From NCBI GenBank assembly GCA_963920765.1, contig OY987246.1:22143167-22207166 (forward strand): a DNA stretch of 64,000 bases, given 5' to 3'. Shown here piece after piece: positions 1-64,000 of this stretch. Below the pieces are notes generated by a model. The model was not told the origin of the DNA, searched no databases, and worked only from the letters and a program-made list of their open reading frames with translations. Source of the stretch: Ulota crispa. Lineage: Eukaryota; Streptophyta; Bryopsida; Orthotrichales; Orthotrichaceae. The position numbers were made by a program, and so were the translations under genes. Each line of letters begins with the position of its first letter. The stretch's first letter is position 1.

Positions 1-10
1 AAGTCCGCGC

Positions 11-495
11 ACGGACGATCAAGGGGAGGACACGGACGATCAAGGGGAGGACACGGACGATCAAGGGGAGGACACGGACGGTCTAGTGGAGGGCGCAGAC
101 GATCCAATAGAGGGCGCAAACGATCCAATGGAGGGCGCAAATGTTTGGTGATAGGGTGCAAACGGTGGACGGGAGGGTGAGGATAGCTAAAAAAGGTGTG
201 CGGACACACTGTACTAAGGCGCAAACATCAGGCGCGGGTGTAAGGCATGAACTTCAATCCTGGGTGCAAAGCGCAAGCATGGGGCGCAAACACGTACTTT
301 TGAGGCGGGAAAATTTGGTAGTAGGGCGCGGACGGATGTTCCTGAGGCGCGGATGCATTCTTTTGGGGCGCGGACAACAAGTATGAGAGCTCGGTCAGCA
401 GGTATGAGAGCGCGGTCAGCAGGTATTGAGGCAAAGACAGCGGGTGCTAGGGCGCGGACGGCGGGTGTTGGGGCGCCGGCGGTGATCAGGAGGGA
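11..495. repeat. GC-rich degenerate 21-bp minisatellite
   Basis: The motif ACGGACGATC starts at 11, 32, 53 and 74, exactly 21 bp apart. The same spacing continues through units beginning near 95, 116 and 137 that contain ACGATCCAAT and GGAGGGC. More diverged 21-bp units return at about 390-495, where GGTCAGCAGGT and related forms recur. The middle of the block is poorly phased. It is much richer in G+C than its surroundings and ends about 65 bp before a TATA box. Long open frames inside it exist because 21 is a multiple of three; I do not regard them as genes. Confidence 0.8.
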
Positions 496-560
496 CGTAG
501 ATGGTTGATTGGACGAGGCAATGACACGTGGGAGGGGCGCGGACGCGAGCCTCCCAAAGG

Positions 561-568
561 TATATAAA
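561..568 (+). promoter_or_regulatory. TATA box upstream of kinase-like pseudogene
   Basis: TATATAAA lies directly after the GC-rich block and about 175 bp before the first ATG of the following reading frame (744). The placement fits a Pol II core promoter belonging to the decayed element downstream. No initiator or transcript evidence is available. Confidence 0.5.
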
Positions 569-743
569 TCCCACCCTCCATTGTAAACTTGCCTTGCACC
601 CCTCCCAATGCCCCACATGTCAGCTTGCTTGCGGCTTGTAGTGGGTTTGATAGATTGGGGTGTTTGGCGCCTTGGTGGAGGGGGGAGTATTTGCAATTTT
701 TTTGCAAAAATTACATATCACTTTAAATGACGGTGACATAATC

Positions 744-2313
744 ATGTTGACGTCAAGGAGTGCTTCATCTAGCAAGCGCCCTGTTTATGAAGATTTGGAT
801 TGGCCTTAAGAAATCATGGTGCCTACAACAAATCCCTCCACGGCTTCAAGGTCTTCTATTCCAACAATGGCACGTGACAAGAAGAAAGCCAAGGTTGTAA
901 ATCTTGATTGGCCTACTCAACCGTACACTCACAAATGCTAGTCAAGTGCAATTGATTTCTACTAAGCACGCAGCACCGGCAATTTGGAGAGGCCATTCTT
1001 CAAGGACAAAGAAATTGGCTATTTAAGACTCACAAAAGAGTTATAAGAACTATTTGTACAAGGACTAGAAGGAACGGAGGAGTTGAACAACTACACGGAC
1101 TTCTGTCTTTATTATGAATGGTTACGTAGTATTGTCACGTAAACAACCACAAACATCATGGAATTCTGGACTTATTTGACAAAAAAAGATCCAAAAGACT
1201 CTAATTTGACAGATGATGAAAAGAATTTGATCATTGTCCTGAAGTTTGTACAAGTGTAGAGTCAATCACACTCAAAGTCTTGCAATAAACGGCCTATCTA
1301 GATGCAAACCAAGGAAAAAGCTCTTATAAAGCAAGGAGTTAGAGCACATGTGGGATATTTACCGTTGATGATAAAAGTTGTACCCATGGCGGAACAAGCA
1401 ATGGATGGAGCATATGGGACCGTGCAAAAAGTGAGGATTATAAATCCTAAATTTATCTCAAGAGATCTTGATTTCGCAGGGAAGCGTTTGAAGATAGAAA
1501 AACAGAGGGATAAAAAGCAAGAAACACTAGTGGAGTGCATGACATGCCCCGTGTTGCATGCAAGCATCATTCGGCCAATTTTTATCAATCCAAGGTTAAT
1601 GGAGGCATATTCCCTTTGATGGAGTGGTGGATCACTACAATCTTTTTGGGAGAAGTATGATTTGCAAGTCCCAAAAAATTTGAAGCTCTATGAAATTAAG
1701 AAGGACATGTCTTCTAAGCTTGACAAGCAAGGATTGGATTATGTTTATTGCTATCAAAAAAATCGAGATGAACTTGGCATTATTGTTGATGATTATAATT
1801 TCAAAGTGCCATGCGCATAGATACATGCATAATGACCTATCCCCTTCAAATGTCTTGTTACACTTTGATAATTGGAAAGATGGCAAAGCATACATTGGAA
1901 TATGTGATTGGGGCATTTCTAGCCGAGTAGTAGAGTATGAGCCATCTAAGTACGCATATCCTAACTTGGAAATGGTCAAAGAGGAACAATTGAAACGCCC
2001 ATTTGTTGCTCCAGAGTTTATCTTTGTTTACGGCCTAGAGAACTTTGATACCGCACTTGGAATTGTACAACAAAGCCATTTGTATTCTACTGCGGCAGAG
2101 TCATTCTCAATAGGGTGGTTAGTTACCCAAATTTGGCAGGAAGATTATGATGTGGAATATTTTGAAAAAATTGCTATCCGCATTCAACGTTTCATTTTTG
2201 CATTAAAAAGCTTGCAAGATGAAGATCCTAAAAGAAGGGCGACAGTGATAAACATTGTAGATACAATGATGAAAGCACTGCACAATTGGGATATGCCCAG
2301 TTGTTGTATTTGA
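744..2313 (+). pseudogene. Protein-kinase-like pseudogene (HND / DWG type)
   Basis: This is a decayed gene encoding a kinase-like domain after a long unrecognised N-terminal region. One frame runs from ATG 744 to about 1810 with eight in-frame stops (for example near 807, 939, 1257, 1299 and 1617), then one frameshift leads into an open frame ending at 2313. Visible kinase landmarks in order are a glycine-loop-like GAYGTV (1407-1424), an AGK lysine candidate (about 1482), a hinge-like MEAYSL (about 1600), catalytic loop HNDLSPSNVLL (from 1828), DWG in place of DFG (from 1906), an APE motif (VAPEF, about 2010), an ESFSIGWL segment like subdomain IX, and a terminal DPKRRAT. The catalytic Asp of the loop is present but HRD reads HND. 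Most stops are TAG or TAA where a Gln codon would fit, suggesting C-to-T decay. It may belong to a mobile element that captured a kinase; I cannot name the family. Confidence 0.7.
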
Positions 2314-2319
2314 CTTTTG

Positions 2320-2800
2320 TAGTACATAGTAATTTCCATATGCATATCTATTAGACAATGGAACTTGTAATACATTATTAAAATTTTGATTTTCTACACG
2401 GAAAGTTGTAGATCTTGTATGGCATCTTGGTTGTTTGAAGTGCATTAGTTTGTCTTTCACATGGAACCTAGTATTAGAATTTGTAGATGTCTGTCATTTG
2501 CAATGAAAGTTCTTTGCAATTTGTATGTATTCCGTACTATGTAACTATAATTAGTTTTTATGCATCCTTCCAAACTTTAAATAAAAACAAAGGAATGATG
2601 AACCCAAAAATTGGTTTAATAATATATACTGCTACATAAATTTTTTAGTTCAATAGAATTTCCAATTCACCTTAAATTAAATCCATCGTTTTATTTAGCC
2701 AAAAAATTCAAGGGAATGAACTAATGCAACTATATTATATGACAGTAAAAAACTATGGAACATAACTTTTTCCTTTGTGCCATTCTTATTCCAGTGCACT
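2320..2800. other. AT-rich 3' flank, no gene seen
   Basis: This AT-rich sequence follows the kinase-like pseudogene. Short open frames exist on both strands but none shows a recognisable domain or coding bias. It may include the 3' untranslated part of the upstream element. Confidence 0.4.
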
Positions 2801-2804
2801 GCAA

Positions 2805-3118
2805 TCTTAAAGCATCCGCGCCTAGTCCATACGCATCCGCGCCCTGGTTCATTGACCGTGGCCTTGTAAAAGGAATCTTAGACCTTTTGAACAAGCACAC
2901 CCAAGGTAGGCTGCTTCGGCCCATTCAAGGATATTGCCACTCTTGACGCGTCGGCGCCCCTGCACAATTGTCCGTGCTCGTGGAGAATAGTTTGAGCCCC
3001 TCCGATGCGTCCACGCCCCTTTGAACGCATCCAAGCCCCTCTTGAAGTGTCCGTGCACAGCGTCCGCATCCCTGAAGAAGAGTTTGAGCCCTTAAAAAAC
3101 TATCCGCGCCTCTCCCAA
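2805..3118. repeat. GC-rich minisatellite, left half (split by CACTA)
   Basis: Degenerate units of about 20-21 bp, recognisable by GCCCCT and GCGTCC, run up to position 3118. The same kind of sequence resumes at 6259 immediately after the CACTA element. The two halves therefore form one block that was interrupted by the insertion. The vocabulary is the reverse complement of the block at 11-495 (GGCGCGGACG there, CGTCCGCGCC here). Confidence 0.7.
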
Positions 3119-3264
3119 CACTAGTAGAAAACTCCTTTCAAAACAACAAAAAATCAACAATTTCTTGTTGATTTGGGCACTTGCCAACGCTGATTGACTA
3201 ATTTAACAGAATTCTGTAAAAAACTAAATACGTTCTGTTGATTTGGACACCATTATCTAAATCA

Positions 3265-4130
3265 ACAGAAATTTTGGAATCTTTTGAAGATCTTTTGGGA
3301 ATTTTTTGTGAATCTTTAAGAATCTTCAAGAATCTTTTGGGAATCATTGAGAATCTTTTTAGGATTTTTAAGAATATTTAAGAATCTTTTCGAGATTTTA
3401 GAATCTTTGAGAACCTTTTAGGAATCTTCATGAATCTTTGGAAATCTTTCAAAATCTTTTCAAGTTTTTTGGAATCTTTGAGAATGGTTGAGAACAATTG
3501 AGAATCTTTGAGAATCTTTGAGAATCTTTGAGAATCTTTTTGGAATCTTTGAGAATCTTTTCTAGTTTTTTTGGAATCTTTGCAAATGTTTGAGAAAAAT
3601 TAAGAATCTTTGAGAATCTTTGAGAATCTTTAAGAATCTTTTTGGAATCTTTGAGAATCTTTTGGAATCTTTGGAAATCTTTTCAAGTTTTTTTGGAATC
3701 TTCGAGAATGTTTGAGAACAATTGAGAATCTTTGAGAATCTTTTGGAATCTTTGGAAATCTTTTCAAGTTTTTTTGGAATCTTCAAGAATGTTTGAGAAC
3801 AATTGAGAATCTTTGAGAATCTTTGAGAATCTTTTAGGAAGATTTGAGAATTCTTGAGAATCTTTGAGAATAGTTTGGAATATTTGAGAATCTTTGGAAA
3901 TGTTCTAGGAATTTTGAATTTTTTGAGAATTTTTGAAAATCTTTATGACTAATCTTGGAATCTTCCTGGAAGCTTTGAGAATCTTTGAGAATCTTTGGAA
4001 ATCTTTTGAGAATGTTTTTGGAATTTTTAAAAATCTTTGAGAATCTCAGAGAGTTTTCAAGAATCTTTTTGGAATCTTTGAGAATCTTTTTAAAATCTTT
4101 ATGAAATTTGTTAAAGTACTTCAAAATACT
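3265..4130. repeat. Degenerate GAATCTTTGA array inside CACTA element
   Basis: About 0.9 kb is built from degenerate copies of GAATCTTTGA, GAATCTTTTGGAATC and close variants at spacings of about 10-16 bp. It lies in the left subterminal part of the CACTA element only. CACTA elements are known to use short subterminal repeats as transposase binding sites, so this may be a greatly expanded set. The same array occurs in reverse complement at about 57.1-57.74 kb in the second element. Minus-strand frames rich in K, F, S and I here are by-products of the repeat. Confidence 0.85.
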
Positions 4131-4972
4131 TATAGAAATAGAATCTCTTAGATTGAATTAGAGTCCTTTAGGAATCTTTTTGTAAATCATCAAAATATTA
4201 TAAAATATTTTTAACAAAAAAAATATCACAATAGTTTAGGTTTGTTTTTGAAATCTTTCTAAAATCTTTTTGGACCTCATTAAATTTTTTTGAAGTTTTA
4301 AAAAATAAAAGAAGTTTTCAAAAAAAAAGAATCTTTTAGAAGTTTGAGTGTACATTGATTGGTTTTATTTCTTTACTTTTCACAATTTGGTAAGATGTAA
4401 AATTAGCAGCCTTTAAAGTCAAGTAAAAACATGACCATAATAACAAAAAAATTAATAGTTTTTTGGTGATCTAGACACTTTTGGACACAACTTCACCAAT
4501 TCAACAAAATTTTATATAAAAAGTACAACATTTTGTTGTTTTAAATACCAAAATTTCTTTACAAACAAATATAAAAGATGCTCCTCAACTCTTTGAAGAA
4601 ATCATATATGTCCCTTAAGGATTAAAAATACCAAAAATATCTTTGTGTTACATGATAACCAAGTATATAGTTTAATGCAAATTCTTACAAGAAACCAAAG
4701 GTGATTTTTACATTTCAAATAACACAAGGATATATTTAACGTTTCAAAATAGAAGAGTTATTTTATTAATTTTCCAAAATAATAGGAGTATAATTGATAT
4801 ACCTACAAAAAATAAGGACTATTTTTTATGTTTCACATATTTTTGGCGTAAACTTGATATTTTGAAAGACTTAAAGGGTATTTTTAGTATTTTTCCTTCT
4901 ATTACTAACCAAATGAATTTTAAAAAAACAATTTTATAAAATATTTTTATAAGCTTTAAAAGATGGGAATTG

Positions 4973-5368
4973 ATATGTGTACCACACCCTTCCAATTATT
5001 ATACCACACCACGAGGTAAATTTTAGATTTCTACCATCAAAAAGTTGAATTTGAAAATTTTGAATTCAGATTTGGACTTAGAGACCATGGTATTGTCTAG
5101 AACCATAAAAAAAGTTGCAATTCAACAACACCCAATGAAAAAGTTTAGTTAGGGAGAAAATTGTTAATTTTACTTTTGTTCGTAAAAAAAGATAAGCTTT
5201 TTCATTGGGTATTGTTGAATTGCAACCTTTTTTATGGTCCTAGACAATACCATGGTCTCTAAGTCCAAATTTGAATTCAAAATTCTGAAACTCAAATTTT
5301 TGATGGTAGAAATCTAAAATTTACCCCGAGGGTGTGGTACAGTAGTTCAAAGGGTGTGGTTCACATAT
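4973..5368. mobile_element. Foldback MITE nested in the CACTA element
   Basis: This is a long inverted repeat of about 396 bp. The left arm runs from 4973 to about 5143 and the right arm from about 5197 to 5368, with a loop of about 53 bp. The arms match almost throughout. The outer tips are ATATGTGTACCACACCC on the left and GGGTGTGGTTCACATAT on the right. It contains no gene. The length and near-perfect arms fit a foldback or MITE-type element; a transcript across it would form a hairpin of about 170 bp. The terminal target duplication is unclear. Confidence 0.85.
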
Positions 5369-5898
5369 TAATGCACTTAAAAAATATCCAAAACTATTCA
5401 AAAGTCTATAGAATTTTAATTTTTTATAATTGCAAGGTTTTAATTCCGTAACTTTTCACAATTTCATGTTATTTGAAGCTATCAAACTATGGAGGCTATT
5501 TTAACAAAATAAGGTTCTTTTTACAAAAAAACTAGCACCAAATAATAATTATTAATGAATCCAACCTTTGCCTGCAACAATCCTTATGAGATTTGTGAAT
5601 TCCAAAAAAAATTTATAAACAAAATCAAAAGGATGGAAATAAACAATTTATTTAAAATTTCTAAACACCTTCTCTAATTTTAGCTCATAACTTTTGATAA
5701 AAAGATTGAAATCCAAAAAAAATTGTTGGAGGTGAAAGTAAAATATATTTACCAACTTTTTGTAGTTCTAAGTTTTTTGAAAAAAAGTCCTTTAATGGGC
5801 AAAAATAGCCTCCAAAGTCTACTGGATTACTAAAGACATGAACATTTAATGTACAAATAGAATCATGATACTAATGTGTGCATGTGTATTTGCACATT

Positions 5899-5964
5899 CT
5901 CTAGTGGTTTTTGAGAATGTGCTAAAGTTGTAGAGTGTGAGAGGAGAGGTGGAGGGTTCAAACC
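5899..5964 (+). other. Possible tRNA-derived Pol III A/B boxes (SINE-like)
   Basis: CTCTAGTGGTTT (5899-5910) resembles a tRNA A box. GGTTCAAACCC (5954-5964) matches the B-box pattern well. The spacing is about 45 bp, and the segment lies in the otherwise AT-rich right part of the CACTA element. No cloverleaf can be drawn and no poly(A) tail or target duplication was found, so this is only a candidate SINE fragment. Confidence 0.3.
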
Positions 5965-6258
5965 CCACTACCAGCAGTAGCTGCTTCGGGGTTTGGGCAG
6001 CTGCCCATTCCCTAAAAATTTCACATTTTCGTAAAATAAAAACAAATTCTATGAAAAAAAAATTTTAAAAATGAAAAGAAATAGAATTGAACAACATAAA
6101 ATACGTAATAGAAATCAACAACAAATTAATAGAAAACTGTAAATAATCAACAAAAAATCAACAAAAAAGTACCTAAATCAACTTGACCAAATTCACAGAA
6201 AAAATCAACAGTTTCTGGTTGAAATTCTGTTGATTTTGTGTTGAATTTTCTACTAGTG

Positions 6259-6545
6259 CAACGCGTCCGCACTTCTCTTGAAGTGTCCATGCACGGCGTT
6301 CAAAGATTGTGCCCCTGTCCGGCTGTGCCTCTTCCAATGACTGAACTCCCCAACCAAGATGTCTACACCCTTGAAGAAAACAGTCACCACATAACCCGGA
6401 ACGACAGCGCCCTCCTTGTAAGCCATTCTCCCCTCCCATCAAAATGTAGGGCTTTGCAGCCACGTCATCGTTTGCGCCCCCAGAAGTGTAATTGCCCTGA
6501 AAGCAAAAAAGCAATGATTGCCTCTTGCCATCTCACGTGCCATCC
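6259..6545. repeat. GC-rich minisatellite, right half
   Basis: This continues the block interrupted at 3118. It opens with CAACGCGTCCGCAC and contains units such as CTTGAAGTGTCC that also occur in the left half. It ends just before a TATA box at 6549. Open frames on both strands are repeat by-products. Confidence 0.6.
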
Positions 6546-6548
6546 TTC

Positions 6549-6566
6549 TATAAACCCTAAACCCTA
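6549..6566 (+). promoter_or_regulatory. TATA box with telo-box-like AAACCCTAA
   Basis: TATAAA at 6549-6554 overlaps two copies of the plant telomere-like motif AAACCCTAA. Telo-boxes are known promoter elements in plants. The site follows the GC-rich block just as the TATA boxes at 561 and 12893 follow theirs. The decayed reading frame downstream starts about 300 bp later. Confidence 0.4.
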
Positions 6567-6650
6567 ATTCTAAAACCAACAATGCAAAATCCCCGTAATC
6601 CTATATCCTAGACCCTAGTTTTATACCATATAATGAAATTTCCATTCATA

Positions 6651-6870
6651 TTCCAAGGTTATCCTAGGACTAAAGAATTCAATGAATTAAATCAATGAGT
6701 GCATCAAAAACATCAAGGAACATATGAATTTATTCCAAGGTTACCGTAGGACTAAAGAATTCAAGGAATTAAATCAATACGCTGATCAAAAACATCAAAC
6801 AACATATGAATTTATTCCAAGGTTACCTTAAGACTAAAGAATTCAATGAATTAAATCAATGGGTGGATCA
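6651..6870. repeat. 82-bp tandem repeat, about 2.7 copies
   Basis: TTCCAAGGTTA begins at 6651, 6733 and 6815, exactly 82 bp apart. Each copy continues with GACTAAAGAATTCAA and GAATTAAATCAAT. The copies differ by a few substitutions only, so the duplication is recent relative to the surrounding decay. Confidence 0.85.
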
Positions 6871-7152
6871 AACTCCCTCAGGACGCTTGGAAAAAACGGT
6901 CCTTGAAAATGCAAGTGCTAAAAGATATTGGGCACTACAAAGGGAATAATTCTAGTTATAGTCGTGGGCCTGAGATAATGAAGGCTTTAGAGAAGTTGAA
7001 GAGTAAGTCACATTTGTAGGTTCAAGATGAAGAGATTGAATAATCTCTCTTCTATGCTAAAATATAATATGAAGATTCTAGTGATGTTGTAGCTCAATCT
7101 TTTGATAGCATGTACTTTACTACGGCATTTGCAAAAGAGCCTGTTTGACCTT
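6870..7152 (+). pseudogene. Unidentified decayed reading frame
   Basis: One frame from about 6870 to 7152 reads as plausible protein (for example GHYKGNNSSYSRGPEIMKAL and SSDVVAQSFDSMYFTTAF) broken by several TAG/TAA stops without frameshift. I do not recognise a family. It lies downstream of the TATA/telo-box at 6549 and probably belonged to that unit; it is cut off by the small CACTA-like MITE at 7161. Confidence 0.35.
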
Positions 7153-7160
7153 TACTCTTT

Positions 7161-7313
7161 CACTAGAAGAAATCTTGTCCTAAACAACTGGTTCACGACG
7201 ACTACAAATGTCCTAAACAATTATACAATGACTGTATTGAGTCATTGTATAGTCGTTTAGGACATTTGCAGTTGTCGTGAACCAGTCGTTTAGGATAGGC
7301 TTTTCTTCTAGTG
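7161..7313. mobile_element. 153-bp palindromic CACTA-like MITE
   Basis: It begins CACTAGAAGAAA (7161) and ends with the inverted form CTTCTAGTG (7313). The interior is a near-perfect palindrome: the segment with CTAAACAACTGGTTCACGAC on the left is mirrored before the right end. The flanks are TTT and TTC, a 3-bp duplication with one mismatch. The terminal CACTA and 3-bp duplication suggest mobilisation by a CACTA transposase. Confidence 0.75.
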
Positions 7314-7437
7314 TTCTATCCTGCCCTCTACATTGAATGCTTATTTTGTACTATTAAGAGTTATTTAAAGAATTGGTTGCATGACAATTGTAATCATCCA
7401 ATTATATAGCTACCTCTTTATCATTACAATGATTATT

Positions 7438-7947
7438 TTATGTGTATACATAACTCATTCTATCAAATTCTACATGTGCACCGTTTCTTAGATCTCTCAT
7501 ATCACTAGAAAACTCCCATTTTAATGAATATGGTGCTCTATCAGTTTGCCATCCAAGTCCACAACTTGTTGTAGTACGTTTCTTGCACGTCACCAAATTC
7601 ATTGCTCCCGTTGCATTCTTGCAAAAAATTGCCATGAACTCATTCTTCAACTTGTCGATGCCTAGATCTCAATGTCTCAAATAATTTCTCTCCAAGTCAT
7701 CAGTGCTTTGACGCTTGTACCAATCCATAGCAAGTTGGTATACAAAGTTTGTGTATTTTGGCATAGGGTAATCTAAATCCTTCTTGTTTGCATTCTTTGG
7801 TTTCTTTGGTTTTGATGGAGTCATTTCCCACATTTTCTCATCCATAGATATTTGAGGAACAAACAGAATGGAATTGTTGAGACTCTAATCTAAACTGGCA
7901 AGATACGATAGACGCAAGGAAGTAATTCCTTCTCTTGGAGTAGACAT
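7438..7947 (-). pseudogene. Unidentified pseudogene, 169 codons
   Basis: One minus-strand frame runs from ATG at 7947 (context ACCATGTCT) to a stop at 7438. It is interrupted by only two in-frame stops (TAG near 7885, TGA near 7670) and no frameshift. The protein has a lysine- and proline-rich stretch (SKPKKPKNANKKDLD) followed by a charged segment with WYKRQSTDDLERNY. I recognise no domain. Its 5' side on this strand is the GC-rich 75-bp repeat at 8154-8440, the same order of parts as in the other decayed elements here. Confidence 0.5.
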
Positions 7948-8153
7948 GGTCACCAGCTCGCTATTGTGTAGAGAAAGGCTGCAAAGAGATTGTGCGTATA
8001 AAAATTGAAAACTCCTCCCCAAAATATAAAGAAACTCTGGCCCATGTGCACGCATCCAGCAATTGCGAGGTCGTTGGAAGTTGTTCCACAAGGCAAGGGT
8101 GGAGAAATGGAGATTGCTGCCGTCTGCATTCCTTAAGTACTTGCGGTCGCATG

Positions 8154-8440
8154 TGGGGCACATGGCGCTCACGAGGCGACCGAGGGTAAAGGCAAGTGCA
8201 GGTTGAGGGGCAATTACCGATTCCAATGCAGGGTATGCGGCGCTCAAGGAGCGACCGCGGATAAGGGCAATTGTGGATTCAGCAGCTTCCATAGGTTCCA
8301 ATTTGGAGCATGTGGCACTCACGGGGCGACCACAGATAAGGGCGAGTGGGGATTCACGACAAACCAATGGTTTGCACTTCTAGCACACGCCGCTCACAAA
8401 ATGATTGCAAATAAGGCGAATGCGGGTATAAGCATGGGAG
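8154..8440. repeat. GC-rich 75-bp degenerate tandem repeat, four copies
   Basis: The core GGCGCTCAC or its variants occurs at 8164, 8239, 8313 and 8389, giving spacings of 75, 74 and 76 bp. Each copy continues with GCGACC and GATAAGGGC-like sequence. Because 75 is a multiple of three, long frames stay open on both strands; these are not treated as genes. It sits upstream of the minus-strand pseudogene 7438-7947. Confidence 0.75.
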
Positions 8441-8526
8441 AAGCCTTTCCTTCTCTTTACAATTTTACCTACTTTGTTTGAATCCCCGCCCCTTCATTTT
8501 TTCTTTGCAACGCCGATTTGACAAAA

Positions 8527-9180
8527 GTGACCCTAGAAGGAGTCACACTTTTCCAAATTTCAATTAATTCCTCAAACAATCTTACATGACCCATAACTAA
8601 AATATAGGTAATGCAAAAAATGACAAGACATTCACACTTTATTTGCTAAGAATTTCAAATAACTCACCCATTGTCCCTTCACAAAGCATGAATTTTAAGT
8701 AGTGATCCCATAACGGATCATCATTGAAAATGAATCCATTGGCTAATGTAGATTTAATAAATGTACATATTAGTCTCTGACTTCATTTATCAAGACCCCC
8801 ATAAAACCAAAAATTATTTCATATGTAATTGGAAATGCTCTCACAGTTGGCACATTTGGCCTATGGTGACACCCAAAGGGGTCACCTCAAATCATGTTTC
8901 ATTAAAACCCCAAATTTTTCCCACATGACATACATCCTATTTAGAAGGTGTGGTCCAAATTTCAAGCCATTCCCACACTTTATGCTATGGCATTTGAATT
9001 AACCCACATTATTCCATTCCTTTAGCAACTATTTTAAATGGTGACACAAAAAGGGGTCCCCTCAAACCATATTTTAGTAAAACCCCAAGTTTTTCTCACA
9101 AAGCCCATAAATTCTGTATGTGACGTTGTCCAAATTTGTAGTTAGGTATGTACATTTAGAAGCGTCAAATTGAGTGTTTT
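8527..9180. repeat. Degenerate ~170-bp tandem repeat with palindromic cores
   Basis: Four units begin at about 8527, 8702, 8866 and 9041 (spacings 175, 164, 175). Each opens with an imperfect palindrome of the form GTGAC-(8 bp)-GTCAC or close variants, followed by AAAACCCCAAATTTTTC-like sequence in the last two. No gene is present. It could be part of an LTR or a small satellite cluster. Confidence 0.6.
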
Positions 9181-9419
9181 GAACATGATGAGTACCAATA
9201 AATAACTAGCAAAGTATAGGATTCTATTAGGAATTGAAATTAATGAGTTTGCACTTTTGATGTATTAGTTGGATAAAGTGAAAATAAGTTCTAAATTGTT
9301 AAAGAGCAAATTGCCATTGTACCCATAACCAGTATTCAGATTTCATGTTCACATGTTGTACGTTCTTGTCATTACATCTATTCACTTACACTAATTTTTC
9401 CCAAATTTTTTAGGTGACA

Positions 9420-9835
9420 GGGTTTTGGGATGCGCAATTGAAAAAACAATCGCGTGGGGCTTGTGCAGGAGCCCGCAGAGTCGGGGTTGTGTGGTGCTTG
9501 TGTTTGTGCCCACAGACTCGCGGTCGCATGGGGCTTTTGCACGCGCCTCAAGCGACCGCTGGTTGCGAGCCCATGGGTGGATGTCGACTTTTTTGCACAC
9601 ACTTTGCCACTTTGATCCCCTGCAACCTATGGTTGCCTTTTTGACCTGCACGTGCCCCGTGACCTTGTATCCTTCCAGGATTGCCATTCTGGCCACCCGC
9701 ACTTGCCCTAGGGAAACCTCGGATACTCAAGTTCTGCACAGCCCTCTTCCAACCCATTTTTTTGACTTCCTGCACTCTGCAACGACTTCCAACCGCCTAG
9801 AAGCGGCTGGATGCCTGCACGTCTGCAGGGGGTAG
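9420..9835. repeat. GC-rich low-complexity block
   Basis: A GC-rich stretch using the same words as the other blocks (GCGGTCGC, CTGCACG, TGGGGCTT, AAGCGACC). I could not fix a single period. It ends about 110 bp before the ATG at 9948. Overlapping open frames on both strands are compositional. Confidence 0.5.
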
Positions 9836-9947
9836 GGAAATAGTGGCAAACTATTGCTATTTTTTTCTGTAATCTATTCTTATCTGTGTTAATGATTTTT
9901 GATTGAAGATGATTTTACTTGAGGTTTAACTTGATTAGATTTCAAAG

Positions 9948-11400
9948 ATGGATCCGAGCTTGCAGAAGAAAAAACCAAAAGGAGATTGTCACAATAGGCA
10001 ACAACAAATCCTTGTAGACCCATCGGCGGTGGCATTTCCTAGTTGGTACAACATCCAAGGAATTTGGACATTGACAACGTGCAAGGAATTTGTCGGATGG
10101 TGCCACATTGACAAGCTGTTTCCTTACCATTGAAACAAGGTTCATATGAAAAATAACTATGCAAACTTGCATTACTGCAGAAACACCGTGTTTGTGCAAC
10201 AATGTGTTGAGGTGTACAGAGTGCTATACAATATGCTAAGAATTACACAAAGCAAAGTTGGCTTGAACATATGTCAAATGGTGTATGCAGAGATCAAGCT
10301 TAACCAAACTATGGATTGGAGAACTCATGAAGGCATCAAGGAAACTTACCATGCCAAAAACCATGGACATACCACATGCAGGTCCTTCAAGTAATCCACG
10401 AGATGGGCTAGGGCCTCAAAAGAATATCAAAGATATAGTGGTTGATGAAGACTATGAGTGGTCAATTTCATCCAAGGTACACAGCTCCAATGATGACGTC
10501 AGTCCAAAATCCATGGCGAGGACAGAAGATCCACTAGTGGAAGATAATACATCTATACTAGTAGCAGAAGTGGAGACCGTGGGAGGTGAAGAAACAACTA
10601 ACATGGAAGCAGTCAGAGCATAGGAGCAAGTGAGAGGCCGTGAAGGAAATATGGACAAAGCATGTGTAGCTAAAGATGCACAGATGCATACAAATGTGGA
10701 GAACAGAGTAGAAGGCGACTGTAAACATTAATCATCAAACAAGAAGGTATTATAAATCAATTCTACAAACCCTTTTAGAAGAGTTGGGGGATGCCAAATG
10801 AGAGTGTGAGATTCTATAAGAGCGGATGGGGGCGGATGCTACGGATAATGATGTTAAAGCTCTTGAAGCACTTATTGAAATCAAAGAAGTTCATTTGGAG
10901 GTCTAGTGCAATCAAATGGAAGAGTTGGATAGGTTCTTTGTCAAGTACAAGAAGGGTCGACACAAGGCCTCTAGCTCAAATGCCAACGCACAGGTGGATG
11001 AACATCTTCAGAGAATTATGGATTAGTGCAAGATGGAAGAGAATTGTACTATGCAAGAGATGGTTTATCTAGAGTACGCACAAGAGCGGTTTATTAGAAT
11101 GAAAAAGATTGAGGAGTTTCCAGCCATTGACCGGGGTTTGCATTTGGACAAAGACTATGTAGGGATGTCTCTTGATATTTCTACAATGGAGGTAGGAGAC
11201 TTGAAGGAGTAGTTAGTTTCTTTGAAGAAATTGGAAGAAGAGTGTAAATAGAGCATTGTACTCAAAATGCAAACACTGGAAATGTGGTAGAAATGCGAGC
11301 GTATTATGGATCAAGCGCATACCCAAGACATATAATGCAGATCATGACAAATTTACACTGGTACAAAGGAATAGAGAGTGTTTAAGGAAAATATACTAAG
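9948..11400 (+). pseudogene. Decayed gene of unknown family, coiled-coil type
   Basis: A coding-like region begins at ATG 9948 (protein start MDPSLQKKKPKGD) and continues, with frameshifts and stops, to about 11400. The first 180 bp are open; later segments at about 10285-10623 and 10830-11300 in other frames are rich in E, K and D with heptad-like spacing (for example ALEALIEIKEVHLEV and MVYLEYAQERFIRMKKIEE), suggesting a coiled coil. No catalytic motif is visible. The GC-rich block just upstream matches the layout of the kinase-like and hAT pseudogenes. It may be an accessory gene of a mobile element. Confidence 0.4.
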
Positions 11401-11469
11401 GCATTACAAGTGAGATAGGGAAACGTGGATGTTGCATGATAAGGGGGACTATGCTTTTTTTGTATAGCT

Positions 11470-12600
11470 ATATGTGTGGTTATATAAACATAAATGTATA
11501 ACGCGAATTTCCTACAATTTTACAATTTAAGTGGAATTATTGTGAGTTTTGTGTTGCTTGTAATTGAGTTTTGAACGAGTATTTGTAGTGTTGGATGCCA
11601 ACATTGCTATGTTGTAAAGTGGTAATGGATTATAATTAACCCTGAAGGACTAATGTTTTTTTTCTGCCCAAACATTGCAAATGCCACTTCTAGGGCATAT
11701 AGTAAATAAAGATTTTATGTTTTGTATTTAGGAAATCTATTCATTGGATTTTGCCCCAAGCTAGAAGATGTACTAGTGGAATAAAAATTAGGTCATTTCA
11801 CATGGATAGTACGATAGTAGTGAGGTGTTTACATGTAAGGTGATTTATACATATTTATTTATTTCCTATGATGCAGTAAACAAAATTCCTAAGAATTTTT
11901 ATCTCAATGATTAAAATTGAATGATTGAAAGCTTTTCAGGTATAAAATAATCTAAAGATCTAATTTTCAATTCTAACTTAAAATAAAAGGAATTTTGGAA
12001 AAAGTTTTAGGGCTGCCTAGATAGGCAGTCCTTCCAAAATTTTCCTATACTTGTGCATAATTTCAGAATCAAATGTCCAAATCTCCAAATTAACCTCAAA
12101 ATGTCCAAGGGATAAGGCCAAAACATAGATGTGTTATAAAATGGTATTTTTGTAACTTTGATGAAGTCTGTTTCAAAAGAGAAAATAAAAAACATAATGT
12201 TTAGTAATTATCTATATGGTCAAACACTCAAAAAAAATTTGGATTTTTATGTAATGAATTTAGAAGCATTTATCATTTAATATTCACCAAAATTACAAAT
12301 TTTACTCACGGATTTCAAAATTTGGTGTGATTGGTTAAAAATAGATATTCTATCCTAAACTTCAAAAATGCAATCTTTTGAAGAGAACATCATTAGTTTC
12401 CCAAAATAGTAAATTTTACAACACTAGTAAATATTGAAGTATTTGCCTTTGAAAATTTCTCCTTGGTAGAGTTTAACTTGAATTGACATGATTCAAGTTG
12501 TGTTGGAAAGTAGAGTTGATTTCCTATTACAAAAAAAAACGGTGTTTCAAAATAGATTTTTTTTGTCTCATGCAGCCCAAAAAAATGGGCGGCAACAAGA
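11470..12600. other. AT-rich spacer, no gene seen
   Basis: AT-rich sequence between two decayed elements. I see only short chance frames. The first part (to about 11650) probably contains the 3' end of the upstream element. Confidence 0.4.
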
Positions 12601-12630
12601 AAATGGTCGATTGGGCGTTTAGGGGTTAAT

Positions 12631-12790
12631 CGCCCTCCATGGGGCTGCAGTTGCCCTCCACGCAAATGCACTTGTCCTCCATGGAGCTGCAGTCGCCATT
12701 GGGGGATCCACAGTCGCCTTATCGGAACCCGCAATTGCTCTTCCTAGACCCAAAATTGCCCTTCTTGTATTTGCAAGCACCCCTTCTAAC
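12631..12790. repeat. 21-bp minisatellite upstream of hAT pseudogene
   Basis: At least seven consecutive 21-bp units are visible, the clearest starting with CGCCCTCCATGGGGCTGCAG. Successive units change by a few bases each. The GCCCTCCAT core is the reverse complement of the GGAGGGC core of the 21-bp block at 11-495. The block ends about 100 bp before a TATA box. Confidence 0.8.
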
Positions 12791-12892
12791 TTCCTCTCAA
12801 GAACCCAAATGCGCCTCAAATCTTTTCTGATGTCAATCCCCTCATCCAATGTCATTGACTAGGCAAGCTCTAATGCAAGTGGGAGGAGGGAC

Positions 12893-12898
12893 TATAAA
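12893..12898 (+). promoter_or_regulatory. TATA box of hAT pseudogene
   Basis: TATAAA lies about 230 bp before the first possible ATG (13127), followed closely by CAAACCCTAAA, a telo-box-like motif. The order GC-rich repeat, TATA box, AAACCCTAA matches the site at 6549. Confidence 0.45.
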
Positions 12899-13126
12899 GC
12901 CACAAGAGCACCAAACCCTAAACTACCTTTGCTTTGTTGACAAACTCATGACTTGAAACCTTGAAAGAGGCTTCATGCAGACTTCAATTCTTTGAAGGGC
13001 AACATCCTTGCCTGGTGGGGTTTGAGAGAATCCTTCAAGCAGGTTGCTTTGTCTCTATTTCTTTACATACTTCACGTCGCTAGATTGTACGATTTTGAGT
13101 GTAAGACCTTGTGGACAGTGAAGAGC

Positions 13127-16100
13127 ATGACTACTCTTGCTTGAGCTTTTGGAAGGACTGCTACCAATGATATGCGGAGGGCCACAAAAAAATGGGACCC
13201 TTGGCTGACATTGGAGACTGATCCTAGTAAAGGTGTAAATTCAAGAACATGCCATTTGTGCGGATGGAACTCTGTCTTTGTATGGAAAAGAGCTCTCATG
13301 CACTTTGGATTTGGCGGAAATCCCTCTTCAGATCATTGTAAACGTGCTCCAAGGTCGGTATTGGAAAAGTTCAAGAATTGTGAGGAGGTTGTTCCAAAAG
13401 AAATGCTTTATACGGAGATGTTTGGGGTGAGCAAAAAAGGTGATGGTATTGTAGAGTCTGTGGCCCAGCCCACAACACAACCTGCGTTGGCTTTGTTACA
13501 AAAAGAATCTATAGATTCTGTCAATTCACAAAAAGTACGGCCTTCTAATCCAGATTCAGTGGATTCTACTCCAGCATCTATTGAGAGAAGGAGGTTTACT
13601 CCTTCCAGTTCTTGCCAGATGAGCATGGATGAAGCATTACAAGTGGGCGTCAGGCAGAAGTTGGATATGATGTGGGCCTCTTTTTTCTATGAGGCCAACT
13701 TTGCTTTCAATGTTGTGCAACATCCAGTTTTTGTAAAGGTGGTGAAGGAAATGGCGGCGTCCGTGTTGATGTGTCAACTGCCATCATATAACGCTGTGCA
13801 TACAAAACTGATAGACACAAAGAAGGTTGCAATTTTCAAAATGGTATCAGAGCGGACAAATCACTGTATTGAATTGCATGGAACAACCATTTGTTTTGAC
13901 GGGTGGTTTGATACCAATTCACTCATTATTAAACCTAATGCTTGTATGTCCAGCCGGCGATGTATTTTTGGGATTTTTTGACACCACCGGAGCAAAAAAA
14001 GACATTGCGTATACAATGAATATGATGGTAAAATACATAGAGGAAGTTGGACCTCAGAACAGAGTCCAACTATATAGTGACAATGCGGCGGTGATAATGG
14101 GGGCCCTTGCGAAACTGGTAGAGAAATATTCTCACATGTATAGACAAGGATGTGTAGCTCACATTATGGACTTGCTTATGGAAGATTGGGGTAAAGAGAA
14201 GCGGGTTTTGAAACTAGTAGCCAAGTGCCAACCTATTGTGAAGTTCATCAAGAAATACCATCACACATTAGGTCTTTTTCAGAAATATTCACCAAAATTG
14301 TCATTGCGACTTCCTACACAAACACATTTTGCAATGAGCTTTCTCATGATAGACCATCTAGTGGAATGTAAGCAAGTGTTGTTGTTTGTGATTCTAGACC
14401 CCTTGTATGATGGGTTCAAGAGTAGTTTGTTTTATTGGAAGAACGGTTATAATGTTTAATTGTGTGCGCAAAGAGCTCAAGAGGACATCCATTCAAATAC
14501 ATTTTGGCAAGAATATCATAATTTTTTGTACCTGATGCAACTTGCTATTGTACACCTTTAAGTGTTTAATGGAAAAACTTTGGCAATGCCCCACTCTTGG
14601 ATAGTAATGCACCAACTAAAGCTACATGTTTACTCTCTTAAGGATGAGCCTTATTTCTTAGATGACGCAATAGCAACGAAATTTGAGAAGCAATTTGTCA
14701 CTTGATGGAAACTGATGCACACTGACCTCTACTTTGCCGCGGCACTATTAAATCCATTTCTGGTCGACATATGTGTCATCCAACACAATGGCGAGGGCAA
14801 ATGTGCCTTGAATCAAGTTATACAAAAACTAAGCAGGCCATTGGAAGTGTCAGAGATGATGTAATGAGCAAATTGACGGAATTTGAAGAGAAGACAAGCC
14901 TATTTGATCCATTGCAAGAGGCACCAGATATCATCCGCTGTAAGCTGTTGCCTCATTAGTGGTGGAATCATGTGGGTGGGAATGCTCTTCCAAAAATTGC
15001 TAGGAGGGTTTTGTCTTTGACATGTTCTGCATTTTCATGCAAAAGGAATTGAAGCATATACTCATTTGTGCACAATAAAGTGCAAAACAACTTGACTACA
15101 TCCAAGGCGGAGGCGATGGTGTATATTTACGTCAACAGCAAACTAGATAGGGAGAAACGTGGGAAAAATCCAACTGATTTTTACGCAAAGTATTTGGAGG
15201 AAGCAGATACAGATGAAGAGAACAAAAAGCCACTGTCCTCAAGATCTGATGACAATATTGTGATGAGCTTCGGGCAAGAAACAAATTTTCATAAGGAAGT
15301 GGAGGAACGTCTGGATGGAAGTGTATGGTCTGGACTGGATCAAGCACTGCAGAGAGAGGTACGACATGAACGACCATATGTGAACACATTTGTCGGTTGC
15401 GCTGATGAGAACAATTCATTAGACAAGAAAGAGCACCGCACAATGGACCAGTCCCAAGTCTCGGCTTGAGATGCATTTCCAACCATAAATTTCTCACCAT
15501 TGAAGGCAAGAATTGAAGAAGAGAATATAGAAGCTCCAGACAATCCATTGCCACTAGTAGAGGAGCATGCCATATCTCCCACGCCAACTCTTCCATCCTT
15601 AATTGGAGCAGCGACCCATCTAAACGCAGCAACAATTGCCATACCAGTTATCATAGAATTTGAAAGGCAAGTGGAGGCAATAGAAAAAGAAGTGATTGCG
15701 CATGCCCGTCCTCTTATCAGTGTGGTACGTAGCATTCTCGGAACAGCATGAACAGATGACAATGACAATTTGCCATTGGAAACTATCCGGAACCTGATAC
15801 ACAGGCATTAGAATTCAACTTCAAACCAAAGAGGAGCAACCACAACCGTCACAAGCTTTCGAACGTCTAATCTAGCAATCCCAATAGCACCATAGAGTAA
15901 TGCCAGTACGATGCAGAGCATTGTTGAAGAAGTCTGTAGCACTACCTCTGAACCCACTCAATGGTCATTGAGGTCTGTCCTTGGAGAATTGTCATTGGAA
16001 GCGCATGCACTTAAATCAAAGAAACATATGAGGAGACCAAATGACAATACTCAACGTAATCGTAGACATCCCAATCAAGGTATTGAACAGTTTATCATGG

Positions 16101-16413
16101 GTGGAAGTAACTCCATCCTAAACCTTGGACAGTCCAGCGGAGGAACTATGTGACATTCTAGATCCAACATTGATGGAATCAATGATACATTGAGGGTAAA
16201 AAAACGTTTGGTGTGCACTAAAGTAAGGGGGCAACTAGACACTGAGGTACAAAACTTGAGCTCCGTGGTAGAAGGAGAGCTATGACCAGTAGCAGCACCT
16301 AGAGGGGAGGACAAGAACCAAAGCTCAGGCAATTATTGGAGCACAAAGTCACCGCGCAAGGACACAAATCTTGATGCAGATGAAGCGACAAGCAATGACA
16401 CCTTTATCCTATA
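13127..16413 (+). pseudogene. hAT superfamily transposase (DUF659) pseudogene
   Basis: Decayed DNA transposase gene. Most of it is in one frame (13127-13981, then about 14771-16413) with a shifted segment at 13827-14459. Domains in order are a BED-type zinc finger (CHLCGW with later H and C, about 13240-13345), a Ser/Thr-rich linker, and a DUF659/RNase-H-like core. The core shows CFDGW (first catalytic Asp, about 13893) and LYSDNAA (second Asp, about 14075), then AHIMDLLMEDWG. The hAT dimerisation motif WWNHVGGN is at 14960, followed by SLTCSAFSCKRN. The frame then continues for more than 400 codons of acidic, low-complexity sequence, unusually long for a hAT transposase. Stops include TGA at 13142 and at 15467. 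The likely start is 13127, in frame with the longer open segment at 13172. It is preceded by a TATA box and the 21-bp block. Terminal inverted repeats were not located. Confidence 0.8.
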
Positions 16414-16419
16414 ATTAGT

Positions 16420-17100
16420 AGAATGATAGCATTATACATGTGCAGGCAATATTTTTTTTGTCAATGTAGATATAAATATATAGCTAAAGTACCCTCAATT
16501 GAATAGCATAGGTTGGGTTCTTTGTAGTGTATTCTTAAGTATTGCAATGTCTAAATTAAATCCCAATGATTAAAGTTTTGACTATTCAATTCTACAAATG
16601 TATGAGTGTTGAATGCAACAAGGATGTCAAAGTTTTATGCAATTATTGAAGGCACCTCCCCCACCTCTTACTAATACATATGAGTAATTAAATTTTCAGA
16701 AATATGAAGTTTTTAATATGTAAAATCTCTATTGCTATTCTTGTATTGCATTGTTAGTTTAGTTCTAGGCTCAACCTTGTAGCGGAAAAAAAAGTTGACA
16801 AGTTCTAAACTTCATGAAGGAAATCACACAAGAAGTTCACTAATTAAGGAGACTAAACTTGGTCTTTTCTATATTTGGAATATTTGGAGGAAGGCTCATT
16901 TTCATGAGCTCTCCTCTAAGAAAGTAAACATTGCAAAGGACACGCATGCTCATAATTTTTAGTAGAGAGTTCAAAATCAATAATTTTCAACATCAAGTTT
17001 TTTCATGGTAAAATTGGACTTCAACGCTAATAAGTTTGAAATACAAAATACTAAAAATTGATGCTAAGTTAATTTTTATTTAATTTCATTACATTCTGGA
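16420..17100. other. AT-rich spacer, no gene seen
   Basis: Sequence between the hAT pseudogene and the next GC-rich block. No recognisable coding or structural feature. Confidence 0.4.
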
Positions 17101-17214
17101 CAACAAAATCTAGAATGTTGTGCCTTTGGCATCCGGGGGTTAAACCCTGCCCAGCCCTAATTCCTGCACTCACCTTTCAAGTTGTACAAAAACTTGCCCC
17201 TCTCATGAGACCTA

Positions 17215-17480
17215 TAGTCACCCCCTCCATTGACACTTGTAGTTGCACGTGACCCTGAGAACCATAGTCGCTCTAGAACTGTGACCTGTGGTTGCCCCAA
17301 TCTTCAATGCGAAGTCACCCCGGTCTTGGAACCCAAAGTCACTCTCGGTTTTGGACCTGCGATCGCGCATGCAAGACCTGCACGCGGGTTGACTTGAGGT
17401 TTTCCTTGGTGACATTGACATTTCCACGTGACCCTTAGAAGACAGCCACGTAAGACAAACCCCTTTTACCAATGGGTGAA
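17215..17480. repeat. GC-rich ~24-bp degenerate repeat
   Basis: Units of about 23-24 bp with the pattern AGTCRCYCY followed by CTTGGAACC-like sequence (for example at about 17268, 17292, 17315 and 17339). The vocabulary resembles the other GC-rich blocks. No clear TATA box follows. The minus-strand frame over it is a repeat by-product. Confidence 0.6.
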
Positions 17481-17489
17481 AAATTCCCC

Positions 17490-20150
17490 AACCTTAAAAC
17501 CTTATTCGACGACATTGTCTACAATACTTGACATTTGTCATACACAACATGCAACGTCAAATAGACAATAACAAATAAAGCCCAAAATGTGTCAGACAAG
17601 ACAACCCCAGTGGTGCAATTGTCAACAGGCAAAAACAACGTTGCAGATATATTTGCGTAGGTCTACATTTGACTCCACTCCTCGAGAAGGACCAAGGCAA
17701 CTTGGTCATAGGAATCTGGACCAAAGGTTATCGAAGCCAAAAACTCACAAGAGCTGGGACGGTGCAGGAAGATGCTGATGGTCACGACGCGGACGGTGGT
17801 TAAGGCACTATAATCGATGCTCAAGAGCCATGTGAGTGCAAGGAGCAAATTATGAACGGAATTTTCACAGCAAAGTTGGTATGATTTGGTGCTGCTAGGA
17901 GCTGTGAACTTAATCAACACCAGTAAACGAGAGGGTCAAGATAGGAGAACAAAGCATTCTCGGCGATCATTGCCGTGTACCTGAAAACTGAGGCCAATGC
18001 AGTGTCAAAGGGTAATAGTGCGACTTCAAGCTGTTTCAATTGCATTTGTTGTTGATCACAAATGTATGTTTCAGCACAGTGACTATATTCACCGTGCTTT
18101 AGCACAAACTAGTTGTGGGCGGGGACACTATTGTGCATCAAGATTTGGAACCTGGAGAGCAAGAGCATCATGGACAAGCTGTGTCTAGTTTTCCGGATTG
18201 TGAGCAAGAAGGCGCAGATCCAGTATTGCTTAAGCCTCAAAGACTAAATACACTAAAGGGGTTCTCAGAGCATCTGGTTTGGTGAACGGAAGCTGAGACA
18301 ACAGCCGCAAAAGAAGCTGCAATCTAGATTTAGAGAGCCACGTCTGTGTCAATCTACTCTGGACTTGGAACTACAGGCTCTCTCAACGTGAAGCAAATCC
18401 ATTCTAAATGCATGGCTTGCATACATTGAGGTTTCGTGAGACGTGAGTTAATTGCAAGCGCCATTGATAGGGAGGGCGAGGCAATCCTGTCAAAGAGTAA
18501 TGGCACCAAGACCAAGAGTTGATCGCGTGTAGGCAATAAAAATCTGGTGCTCATGTCCAATTAGTAGTTCAAGGCACGGGAATTGAGGTATCGGCAGATG
18601 CCATGTTGAGGTCGAGAGATTACTGTGATGAGAAGGAGGTTGGAGCGACAAGTGGAGCTCCTCTTTGAGAGGTTACAGTCAACAGTACGTGAGCAATTCA
18701 GCACCATAGAATGTCAAAATTCTAGATTTTGACTTAAGCTCATTTGGTGGGGAGTTGATTGTAGGTTTTTTTTGGTTTGAAAATCCCATCATTACTTCAG
18801 TGCTTATTTCTGAGGGTGTGATTGAAGATTGCTGTGTACCTATTCATTTTCTCCCCTCCTTGATTATTAGAAGATTTATGGATTGAGGATTTTTCTCTTT
18901 CCACACTCCACTGCTTGCGGATTGGCTATTGTGTAGCCAATTTGCATAGCACCAATGGAAATCATGAGGCAATTTACCCTACATGTTCACAATTGTGTAT
19001 GAGTGAGCTATTTTGGAGCAACTCATATTGTTTCAACTAAAGACATGAAGGTAAGTTAGCTGTGGTTACTAAAAGGGTTAGAGTTAGTCTTTTTGAGAAC
19101 TTTATGGTTATTTTGAAATTTAAAGTCAACATGGAGTGGTCAGTGTGTACTATAGGACACATTAGGATTTCCTATAGATGTCCCTTGGCCATGCATTGAC
19201 CTTCTTGCATCATTGAGGCCTTCTATCGTTCACCGCAAGCAACGTGGAAGATGGAGGGAGTAGTCATGATTGGCTATTAGGTCACTTTTGCATATTCAAG
19301 AGCTAATGATGGCAAAAAGGTTCTTGATTCATGAAGATAGCTATTGGGCCACGTGACAAGCTACCTTCACAAGAGGAGACCTGTGCCGCACAAGCAACTT
19401 AGGACAAGTAGCCTGTGGATTGTTTGTCAGGATTCCTAATTACGTTACTTCAGTGCAATGGGATGTTGACTATTATATCATCTTGAGGTCTTTGCGGAAG
19501 GCATCAGCCATATGAAATGTGTAGAGGATGATAGATGAGTTTAGTAGTGGGTATCTAAACCACACCTTTTACTTGATGCATTTCACTTCTTGCACCGCAT
19601 ACTGCCATCACCAATGCATTTCAAGTTTTGACGGCTTGCCATAGCAACGCTTGACAAGTCAACCGTGGTACACATTGAGGAGCACTGGTTTCAACAACCA
19701 AGTAACATCTACAAGTTGCTTCTTTTTGTTGCACGCCACATTCTATTACTAGGTGGTTGGCAGAGCAACTACACTTTCTCTTGGGTACATTGTTGGTGCT
19801 GCTTTGAGCGCATACAAGTAGAAGATTATCATGAGGTTGGTACATGGAGTGCACGGATGCTGGCGCAGCTGTTGCCACGCTTCACGACTTGCGCTTAGGC
19901 ATCATCTCAAGAGATTAACCTTCTCAGTCTCAAGTATGCAAAGGGATTTAGACACATACTATTAGTTGTTTGTGAGCTTGGTAGGTTTTGTAGACTGGTT
20001 TGTACTGGGCATCTAGAAGCTTTGAGTACTAAGTGTTTGGGATTGGCGCACTCTGCAATACTTATACGACATTAGTGTTGACTCTTTGAGTATTTTACAA
20101 TTTGAGTTGGCATTGTTTTTGCGCACTAGTTATTGCTATAGCGGAGGTGC
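17490..20150. other. Decayed, unidentified element sequence
   Basis: Moderate-GC sequence with plausible protein fragments on the plus strand between stops (for example SIYSGLGTTGSLNVKQIHSK at about 18350-18410) but no domain I recognise. A purine-rich GGTGGGGAG near 18749 could be a polypurine tract. It is probably the 5' region or LTR of the gypsy element that follows, or a separate decayed element. No LTR matching the 30-31 kb repeat was found here. Confidence 0.35.
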
Positions 20151-20158
20151 AATGGTAC

Positions 20159-22020
20159 AATGGATAGGGGCAAGAAGGTTGACAAAGAGTTCAAACAGTT
20201 GACAATCAGTTCTACAACGGATTAAGGCACTCAGAGTGGAAGCAACATTTAGTGTCTATTGGACATGCTTCATACCTTACAGTTGAAGACACATGGTCAA
20301 ACATTGAAGCAAGAACCACCACCGCCGTTTACATTGACACCCTTGGCACGCAATCGCCTTAGAGTGCAATCCTTTAGACAACCAAGCACTTAGGTGCTTG
20401 GTGCGTTTGCAATTCAGTTTTGGATCCAATAAGGTGGGATTCAAGTCATTTGCAATCAGCGATTGCTATGGCCTTTCCTTTGGGCACCGTAGTGTAGGGC
20501 CTAAGGAAAGATACAACAGAGCAATCTAGTGATCCCATGCTTGGCAATAGTACTGAGGAACAAGGGTCACAGGAGTGTAGTAGTCAGACACTTCTTCTTA
20601 GGACCTGTGCAACTATTCACATTCTCTTTGCTCTTCACTAAGCTCCAAGCAAAGGCTACTTGTTCCACACCACGTAGCAGTGGGAGCAAGGGTGGTGGTT
20701 GGAGAGAGCATCTAGTGTTTGGGACGCTTTAACCATATGCTTCATTGATTGAGAGGTACCACAAACCATCTACACTGCAACTCTTAATGGAACTCACAAA
20801 GCTTGGCATTATTATTATTGAAGGTTGATCACAATGTGAACACTAGATTCACCACGGCGACCTGGATACATTAAATGTGGAGTACCGTTTGTCAATGATA
20901 TTGTTTGTGATCCATTAGAGACAAGTGGATTTGTGCCAGTTTGGCCTAAAAGCTAGGGACCTTTTATTGGTAGCAGAGTTTCAAGTGAGCCAGCTAAAAA
21001 GTGTGTGGATTGGGTAGAGGACACCATCAGTAATACATGCAAGGATTGCCAAGTCCTTGAGGTGAGTCGCAAGATTAAACTTCCTTACGGACAATCTACT
21101 GTTGTTTGGGACAACATGGTGATGTCCTATGGAGGTGCCAATAGGGGAGTACGGTGTTTTTTTGGTCCCACTAGCACCATGGAGTGCAATGATTTTAGAA
21201 GAGAGTTCACTATGTGGCGTGAGCTCCAAAAATCATGCAATACTAATTTCAATCCTTCCATGGTGGAAGGCATTGTTTGGATGCTTGGAGGGAGCACTAC
21301 TATCAAACTATGGAGAGTTTGAGCTTTGCTACTCCATGGAGATATTGGCATGGTGGAATCACTACACTCCTACCTACGTTGATGTTTGGGGAAAAGAGCC
21401 TAGCGTGGTTGTCACATCTGGCAAGGACAAAGAGGAGGAGGACACTTTGGGCACGGGACATATTCTTCCGTTGCCTCCACAATAGTGGTTAGCACACGTC
21501 CTTTCAACCCCACTGCAAGATTCTTTGCACAGTTGAAGCAAGACTATCAAGGGCAACAAGCCGACAAGATGAAGCTGCTTTGCTCATTTGCTTGTGGAAG
21601 TGACAAATCCTTGCGAGAGGCACATTTGAGATTGAGGCAATTGATATCCACCATACATGGAGTGATTGAACAGCAAGTTGTGTAGCAATAGTACTCCATT
21701 CTAAATAAGGAGCTTAAGGCCCTTGTTTGTGGAGATGCCTTAAGGTTTTATTCTAGGTGTGGTATTGAAGGTTACTTGGAAGCAACTTGCTACAAGATCC
21801 ACCCCAAGCTTAAGCCCAACCATGCCAAGGACACCAAAGGAAATGATGCTAAAAAATCTAAGGCTGTAGGCAGAGAGAAGAAGTTGTAAAAGGCCCAATT
21901 CACAGAGTTGGAGGCTAAGATGGCGGTGATGAGCGCAACCACTAAAACCAAGTGGTCTTCTTCACAAACAAACACTACATCATGTTATGCAAAGGATGAA
22001 GACTACAAGATCCGCATGGA
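20159..22020 (+). pseudogene. gag: gypsy gag (capsid and zinc knuckle), decayed
   Basis: Nucleocapsid-type protein of the gypsy element. Coding-like segments at 21005-21322, 21485-21685 and onward to about 21890 share a frame with intervening stops. Around 21485-21685 the helical segment with FAQLKQDYQGQQADKMKLL and LRLRQLISTIHGV resembles the C-terminal capsid region of plant gag. A zinc-knuckle remnant follows at about 21750: RCGIEGYLEATCYKIHP. Its expected first Cys and His both read Tyr, each explainable by a single transition. A Lys-rich tail follows. The 5' part (20159-21000) is poorly preserved. Confidence 0.6.
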
Positions 22021-22199
22021 ACACTAACATATGATTTTGTGACAACATAAAGCAAAACTGTGGTCCAAGATGCACCATAATGAGCAAGCTTAGGTTGGAT
22101 TCTCAGCGAGGTGAGGCCAATTGCCAAGTGTGGCTACCTGAGTCATCTACCTTGGAGGATGTGGTGCATACTTCATCTATGGTTCCAGGTTTTTGAAAC

Positions 22200-23050
22200 G
22201 TGAATGGCTGGCGAACCACTCAAGTTCCACAGGTTGTGAACCAAACCGTGGGCACACTCTTTGAAGTGGCTACGGCTATATGCCAAGCTTTATTGTTTTC
22301 CACATTTATGATTGCATGTACACGATTCACTGCAACTACAATGTTCCACTTGGCGGCTACCATGTGTGAGGCAGATTCCTCAACATTGGTGAGCGCCATG
22401 GAGATTGTGCTTGAGCCTATAGTAAAGGCTAGCAGTGTTGTCATCAGAGCAGAGACTTTGCTATCGGCAGCCGCTTGGTTGAAGATCATGCCAGCACCCC
22501 TAGCAATAGAGCGGTCAGCCATTACTCCTGGAGTGGTGGTTCTTGACAATTTCCAAGGCATATTCCAACTTGTTGGGCCCAAAAGAAGAATTTTTGCGCT
22601 TCAACGAATACTATTGGATTCTGGTGCACAACCCTTGATACTGGGCTTATCAACCATTGAAGGCTTGGATTTGGCTGAGGGCATGTTAGAAATGTGTCTA
22701 TAGACAATTAGTACTTCTATGGGAAGGATGGAGCAAGTTCATGGCATCACAAAGAGCATGTTGATACTTCAACTTTGCCATGATGATGTTGAGGATGCTA
22801 GCTTTATGAAAGTGAAGGCTATAGTCATAGAGGCCAAGTCATATGATGTCTTGGTAAGGGCTATGGTATTATACCCTATAGATTTCACCTTGGATTTTTG
22901 GAAGGAGACAGCATCTTACATATCAGGATGGCAAGCAGGAGATGAGGACAAGGCCTAGCTGCTAGCTTGTTTTATACGATTTTTTACCAGTGACCTCACC
23001 GCTGTCAGATTGAGAGGAGCGCGCCTTGGGAACACGCAAGGTGTCTTGCT
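22200..23050 (+). pseudogene. gypsy aspartic protease region, decayed
   Basis: Retropepsin domain that would cleave the polyprotein. The catalytic motif appears as LLDSGAQPLILG (about 22615-22650), with the D-S-G triad intact. The frame 22200-22703 continues after one TAG into 22719-22958 without shift. The downstream stretch with LYPIDFTLDFWKETASY fits the C-terminal part of plant gypsy protease regions. After about 23050 similarity to a polyprotein is lost, at the left edge of the inserted sequence. Confidence 0.65.
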
Positions 23051-23059
23051 GCGATTGTA

Positions 23060-25080
23060 CGTTGCCAACTAAAATTGTCGTCAATCTTGATCTTCCTTCA
23101 AATCTTTAGTCTTCAGTCTTCCGTTGGCATATCCTGTGGTTGGCTCTAAGGGTATAAGGATCAAGGTAGGGATAAGAGCCCACTGGATACAGGACGGGTA
23201 GATTGGGACAGCAGACACAAGCTGCCGTTCGTATGACGAGATCCTAAAATCAAATTCACGATCTGTTGGCCAAAACTCCAGATCGTGAGAACAGAGCAAG
23301 TCTTAACCATGTGGATGATCAATCCCACTTTGTCACCACAACAATAAATGGGGTTAAGTTTGGTTTAACCCAAACTGCCCACAACAAGGTTTACAAAACA
23401 GAATAGAAATGAATTGACAAATGAGCCTCTAAAACCGGTTAGGAATAACAAAGCTACATTTCACACATACATAAAAAATAAATTCAAAACATTCCTTTTG
23501 AAATTTACATATCTTCAGATCTTCAAGTCTTCATGTTTTAATAAAAACAATGGGGAAAATCACAAATAACAAGTCTTAGAAAAGCAGCAACTTTCTATCT
23601 AGTGCCACAGATGACTCAAAGATTCAAATGCTAAATGTAATAGCAATTTGAAAAGCTCTTTTAATCTTCTAACATCCTTTTAAATTTCAACTCAATCTAA
23701 AATATTGTCCAAAAGTTATGCGGGTTTAAAGTAGAGGTCCTACTTCCTCCTTACAAACTAAACACTGCCTCTATAAACCTCTATAACTTTTGTTTTATAT
23801 ATCACTCATAAAAATGTGATATCAATTTAGAAAGATGATATTACTGGCTAAAATTCGTAAAATTTTCACTTTAAAATAAAACTCTGTCCAAAAGCTCTAA
23901 TCAATCACAGTGTGGGTCTCAATTTTTTAGAGAGCATCTAAACCCCCAACTTCTACCCACTATAACTTCTTCAATAAAACTCTAAATGAAATGATTAAAG
24001 ACAATTTGAAAAGCTATAACAACAAAATATCACTTCTAAAAATTTGAGAAGAAAATTTTATACTGTCCAAAAGTTGTAGCTCTTCAAAGTCTCGACCTTC
24101 TCCTAATAAAAGGGCAGCCACCTCCAAACTTTCACATCTCCATAACTTTCTTGTTTAAGCTTCAAATTTCAAGTTTAAAGACTTTCTAAAAAGCCAAAAC
24201 TAAGATGAATATTTTGTCCAAATCTTGTTGCAAAATGATATACAAATTATAAGTTATGGCTTGTCAAAGTCTCAGCCTTTCTTCATAATTTGGTTTTTTG
24301 GCTCCAAAATTCAAACACTCATAACTTTTGCATCACAATTCCAAATCAAATTTGCAAACTCATTTTGAAAAGGCAATCACACAAGAAACAACCTCCTCAA
24401 ATTTCAATTCAAAATCATGTATACACAGAAAAACCTCTCACATCAAAGTTTCAGGATTTTTCTCATCTTCTCACCAACACTCATACACTAGCTTCCAACA
24501 ACTAAAGGATCTTTCCTCCATAATTTTGACCATATTTAAGGTAGAGAGGTGGGGCACATCAGCCCATGCCCCTCTCTATCCTAACCCCACCATAGATGCC
24601 AAACCCCTTTTCCTTTCACACATTTCCCATTGACTTCTAAACCCTTAATATTTTTATTCAAACAAAGGCAAAATATATGAGCCTTCCAAAACATCTAGAT
24701 AAACATATGAAAATGATTAAATTACAAAATAAACACCATTGTAATGTGGCCATGTGCCTTTGCGAGCATATAATAGCGTCAAATGCTTGTCTTCAGTCGC
24801 CAAGTCGTGGACTTGGTTGGCTGGAGAAACGGTCGTCTTTGGCCGCTCGCCGGTCCGGGTTCAAATTCCATCGAACTCATCGAGCGGTGATGGCGGCTCA
24901 CGGCTTGATAGCTAGTGAGGCAGGAAATTGGCCCAGCCAACTTGCTACCTACCCCCTGAGCTGTGCATGCGACAAGATGGCGCAGCGCACTGGAATCTAT
25001 GGCTGCTGCGCTGTCACCAAACCGTGGTCATTACCACAACCACCTTTTTGCCACTACTGTTGATTTATTAAAATCAATAC
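23060..25080. mobile_element. Insertion within the gypsy element
   Basis: About 2 kb of non-polyprotein sequence lies between the protease and the methyltransferase linker. It contains a 180-bp tandem array (listed separately), an AT-rich part and a GC-richer segment (24750-25030). One GGTTCAAATTCC there resembles a Pol III B box. No coding frame with a known domain is present. Boundaries are approximate because I could not identify terminal repeats or a target duplication; it may be a solo LTR or another non-coding element. Confidence 0.4.
23600..24500. repeat. Degenerate 180-bp tandem array
   Basis: CATAACTTT or TATAACTTT starts near-identical registers at 23783, 23962, 24142 and 24321, spacings of 179, 180 and 179 bp. 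Each unit also carries a CTGTCCAAAAG-type motif (near 23885, 24065 and 24210; another near 23690 marks an earlier unit). Units have diverged strongly, but the spacing is kept almost exactly. Unit length is close to that of many plant satellites and to nucleosome spacing. Confidence 0.75.
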
Positions 25081-25109
25081 AAACATAAATATATAACGAG
25101 TATCTACAT

Positions 25110-26420
25110 GATGGAGATATCTCCATCAGGACACCGCTTTCTATTATTTCTTTGGACTTATAGCCACAGACCAATTTTGGTTTGAGGAGGATATTGGAAA
25201 TCCTCATGCTAATGCATCCATGGCCAAAGTTCAAGCAGATGATAACTTAGACACTTTGGAGGCTGGGAGCGACATGCTATACTAACCAGGCGTGGAGGTG
25301 CCTTGGGAGAGTACCGCCAGGCTACAACAAGTTGCAGAGGCTGTCATCCAGGAAGTGTAGCAAGAATCTCTCTTGCCACAACAGGACGTTGTAGGAGATG
25401 GAGGTATGGAAGATGCTGGTCCATCCTTTGATACCTCCATGATCTAGTAGAACTCACCAAATCCAAGTATTACTCTTTTGAAGTTATTTGGAGGTATTAG
25501 CACTAGCTTGGCTGTAATATTACAAGCAGGAGTGACAGTGCAACATTATGTCTATGTGGGCAACAATGCTCCAACACGTCAACGAACTAAGATGCATGTT
25601 TGACGGTTGCATAAAGCCTTTCTATCCTTGTTGACCACCCATGCCATCAAGACCGCATTTTCTGCATTACCTAGTGACATCACATTGATATGCAATGACA
25701 ACATTGTATGGCTAGGCCATGTGGATTTGGTTATTGCAAGATGGCCATGCCAAAGCATGTCTATGGAGGGTAAGTAGAATGATCTGATAGACGGGCACCT
25801 TTCCTGATTTCATGATATAGTATAGATTGTGTGCCACCCGCAGACATCATAGCAACAACCACCAAGGTACATTATTGAAAATGTACCTATTATGAGTATG
25901 TTGTGATTTTGAGCCTTTAAGAGCGGTTATTGCATTCATGAGACACTTGAGGTCCTACTATTACTAGATGCAGCAGTAGTGGACTCACAGGCCTATAGAT
26001 TTCAAATTTGGTAGACCAACAAGGCATTGTTAGAGTTATTACAGGCTGCCATTTGGCGCATTCACTATCCCGATGGTTATGTCAAAGATATCCTAGACCC
26101 TCACCGGTCTCCCCACCAAGTTTATCATGATGATCAGGCTTCATTGGCAGTTGTCAACCGCAAAGGCAAATTATAGCAAGCATTGCCCACATTAGTGAGT
26201 TTTTCGCACTCTTACACATTCAAAGACAATGGTCCTAGATTGGTGTGGGATTCATGTACCAAAGAGATGGTTGAGCCCAACGCTGATGAGCGCAAATGGA
26301 CTATGGGATTTCAAACCGGCGTCACCAATGCACCAGACATCACAGAGTTCCAAAGATGATATCTCATTGGTTAGGCCATGGATTTAAATTATCTATAATG
26401 GATTATTTCTCTTGTGGTGG
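25110..26420 (+). pseudogene. Cytosine-5 DNA methyltransferase domain in gypsy polyprotein
   Basis: A C5-methyltransferase would transfer a methyl group from S-adenosylmethionine to cytosine in DNA. Motifs appear in correct order in one frame: motif I LFGGISTSLAVILQAG (25484-25531, AdoMet binding), motif II-like YVYVGNN (about 25550), motif IV WPCQS with the catalytic Cys intact (PCQ 25745-25753), motif VI IIENVP with ENV at 25877-25885, a motif VIII-like AYRFQIW (about 25990), and a motif X-like stretch around 26366-26395 (IG-stop-AMDLNYL). Codon phase is identical from 25454 to 26395. At least ten in-frame stops show it is inactive. The order of motifs with the target-recognition region between VIII and X is the conventional DNMT order rather than the permuted DRM order. 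The same frame continues into RT, so it is part of the polyprotein. The upstream segment 25110-25450 (acidic, Gln-rich) looks like a linker. Confidence 0.85.
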
Positions 26421-27800
26421 CCAAGCAGAAGCAATTTTCTTCAACAATGTTGGCACACTTTGCATTCTATGAGCAGCACATGGCTATAAAACCATCAAGT
26501 GCTAGTAGTCCAAACTTGGTAGTTGGGGGCAAAGAGACCTTTGCAGCTCATCCATAGGAGTTATGGAAGGATACTTCATTTTTCACTATTCCAAGAGTTG
26601 TTTGGCCTAGTTGGAAAGCGTTGACCAAGCTTAAGCTCAAATTAGAGGAGCAAGTGGAGAGGCTATTCTCTGAGGAGCCCATAGCTTGCCAAAGAGGAGA
26701 ACTAATGCAAGTGGATTGAGTTGAAAACCAATATGGTATGATTGGCATGGAGCAAGATGAGTCTACTCCAAGTGGCATGCAATAGCAACTAAAGGTGGGG
26801 AAACTTGTTTCAAAGGAAGATTGAAGGGAAGTGGTGACCAAGGACACTCGGAAACCATTAGTAGGCCTGGAAGATGAAGTAGAGTTGATGGAGAAGCAGG
26901 AGTTCCTCAAGGAGTACATGGATTGTTTTGCCTTTGATCTTAAGGACTTGGGAGTTTTGAAAGGACAAGAGCTATGAATAGACTTGACGGATGATGCACC
27001 GATTTATTGCAAGCCGTACAAGTATAGTGAGGTAGAGTGCAAGATGATTCAAGACCAAACCATGGAATTGTTGGAGGTAATATTGATGGAGTTAGCACCA
27101 CCAAATTGTGAGTGTGCATTGGCGACAATTATGCCATCCAAAAAAGATGTTTTTGGCATTTGGACCAAAAAAATGATGTGCAAAGACTATTAGAGAATCA
27201 ACAAATTCACAAAGTTAGACAATTATGCAATGCCAACATCGGAGGAGAACTTTGACGCCATAGGCCACATCAAAGTATTTTAGTACTTTGGATTCTAGTC
27301 GAGCTATCACCAACTTGGTATTCAAGAAGGTGATAAGAACAAAACGGTGTTCTAGGGGATTGACAAAGATGGTGAAGACTGCCTTTGTTAATGGAGATTC
27401 TTTCCATTTAGTTTGAAAAATGCACCTGCTGAGTTTCAGATAATAATAAATTGCATCTTTTCTGCCATGGACTTTGTAAAATGCTTCATCAATGACATTA
27501 TTGTTTATAGCATGGATACAAAGCAACATCAAGCACACTTGCAAAGAGTCTTTGCTAGACTGAGGCTTCATGGGTTAAAACTACATCCAAACAAATGTAA
27601 GTTTTACTATGACCATGTGGAGTACTTGGACCACATGATATACCCAGGAGGATTAGGAGTGGTTGCTAGCAAGGTGGCAGTGATGATGTCTATTCCAAGG
27701 CCAAAAGATGTGAGTAAACTGTGGGTATTCTTAGGATTGTGCAATTACTATTGAAATTTGTAAAGACGTTCAGTGTTATCACAAAGCCATTGACCATATT
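26420..27800 (+). pseudogene. pol: gypsy reverse transcriptase, decayed
   Basis: Reverse transcriptase of the Ty3/gypsy type, in the same frame as the methyltransferase until about 27750. Recognisable segments include a linker (26420-26900), ATIMPSKKDVFGIW (about 27120-27160), KLDNYAMPT, SYHQLGIQEGD, and FPFSLKNAPAEFQ (about 27400-27440). The catalytic box reads FINDIIVY (27485 onward) where YxDD is expected, so the first Asp is Asn. DHVEYLDHMI and a thumb region follow. Several stops interrupt it. A frameshift near 27750 separates it from the RNase H frame. Confidence 0.85.
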
Positions 27801-28330
27801 GACAAGGAATGATCAACCTTGGATATGGGAAGATGAGCAAGAGGCAGCCTTTCAGCAATTGAAGGAACATTTATTGTCGGCACCAAAATTGAGGAGACTG
27901 ATTTTTGGTTGATCATACCAAGTGCACACCAATTGGAGCTCACTGGGGATTGGCGCGGTGTTGACTCAAATGGATGACGATGGCAAAGAGTCTGTGGTAG
28001 CTTATGCCAGTTGCTCCAACAACAATGCAGACGCATAGTATAGCTCATACAAGGGAAAGTGTTTAGCGGCGATATGGGCCACTGTCCACTTTTGTTGCTA
28101 TCTATATGGTAACAAATTCTTGCTAGTGACAGACCATCAACCGTTGAAGTGGCTAATGGAGTCTGACAAGCTTACAGACAAGCTTGCACAATGGACCCTA
28201 ATGTTCATGGAGTACAATTTCAAGGTCGTGCACCACACCAATTTGGTCAACATCGATGCTGACGGCCTCAGTCGCAATCCAAGCCTTAGCCAAGTGGACT
28301 CTACGAGGGCTAGGTGGCACTTAGAGGAGG
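27800..28330 (+). pseudogene. gypsy RNase H, decayed
   Basis: RNase H domain that removes RNA from the RNA:DNA hybrid. The region with SLGIGAVLTQMDDDGKESV (about 27940-28000), KCLAAIWATVHF, LLVTDHQPLKWL (about 28110-28150) and NIDADGLSR (about 28248-28275) follows the usual order of the gypsy domain. It is in the frame used by integrase downstream. A stop (TGA) occurs at the expected first catalytic region near 27910. Confidence 0.8.
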
Positions 28331-28589
28331 GGAAAGATTTGTTACCAAGGTGGCACATAGCTGTCTATTTGAGCATAGTGGTGGTGAATGGAGACATTAC
28401 CAACAAAGCCATTGAGGTCTTAGTAGATACGGATGGTGGTGAAGAGTCTGAGGGTGCTTAAAACATCTTTGATGATGTGGAGGTGATGAAATACTTGAAG
28501 CATGGCAAAATAGCAACTAGTGCTTTAGCCAAAGAAAGAGACCAAATTCTACAACGGACCAAATAGTTCGTATGGAAAGGGGCTCATTT

Positions 28590-29520
28590 GCTTTTAGTAT
28601 GGCCCAATGGCAACTAGAGGGTGGTGCCGGTGCTTTACGAAAGAGTGAAGTTAGTTTTGCATGCGTACAAGGACTTGGAGCACTTTGGAATGTGGAGAAC
28701 TCACAGCTTGCTACAAATATACTATTGGTGGCGAGGTATGCAAATGCAAGTCCAACAGTTGGTAGCCAGATGCACAATGTGTAACAATGTGCAGGCATCA
28801 TTTAATGCCCTAATGCCTCAGTTATAACCATTGCCAATCATGGAATTGGGCTATAGGTGGAGTTTTGACTTTGCAAGACTATTGCCAATGACCTTCTAAC
28901 ACAACAAGTGTGCATTGGTGATGATCAAGCACTTTTCTAAGTGGATTGAATTGGTGGCTTTGCTTGATAAGTTCAATGAAGGGGTAGCTTATTCATTTAT
29001 GGATCATGTGATGAGTTGCTTTGGAGTTCCGGCAGTGGTGTTAACCGACTAAAGGCGAGAGTTTCTTGGTGAGTTTCAAGCCTTATGTGAGGAAGCAATG
29101 ATTGACTACCACACTACTTCAAGAGATCATCTTGAAGCAGATGGGTTGGTGGAGCGCATGGTGCAGACCATCAAGAGGGGGCTTCAGAAGTATAGCTTGA
29201 AGAAGGGGCATCATGGAAATTGGGACTTGCAACTATTGTGGATTGCCATGGGCTACCAATTTAGCTAACAAGCGTCACTTGCTTCTTTTTCAACCTATTG
29301 CTTATTGTTTGGGTGCCATCCGATTTTACCAGTGGCAATCAAGCAAGATATGTATAAAGTGTTGGATCACGTGGATGATCCGGACATGTGGGCTTGGTCA
29401 TGTGAGCAACGGACGGAATTATACAAGAAGGTGATGCCCATTGCTTTGGAAAACTCCTCTATTGCGCAATGTAGAGATACTCTATGATATGCTATAATTC
29501 AAGAAGGAGGCTATAGGCCT
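28590..29520 (+). pseudogene. gypsy integrase, decayed
   Basis: Integrase with an N-terminal HHCC zinc-binding module (paired His near 28650-28672, CTMCNN near 28780) and a DDE core. First Asp is in SFDFAR (about 28867), second Asp in LTD just before an in-frame TAA (29047-29049), and the Glu in GLVERMVQ (about 29151). The segment KHFSKWIELVALLDKF is typical of plant gypsy integrases. The C-terminal part runs to about 29490. Stops are present but the frame is continuous with RNase H and with the PHD region. Confidence 0.85.
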
Positions 29521-29765
29521 CAAGTGTAATGCTTTCTACGTGGCAACTATGTTTATCTCTAGCGGAGAGCACCCACCACCCTTGACATCACGGCAGGGCG
29601 TATTATTCTACGAGTTTGCGAGGTGCTCAAGTCAGGAGTTTTGCTCTTAGAGGATTATGATGGCAAGATCTGGAAGGATCACATGTGCAATTGTGCGCTA
29701 TGTCATTTGCCACATATTGACTGCGGTATTAATTCCACCAATTCAAGCATATCAATAGGACTGAA

Positions 29766-29907
29766 GTGCGTTTTATGTGGTAGCGCCAAGGGTACTGCCA
29801 CTATGGTGTTATGCAACATCTGTTCGACGGGGTAGCACACGGATTGTTTGACTCTGCCGTTGCAAGAAATATCAGCGGGTTGGTGGGTTTGTCCCAAGTA
29901 TGTGTCG
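29766..29907 (+). pseudogene. PHD finger after integrase, same frame
   Basis: A C4HC3 zinc finger: CVLCGS, then LCNIC, then a stop where the Trp before HTDC is normally found, then LPLQEISAGWWVCPK. The last Cys reads Tyr (TAT), a single transition from TGT. Spacing and the hydrophobic WWVCP ending fit the PHD family, which reads histone H3 tails. It lies about 280 bp after the end of the integrase core, in the same codon phase as RNase H and integrase, so it was part of the polyprotein. In chromoviruses a chromodomain occupies the equivalent place. Confidence 0.75.
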
Positions 29908-30025
29908 GGGCACGGACAAGCATCATCATCGGTGTAGGGTTTTCCATTGGGTTCTCCTAGGTACTTTGGAGAAGGCCACTGAGTTTGCTAGTGTGAAAGG
30001 GGCTTTGACATCAGCAAAGGGAGCA

Positions 30026-31037
30026 AGTAAAGGAGTGGTTAACAACCACTTTCTACACCTAGTGTTAGTTATGGGGTATTTATTTCTTTTTTACTTGCTA
30101 TGGATGTTGTTGATGTTTAGAGTTTGAGATAATAGAATGTTTTGCATTTTGCTTATTGCTTGCAGGATTTGCCATGATTGCAATACACATCGCAACTACA
30201 TGGGATTTTTCCTATGACCACGATACCTACCATTAATTAGGAGCTATAGGATCCTAGCATAGTTAAATTTCTAGCTATTTGTAGGATTCTTAGTTACATG
30301 GCACCTACACTTGCATGATTAGCATGATACTATCTAGGCATGATGTGTTTGTGCACGACAGCGATCATGCTTGTGAGGTGGCCACAACATTCGCATCAGC
30401 GCCAACAAGATGGAGCCAGCAAGGTGGATGAAAAGTGGGTGGAGATTTATCAAGGGCCTTGGTCCTTAGCTTAGGCCAAAGGCTTGGCACCTCATTTTGA
30501 CATTTCAAGGCCATAACCTCCACGTAGAGGCTTGGAAGACTAATCTTTCTCTAACTTGAATCTTCCATATGATAGAGTGAGAGGCTGTTGCCTTGCAACT
30601 TTGTTCCAACATGCACACATCCTTCAAGGATGATATAGACTTGGCTTTATGATTTTGTGAGGTTTTTCTAGCTCCTTTAGGAGCTTTTCCTCACCTTTTA
30701 TTAGTAAAGGAGTGGTTATCAACCACTGTCTACACCTGGTATTAGTTATGAGGTGTTTATTTCATTTTTACTTGCTATGGATGTCGTTGGTGTTTAGTGC
30801 TTGAGATGGTAGAATGTTTTGCATTTTGCTTATCGCTTGCGAGATTTGCCGTGATTGCAATACACATTGCAACCACGTAGCGTTTTTCCTATGACCACGA
30901 TACCTACCATTGGTCAAGAGCTATAGGATCTTAGCATAGTTAGATTTCTAGCTATTTGTAAGATTCTCAGTTACATGGCACCTACACTTGCATGATTAGT
31001 GCGATACTATCTAGGCACAATGTGATTGTGCACGACA
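30026..31037. repeat. 677-bp-period direct repeat, candidate LTR copies
   Basis: AGTAAAGGAGTGGTTA begins a sequence at 30026 that recurs at 30703. The two copies match for about 335 bp (30026-30360 and 30703-31037) at a constant 677-bp offset and both end in TGTGCACGACA. The purine-rich AGTAAAGGAG followed by TGG resembles a polypurine tract and LTR start. One reading is a full LTR followed by a truncated tandem copy; a simple local duplication is the alternative. No matching LTR was seen at the 5' side. Confidence 0.7.
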
Positions 31038-31039
31038 AG

Positions 31040-33580
31040 TATATGCAATGAAGAATACACTAAAAATTGTGCACCCATTGAAATGGAAAAAAATCCAAAT
31101 ATAAATAACAAGAATGTTTGAAGTATAAATTAATTGTATTACTAATTTACAACTTATACAATTAAAATTGTAGAAGTAAAATGAATTGTGTAGCTAGCAA
31201 AAGGATTTAAACTAAACTTCTATACTAGCACTCTATTTGACTCTGTTAATATCACTGTACCTTTTAAAAATCTATTGAAATTCAATAGAGATAGAGAAAT
31301 GGTTTACACAAGTAAATGGACACAAGACTAATGCCAAGCAATGCTTAGAGTGAGATATTGCCTTTTTTTAAAGGCTAGTACTTATACTACCACTTGGTGG
31401 CTTCTCATGCATCTTCTAAGTGGCTTTTCAAGCAACTACAAAGCCAATTCTTGCCTACATAGGCCACATGGCCACCCACCTTCCAAGTGTTTTCTCAAGC
31501 AACTACAAGGCTACTTCTTCACTACCTTGTACCTCTCCCCATTTTCTCCCCTCTTTCTTTTCTCCTTATACACAAACCATTTACTATCCCTTAATAACTA
31601 CATACAACTCTAATTTCTAACAAAATCACGTTTTATACAAAGTTATATTACAAAGGTATGATGTCTATTGGTGAATTTTATAATATTACGTTGTATAAAA
31701 ATGTGATACTATAGAGGGCCTTGTGACATTAGTAGTATAATTGAAATTGGAATTTTTTAATTAGGATACTCTTCAAATTAAACCTCATAGTTATTTTCAT
31801 TTGCCACAATTATTGTGCATTATAAAACCAATAAACAAAACATCTATTTTTTTTCTCACTCATGAAGTCTATTTATTTATAACATTAAGAACTTTTTCAT
31901 TACTTTTTATTCCTAGTTGTCTAATAATTATTATTATATTACTTATAAATTTGATCATTTAAACTCTAGTGCATGCTTGGATTGAAAAATTTGGTTTTGC
32001 AATGACATCTTCAGTTTTGGAAATATTCACTTCTTCCTTCATTTTTAGAAAGCATATTTTAACACTAATTCTACATTTAGAATTCACAAACATCCACCTT
32101 CAAAATACAACACATATTTCATTCATATTTTTATCCAAGATGGAAGTTTGACTACAAAAATGTTTTAATGACATTGACAATTTGTACTAAAGAGAAAAAA
32201 AAAGAAAAATTCTACAAATTGCTACATAATTAAAATATAAAAGATCACAAAAACATTCCAACCATACAATTTATTAGAGTCAATTAGAACAATATATAAG
32301 AAATAAAATAAAGCATTTGTTGTACTTGTCTTAACTCTAATTTGCATAAGACATAGAAATGGTTTAGATTTAGGATATAAAAATGCTTACAACTAATAAA
32401 AAATTTACATGAATTTAAAGGCATGGAAATGTAAAAATCTATTTCTAAAGTTAAAAGAATATTTTTTTAGAAATCATGCTTATTGTCACTATTAATTGGA
32501 AAAACACCTTTTTCTATCTTATTTTCAATTTGGTTTTCATTTTGTGTTGTCTTTTTATCATCAAAAACACTCTCAAAAAATTTGATTACTCTTTACAAAA
32601 TTACATAAAAAGAATGAATGATTGCTAGTTATAGAAAAAAATACAGACTACAAGTCAACTTCATTGACCAAAATGAAGTAATTACTGATGAATTTATTTA
32701 CAAAGTCTACAAACATAAACATATTAGCATGTATAATCCAAATCCAAAAAGAAGTTTTTCCATAAGAATTTTGGTCACAGCTTTATAGACAAGAGCACAA
32801 TCGTAGGGTCTTAGGCCAAGGCTATAGGTTAGGTATTGATCAATTTACAACTTCTTCAAAATACATTCTACACCATTTTTTTTAGAAATTTTTTCACGTG
32901 ATATTTCACTTCAATGTACTATATTGTAGACTAAGTACTAGCCATAGTTATAAAGACATTAAAATGGTTTATGAACATTTCTATATGTGCATTATGTTGT
33001 TAGGGGTCAAAGTTCATAAGAAAATTATTGTTTGCCAAAATATGAAAAATGATATTGTTCACTTGTATCCTTACACTGCTTAGTAGATGGAAAACAAAAT
33101 AGTTTCATCAAGCCTTCAATGTAAAGGCCAACTGCTACTGCATGGGTGATTGTTGATGGAAGTGCACCTTTTAATTGTTAAAAGTTTTGTGAAAGAAAGA
33201 AAAGTCTTAAAATACCTTGTGTTTTACTAAATGCTTTTGGATTTTTTTGAAATAAAGATCCTCACAAAATTGAAATATGCTTTTTATAGTTGGTAGTCTA
33301 TCTTTTAACTATAGAAGGACATCTATAATACAAATTGTATTTCATAGATGGCAAAAAACTCTAAAAGATAGGACAATAATGCAATTGTTCATCTTCTAGA
33401 TTTTGTGTGAGACAAAATATCTTGTGTGGTGGTTTGACCTTTTAGAAGTGCTCTTCAAATTTTTTAAACAAATGAAATAAAAAAACAGCTCATAAATTGA
33501 TTTCCGTGGTGGTTAGCCCCACCTTTTTTTATCTAATATTTGTCACCTAGATATGAATAGGGTATGAAAGGGATTACAAC
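31040..33580. other. AT-rich sequence, no gene recognised
   Basis: Contains a short duplication at about 31413-31520 (AAGTGNTTTTCAAGCAACTA-like, two copies about 70 bp apart) and otherwise simple AT-rich sequence. Short open frames lack recognisable domains. Confidence 0.4.
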
Positions 33581-34834
33581 AAGCATGGTTAGGTTGATGG
33601 AGAAGGGTGGATATTGGGTGGGTTCTTGGATGGATTTCCAACAACTTAGGTTGAATATTAGATGGTTCGGATAGGGGGTTCAAGCAGGTTGGAGGTTGGA
33701 GGTGGATTTTGAAGAGGTTGGGGTGGGTTGTGAAGAGATTGGAGGAAGGTTCTTGAAAATTCCAAGGTTTGATTCATGAAAATCACAAGGTTTGGTGTGC
33801 TGCAAGAAGCCATTTTTTCAATTTTTCTTACAATATGTTATCCATCTCTCTCATTTCTATGTGCAAGCATACTTTGTGCATTTTCTATACATGTACATGT
33901 TTTTTATGGTTATTAAGGTTGGAGGAGCTCTTATGATCTAAGGCTTGGCATGTAAGATTTATAGCTCTAGGTCGGGGGTCAAAAATTAACTGGTCTAGGG
34001 TTTAGACATTCCAGCTTTGATTTTTTCTTCCATTTTAGAAATTTTGCATGGCTTCCACTTACATTGGCAACTAGGGTGGAGTGGCATTGGCGCAATTTGT
34101 AGTTCTTTTTCAAAATTGGAGATTTAGTCTTATTAAGGTTTTAGGGTTGAGCTTCTTGCTGCATGTGTATTGAACAAATTTTTGTATTTTGTGAGGTTGC
34201 ATTGGTAAGATTGGAGTGCCGTGGTGTTGATGTTGTTGAAGTGCTCTGAAGTTGGTGCCATCCTAGAGACAGCTTGTTCAAAGTTGTTGTTGCTTCATTA
34301 CATATTCAAGTACGTTTTTATGTAGTACAAATGACTTTTCTTTTGCAATGCCTTAGACTTGTAAGGTTTAGGATCAATTTTTGTATCGTGTTGTCACCTA
34401 TGCTATCAAAGTTTGCAGGTGGTAGTCAAAGATTCAAAGTTCACTCCTATCACTTGCATTCACAAAAAGTTTAGAGACACCAATCAAAGGACAAGGCTTC
34501 ACTCCTATCACTTGTACTAAAAAAAAGTTTGTAACTACTAGCATAGGGTTTTGGCTTCATTCCAAATGGATTCAATATTTGCAATATGTTTTATTTGGAA
34601 ATTTTTTTCTACTAATATGATCCTTCACATTAGAGATCTTGTTGAAAGCATCGTGTGAATTTTCTTTTTGGTCCTCTTCGATATGTCCGTGAACTAGGAC
34701 TTGCTTGAACTGCCAACTTGGATTTCAACATTTTTTTTATACTATCATGGTGGCTTAAAACAAAAATGGTTGAATCTAGAGAATAGAAAACTCAATTTAG
34801 TAATGTTGAATTCCTTCATTTAGCCGCAATCCTT
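33580..34834. other. G-rich degenerate stretch, then unassigned sequence
   Basis: From 33590 to about 33760 the plus strand is unusually rich in GGTTGG, GGATGG and GGAGG motifs, perhaps a degenerate minisatellite. Near 34440-34520 the phrase CACTCCTATCACTTG occurs twice. I see no gene. Confidence 0.35.
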
Positions 34835-34910
34835 CATTTATACAATTTGCACAAATTTGTCATTCATACAATTTGCACAAATCTGTCATTCATACAATTT
34901 GCACAAATGC
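34835..34910. repeat. 26-bp tandem repeat, three copies
   Basis: TACAATTTGCACAAAT begins at 34841, 34867 and 34893, exactly 26 bp apart. Copies are nearly identical. Confidence 0.9.
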
Positions 34911-35595
34911 ATTAAATGCATTGATTGTTAGAAAAAGTTAAAAATCTTAGCTATGTAGATGGCATTTTTTTTTAAGAATGAATTCATGTTTGTGATGTCA
35001 TGGTTTATTGAGCTTGGTACTATAAGTACAAATATGTCATTGTGGCAAGGCTTCTACTTTGAGTTGGTGGTTGCTAAAGTAGTTGACTTAGTTGGCAAAC
35101 TCTATCTCGCGCTTTTATTGATTGGCATTGTAGTTTTTGTAGTTGATTGTGAGCTAACATGCTTCTCAAGGAAATTTACTTTGCCACTGAAGCCACTTTG
35201 ATGGACCATCAGGTACATACTCTTCATAGGAAATGCACTTGTTTTGGAAATGCAATAACTCGTTGGATCAAGGGTAATTTTGTAAATTTTACTTTATGTT
35301 TGGAACACCCATGAGGGCTATTCCTTAAAGGACTTATTTGATTATCAAATAGCTTGCTTCATGAGGGAAGCTAATTTGTTCATCTAAGAATTATATGTTT
35401 AATTTCCAAATTCCTTAGCATTTTAACTTTTGATCATTCTAAAGGGTAGTGTTTTGGATCATTCAATTGTAATATTTTTTGTATGATATTATTAAAAACT
35501 TAAGCATGAGAGTAATGGTGTGACAACTTATATGGAATAACATTTGTTAGGTACCAAATTTGTGCATTAAAGAAATAAGTCCATTTGACTCTTGA

Positions 35596-35665
35596 TTCAT
35601 GCTAATATTTAAATCCCAAAGTTACTTTTCTTCATGCTAAAATTTAAATCCCATAGTTACTTTTC
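35596..35665. repeat. 35-bp tandem duplication
   Basis: TTCATGCTAA starts at 35596 (as TTCATGCTAAT) and 35631. The two 35-bp copies differ at two positions. Confidence 0.9.
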
Positions 35666-35863
35666 TTCTATAAGACTCAATACCACCATCTAATAACCAA
35701 GCTTTTTGAAGTGTTGCATGAATAGAAATAAGATATTAATAGATAAAAGATTCTTTCTAGTTTGCTTATATATATGAAGAAAATATGTAATAGTGTAAAC
35801 TTTGATAATGCATAGTAATATAAGTTTGGAGAGAACAAAGACTTAATCCCATGTTTAAAATTC

Positions 35864-35955
35864 TATATTACTTAAATTTTGAACAAGTAGGTATGATTAC
35901 ATTACTATCTATATTACTTAAATTTTGATCAAGTAGGTATGGTTACATTACTATA
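35864..35955. repeat. 46-bp tandem duplication
   Basis: TATATTACTTAAATTTTGA starts at 35864 and 35910. The copies run through CAAGTAGGTATG and ACATTACTAT and differ at two positions. Confidence 0.9.
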
Positions 35956-36729
35956 GAAGACAACTTAGTAAATATTTTGCAAGAATTTTAGAAGCATTGG
36001 AACCTATGAAATGAAAGAGAGTAAATAATGTATATAGAATTTCAAGCCCTTATAAATTTTGCATATAAAGTCCAAATACAATATGCTTTGGTGCATTAGG
36101 ATCTTCTTTGCAATGACTAAAAAAACCAATAATATTTGATCAATCAAAGAAGTGAAATTTCCAACCTTTGGTAGTAAAATATGACAATCTTTCATTGAAT
36201 TTCATCCAATTTCTTTAGTAGGCTTGGAGCATGAAGCTAGAACCACCACAATAAGACTTGTAAGAACTAGTTGGAAGGTTGAAAGGTAGGAATTGAAGAG
36301 CTTGAAACTTGCATTTCATATGTGTTAATGTTATCTTTCCTTGTGAAAGGAAACTTGTATGTGTTTTAGTCGATGCCAAATCTATACAAATGCCCATGCT
36401 ATCCATGTCCTAGGGCAAGTTGATAATTGGCCTTGCACCATCACCAAACCAAATGTGTTACTTCTAAAATTATTAATAATTTTACATGCAAAGAAATATT
36501 ACACTTTTTTTGGACCTTATTGAAAGCCAAAAGAAGATTTTAAGTTCTTTCAAAATGTATTGTTTGGACACCAACATATGAATATTATGTAATTTTTTGA
36601 AGTGCTGAAGATAAGTATTTCCAAAGTTGACCCATCACTCTTATGAATAGATAGATAATGTCAATTTTGTTAAATTGGTGAATGATATTCCGTAAATCCT
36701 ATTTATTGATTTTGTCTACCTCGTTGTAC

Positions 36730-38400
36730 CAATAGATATGCAAATTACGTTGCAACTTGCGATTCGCTCACGCAACATTATACTCTGCAAAGACAATGAA
36801 AATTGCAATCTGTACCTACCCTTGCTGCTCAGGGTTGATGGCCGCATCAAACAAGATCACATGCGTGGTGCCTGGTTTGATGGCAAATGTGTTGCTGATG
36901 ATCACGGCAGACTACTCCAGAGCATTGAGGTCCAACACAACGGGAGAATTGTCTATGGAAGCTTGGTATCATCTAGCCAAGATATCTTCACAGCACCAAC
37001 CTCCACCAACCACATGGCAATCAACATTGATGGCCCATTCACAACCTGAGTGTGCCAGTAGAAGTATGCTTAAGGTAATCCGCTGATTCTGCTCTTAAAG
37101 CAACCTTTTAAGAGCTAATTGCATTTGGCGAAAGTTGACCTCTTTGAAACGATTTTCTAGAAAACTTTTTGTACCAAGAAAAATGGAATTGGTTGAATCT
37201 AAATTAAGTTGTTTCATACTTTTTGAACCTTTGTGGAATTAGTGATGGATTTTTGAAGTGGAATTTTGGTGGTGATGGGAATATATCCAACGACTGATAC
37301 TCCCAATCAACAGTAAGAACATCACAACCCCGGTATTTCTTCAGATGTTGAACAATAACGTCCAAATGTGTGGGCATAGCATCTAGTTATCAAACCAATT
37401 TCCTCATCTGCCATAGAGTAACAAACAGGTGAGCAAAATTCCCTTGGAATAGCCTCAAATGCCAATCTCGACTCACTTTCCTAGCACAAGCACAAAATTT
37501 CTAATTTCTTGCTCCCCACAACCATTTTTTTTTCCTTTATAACAATTCTGTTCCTTGGTCCAATGTAAATAATATAGTAATTCTTGAAAATAAGTTGTAT
37601 ATTATTAAGAACTATTATGCTGCAATGGCAGGTTATTCTTTGCTTTTAAACAAGAAGCTCTTAATACTCAAGGATTATTCCCACCACAAGACGATCATAA
37701 ACATTAGCGGAATCATCCTACTATGATTTTTGTTTGATACAAAGTAATCCAATATTCCAATGAATATTCCAACTAAGAGACAAGCAAAACCGTCAGACCA
37801 ATTGTCCGACTGGAATTTTTGTCCAACAATGAGAAATCCAATGTTTCAAATAAATATTCCAATTAATAAAGAAGAAAAACCCCCAAACCAATTGACCCAC
37901 AAAATAAAAATTTTCTAAATGAATACATATGTGATGAATATATTTTTAATCATTATCTCCAAAGAAATCTATAAAGACATCACATCAGGTTCATACTTAA
38001 CAAATCTGCAAATAGTTACCGAGATTGCATTTTCGTTAGATAAACTTGGAAACTTGGGATGGACAATGGACGTGGTTTGAAAGTCTTCTTTCTCATTGCC
38101 CTCTTGCTTTTTTCGCAGTTTTTTCCTGTTCCTTCAAATTAATGGTGGTGTCAGCATCACAAACCATATACATCAAAACATAAACCTCCACACCTCTCAC
38201 TTAATACAACGGACACTGACAACAACCCGAAATGACAAGAAAACACAAAAAAGAATTCACCCACTTGACAAGACGATTCCCTTGTAGGAGACAGGATCAG
38301 AGCCAAAGGCATCACCTTCCTTCCGCCACGAGAACAACCAGTAGATGTGTTCCTCATCATTCCTGCAATGATTGGGAAACACTTGGTTGGGGTCATTCTC
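36730..38400 (-). pseudogene. Unidentified exon-like fragments on the minus strand
   Basis: Three segments on the minus strand read as good protein in a higher-GC context. 38400-38260 follows a plausible splice acceptor (TCAGGTAG) and includes NDPNQVFPNHCRNDEEHIYW. 37377-37270 begins with ATG and includes HLDVIVQHLKKYRGCDVL. 37050-36730 includes ISNTFAIKPGTTHVILFDAA, with several TAG/TGA stops. They may be exons of one decayed gene transcribed right to left, but linkage and frame continuity are not shown and I do not recognise the family. Plus-strand frames overlapping 36738-37086 are the alternative reading. Confidence 0.3.
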
Positions 38401-38879
38401 CTACCTGAGTAGAAAATAACTTGTGATGTACAAAAACTAAGTAATCTGCACATGTACCGCTTGCTAATCAAACAAAAGTATACTTTCTAAATACATATCT
38501 ACACACGTACTAACAAATATAATTAGTAATACTTTGACATTTGGACAATTAGACCTTCTAGGACATTGCCTATTGAAGCAAAATTAATATGAACTGAAAA
38601 ATAATGAACAACAAAAAATTGTAGCAAATATGGTTACAAAAGCATAGGTCAGATTGAAAACTCTTTCTAGAATGGTACTTTTCTAGTTCTCAAGTGAAGA
38701 GGTGATGCAGCCATGATGACATATGTCACTTTTAACCAAATACTTAACCTGACCCGCGCGTAGGGCAGGGGAATCCGACGGCCTCAGTGAATGATTCCAA
38801 TGCCCTTGATTCCAAAAAAACAAACAACAAGCACGGCACAAGAGCACTCATTCCAACCACAAACAACATCAGTATTAAG

Positions 38880-39308
38880 ACTCAGATCAAGATATTCTCC
38901 TTTCGAAGAAGAGAACTTAAACGCAGATGGTCGACAACACGGACGGAGTGACCAGCTTGAACTTGGGAACCTCAAAAAGCAACTTGTCACGTGTAGCCTG
39001 GTCGAACAACACCATACTGTTGACCTCCTCTTTTTGCTTGCCCGTGCTCCACTTCTGCAAACCCTAAACCCTGACCTCATTCAGAATCCACTCTCCCGAA
39101 TACAAAATCCTAATCCCACTGGGAACCCCACATCTTTTCACGAAACCCTAATCTTGTTCTGGAAACGTGCTCTTCTTGCTCTTGAACGATCAATGCTCAA
39201 AAATAAATTCGTAAAGAAGAAGCGAAGCCATAGTACCTTCTTCTTCTGCTTGCCATTGCCGATGCTCTTTGCGGGCTTGACCGCTGGAGCTTCTTCCTTT
39301 TTGGGAGC
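38880..39308 (-). pseudogene. RPS25: Ribosomal protein eS25 (RPS25) pseudogene, introns kept
   Basis: Copy of the gene for 40S subunit protein eS25. Exon A (39308-39237, 24 codons) starts after acceptor CCTTAG and begins APKKEEAPAVKPAKS, ending GKQKKK before a GT donor. That fits the known plant arrangement of an intron just after the start codon. Exon B starts at 39054 after acceptor GTTTGCAG and continues [20 protein letters not shown] and on to [10 protein letters not shown], matching the family closely. A one-base deletion at about 38937 then shifts the frame and gives a premature stop, and the conserved C-terminal half is not found downstream. No ATG is evident in the expected first exon. 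Retained introns mean it arose by DNA duplication, not retroposition. Confidence 0.8.
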
Positions 39309-39639
39309 CTAAGGGCACAAAACACTCGATCAATTCACCAAGAAACAAAAAAAGTATGGACCAATACAGAAAATGCGAGATCTACAAGCTTTGTAGGGGA
39401 ATGACAAACCAGGATGCGAGAAGGGAGTGCCTGCAAGGGAGACGACAGGGGGGAAGTGCAAAATGACAAAGGAAGAGATGATCACAGACCACCCTAAGCC
39501 TCTGGCACTTAATTTGCCCGGATAAGTGAATGGAAGGATGAACGTCGTTTAAGGATGAAGTATCACAAAGATGAATGGCATGGTGGCCAACTAAATGACA
39601 TCTCATCCTTTCAACGCTTGAAATCCTTCTTCTTTTTTT

Positions 39640-41500
39640 AATTTTTTAAATTTTGTCTCATTTTTTCTTTTATTTTGCACAAGCACTCCATTGATTATTT
39701 ACCTAGTTTTCATGCAATAGGTGAAATAAAAATTTTGTATTTGAAAATATCAAGAATTATTTTGGGTAAATAAGAAGGTATATACTTGAAACATAAAGCA
39801 TTGTGATTCAAAGTGTATTGTTCATCACCTAATATATACTCCACATATAGATATTCAACAGGTCTTTGTAATATCAATTTTTTGCAACGTTTTTTGAATT
39901 TGTTTTTAAGATAGGATAATTTTTAAAAAAATTAAGGAAATATAATTTTTAGCTTGATTGGTACTTAAGAACAAAAATTATTTGAATACTACAATAAGCT
40001 TATAATAGATGATAATCAAAATTGTTGGCTTGACTACCTTAAGCATGGAATATGTTATGTTTTGATAATAGAATGTATTGATCAAAGTTCTAAGACAATT
40101 ACTAGTGAGGAGCGGTACTTTAACAATGTATATTACTATATTAGAATTATATGATAAATTTATTATATTCATATGTAGTGAATTATACAATTTTATTCAT
40201 TTTTTAATTTTTCTTTCTATATATGTAGGTTTTTTGTATAATGCACTCAAACTCTATAATTGGATTGAAAACATCTTAATAACTAGTTTCTGCAACTTTT
40301 GTGAAGATTTGATATAATTGAATCAAATTTAGAATACTTTAATACATTTAAAAGTGCAACTTTGTCTTGTGGTAATAAAATCCTATTTCAACTATTTGAA
40401 AAAATTAATGCTTAATTGATACAAACACATCCACACCTATATTCTAAAGATGTTGATGGAGCAATCTCTATTAACCAAAAAAATAAGCAAATTTATTTAC
40501 ATCCTAGTAAAAAGAAATTTCTCAATACTCAAACTTCATTGCAAGAGAAAGTAGTAATGTGATCTAATAAAAAGTTTAATTTAGAAGTCTTATCATATAA
40601 TTTCAATGTCAATTTAGACAAATTTACTTTCAAAAGAACATACAATCATTTATCAATTCATTGTTTAAATTAAAACATATGGTGAATGTCTTTAAATTGG
40701 TAGTGATTTTTGCTATTATAACATGCTCAATCAATCCTCCCATCAAAGTAGCAGATTAAAAAATAATACATGTCTCTAATTGTATTCAACTACAAGCTCT
40801 ATACAATACATACAATTTTGTTCTAAGTTTGGTGCATTGACTCATACATAACATTAATATATGTTTTGCATCCAAATTGAAACAAGTGAAGAATACATGT
40901 CATTTCATAAAAATTACCATTTTTAAATACAAAATTGATACATTCTTTCATAAGCTAAAGCAAGTATTGTCTACAATGCACCATGACCCAAGCACACAAA
41001 GAGCATCATGTATTAAAAATATTTTAACTCACCATGCATATACTTTAAATCCAAATTGTAGAAATCACCTAGTTTGGAATGAACTTGGATAAATTCTAAA
41101 GACATGTCCTATTACAACCAAATTAAAGCTTCCTAAATAGTAGAGGATAAAATTTATGACTGAACAAACACAACAAAATCAATAAACTAAATTGCTAAGT
41201 GTATTTCCTACTCAATGAATGTTTTTAGCATGCTTCAAATTCAATTGTATCAAACTCTATCAATCATGATTAATACTAGTTTGAAATCATGATAAGTATG
41301 TTCTATTCACCTCAAAGGTAAGGAAACTTTGTGGCTCTTATGAATTGTATTATAATGACAATTATTACATCCTGTGACAAATTTCCTACATGTAGGCTTT
41401 AAAGAAAATCCATCTGCAGATTAAAGAACAGAGCCTTAAATCAGCAGCAAACAAAGGCTAGTGACAATCAGGTTCTACCAACTTATACAAATATTACTAT
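39640..41500. other. AT-rich spacer, no gene seen
   Basis: Very AT-rich sequence with no recognisable coding region, repeat family or RNA gene. Confidence 0.45.
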
Positions 41501-41539
41501 ACATCAAGATCACCTAACAAGAGATGAATTAGGAATGAC

Positions 41540-41870
41540 TTACAGCATGAGCTCTAGTAGCCAAGGATCATGCAATGCATCTGATGCACTAGGTTGTTTC
41601 CCAATGAGCTTCCTGACAAGGTCTTCAGCATATGGTGTCCTTGTATCAAGGAGTTTTGCATCCAAGAGTTTGTCAAGGCTATACATGTCTGTAAAAGGTG
41701 TATATTGATTGCCTTCAGCCATCTTTGAATTCCAACTTCAAAAGTACTAAAATCCTTTGCTTAATCTAAAAGGAGAATCTGCTATGGACTCAAGATCGAT
41801 GAGCATGAAATCCGTCTCTGAAAGACACATGGTATTTAGGATCGGATGACCTGGTGTACCAAGCTGACAT
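41540..41870 (-). pseudogene. Protein-kinase C-lobe fragment, decayed
   Basis: On the minus strand a kinase-like C-lobe can be read. Around 41845-41820 a catalytic-loop remnant (LVH followed by an IRS segment, with a one-base frame slip) leads into SETDFMLIDLESIADSP, where DLE stands in for DFG. After two stops the open segment 41722-41540 continues with FTDMYSLDKLLDAKLL, YAEDLVRKL and KQPSASDALHDPWLLEL, matching subdomains IX-XI. The N-lobe is not identifiable. It differs in sequence from the kinase-like pseudogene at 744-2313. Other plant kinase families with degenerate DFG are possible. Confidence 0.55.
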
Positions 41871-42881
41871 TATGCAAGATACAGAAAGCTTCACACATTC
41901 AATGAGCCATCCACCGGCAATCTTGCTCTGACTTCAATGAACATAGATATCCAACAGGAGTGCATTAAACTCTATAGGTCTCAGGAACGCTTACATTAGG
42001 CTGTCGCTGCTTGCAAAAGAAATTGACATACTTTTGCAGCATCATAAGCCTTCCATATCCCAAAAAGACCTATCCTCTAATAAGCTTTGTTACTACTAAA
42101 ATCTCTCATGTGCTTTTCCACTTTATTAACTTAAAAACATGTTATCATCTTTTTATCTAGCAATTATTCCTCAGTAAGCATGACACGTTGCCCTGGAACA
42201 TCCAAAAAGAGTTTGCCATTTCCTTTAATAATTGGAAGGCTTAGCCTAGGCTAAGTAAAAAATAACAACAATCACAAATACTTGACAAGTCAATACATCA
42301 TCCTATTTGATACAGATCCTTGTATCCACCATGCTTGCTAATGTAAATCCACTGAATTCACTACTTGCTGCTACAAAGTTGAAAATAAATTTCAATCCCT
42401 ATAAAACATTGGATTAAATTGTTTTATCTGAGACCTAAGATCAGCTTCAACTGCATACAAATTGGCAACGTTCTATTCACCTACAAGTGTACATCCAGAC
42501 ACTAAAACAATTGTGTCAAGCCTCATCAAGGGTTCTATTGAGTGCAAGTAACTATGTTCCCAAGTCTAAGTAGACTTGAACGAAAGCTTCACCTACAAAT
42601 GATCCTTGCTATATAGCTTGAAAAGGTTAAGAAACTCATCAAAGCAGCTTGCCACAAGAATTACTAGTTGTATCTCAATAAACAAAATATTCAACAAAGT
42701 GTATGACTTGAAGACCTTTCTGATGAATTGTAGCAATCATTTTTTCCAATAAAAATTACTCACTTTAACATTGCCATGAGAGACTCAAGTACATTTTAGA
42801 GCACATTTCACAATATCGCAATCTATAAATCATGTCCATTTAGGATTTAGTTACAATTAAATTAAGGCATATAAATTTGTC

Positions 42882-43030
42882 CACTAGAAGAAAAACATGC
42901 AATAAATAACTAGGTCACAACAATTGCACAACTACACAATTGTAATTGAATCTAGTTGCTATATTAATAGTTATTTAGTATATTGTGCAGTTATTGTGAC
43001 TCAGTTGTTTCATGCCATTTTTCTTATGCA
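42882..43030. mobile_element. Possible small CACTA-like MITE, degenerate
   Basis: CACTAGAAGAAAAACATG at 42882 resembles the end of the MITE at 7161. The interior is partly palindromic (AATAAATAACTA and ACAATTGCACAACTA are mirrored by TTGTGCAGTTATTGTGAC and TAGTTATTTAG). The expected right end is eroded to CATGCCATTTTTCTTATG. No clear target duplication. Confidence 0.4.
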
Positions 43031-43574
43031 GACCCCTATGTACATCTTCTTGCACTTGAGAACCATGCTTCATAGTTCACTCACAAAGTTGCCTCAATTT
43101 AAGAGCCCTTGTCACTTTGACATTCCATTGTTTTTTCATCATTTTCAAAAATAAGAACAAGCAATATATTTCATCAAATAATCATCTTTTCAAGACTTTG
43201 TATCAAACATTATTTTCAAATCATGTATAATGCATCAACATATGTGACCTATAACTTTCCCCTCTAATAGGTGAATACAATCAAAACTCAAAATGCACTT
43301 TCACACGCTTTTCATAACTAGTATCTTCCTGAGTTCTAGTGATGTGTCACTCAACAATTGGCTCTTAGACGAACATTCCACAATCAATAACTAGAATGAA
43401 TAAACAACTACAAACATTAAAAACCAAAAACTGATTATGAACAATTTGAAATCAATTACAAGATGTTATTTTGGGCAATGATGTAGGGATTCTTTGAAAA
43501 ATTTGCAAGCTTTACATGCAACTTGATAAGCTTCAAAAATTCAACTCCTCCACAAAATTGCAAATTTAAGCACC

Positions 43575-44527
43575 TAAATCTACAACAACAACTACCTCAT
43601 TCAAGCCATCCACTTCTTGCAATTCACTACATCTATTAATGTAAGGAAATTGCAACTTATCAACCTACTCTAAAGTCCTCAACCCGACTACATTCCTAGT
43701 GCTAAAATCATCCAACTCAAGAAATGCATCCAATCCATTTGCTTCCTGCAAATTGCTACACCTTCCAATGCTCAACCGCTGTAAATAAACAAGCTTCTCT
43801 AAAGTAGGCAACTCCTAAATAACATTGCAAATCCCAGCTCCAAACTCTTCAAAAGCAACCAACACATCCAGCACATGCACTTCCAACAATTGCCTATGTC
43901 ATCCGATGTCAACAAACCACAACTTAGTCAACTTTACTTAACTGGAAAGCTCGTGCATACCACTGCCTTCCCAAGCTCCAAACTTTTCCAAGACAACCAA
44001 CGCATCAAATCCACGCACTTCCTGCAATTTGCTACATCCAAAACATAAAGCACCTGCAACTTGGTCAACTTTTCTAAAGTAGGCAGCTCCTCATTGCCAC
44101 TGCATTCTCAAGCTCAAAACTCTTCCAAGATACCCAACTCATCCAACCAATGCACTTCTTGCAACTTGCTACAGCCATTAATGTCTAGCACACGCAACTT
44201 AGTTAGCTTCTTTACAATGGACAGCTCTTGAGGATCAATGCAATCTTCAACTTGAAACTCTTCCAACACAACCAAATCATCCAACCCTCGCACTTCCTGC
44301 AACTTGCTACATCCATTGACATAGAGCAACCGCAACTTGATCAGCTTCTCTAAAGTGGGCAGCTCCTTGATACCATTGCAATCCCTAGCTCAAACCTCTT
44401 CAAAGGAAATCAACTTATCCAACCCACGCACTTTTTGCAACTTGCTACATCCTCTAATGTTCAGCTTCCGCAACTAAGTCAGCTTCTCTAAACTAGGTAG
44501 CTCCTCAATACCATTGCATATCCAAGC
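43575..44527 (-). pseudogene. Decayed LRR extension downstream of TNL stop
   Basis: Beyond the TGA at 44528-44530 the LRR repeat pattern continues in the same direction for about 950 bp. It includes SKLQEVRGLDDLVVLEEF (within 44335-44114), then increasingly degenerate units with several stops and frameshifts. The TGA itself replaces a codon that reads CGA in other repeats at the same position, a C-to-T change. The coding sequence was once longer, and its 3' end has been decaying since truncation. Confidence 0.8.
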
Positions 44528-47500
44528 TCAAAACTCTTCCAAGGCAACCAACTCATCCAACCCACGCACTTCCTTCAACTTGCTACATGCATTGATGTTG
44601 AGCACCCGCAACTTGGTCAGCTTCTCTAAACTAGGCAACACCTTAATACCATTGCATCTGCCAGCTTGAAACTCTTCCAAGGCAACCAACTCATCCAACC
44701 CACGCACTTCCTTCAACTTGCTACATCCATTAATGTCTAGCACCCGTAATTCAGTGAGCTTATTTAAAGTGGGCAGCTCCTGAAGGCCAATGCAATCCTG
44801 AACTCGAATCTCTTCCAAGGCAACAACCCCATCCAATCCGCGCACTTCCTGCAACTCGCTACATCCATTGATGTAGAGCAACCGCAACTTAGTCAGCTTT
44901 TCTAAAGTGGGCAGCTCCTTAATGCCATTGCAATCCCCAGCTCGAATCTCTTCTAAAGCAACCAACTCATCCAACCCACGCACTTCCTGCAACTTGCTAC
45001 ATCCATTGATGTAGAGCAACCGCAACTTAGTCAGCTTCTCTAAACTTGGCAGCTCCTCAATACCATTGCATCTGCCAGCTCGAAACTCTTCCAAGGCAAC
45101 CAACTCACTCAACCCACGCACTTTTTGCAATTTGCTACATCCCCTAATGTTTAGCTTCTGCAATTTGATCAGCTTCTCTAAACTAGGCAGCTCCTCAATA
45201 CCACTACATTCCCAAGCTCCAAATTCTATCAACTCAACCAACTCATTCAAACCATGCAATTTTTGCAATTGCATACAACCTCCTATAAAGAGCACCTGTA
45301 GCTTAGTCAAAGTTGCTAAACAAGATAGCTTCTCAATACCACTACATTCCCAAGCTTGAAACTCTTCCAACTCAACCAACTCAGCAAACCCACAAACTTC
45401 TTGCATTTTGCTACATCCATTAATCTCTAGCACCCGCAACTTAGTTAGCTTCTCTAAAGTGGGTAGCTCCTCAAAACCAATGCAATCCTCAACTCGAAAC
45501 TCTTCCAAGGCAACCAACTCATCCAACCCACGCACTTCCTGCAACTTGCTACATGCACTGATGTCGAGCAACCGCAACTTAGTCAGCTTCTCTAAACTAG
45601 GTAGCTCCGCAATACCACTACATTCCCAAGCTTGAAACTCTTCCAAGGCAACCAACTCATCCAACCCACGCACTTCCTGCAACTTGCTACATCCATTGAT
45701 GTAGAGCCGCCGCAACTTAGTCAACTTCTCTAAACTTGGCAACTCCTCAATACCATTGCATCTACTAGCTTGAAACTCTTCCAAGGCTACCAACTCACTC
45801 AACCCACGCACTTTTTGCAATTTGTTACATCCCCTAATGTTTAGCTTCTGCAATTTGATCAGCTTCTCTAAACTAGGTAGCTCTGCAATACCACTACATT
45901 CCCAAGCTCCAATCTCTTCTAAGGCAACCAACTCATCCAATCCACGCACTTCCTTCAACTTGCTACATGCACTGATGCTGAGCAACCGCAACTTAGTCAG
46001 CTTCTCTAAAGTGGGTAGCTCCTCAATACCATTGCATTCCCAAGCTTCAATCTCTTCCAAGGCTACCAACTCATCCACCCCACGCACTTCCTTCAACTTG
46101 CTACATGCATTGATGTAGAGCAACCGCAACTTCGTCAGCTTCTCTAAACTAGGTAGCTCCACAATACCACTGCATTCTTGAGCTTCAATCTCTTCTAAGG
46201 CAACCAACTCATCCAACCCACCCACTTCCTGCAACTTGCTACATCCATTGATGTAGAGCAGCCGCAACTTAGTCAACTTCTCTAAACTTGGCAGCTCCTC
46301 AATACCATTGCATCTACTAGCTTGAAACTCTTCCAAGGCAACCAACTCACTCAACCCATGCACTTTTTGCAATTTGCTACATCCCCTAATGTTTAGCTTC
46401 TGCAATTTGATCAGCTTCTCTAAACTAGGTAGCTCCGCAATACCACTACATTCCCAAGCTTGAAACTCTTCCAAGGCAACCAACTCATCCAACCCACGCA
46501 CTTCCTTCAACTTGCTACATCCATTGATGTCGAGCAACCGCAACTTAGTCAGCTTCTCTAAACTAGGTAGCTCCGCAATACCACTGCATTCCCAAGCTCC
46601 AAACTCTTCTAAGGCAACCAACTCATCCAACCCATGCACTTCCTGCAACTTGCTACATCCATTGATGTAGAGCAACCGCAACTTAGTCAGCTTCTCTAAA
46701 CTTGGCAGCTTCTCAATACCATTGCATCTGCTAGCTGGAAACTCTTCCAAGGCAACCAACTTTATCAACCCACGCATTTTTTGCAATTTGCTACATCCCC
46801 CAATGTTTAGCTTCTGCAATTTGATCAGCTTCTCTAAATTAGGTAGCTCCGCAATACCACTCCATTCCCAAGCTCCAAACTCTTCTAAGGCTACCAACTC
46901 ATCCAACCCATGCACTTCCTGCAACTTGCTACATCCATTGATGTAGAGCAACCGCAACTTAGTCAGCTTCTCTAAACTTGGCAGCTCCTCAATACCATTG
47001 CATTCCCAAGCTTGAAACTCTTCCAAGGCAACCAACTCACTCAACCCATGCACTTTTTGCAATTTGCTACATCCCCCAATGTTTAGCTTCTGCAATTTGA
47101 TCAGCTTCTCTAAACTAGGTAGCTCCGCAATACCACTACATTTCCAAGCTTGAAACTCTTCCAAGGCAACCAACTCATCCAACCCACGCACTTCCTTCAA
47201 CTTGCTACATGCACTGATGTCGAGCAATCGCAACTTAGTCAGCTTCTCTAAACTAGGTAGCTCCGCAATACCACTGCATTCCCAAGCTTGAAACTCTTCC
47301 AAGGCAACCAACTCAGCAAACCCACGCACTTCCTTCAACTTGCTACATCCATTGATGTAGAGCAACCACAACTTAGTCAGCTTCTCTGAAGTGGGTAGCT
47401 CCTCAATACCATTGCATTTGCAAGCTCCAAACTCTTCCAAGGCTACCAACTCATCCAACCCACGCACTTCCTTCAACTTGCTACATCCATTGATGTAGAG

Positions 47501-50500
47501 CAACCGCAACTTAGTCAGCTTCTCTAAACTAGGTAGCTCCACAATACCACTGCATTCCCGAGCTTCAATCTCTTCTAAGGCAACCAACTCATCCAACCCA
47601 TGCACTTCCTGCAACTTGCTACATGCATTGATGTAGAGCAACCGCAACTTAGTCAGCTTCTCTAAACTTGGCAGCTCCTCAATACCATTGCATCTGCTAG
47701 CTTGAAACTCTTCCAAGGCAACCAACTCACTCAACCCACGCACTTTTTGCAATTTGCTACATCCCCTAATGTTTAGCTTCTGCAATTTGATCAGCTTCTC
47801 TAAACTAGGTAGCTCCGCAATACCACTGCATTCCCAAGCTCCAATCTCTTCTAAGGCAACCAACTCATCCAACCCACGCACTTCCTGCAACTTGCTACAT
47901 TCGTTGATGTAGAGCAACCGCAACTTAGTCAGCTTCTCTAAACTAGGTAGCTTCTCAATTCCATTGCATTTGCCAGCTTGAAACTCTTCCAAGGCTACCA
48001 ACTCATCCAACCCACGCACTTCCTTCAACTTGCTACATGCATTGATGTCGAGCAACCGCAACTTAGTCAGCTTCTCTAAACTAGGTAGCTCCGCAATACC
48101 ACTACATTCCCAAGCTTGAAACTCTTCCAAGGCAACCAACTCATCCAACCCACGCACTTCCTTCAACTTGCTACATCCATTGATGTTGAGCAACCGCAAC
48201 TTAGTCAGCTTCTCTAAGTTAGGTAGCTCTGCAATACCACTGCATTCCCAAGCTTGAAACTCTTCCAAGGCAACCAACTCATCCAACCCACGCACTTCCT
48301 TCAACTTGCTACATCCATTGATGTAGAGCAGCCGCAACTTAGTCAGCTTCTCTAAAGTGGGTAGCTCCTCAATACCATTGCATCTGCTAGCTTGAAACTC
48401 TTCCAAGGCAACCAACTCACTCAACCCATGCACTTTTTGCAATTTGCTACATCCCCTAATGTTTAGCTTCTGCAATTTGATCAACTTCTCTAAACTAGGT
48501 AGCTCCACAATACCACTGCATTCCCAAGCTCCAATCTCTTCTAAAGCAACCAACTCATCCAACCCACGCACTTCCTGCAACTTGCTACATCCATTGATGT
48601 AGAGCAACCGCAACTTAGTCAGCTTCTCTAAACTTGGCAGCTCCTCAATACCATTGCATTCCCAAGCTTGAAACTCTTCCAAGGCAACCAACTCACTCAA
48701 CCCACGCACTTTTTGCAATTTGCTACATCCCCCAATGTTTAGCTTCTGCAATTTGATCAGCTTCTCTAAACTAGGTAGCTCCGCAATATCACTACATTTC
48801 CAAGCTTGAAACTCTTCCAAGGCAACCAACTCATCCAACCCACGCACTTCCTTCAACTTGCTACATCCATTGATGTAGAGCAACCGCAACTTAGTCAGCT
48901 TCTCTAAACTAGGTAGCTCCGCAATACCACTGCATTCCCAAGCTCCAATCTCTTCTAAGGCAACCAACTCATCCAACCCACGCACTTCCTTCAACTTGCT
49001 ACATTCGTTGATGTAGAGCAACCGCAACTTAGTCAGCTTCTCTAAACTAGGTAGCTTCTCAATTCCATTGCATTTGCCAGCTTGAAACTCTTCCAAGGCT
49101 ACCAACTCATCCAACCCACGCACTTCCTTCAACTTGCTACATCCATTGATGTAGAGCAACCGCAACTTAGTCAGCTTCTCTAAGTTAGGTAGCTCCGCAA
49201 TACCACTGCATTCCCGAGCTTCAATCTCTTCTAAGGCAACCAACTCATCCAACCCACGCACTTCCTGCAACTTGCTACATGCACTGATGTCGAGCAATCG
49301 CAACTTAGTCAGCTTCTCTAAACTAGGTAGCTCCGCAATACCACTGCATTCCCAAGCTCCAATCTCTTCTAAGGCAACCAACTCATCCAACCCACGCACT
49401 TCCTTCAACTTGCTACATTCGTTGATGTAGAGCAACCGCAACTTAGTCAGCTTCTCTAAAGTGGGTAGCTCCTCAATTCCATTGCATCTGCCAGCTTGAA
49501 ACTCTTCCAAGGCTACCGACTCATCCAACCCACGCACTTCTTGCAACTTGCTACATCCATTGATGTTGAGCAACCGCAACTTAGTCAGCTTCTCTAAGTT
49601 AGGTAGCTCCGCAATACCACTGCATTCCCAAGCTCCAATCTCTTCTAAGGCAACCAACTCATCCAATCCACGCACTTCCTTCAACTTGCTACATGCACTG
49701 ATGTTGAGCAACCGCAACTTAGTCAGCTTCTTTAAAGTGGGTAGTTCTCTAAGATTAGTGCAATTTTGAGCTTGAAACTCTTTAAGGGCAATTAGTTTAT
49801 CCAAACCAGGCATGAATGGGAGTTTGATACATCCCCCAATTTCAAGTGTAGAGAGCCTAGTGAGCTTTTCTAAGGTGGGTAGTTCCTCTATATCACTACA
49901 ATTCCAAGCTCCAATCGCTTCCAAGGCAATTAAATTATCTAAACCTTGTAGTGATTGAAGTTTGCTACAGAAAGCAATGTCAAATACCTTCAACTTAGTG
50001 AGCTTTTGAAAGCTGGCCAACTTCCAAACTTTGCTGCAATTTATAGCTATAAACTCTTGAAGAGCAACTAAGTCTTCTAAGCCAAGCACTAATTGAAGTT
50101 TTCCACATCTATCAATGTCAAATACCCGTAATTTTGAGAGCTTTTGTAAGTTGGGCAACTCCTCAATACCACCACAATCCCAAGCTCGAAACTCTTCTAG
50201 GGCAACCAAGTTATCCAAGCCAAGCACTGATTGAAGTTTGAAACATCCTCCAATGTTTAGTACCCGCAACTTAGTGAGCTTTTGTAAATTGGGCAACTCC
50301 ATAATTTCCATATTACTCCAAGCAAGAAACTCCTCCAGGGCAACTAAGTCATCTAAGCCTGGTACTGATTTAAGTTTTGTACATCCATGAATGCTCAATA
50401 CCTGCAATTGACTAAGCTTCTTTAAGTTGGGCAACCCCTTTATGTTACTACAACCCCAAGCTTGAATCTCTTTCAAAGCAACTAAGTTATCCAAGCTAGG

Positions 50501-51322
50501 CACCATTTGAAGTTTGCTACATTCACTAATGTTTAGTACCCGCAATTTAATGAGCTTGCATAAACTAGGAACTTTGTTAAGCCTTGTACACTTGACTAGC
50601 TGAAGCTCTTGCAGAGCAACCAAATCCTCCACACCATTATCTATGGTCAACAATTCAGTACAAGAATCAATCTTCAGAGTCTTTAAATTGCTCAAGGCTG
50701 AGATGGAGCTAGGTATAGTGACTAGCAATGAGCACAAGCTGACATGCAGCTCTTCCAAAGAGATCAACTTGCTTGTGTTTGGCACCTTGTCACCCTTGAT
50801 ATCAACTAAAGATAGAACCCGTAGATTTTTTAGATTCGCAATATCATCAATAACTTTTGCACTGCATTGTTTTCCTCTTAGCAACAATATACGAAGGCTC
50901 TCAGCATGACCTAAGCCAGGAATTTCAAATACAACTTCATCATTTAAATTCAGCTCCATGCTCTTGAGCTGCTTCAATTTAGTCGCATGTAGCACCACAC
51001 CAACTTGTATATTGGTGTCATTTGAAACCACTTTCATCACTGTAATGTTGCAAAAGTGATCAAAGTTGATTTTCTTTGCACCCATCAAGCCTCTCCCTAG
51101 AAAGCACATCCTCTTCATATTTTGCCAAAAACCCCCTGATGGAGTACCTCCTTCAAGAGTGCTAAGTTCCACCTCCTCCTCGTAGACCCACCTCCGATCT
51201 CCAAAATCACCTACTTGCGATTCCATTTTTGCAAAATCATGCCACAAGTCATGCATCCCAATCTTGGTAGAATTGCCATCACCCAAATCTTGTAAGAGCG
51301 ATTTCTTCTTCAAACCCTCCAC
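44528..51322 (-). CDS. TNL exon 5: MHD motif and about 90 LRRs
   Basis: A single exon of 2,264 codons plus stop. It starts after acceptor TTGTTTAG with the MHD motif 23 codons in. A first set of diverged LRRs (about 50900-49780) is followed by the homogeneous array. Recurrent motifs are LEKLTKLRLLYINGCSKL and RGLDELVALEEF. LRR exons of this length usually acquire frameshifts by slippage; here the frame is intact from 51322 to 44528. Plus-strand open frames opposite it are shadows. Confidence 0.9.
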   Translation of the reverse strand: MEGLKKKSLLQDLGDGNSTKIGMHDLWHDFAKMESQVGDFGDRRWVYEEEVELSTLEGGTPSGGFWQNMKRMCFLGRGLMGAKKINFDHFCNITVMKVVSNDTNIQVGVVLHATKLKQLKSMELNLNDEVVFEIPGLGHAESLRILLLRGKQCSAKVIDDIANLKNLRVLSLVDIKGDKVPNTSKLISLEELHVSLCSLLVTIPSSISALSNLKTLKIDSCTELLTIDNGVEDLVALQELQLVKCTRLNKVPSLCKLIKLRVLNISECSKLQMVPSLDNLVALKEIQAWGCSNIKGLPNLKKLSQLQVLSIHGCTKLKSVPGLDDLVALEEFLAWSNMEIMELPNLQKLTKLRVLNIGGCFKLQSVLGLDNLVALEEFRAWDCGGIEELPNLQKLSKLRVFDIDRCGKLQLVLGLEDLVALQEFIAINCSKVWKLASFQKLTKLKVFDIAFCSKLQSLQGLDNLIALEAIGAWNCSDIEELPTLEKLTRLSTLEIGGCIKLPFMPGLDKLIALKEFQAQNCTNLRELPTLKKLTKLRLLNISACSKLKEVRGLDELVALEEIGAWECSGIAELPNLEKLTKLRLLNINGCSKLQEVRGLDESVALEEFQAGRCNGIEELPTLEKLTKLRLLYINECSKLKEVRGLDELVALEEIGAWECSGIAELPSLEKLTKLRLLDISACSKLQEVRGLDELVALEEIEARECSGIAELPNLEKLTKLRLLYINGCSKLKEVRGLDELVALEEFQAGKCNGIEKLPSLEKLTKLRLLYINECSKLKEVRGLDELVALEEIGAWECSGIAELPSLEKLTKLRLLYINGCSKLKEVRGLDELVALEEFQAWKCSDIAELPSLEKLIKLQKLNIGGCSKLQKVRGLSELVALEEFQAWECNGIEELPSLEKLTKLRLLYINGCSKLQEVRGLDELVALEEIGAWECSGIVELPSLEKLIKLQKLNIRGCSKLQKVHGLSELVALEEFQASRCNGIEELPTLEKLTKLRLLYINGCSKLKEVRGLDELVALEEFQAWECSGIAELPNLEKLTKLRLLNINGCSKLKEVRGLDELVALEEFQAWECSGIAELPSLEKLTKLRLLDINACSKLKEVRGLDELVALEEFQAGKCNGIEKLPSLEKLTKLRLLYINECSKLQEVRGLDELVALEEIGAWECSGIAELPSLEKLIKLQKLNIRGCSKLQKVRGLSELVALEEFQASRCNGIEELPSLEKLTKLRLLYINACSKLQEVHGLDELVALEEIEARECSGIVELPSLEKLTKLRLLYINGCSKLKEVRGLDELVALEEFGACKCNGIEELPTSEKLTKLWLLYINGCSKLKEVRGFAELVALEEFQAWECSGIAELPSLEKLTKLRLLDISACSKLKEVRGLDELVALEEFQAWKCSGIAELPSLEKLIKLQKLNIGGCSKLQKVHGLSELVALEEFQAWECNGIEELPSLEKLTKLRLLYINGCSKLQEVHGLDELVALEEFGAWEWSGIAELPNLEKLIKLQKLNIGGCSKLQKMRGLIKLVALEEFPASRCNGIEKLPSLEKLTKLRLLYINGCSKLQEVHGLDELVALEEFGAWECSGIAELPSLEKLTKLRLLDINGCSKLKEVRGLDELVALEEFQAWECSGIAELPSLEKLIKLQKLNIRGCSKLQKVHGLSELVALEEFQASRCNGIEELPSLEKLTKLRLLYINGCSKLQEVGGLDELVALEEIEAQECSGIVELPSLEKLTKLRLLYINACSKLKEVRGVDELVALEEIEAWECNGIEELPTLEKLTKLRLLSISACSKLKEVRGLDELVALEEIGAWECSGIAELPSLEKLIKLQKLNIRGCNKLQKVRGLSELVALEEFQASRCNGIEELPSLEKLTKLRRLYINGCSKLQEVRGLDELVALEEFQAWECSGIAELPSLEKLTKLRLLDISACSKLQEVRGLDELVALEEFRVEDCIGFEELPTLEKLTKLRVLEINGCSKMQEVCGFAELVELEEFQAWECSGIEKLSCLATLTKLQVLFIGGCMQLQKLHGLNELVELIEFGAWECSGIEELPSLEKLIKLQKLNIRGCSKLQKVRGLSELVALEEFRAGRCNGIEELPSLEKLTKLRLLYINGCSKLQEVRGLDELVALEEIRAGDCNGIKELPTLEKLTKLRLLYINGCSELQEVRGLDGVVALEEIRVQDCIGLQELPTLNKLTELRVLDINGCSKLKEVRGLDELVALEEFQAGRCNGIKVLPSLEKLTKLRVLNINACSKLKEVRGLDELVALEEF

Positions 51323-53701
51323 CTAAACAACACCATGGCAATAAGTCAAATAAGTAGTAGTAAGTTACTAACTCCTCACTCTCACTACAATGTACAAAAA
51401 CACAACTAGAATATTATGACAAATACATTTAAGTCTTTGCAAAAGTAGAGGCAATTCATAATCAACACCTTTCATCAATCTAACATTATTGAACATTATT
51501 AATATATGATGGATGGGAGCCTCACCCTTTCCTTCACGACAGATATACTTATATCATGCACCATGCTCAACCATTCAAATGGAGTCATGTTAGATTTGTG
51601 GGAATCTAGTTGCTTGGGCATGAAGAGGGCAATATCCATGAACATCATCTGGTCTGTGGGCAACAAAATGTCGAAACTACTTCTCAAAACTGAAAATATT
51701 GGATGTTCCTTTGCCCTTTGGCGATTGAATATATCAGGCCTTTTCAACGCAATTATCCACTTATGTGGATCATACTTGGTACACCCTAGTTGTATACCAA
51801 GTACCTCCAATGCCAACGGATGATAGTGGTAACTTTTACCATCATCTTTTTGAAAGTAACACTTCTTCAAGCAACTGTCAATGATCTCATCGTCCACTTT
51901 TGTTATTGCTTCATGGTCCCACATAGCATGATTCATGAACAATGACCGTGCCTCATCTTGAAGCAACTCCGGCATTTCCAAACAATTCGTCTCCTCAATG
52001 TCTAGATAATGCAACTTCAATACCTCCAACGAACGAGCTGTGACCACAACTATGCTTCCACTTGCAAAACCAGCACTAAGAAAATTCTTGACTTGCTTTG
52101 CATCGTCAATCACATTGTCAATGGCTAAAAAAATTGCATGCCTTCGCATCTCTTGTTTCAATAACTCTTGACACTGCATGCACAAACCAATTTCAATCAC
52201 ATGTACATGCATGTCAAGATTTTGCATTCAATTAAACAAAAGCATCATATGATATCGAAGGTACAGCAATAACATTTCAATATGACATTCCTTCAATACT
52301 CACACAAATGAACAAAGTACATTACGATGTATCATTATCATACCTTGCTCACATCCAATCTACACAAAAAATCAGGGCTTTTATTAGTCAAGCTCTTCAA
52401 AGCTCCTTGTATCAACTCCAAATCACTTGCACTTCCCAATTTAGCATGAAAAACTCTGCCCTGCATCTTTGTAGAATACTCATTACATAGGATTTGACAA
52501 ATGGTTGTCTTCCCAATGCCACCCACTCCATACAAGCCCACCAAAGGAACTCCATACTTTTTAGACACTTTTGCTTGCTTAATCTTTTTGCACACCACCT
52601 GAAATGCAAAGTACATACAGTTAGTCAAAAACTTCAAATCAAATACATACATCAATTACAAGATACATATATTCACTCTAAAAGATCACTATTATGATTG
52701 TATGTTTCAAAATAATTCTAGTCAAGCATCACAGAATGATATAAAACACAAGAGAATAGGGCTTGCAAAAGCTATCAATAACAAAAAATGCGTATCGCTG
52801 AACCTCTCTAAAATTAGATTCAAAGACAAGTGTTCACTATGAAATGACCTTCAATAGTCGAGACCTTCCTTGAACATGAGAGTCATCGCATCTTGTTTGA
52901 GGGAGAACAATGTCACACACCGCATACACAATCTCCACACGAAAACTCACTTCACTACATCTATCATAAATCAAGCTGTTGAGTGGACCAAGTGCTTTCA
53001 AAGCTCCACACCACTCTTCAATGTCTATTCTCTTGTCCTTCCTTGCCCACTCATGCCAAGTTGACAACCAACTCTGAAGTTTTACATCACGAACTTGCTC
53101 CAATGATATCCCAAGATACACTGGAATAATCACCAACTCAGGATTTCTCATCATGGCCACTAACTCCGACATTGGCCATTTTGACAAAGTAAAAAATTCC
53201 TCAGACAATATCACCACTCCAACCTGGCATTGCTTGATAGCTTCAAAAATGAGCTCCGCAAAATTTCTCCCAATTGGTAAGCTACCCCGCCGTTTATCAA
53301 AGAAAGGGTATCGGTCCCGTCTCTCCAAATCCACACATAATTGGTCTACAAAGTTCTTTTGGGCACCACTATGGCTCAAGAACACCTTGTGCCGTGGTTC
53401 TAAATCGTTATCCCTGTCAATATAGACCACTAGTTAGCGAAAGCAACATATTGAGAACACTTGAATGGAGCATAATCTCACAAGGACTGGACATTGTACA
53501 GGTTCATTCATCAAACGATCCACTCTCCAAGTGTTAGATCACCCCAACTTCACACAAGCCTACAGGATTTTGATTCACTACCTCATGATATAATATGCTA
53601 CTTTCCAACTTAACAGCAATGTCCAAGACCACAACCACAAACCTTCTTGTATTGCCACCATCTGCAGGCTCAACAACTCTTTCCCGTCTGCTTGGCTCCA
53701 T
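44528..53701 (-). CDS. TIR-NB-ARC-LRR (TNL) immune receptor, giant LRR, five exons
   Basis: Predicted intracellular immune receptor of the plant TNL class, which senses pathogen effectors and signals through TIR NADase activity. My exon model is 53701-53643, 53413-52849, 52598-52344, 52173-51526 and 51322-44528. All junctions are GT/AG and keep the frame, giving about 2,773 residues. TIR is at about residues 28-165, beginning HKVFLSHSG. NB-ARC shows P-loop GVGGIGKTT (about 232-240), kinase-2 AIFLAIDNV (306-314), RNBS-B GSIVVVTAR, HPLA in the GLPL position (about 411), MFMDIALF like RNBS-D, and MHD (532-534). The rest is LRR, the last about 1,800 residues being nearly identical units. Typical TNLs are about 900-1,300 residues, so this is more than twice as long. 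The first exon (MEPSRRERVV) is chosen because its donor joins the TIR exon in frame; an upstream exon is possible. No internal stop was seen. Confidence 0.85.
44540..49780. repeat. 138-bp coding repeat, about 38 copies
   Basis: Each 138-bp unit encodes two 23-residue LRRs. Landmarks for the variant unit containing TGCAATTTGATCAGCTTC fall at 45159, 45849, 46401, 46815, 47091, 47781, 48471 and 48747. These are separated by exactly 5, 4, 3, 2, 5, 5 and 2 times 138 bp, so I find no indel over this stretch. Two unit classes are visible: one reading LTKLRLLYINGC and the other LIKLQKLNIRGC. The constant-C IN/IR-GC asparagine-ladder position and ELPxLEKL frame are conserved in all units. Confidence 0.92.
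51526..52173 (-). CDS. TNL exon 4: NB-ARC kinase-2 to RNBS-D
   Basis: A 216-codon exon in phase 0, from acceptor TGCATGCAG to donor GTGAGG. It contains kinase-2 (AIFLAIDNV), RNBS-B (GSIVVVTARS), YHPLALEVLG in the GLPL position and MMFMDIALFMPKQL like RNBS-D. The second acidic residue of kinase-2 (usually DD) reads DN here. No stop interrupts it. Confidence 0.85.
52344..52598 (-). CDS. TNL exon 3: NB-ARC P-loop
   Basis: An 85-codon exon in phase 0. It begins after acceptor GCATTTCAG and ends before GTATGATA. It holds the nucleotide-binding P-loop GVGGIGKTT followed by VFHAKLGSASDLELIQGAL. The intron after it splits the NB-ARC domain between the P-loop and kinase-2, which is unusual compared with the single NB-ARC exon common in angiosperm TNLs. 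Confidence 0.85.
52849..53413 (-). CDS. TNL exon 2: TIR domain
   Basis: The exon begins after acceptor TTGACAG and ends before donor GTCATT. The TIR domain carries VFLSHSGAQKNFVDQL at its start, FFDKRRGSLPIGRNF in the BB-loop region, and VGVVILSEEFFTLSKWPM, where the Glu of SEEF/FT is in the position of the catalytic Glu of TIR NADases (by family comparison). A sequence with VIIPVYLGISLEQVRD follows. Stretch after about residue 165 leads to NB-ARC. An open frame continuing past the donor ends within five codons. Confidence 0.85.
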
Positions 53702-55300
53702 TTCCCTTCCTGCCCCTGCCCCCAGTGTGTGTGTCCTTCAGCTGTTTGCTGCGCGATACATATTCCAGTCGCTGGCCTGTAATGTTGCAGACGACGATTA
53801 TCAAATTGTGTACATTGCTGTGCCGTCCGCACTCACGCTCCGTAGCATAGACATTTGCAATCCTGCGATAACCTTATCTTCGAAGCTGTCAAGTCATCCA
53901 TTATTCCAACTTCCTCCACGTAGCAGAGTTCGCATGAACGTTCAGAATCTGTTCATGATTCCCAAAATGCAAATATCGAGCACTGGGTTTTATTCTACTA
54001 ATAAAAATCACTGTCTAAGACTCGCTGACACCTCCTAAACCTGGTGGCTGCCCATGTAAACGCTGACAGATGATGAAGATACAAAAGTCCCCTCAGATCA
54101 CTCCAATCACTCTCTGACCTCCACCCGCGTGAAAGAGCTATATTCTCAACACATAAAGGTACCTCTGCTGCAAGGTAGCTATTCCGCCATCAACCCACTT
54201 TCATGGGTCGAAGTTGCAGTGGAACTCCAGCCTCCTCAACCATCCCGCGGACGGCCATTCACCGTGCAAGTTCCTAGCTATCTGACAATCTGCCACAGAC
54301 ATGGCTCGAACCCACCTTGAAGCCAAATATTATTCGCCGAAAAGATGTGCGAAGGCTGCTGGACGAATTAGTCCAAAATCTACAAGGAACAAACTCATTC
54401 GTCCAAAATCTACAAGGAACAAACTCATCCCAGAAAATATACCGACAAAGATCTGATGAACAAGACCCCCGTCCACTACTGGTCCTTTCTAAACCACCCC
54501 ATGATTCAAACCAAACATCTAGACCCCTGAAGCGCTCCGCTTCACTGACACACAGCACACTCATCCCCTGCCACCACGACCATACAAACCCCAATTTCTA
54601 GCCCATTGCCATCCAAGAAGAGGAGAAGAACGCACCGACGCTCGGCGAACCAATATTTTTTAGGAGATTAGAAATGAGACAGCTCCCAACATGCAACACA
54701 TCTGTGCTAGGGTCCTCTTCAACGTCTCCGCAGTCTCCCAATCCCTCGGCATACATATGGTAGCAAACCCTTAACGATGGAGTACAGACCCACTTTCTAG
54801 AGAGAACCCGTCAGACCCGAGCCTAAACAGACTACTGTGGAGACGACTGTTTTGGATAAGAAAGACGTTGCTTCATCCACATCGGGAACGAAGACCCGCA
54901 AATATGCTCACAGGCTGCGAACAAGTCCAGAGAGAACCCATCAGACCGGGTCCGAGTTTCTCGATTCACGTACTAAGGGGCTGCTCTCGCAGCAGGGCAT
55001 TCAAATTCAATCAAGCTGGAAACATTTTTATGATTCAACAAAGAAGTTATGCAAAACTTTGTGAAGACCAAGGGAGCAAGGGCAATCCGGGCAACCCAAG
55101 AACTTCTTTATTTTTTTGTATTTTTTACAAAATAATAATTTGGATTTGGTCCTTTAGATTTTTTAATGCATGGAAAGCTTTTAATCACTCAATTTCAATC
55201 AATGAGATGAAAGTTATGAGATGTTTTAGTTTGTGGGCAATTACTAATATTCTACTCTAAAATAAACTTTGAAGTCCTTTATTTTACATCATTTTTAATA
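53702..55300. other. TNL upstream region, no other gene recognised
   Basis: This is the 5' flank of the TNL. It contains a 30-bp direct repeat (TTCGTCCAAAATCTACAAGG, at about 54372 and 54402). Several overlapping open frames exist on both strands but none has a recognised domain. No convincing TATA box was identified for the TNL start at 53701. Confidence 0.35.
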
Positions 55301-55599
55301 TTTTGGAATATAAACTAAATCAAAGGAAGCAGATTGTTCATCACAACATTATCACCATTGAGATTTGCATTTTTCATTTCAGTAATTAAAGTCTTAATAA
55401 TTTAGTGATTTAACTCATTCTCTACTTCTTTTTACTTACTACATTTTCCATGTGTTGTATAGTTTAAATTGATTTGGAAATTCTCCTACACATACCTAAC
55501 TTGGTCTTCTACATGGGAAAAACAAACCTCAACTTTGCGTAAAGCAATTATTTTGCTATAGGAGTGGTCTAAGGATTTTGAATTGTGTAGGCAGCAAGG

Positions 55600-57895
55600 A
55601 AAAAAACTTTTTTTCACTTCAGATGTCAATATTTCACTCCTCTACATCTAGAATGAGTTGTTTTTTTGTCAAAAGTACCCCCCGTAGTCTAGGGCAAGAT
55701 CCTATGGTTGGATTTGCAAAACAAGCTTTTGTTCCTACTTTTCTACTCATTTCCTCCAAAGTGGCAGTTTTCAGTGATTTTGACAGAAAAAAGGGCTTAA
55801 GCCTTTAGGGGTTAATCAGAAGTTATGAGCATAAATCATAGATGGTGTTCAAAAATTGAAAATATAGAAATTATTTGCACCCCTTTGAATTTTGATTATA
55901 CCTTTCGATTGAACTTTACAAGTCTAAAAAGGATTGTTGCAAGTGGAGGTTGGCTTCATCCCTAAAAAGATTAACTTCTAATTTTTTTGGATTTTTTTTT
56001 CTTGATTAGGTTAAAATAACTTCCGTAGTTTGATAGCTTTATAAAACATCAAATTGTGAAAAGTTATGGAAAGAAAACCTTGCATTTACACAATTAAAAT
56101 TCCAAAAGATCAAAAGGATTAAAACAAAATCTATAATATTTTGAAGATTTTTGAATCTTTTTTGGAGATACAAAATATTTCATAAGGTTTTAATTTTTTT
56201 GTTGATTTGATCAATAAAGAAAGGGAAAATATCAAAAGCACCCTTCATATTTTTCAAGACATCAAATTCATCCTTTCATGATTTCAAACATCAAAATTAC
56301 TCCTACCTTTTTGTAGGGGTATCAACTATACACCTAGTATTTTGGAGAAATATGAAAAATTATCCTCAATTTGAAATGTCAAATATATCTTTGTGTAATT
56401 TGAAATGCAAAAATTATCTTTGGTTTTATGTAAGAATGTGAATTAAATTATACCTTTGGTTATCACATAACACAAATATACTTGATAATCTAAAATAGTT
56501 GAAGAGCATTTTTAATATCTTCTCAATATAATAGAGGCAAAGTTAATATTTTTACAAAAAGCCGAGGGTATTTTTGATACTTCAAATCTTTGATGGACTT
56601 ACATGATTATTTGAAAGAATTGTGGGGCATCCTTCAAATTTTTTGTAAAAACATTGTCATATTTAAAGCAACAAAATACTATACTTTCTTTATTGAATTT
56701 TTTGTTGAATTAGTAAAATTGTGTCTACAAGATCCTAAACCAACAAAAAACTATTGATTTTTGTTATTTTGGTCATATTTTTAGTAGATTTTGAAGGTTA
56801 CTAATTCTAAGTCATGTCAAATTGTGAAAATTGAAGAAAAAAATCATTCAATTTACACTCAAAGTTCTAAAGGATTCTACTTTATCTAAAAGTTTTTTTT
56901 TATTTCTTAAAACTTCAAAATTTTTTAATGAAGTCCAAAAATATTCTAAAAAGATTTCAATAACAACAATAAATAACTCTCATAGTTTTTCATGTACAAA
57001 AGATTTTGAAGTATTTTAATGAACTCCAAAAAGACAAACAAGTCTTATTGAATCTAAGAGATTCTATTTTTATGAAGATTTTGAAGTATTCTAACAAATT
57101 TCATTAGGATTTCAAAAAGATTCTCCAATATATCCAAAAGATTTCAAAGACTCTAGAAAGATTCTTGAAGATTTTTTGAGTATTCAAAAAGATTCTTAAA
57201 GATTCTCAAAAATTCTCAAAGATTCTCAAGTTTGTTGAGAAGATTCTTAAAGATTGTCAAAAATTCTTAGAAATTTCAAAAAGATTCTCAAAGATTCTCA
57301 TTTTATTGAAAATATTCTCAAAGATTCTCAAAGTATTTGTAAAGATTTTCAAGATTCTTAGACATTTCAAAAAGATTCTTAAAGATTTTCAAAAAAATTC
57401 AATTTTTTGAAAAGATTCATAAAGATTTTCAATGTATCTTGGAAATTGCAAGAAGATTCTCAAAGATTCTCAAAGATTCTCAATTTATTTGCAAATATGC
57501 TTAAAGATTCTTAGAAATTTCAAAAAGATTTTCAAAGATTCTTAAATTCTTTTTGAAAAGATTCTTGAAGATTCTTAGAATTCCAAAAAATTTATCAAAT
57601 ATTCTGAAAGATTTGCAATTCTTCTAAGAAGATTCTTGAAGATTTTTAAAGATTTCATAGTTTTGTCAAAGATTTCAAAATAGATTCTAAAAGATTCACA
57701 AAGGTTTTACGAAGATTCCAAAATAGATTCTTAACAATTCTAAATTTTTGGGTATTTGGACAATGGTGTCCAAATCAATAGAACGTAGGCGGTTTTTCCA
57801 AAATTTTGTTAAAAGAATCAAATATTCATGCAAGTACCCAATACAACAAGAAATTGTTAATATTCTATTATTTTGGACAAGGTATTCTACTAGTG
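55600..57895. mobile_element. Second CACTA element, inverted, left end unclear
   Basis: The right end is CTACTAGTG (57887-57895), matching the terminus of the element at 3119-6258. Going inward it carries the same repeat array (here AAAGATTCTCAAAGATTC) and then sequence homologous in reverse complement to the middle and right part of the first element, such as the segment with GGATTGTTGCAAGTGGAGG near 55932 and GTTATGAGC near 55820. The homology fades before about 55600 and no CACTAGTAG left end was found, so this copy is either eroded or truncated there. No coding capacity. Confidence 0.7.
57120..57740. repeat. AAAGATTCTC array (reverse of GAATCTTTGA)
   Basis: Degenerate repeats of AAAGATTCTCAAAGATTC and variants, the reverse complement of the array at 3265-4130. 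It lies next to the right terminus of the second CACTA element, at the equivalent subterminal position. Confidence 0.85.
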
Positions 57896-58179
57896 ATTGT
57901 TCCATTGCTATGCACTGGCACCACACTTTCTTTGCCACCGCCACCTACAAAATTAATTCTATGCTTTGCAATTTTGCTCTCTCCATGAGGATTTGCATCA
58001 CTCCCACTTTGACAAAGAATCTCCTATTGAATTAAAAATGCCCATTGTGCATCAAAAGTTGATCACTATAATGTCAATAGTTAGAAATGAGCGTCAAATA
58101 TCTAGTCAATCGGCAGGTTTTGGGTCAGAAGTCAGATGTCAGGTGTCAGCAAAGCGTGAGACTCTGCTCAAAGACAACA

Positions 58180-58560
58180 CCTGCATTCCTTTGTATTTGG
58201 AAAATCCTTACCTGCATATACACGGAGAGAGTCACACCGGTGTAACTCCTGTTTAAGAGGTGTCACTAGTGTAACCCCGAATGCACTGCATTTTCTATTA
58301 GGCAAGCTATAGGTGCTAAAGAAGTGGCAGGAAATTGATAAGAACTAGCACAAATCTGGCACAAAACCGGCACAAAATCGGCAAAAAACTGGCAGTGCCA
58401 AGGCTTGTGGCAATGCAAAGACCTTACCTGCATTCCTTTGTTAATCTGAAAAACTACCTGCATTAACACGAGATTTGACACACCGGTGTGACCCCTTGTT
58501 AAAAGTGTGTCGATGTGATTCCACAATGCACTGCATTCCGGTCGCCCTAGCCTATAGGCA
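58180..58560. repeat. Direct repeat of about 140 bp at 247-bp offset, palindromic core
   Basis: CCTGCATTCCTTTGT occurs at about 58179 and 58427. Each copy then has CACACCGGTGT (58233-58244 imperfect, 58479-58490 perfect as CACACCGGTGTG) and ends with ATGCACTGCATT. Between the copies is a short minisatellite of GGCACAAAA units (58350-58395). No gene is seen. Confidence 0.75.
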
Positions 58561-58907
58561 ACAATGGAAAGTTTGCCTGTGATAGCCAATCTTCCAATCA
58601 CTCAAAAAGTAATTGAGCAGATAACTACTGATCAAAAAATAACGCGTGTCATTCACTGATTCATAAAATTGCAATTCTACCTACTCACTGCAAGTCTCCA
58701 AAACAAAGGGATTTCAAATTCAAAAAATCTGAATTGAAAAATCCGAGCCTATTATAGCTAGAAAACTACTAACAATTGGTTCTTTTAGCTATACACGTTG
58801 TTTATTCTACTTTTATTTTAATTAACTTCCTTGACCTAAGGTTTAAAGCCCCAGGCCGTCTTTGAATTCCAGTCAGGTGGAGATTCCTGCTTTTCACAAG
58901 AAGATCC

Positions 58908-60602
58908 TCAACCTTTCTTGGTCTTTGATCTAAGCCTATTTCTCATAGATAACTCATACATCTCAAGATCTGAACATTCTGAGCTATTTTCCTCTGACTC
59001 AGATCTAATATCAATATCTGGTCCTAACAAGAAGAATTCCTCATCATTGCTAAATATCTCTATCTTCTCTTGTAATGGAGAGGATATCCTCTTGTTCTTT
59101 ATCATCATCTTCCTCTTCACTTGTCTGGGAGCCTTAGCGGGGTTTGGAGGCTTGACTTTGCTCCACCTCTTCCTTGCCTTGGACTCCTCCGCAACTTCGG
59201 CCGCAAGTTTCGTTGCTGGTTTTGGTTCCTCCGCAACTTCCAGGTTCTTCATCGGCGTCCTAGAATGACGTTGAAGGGTCTTGGATGTGGGCGCCTTCTC
59301 TGCTCTCAATCTTGATTGGCTTGATGTGCACGCAGACTCCACTGTCTTGGAGGCGTCCATCTCTTTTTGAGTTGAAATCTTAGGTGAAGCGAAGAAGGGA
59401 TCCTTTTGGCTAGGCGTTGCCCCTTGGTGCAGGTCCTCTTGATAGGATTTGCCATGTGGTTTCACCTTTGAAGATGGTCCTCATCTTCATCAGCATATTC
59501 TCCATCTTTTGGCTATAATCCACCACAATCCTAAATATTTTGGGTCCTTGTGTCACTGCTCCTTCCTTCAACACCTCTTTGTTGTATAGCTTTGCTTTTG
59601 TCACTATATTGCTTGGATTCCCTATGAATCTCCAAAATTCCGCGACATGGACATACGCCTCTCCTGCCATTTTTTGGTACTCTTCCTCCTTCACCATCAT
59701 CCTCTCCAGTTCTTTCACTTTGGACTCCAATTCTAAAATCTCCATCTCCCAAATGACTGCTCAATGGCGGAGGTCCATAACATTCTTGACTACTTTTGGC
59801 AAGGGTACTTGCAAAACTTCACACAATTTTTGATAAACATCTTGCTGAAGCAGGGTGGTTTCCCAGATACTCTTAAGATCTTTGATCACCTTGGTGAACA
59901 AATCTCTCTCGATCTCCATCTTCCAAACCGGTTCTAAACCCTCAATCTTTTCCAATTTGGTCTCTCTTTTTTTTGACTCAGCCGGCCCTTTCCCTTTCCT
60001 TTGGAAACGCCTCACTCTCATTGGTTCCGGAAATTTGGATCCAGACCTCTCAAGTTCCGAGGACTCTGCCTTCGCAGTAAAATTATTTTTCCTCATAGTT
60101 TGCGTTATTTCATACTCTCTTTCCTCTTTTGGTCTTAGAAGTTCTAGGCAGTTATAGAGATGAAATAGGAAGGACTAAGCCTAAAAAGCTTAGTGTTTCC
60201 AAGAGAGTCTACCGCCTTGAGCACTAGCTCCTTAATCAACTGACTCTAATTGATCACCATCTCTCCTAACACTCCAAAAATTGTGTTACCTAAAGAGACA
60301 ATAAGATATCTTGGTTTATCCATGGTCAAGATAGGGACCAAAAACTCTAAAACTTTCTTCTCTCTTGCATTTTAACAATTTGCAATTGAATAGCCATTTT
60401 TCGGATGGTTCCAGTGAGAAAATTTACCCTCACATTTTTGAGCAATCCGCAAAGCTAACCCATCTCCTCTTGTGGAAAATTCATACACCTTGTACCACAG
60501 CTCCATGGACCAACCTTCTGGATCTGCTCTCTTTGTGCTAATCCACTCATTGGAAGGTCCCGACAACAACTCTCCCACCATCGCCTTGTTTTGAGACTCC
60601 AT
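58908..60602 (-). pseudogene. Decayed coding gene of unknown family with coiled coil
   Basis: A minus-strand coding region starts at ATG 60602 (MESQNKAMVGELL) and runs to a stop at 58908. It uses three frames: 60602 to about 60180 with TAA/TAG stops, 60096-59410 with one TGA at 59761 and otherwise open, and 59465-58908. The central part (ESKVKELERMMVKEEEYQKM) is a probable coiled coil, and the C-terminal part is Lys/Ser-rich with an acidic patch (SESEENSSECSD). The N-terminal segment continuing past the first stop (VLEFLVPILTMDKPRYLIV, SLGNTIFGVLGEM) looks like a repeated plant family, perhaps element-derived, but I cannot name it. Confidence 0.5.
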
Positions 60603-60699
60603 GACACTTTAATCAGCCCCAAACAACCCATCTTCTTCAAATCCTATTCCAACATCTCTCTCCTAGATTTGCCGGAATAACTGGGTCAGTTGATCTCAG

Positions 60700-61195
60700 C
60701 ATGACTACATTTCTCTTCACCTTTCCTATCTTTCCGAATGAAGAGCAAAATCGGAAGTGAAAGCTGAAAATTACACTTGCTAGCTCTCAATATAGAAAAA
60801 TCTAAACAGTATGACAACCTCAAAAGCAAATAAAACAAGTGAGAAAGAGGAATATTGTTCCTCTTTTTTAAACCCGCGGATTGCCTGAAATTTTGTCGTT
60901 TTTTCCTATTTAGGTTTTTGTTAACCCTAATTAAGTAATTGTCAAGTCCCCGTCAACTCAAGTTTCCATTAACTTGGAATTCTAGATAGTACTGGACATC
61001 ATTACATTCCGATTTCTGTTTAGGAAGGAAATTCTCACTTCTCGCTTAACAGTAAAAAAAACTTAACATGATCCAATAAGTAATATATCCTTCATAGTGC
61101 TAAATAGTTCACCTTTGGTTTAGAAAAGCAAAAAATTTAACCAATCTTGGATTATATAACATGACTTTACTATAATGAGCTAACTACAAGGATTT
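60700..61195. other. Unassigned sequence upstream of 60602
   Basis: 5' flank of the decayed minus-strand gene. No promoter element stands out and no other gene is recognised. Confidence 0.35.
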
Positions 61196-61199
61196 TAGG

Positions 61200-61440
61200 T
61201 TGTGACAACTACACTAGCGCTTCATTATTACTACATTACAATTAAAATACAACTACATAACAACTACATTACAACTATATTATAACTATAAAATAGTTGT
61301 ATTTCAAGTGCATTACAGCTACACTACAACTACACTTAAACTAGACTACAATCATACAAATTTTCAATACAATTATATATTAACTGCATTATAATTAAAT
61401 TACAACTAACTTGCAAATACAATATGACTAGAATACAATT
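61200..61440. repeat. Degenerate ACAACTACATT simple repeat
   Basis: Many copies of ACAACTACA, CTACATTAC and near variants at about 10-12-bp spacing from about 61206, including one short palindromic patch around 61285-61300. It is degenerate toward the right. Confidence 0.7.
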
Positions 61441-61854
61441 GCAAAATACACATGCCACATTAGAAAGGTCATAGGATATAAAAAAATCCAAAAATACATT
61501 TTTAGCAAGTAGAATTTTAACACATGGCGGCAATCTGTGCATGAGTCAAATGTGCATTAAATGCAATTTTGGGAGATGTAAAAAAGATTTTAAGACACAA
61601 AGGAAAAAGAATGGCAAAGAGGGGTTGTGACCCTAAATTTGAAGGGTAGTGGACAAAATTCTCTTGGATGAAATGCAATCTTGTTCATTATGAGTCGGTT
61701 GTTCCAACTAAAAAATAATTGAGTTGGACAAGAAAACAACTATAAACAACTGCAATTGTAATTTAGTAGTAACGTAGTCAATCCTATCATACACTACTAA
61801 AATGCAATTGTTTTAGCAGTCATTTACAACATGTTTTCTACTAGTAATATAATG

Positions 61855-63057
61855 GAGATGACAGTAGTGATGGTGGAGATGCAGACAATCATGACAATAT
61901 AAAGCAAAGCTTCAGAGACTCAACATGGTCCTAATCTACTTTCACTAATCTCCATAATCTAAAAAAAAATTAGGTGCAAGAGCAATAGGTTCTTTAAGAA
62001 ATTTTTGTACTATGCCAACTTCTATACTGCATAAAATAGTGGTGGAGAGTAATTGCTATGCAACTGCATTGAATGAGCATGGAAAAGCAAGAAGAAAAGA
62101 AAGATGGTTGCCTTTGACAATGCAAACTTTATAAACCTATTTGGCAATCCGCATTTTTATGGGATGAAAAAAACTATCAAAAATGAAAACATATTGGAGC
62201 AAAAAGAGTTTTTTTTTTCATTGCCCTTGAATTTCTAAAGTTCTAACAAGAAAGAAATTCATAGCAATAACAATGTGTCTTCATATTATTAATGCATCTA
62301 CCTATGTTACCAAAAAATATTTGCCTTGATATGACAAAATGGATCAAGTGAAGTGGCTAGTAAATGATATCAAAAATAGTTTTATGCATGAGTGGACTTT
62401 GGTCAAGTATCTTGCTACAAAAGAAATGATGGTAGAGTATAACACTCATATTGTCTTTCTAGACAACATATGCCTAATAAGCCACAAAAACAAGGCATAA
62501 AGGTCTGGTGCCTTGCAAACTCATCATCAAAATATGTTTTCAATTTGACATTTTTTATGGTGCCAACCATAATGGGGTAGAAGAAATAATACCAACAACT
62601 CATATAGAGACAAACATTGCTCACAATGTGGTGGGGAGATTATTGCATGGCCAAGGGGGTAAAGGGCATATTGTTGTCATAGATAACTATTTCTCTAACA
62701 TTGGGTTATTTTTTTGAGTAAGTTGCACTTCAGATATATGCCACTGGCACTAGAAGGTCTAATAAGGTGGGCCTACCAATAAAATTGAAAGCGGTTCAAA
62801 GTTTAAGAAATTCACCTCAAGGTACGTTAGAATGGAGAATACATGAATCCATGGGCATTGCATGTGCATTGTGGAAGGATAAACGCTCAGTTCTCCTCAT
62901 TTCTACTCATGCATTACCTATTGAGTTTCCATGTGTGTCGGTACTTATGGTTCTTTGTAAAAATGGGGCATGGAGGAACTTGATTCAAACCTTTCCAATC
63001 CATTTAGAATATATCACGTACGTGATTTCATTTCTATACTCAAAAGTCTTTTGTTGA
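61855..63057 (+). pseudogene. piggyBac-type (DDE_Tnp_1_7) transposase pseudogene
   Basis: Decayed piggyBac-superfamily transposase. Segments in order are an acidic N-terminal stretch (about 61860), DKMDQVKWLVNDIKNSFM (about 62340-62390), ATKEMMVEYNTHI (62415 onward), a frame-shifted RQHMPNKPQKQGIKVWCL (about 62464), GKGHIVVIDNYFSNIGLFF (62660-62715) with a DNYF-type catalytic Asp motif, IYATGTRRSNKVGLP (about 62737) and LEWRIHESMGIACALWKDKR. There are several frameshifts and stops. The motifs match the family order. Terminal TTAA target duplications and inverted repeats were not identified. Confidence 0.75.
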
Positions 63058-63059
63058 AA

Positions 63060-64000
63060 CTTGAACTTTTCTTTTAAAATTTCAAGTAAACTAGGTATGG
63101 ACCATAATCTATAATGAAACTAAATCTAGAAAAATATACACACTTTTTAATTGTTGGCTACAAGATTTGTAAAATCTACGGTGTTGAACTTTTAATTTTG
63201 AACAAATTAACAATTTTTTTAAGATATGTTTAAATTTGGTGTTAGGAGAGATATTAGCAATATGAATGTAGTCTAAAGGTGTGTCTAGATGCATCTATTT
63301 TGCCTTTGCAATTCTCACTCTTCACCTTTAGAAACTTCAAGTTATTTATAAAGATCACATATGGGACTACTGGTATGGAATGTTATTTAGGAAATTTTAT
63401 TAGAAACAACTGAAGTTTGGTGGGATAATTCCTTTTATTTCGATTTGATGTTCACGTGTGTTAGTCAGATTCTGGTCTAGGTTCAATGTATCTAGAGAAT
63501 GGCTGGTAATTAGGAATAGGGGAGTTTCAACTGAAGGGACCTAGATGCAGTGCACCTGGACCGGATGTTATGGAGAGATTTTGTGACCGAAGTAAGACCT
63601 ACCTTATGAAAAAATCAGATTCAATGAACCGGGTCCCGATGGTGCATTTGTAAATCCATTCGTCCAAAATACATGCTACGGATTACCTTTATAAAAACCC
63701 AATGAGGTTTGTCACTTTAATTTCTATCAATCTAAAATTGAATAAGTTTTTAATTAGGACCTATCATCTGGATGATATTGAAGTGCAAGTTTTATTTCAA
63801 AAATGTTAGGTGATTTTCGAAGGCAATGAAACTTGTAATCACTATTCCTAAGTTTAAATGCTTGATTGCACGTGCTCTCACTCACATAACATTCAAGAGC
63901 ACTAGTAAAGGTTGCCCTCCCTCCAAGAGAATGGTGTGGAATATTTCTCACCAGTCCATCCACTTGGATGAATTGGTGTGGAATGTTCCACACCCTTCTT
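63060..64000. other. Unassigned sequence at right edge
   Basis: No gene recognised. The final 110 bp contain GGTGTGGAAT twice (about 63933 and 63974) with a TCCACACC near the end, which may be part of a repeat continuing outside the window. Confidence 0.35.

Follow-up and report, generated by a model that had tools for sequence, protein, structure and literature searches.

A decayed Gypsy-like retrotransposon with a DNMT3-type cytosine methyltransferase in the moss Ulota crispa, and the multi-copy family to which it belongs

Retrotransposons bearing a DNA cytosine methyltransferase (DNMT) are already known as a kind of element. The closest known example is KnitGypsy-Dnmt3 from the charophyte alga Klebsormidium nitens. 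In the available text of PMC5890265, it is an intronless Gypsy-type element whose unrearranged DNMT3-type domain is placed in the Pol ORF and is under purifying selection, with Ka/Ks below 0.2; DIRS-like repeats are mixed with the Gypsy type (Fig. 4 legend), and the domain is regarded as having been acquired independently within the K. nitens lineage. The same portion of that paper describes two retrotransposons with a DNMT from Symbiodinium, SymbioDIRS-Dnmt3 and SymbioLINE-Dnmt, based on tyrosine recombinase or LINE machinery, the former with A-ORF-B-A-B repeats. Both SymbioDIRS-Dnmt3 domains tested were found to methylate CG de novo in yeast; SymbioLINE-Dnmt and KnitGypsy-Dnmt3 displayed no activity, and human DNMT3B failed too in the same assay (PMC5890265, available text). 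Methylation of cDNA is one of several roles proposed there, and the accessible part of PMC12344493 mentions DNMT3 in retrotransposons of streptophytes, citing the 2018 paper.

The present analysis concerns a window of 64,000 nucleotides (the whole stretch of DNA analysed) from U. crispa, in which a Gypsy-like retrotransposon of a multi-copy family carrying a DNMT3-type cytosine methyltransferase was shown to reside as a dead copy. The remnant occupies 20294..31038 on the forward strand, as do all its parts given below, and was delineated by blastn to loci L013 and L030 and by a repeat map; its limits are the extent of L013 homology and the end of the second copy of a repeat termed B. The gag remnant (21267..22613), now spread over several frames, was recovered by tblastn with the gag frame of L013 (46-70% identity by piece), and the aspartic protease remnant (22557..22697, motif LLDSGAQ) shared 52% with L013 and gave no Pfam match. 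Reverse transcriptase (RT; 26828..27640, RVT_1 E 1.5e-14) is followed by RNase H, shifted to another frame by decay (28039..28275, PF17917 E 7.4e-15), by an integrase core remnant without a Pfam match (28780..29334, 65% to L013) and by a PHD finger region (29686..29910, PF00628 E 3.2e-8). Matches to rve and H2C2 were obtained for the integrase of a relative, L029, and a tblastn match to the PHD finger lay inside the element stretch in 14 of 19 fetched copies.

The original prediction, made from the letters of the window, had placed a cytosine methyltransferase within the polyprotein of a Gypsy-type element, and a PF00145 match (E 2.9e-6) was indeed located upstream of RVT_1 and RNase H. The domain extends over 25469..26419, as defined by this match, by a 10-copy alignment and by a PDB profile search with six copies, and motifs I, IV, VI and an X-like end occur in order and in a single phase, as had been stated. 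Motif IV (WPCQ, 25742..25753) retains its PCQ and the announced catalytic Cys (codon 25748-25750), and motif VI (ENV, 25877..25885) is kept as well. An in-frame match to PF00145 had been suggested as a check: the first of two DNMT pieces (25475-25891) scored 27.4 bits for a curated cut-off of 22, and the second (26084-26434) had no Pfam match when taken alone. Both pieces and RT share one codon phase, yet 12 in-frame stops interrupt the 951-nt domain of the window copy in the 10-copy alignment, and frame changes occur further downstream. The predicted position between protease and RT was borne out, and the element's protease may free the domain, as was also proposed. The protease remnant now lies further off, owing to about 2.1 kb of foreign inserted DNA (22987..25142, ends approximate, from comparison with L013). 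This insertion splits protease from methyltransferase and is missing in L013; the same 2.1-kb repeat is also present at L027 and L025, and partly at L023. Inside it, GGTTCAAATTCC near 24850 resembles a tRNA-type B box. An Rfam scan of the window at gathering scores gave no match.

Other features were recorded in the window. A TIR-type resistance-gene-like cluster occupies 43792-53433 on the reverse strand; it includes an ORF with a TIR domain (52837-53433, PF13676, 1.5e-13), an ORF without a Pfam match (51499-52227) and a leucine-rich ORF of 2264 aa (44528-51322) consisting of about 43 copies of a 138-nt tandem unit, all on that strand. A DUF659 match at 13815-14459 on the forward strand (1e-17) presumably represents a hAT-like transposase remnant, and a protein-kinase fragment was present at 1684-2313 on the same strand (1.5e-8). 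Arrays of a 10-nt unit (TTTTAGAATC/TTTGAGAATC-like) were observed at 3272-4100, with a reverse-complement-like form near the other window end (57111-57744).

The class of the enzyme was examined with a profile of six copies searched against PDB. The 29 best sequences were DNMT3A, DNMT3B and DNMT3C (E 1.5e-8 to 5.1e-6), followed by 4onj (1.7e-5), which we take to be tobacco DRM, HhaI (7.7e-5) and DRM2 (7.1e-4); no chain named DNMT1 was present among the 58 matches. By this profile search, the element enzyme appears DNMT3-like, nearer to DNMT3 than to DNMT1, CMT, DRM or bacterial enzymes. Its motif order differs from that of DRM; the profile search and motif order together ruled out an enzyme of CMT, MET1 or DRM type. 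Motifs I, IV, VI, VIII and X are unrearranged, with PCQ, ENV and RxR, in open relatives and are partly lost in the window copy; L029 reached 45.9 bits against PF00145. Of the 49 open proteins covering the site, 48 have the catalytic Cys, as do 19 of 20 genome copies; the Glu of ENV occurs in all 50 open proteins covering it and in 16 of 19 genome copies, with a stop in one more. Both Arg of motif VIII were present in 51 of 51 open proteins covering the site; among decayed genome copies, they were kept in 10 of 15 (stop in four more) and in 6 of 19, respectively.

The extent of the family was estimated over 274.8 Mb of the U. crispa genome (157 contigs), copy counts being lower bounds. At least 46 matches were returned by a PF00145 profile search, around which 20 ten-kb loci (40 were sought) were fetched and compared. 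In 19 of these, the methyltransferase was upstream of RT in the same orientation, the loci having been chosen by their PF00145 match; the RT of L026 sits 3.6 kb further away. None of the element pieces matched L016, probably a host gene, and host loci L002 and L005 presumably resemble DRM, judging from their motifs. Because of this choice of loci, a second count was begun from the integrase. The integrase of a relative gave 153 matches (757 candidates, 150 scored), and for 77 of the 82 best of them a methyltransferase match was present 1.5-9.5 kb upstream on the same strand, at a distance of 2.90-3.11 kb in 50 of the 77; the matches left out of these 82 were weaker fragments and elements of 25-31% identity. 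The pairing took 96 of 124 DNMT matches, the omitted ones being further fragments of copies already listed, and these 96 merge into at least 90 loci; two pairs of matches, on C3 and C4, each seem to stem from a single copy that was listed double because of an inverted duplication. Nearly all family matches seen fall on contigs C1-C11. The search for family members lacking the domain, through which the original prediction could have failed, thus confirmed the methyltransferase as a fixed part of a large family in this genome. The nearest fetched copy to the window is L013 (62-73% protein identity in DNMT, RT and RNase H), and a few more loci of the window-L013 subfamily exist outside the fetched set. 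Intact copies were found at none of the U. crispa loci read, the open copies coming from other sources.

As a separate observation, DNMT elements were about four times denser on C11 (6.3 Mb), the smallest among nine contigs compared, with 8 of the 90 merged loci and 1.27 per Mb vs 0.33 overall (binomial p 0.001, tested only after the enrichment had been noticed). That C11 may be a sex chromosome is a guess.

Codon substitution patterns were compared between copies, more distant pairs being saturated for dN/dS. The DNMT ratios were 0.238 (95% 0.163-0.338) for window-L013, 0.199 (95% 0.133-0.280) for L029-L017 and 0.156 (95% 0.104-0.220) for L029-L023, with RT values of 0.165, 0.136 and 0.197, respectively. 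The DNMT was therefore under purifying selection (dN/dS 0.16-0.24), its ratio exceeding that of RT in two of these three pairs. Between decayed copies (L017-L023, L014-L028 and L014-L012), the ratios rose to 0.531, 0.488 and 0.605 for DNMT and to 0.389, 0.394 and 0.406 for RT, as expected from the drift of dead copies, and constraint on the DNMT appears a little weaker than that on RT in this comparison.

The ends of the element were analyzed from the repeats of the fetched loci. Near the 3' end, a repeat B of 103-113 bases flanks a stretch A of 329-400 bases in 8 of 19 loci (L009, L010, L011, L015, L018, L019, L021 and L025); this arrangement was not seen in the other 11, the fetched DNA ending at 10 kb for 16 of the 19. 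In the window, B is longer (335 bases) and surrounds a 342-base stretch: the first copy lies at 30026..30360 (89% to the second), A, assigned by its position between the two, at 30361..30702, and the second copy of B at 30703..31037. A recurs at the 5' end in five loci, with 84-89% likeness. No B was found near that end, from 1 kb upstream to 2.6 kb inside, in the five loci examined, and sequences preceding this first A were not common to them, indicating that it forms the edge of the element. Within the window, neither a 5' repeat nor a 5' partner of A was found. The unit starts with TG in four of five copies (TC in L015) and ends with CA in three and TA in two. Target duplications of 4 bp (AGAT, AATT, AAAT and GTGA) accompany four of the five (L010, L011, L018 and L021) and none was detected for L015. 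Over 551 bases, the two flanks of L021 resemble each other (76%), suggesting that the flanking repeat was the target and that the copy landed between two of its units. Once integrated, the element reads A1-ORFs-B1-A2-B2, with split repeats arranged as in DIRS elements but combined with a DDE integrase. A standard LTR pair was ruled out by these split repeats and by the lack of B at the 5' end, so that the machinery is Gypsy-like and the element is not a standard LTR element. As for a primer-site pattern (plant initiator-Met), only short TGGTATC matches in three loci were observed.

The continuity of the codon phase from methyltransferase into RT, as originally described, was upheld only in part: the phase is indeed the same, but a conserved in-frame stop intervenes at the DNMT-RT junction (TAG-CAA-CTA, 26783..26791). 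A stop of the form TAG-CAR-YYN occupies the junction in 14 of 20 copies, its last base being A in 13 and G in L021. The codon that follows CAR varies between Pro, Leu and Ser, yet its bases remain YYA in 13 of the 14. TAG-CAR-YYR was present in 14 of 19 intervals (L026 omitted) vs a mean of 0.56 and a maximum of 4 in 500 random sets of the same first-order composition; since the copies share descent, the 14 stops are not 14 independent events. L011 and L022 carry TAA-CAA-YYA, and no leaky-type pattern was found in the intervals of L019, L024, L026 and L028.

In L029, the junction reads TAG-CAA-TCA and the first Met of the downstream frame is residue 117, within RT. Proteins P0022-P0037, known as proteins alone and thus without their stop context in DNA, mostly span 1252-1451 aa (14 of 16); all 16 end 64-143 residues past the DNMT match, and in six the final residues are ALSAT and one more. 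In the available text of PMC2754532, CAR YYA 3' of UAG is described as essential for readthrough of tobacco mosaic virus RNA. By its sequence, the junction corresponds to the type I readthrough pattern, with UAG, CAR YYA and in-frame coding downstream. From this conserved signal, the shared frame and the fact that no Met precedes the RT core of L029, we infer that the stop is read through. The methyltransferase is on the Gag-protease side of the leaky-type stop and hence not simply within one Pol frame; an ordinary Pol-frame fusion was replaced by this arrangement. If readthrough is partial, the DNMT would be on the more abundantly made side.

Relatives were sought in protein databases, with 21, 37 and 13 proteins returned in overlapping sets; 8 of the 21 were of bacterial type and matched weakly (E 5.7e-4 to 9.2e-4). 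The strong matches, relatives with long open frames, came from metagenomes and from the liverworts Marchantia polymorpha (P0041, P0043, P0044, P0045 and P0048) and Calypogeia fissa (P0039, on an 8.8-Mb contig). The Marchantia relatives are on contigs of up to 27 Mb and are therefore not stray DNA. Closterium provided a weak match (P0058, E 8.4e-13, 29% of query covered), and no relatives were found among viral contigs. L029 (CADCWO010000201.1) is a 9,285-base contig from a cyanobacterial genome bin with two long open frames, ORF1 encoding gag-protease-DNMT and ORF2 RT-RNase H-integrase-PHD; exactly 127 bases are shared between its two ends, as expected if the assembler closed a circle, and it is read as eukaryotic DNA in a bacterial bin. 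P0003, from an Obscuribacterales bin, is labelled as a bacterial DNA cytosine methyltransferase, the sequence being that of a retrotransposon of eukaryotic type. Both P0003 and L029 are apparently misbinned DNA.

The window and L013 form a pair on a deep branch of the DNMT tree (99/88), the rows nearest to them by path being a metagenome protein and Marchantia, and the same pair was obtained with RT (99/97) and integrase (98/94). The window, L013, L029 and their kin constitute one group in the RT tree (81/97, with a Marchantia row, not starred) and in the integrase tree (98/96); deeper forks of the trees are weak. Outside this group is L038, an element of the same genome (RT 22% and integrase 25% identical). 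L038-type elements, another integrase-bearing kind, display open frames of 1164-1223 aa at at least 21 places, many of them equal-scoring, and none of the DNMT matches listed belongs to them by position; this success without a nearby DNMT implies that the enzyme is not needed for success.

Layouts other than that of the window family were also encountered. DNMT and RT are in one frame in P0046, P0049 and P0060. In a distant element group, the order is RT, DNMT, then integrase and PHD (P0051, P0054, P0057 and P0061, the latter from EukProt) or DNMT-integrase-PHD with no RT within the piece (P0053 and P0056). P0044 from Marchantia joins DNMT to RT, which may be a gene-model effect as the related models P0041, P0045 and P0048 stop there. 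These varied positions suggest that the domain either changed place within pol or was acquired repeatedly, and the one-frame or displaced DNMT of some relatives indicates that expression of the enzyme at Gag dose would not be universal.

Concerning function, the reading towards which we lean slightly, on the basis of sequence data, is that the DNMT3 is made at Gag dose through readthrough and methylates the element's own new DNA. Gag-protease-DNMT3 would be the main translation product and readthrough of the leaky-type stop would yield the Pol extension. At Gag dose, the DNMT3 would travel in the particle or to the nucleus and methylate new DNA copies during reverse transcription or shortly afterwards, and the PHD finger on the integrase may, by recognising a histone tail, help in selecting the insertion site or in holding on to it. 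The benefit is speculative: new insertions could resemble host heterochromatin on arrival, avoiding harmful expression or recognition as foreign. CpG depletion was rejected as evidence that the element methylates itself, the observed/expected ratio of the window copy (0.34) being little different from that of the rest of the window (0.43); values were 0.26-0.55 for the 19 loci and 0.78 for the coding DNA of L029.

The position on the Gag side of the stop, hence possible abundance, and the presence of a PHD finger within the same element would also suit an enzyme acting in trans, mainly on host DNA or chromatin and not on its own cDNA. We regard this as unlikely, because the DNMT is kept inside the polyprotein under a constraint near that of RT, and K. 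nitens, which hosts such elements, has a plant-like methylome according to the available text of PMC5890265. Somewhat less credible again is a restraining role, offered in the discussion of that paper (in the part available), whereby self-methylation lowers transposition and hence host damage: the same anatomy fits, but a purely self-limiting domain should often be lost, and it was retained with 77 of the 82 best integrase matches. The location at the end of the Gag-protease product and the inactivity of the KnitGypsy domain in yeast, an inactivity shared by human DNMT3B (PMC5890265, available text), agree with a role in the Gag particle, structural or in nucleic-acid binding, for which catalysis is irrelevant; the near invariance of the catalytic Cys, Glu and Arg in open proteins makes this rather improbable. 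Chance insertion of a host DNMT gene into this single copy can be dismissed, as the domain recurs at this position in about 90 loci of the genome and in the relatives from liverworts and metagenomes.

Methylation of the element's own copies may be part of an older history. A tentative possibility, which we rate well below that reading, is that an old streptophyte split-repeat Gypsy lineage has kept a self-marking kit since before the moss-liverwort split, the K. nitens element being a branch of it. In such a kit, particle-loaded DNMT3, supplied at Gag dose by a tobamovirus-type leaky stop, would methylate copies before integration, and the integrase PHD finger would steer the premethylated copy to matching chromatin.

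DNA methylation is a main host tool for transposon silencing, yet this family carries and conserves an enzyme of this kind. Its hosts, as seen so far, comprise at least two liverworts besides the U. crispa genome. As Marchantia is a genetic model, the question of why a parasite carries a methylating enzyme becomes testable, and the leaky-type stop leads to a definite prediction of how much enzyme is made.

The likeness to methyltransferase domains of algal retrotransposons, anticipated in the original prediction, was substantiated by KnitGypsy-Dnmt3, which was likened to the window family by its published description and not by sequence; no protein named K. nitens was returned by the searches for relatives. 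As far as the available text of PMC5890265 extends, the two share an unrearranged DNMT3-type domain, intronless and under purifying selection, in a Gypsy-type element and the same mixture with DIRS-like repeats. They differ in their hosts, a charophyte alga vs a moss and liverworts, and in the place of the domain, in the Pol ORF of KnitGypsy-Dnmt3 whereas a stop parts DNMT from RT here; neither a PHD finger nor a leaky stop is mentioned for KnitGypsy-Dnmt3 in that text, and both are present here. No description of DNMT-bearing retrotransposons in mosses or liverworts was seen among the top matches in the open literature, judged by title and start of abstract. As far as these searches show, the bryophyte hosts, the leaky-type stop with the DNMT on its Gag side, the PHD finger and the other domain positions are new with respect to the open literature searched. 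The Symbiodinium elements carry a DNMT as here, but on tyrosine recombinase or LINE machinery instead of a DDE integrase (PMC5890265, available text). Split direct repeats are common to DIRS elements and the window family; no match to their tyrosine recombinase was found in ORF2 of L029, which has rve and H2C2. With Gypsy (Ty3), the family shares the order protease-RT-RNase H-DDE integrase and, in most of the five copies tested, ends of the TG...CA kind with short duplications of the target. Chromoviruses are chromodomain Gypsy elements with a histone-reader-type module after the integrase, a place taken in the window family by the PHD finger, and the family has a DNMT in addition. The type I stop of tobamoviruses is alike in its UAG CAR YYA, with the difference that its readthrough is here predicted between Gag-protease-DNMT and the RT of a retrotransposon.
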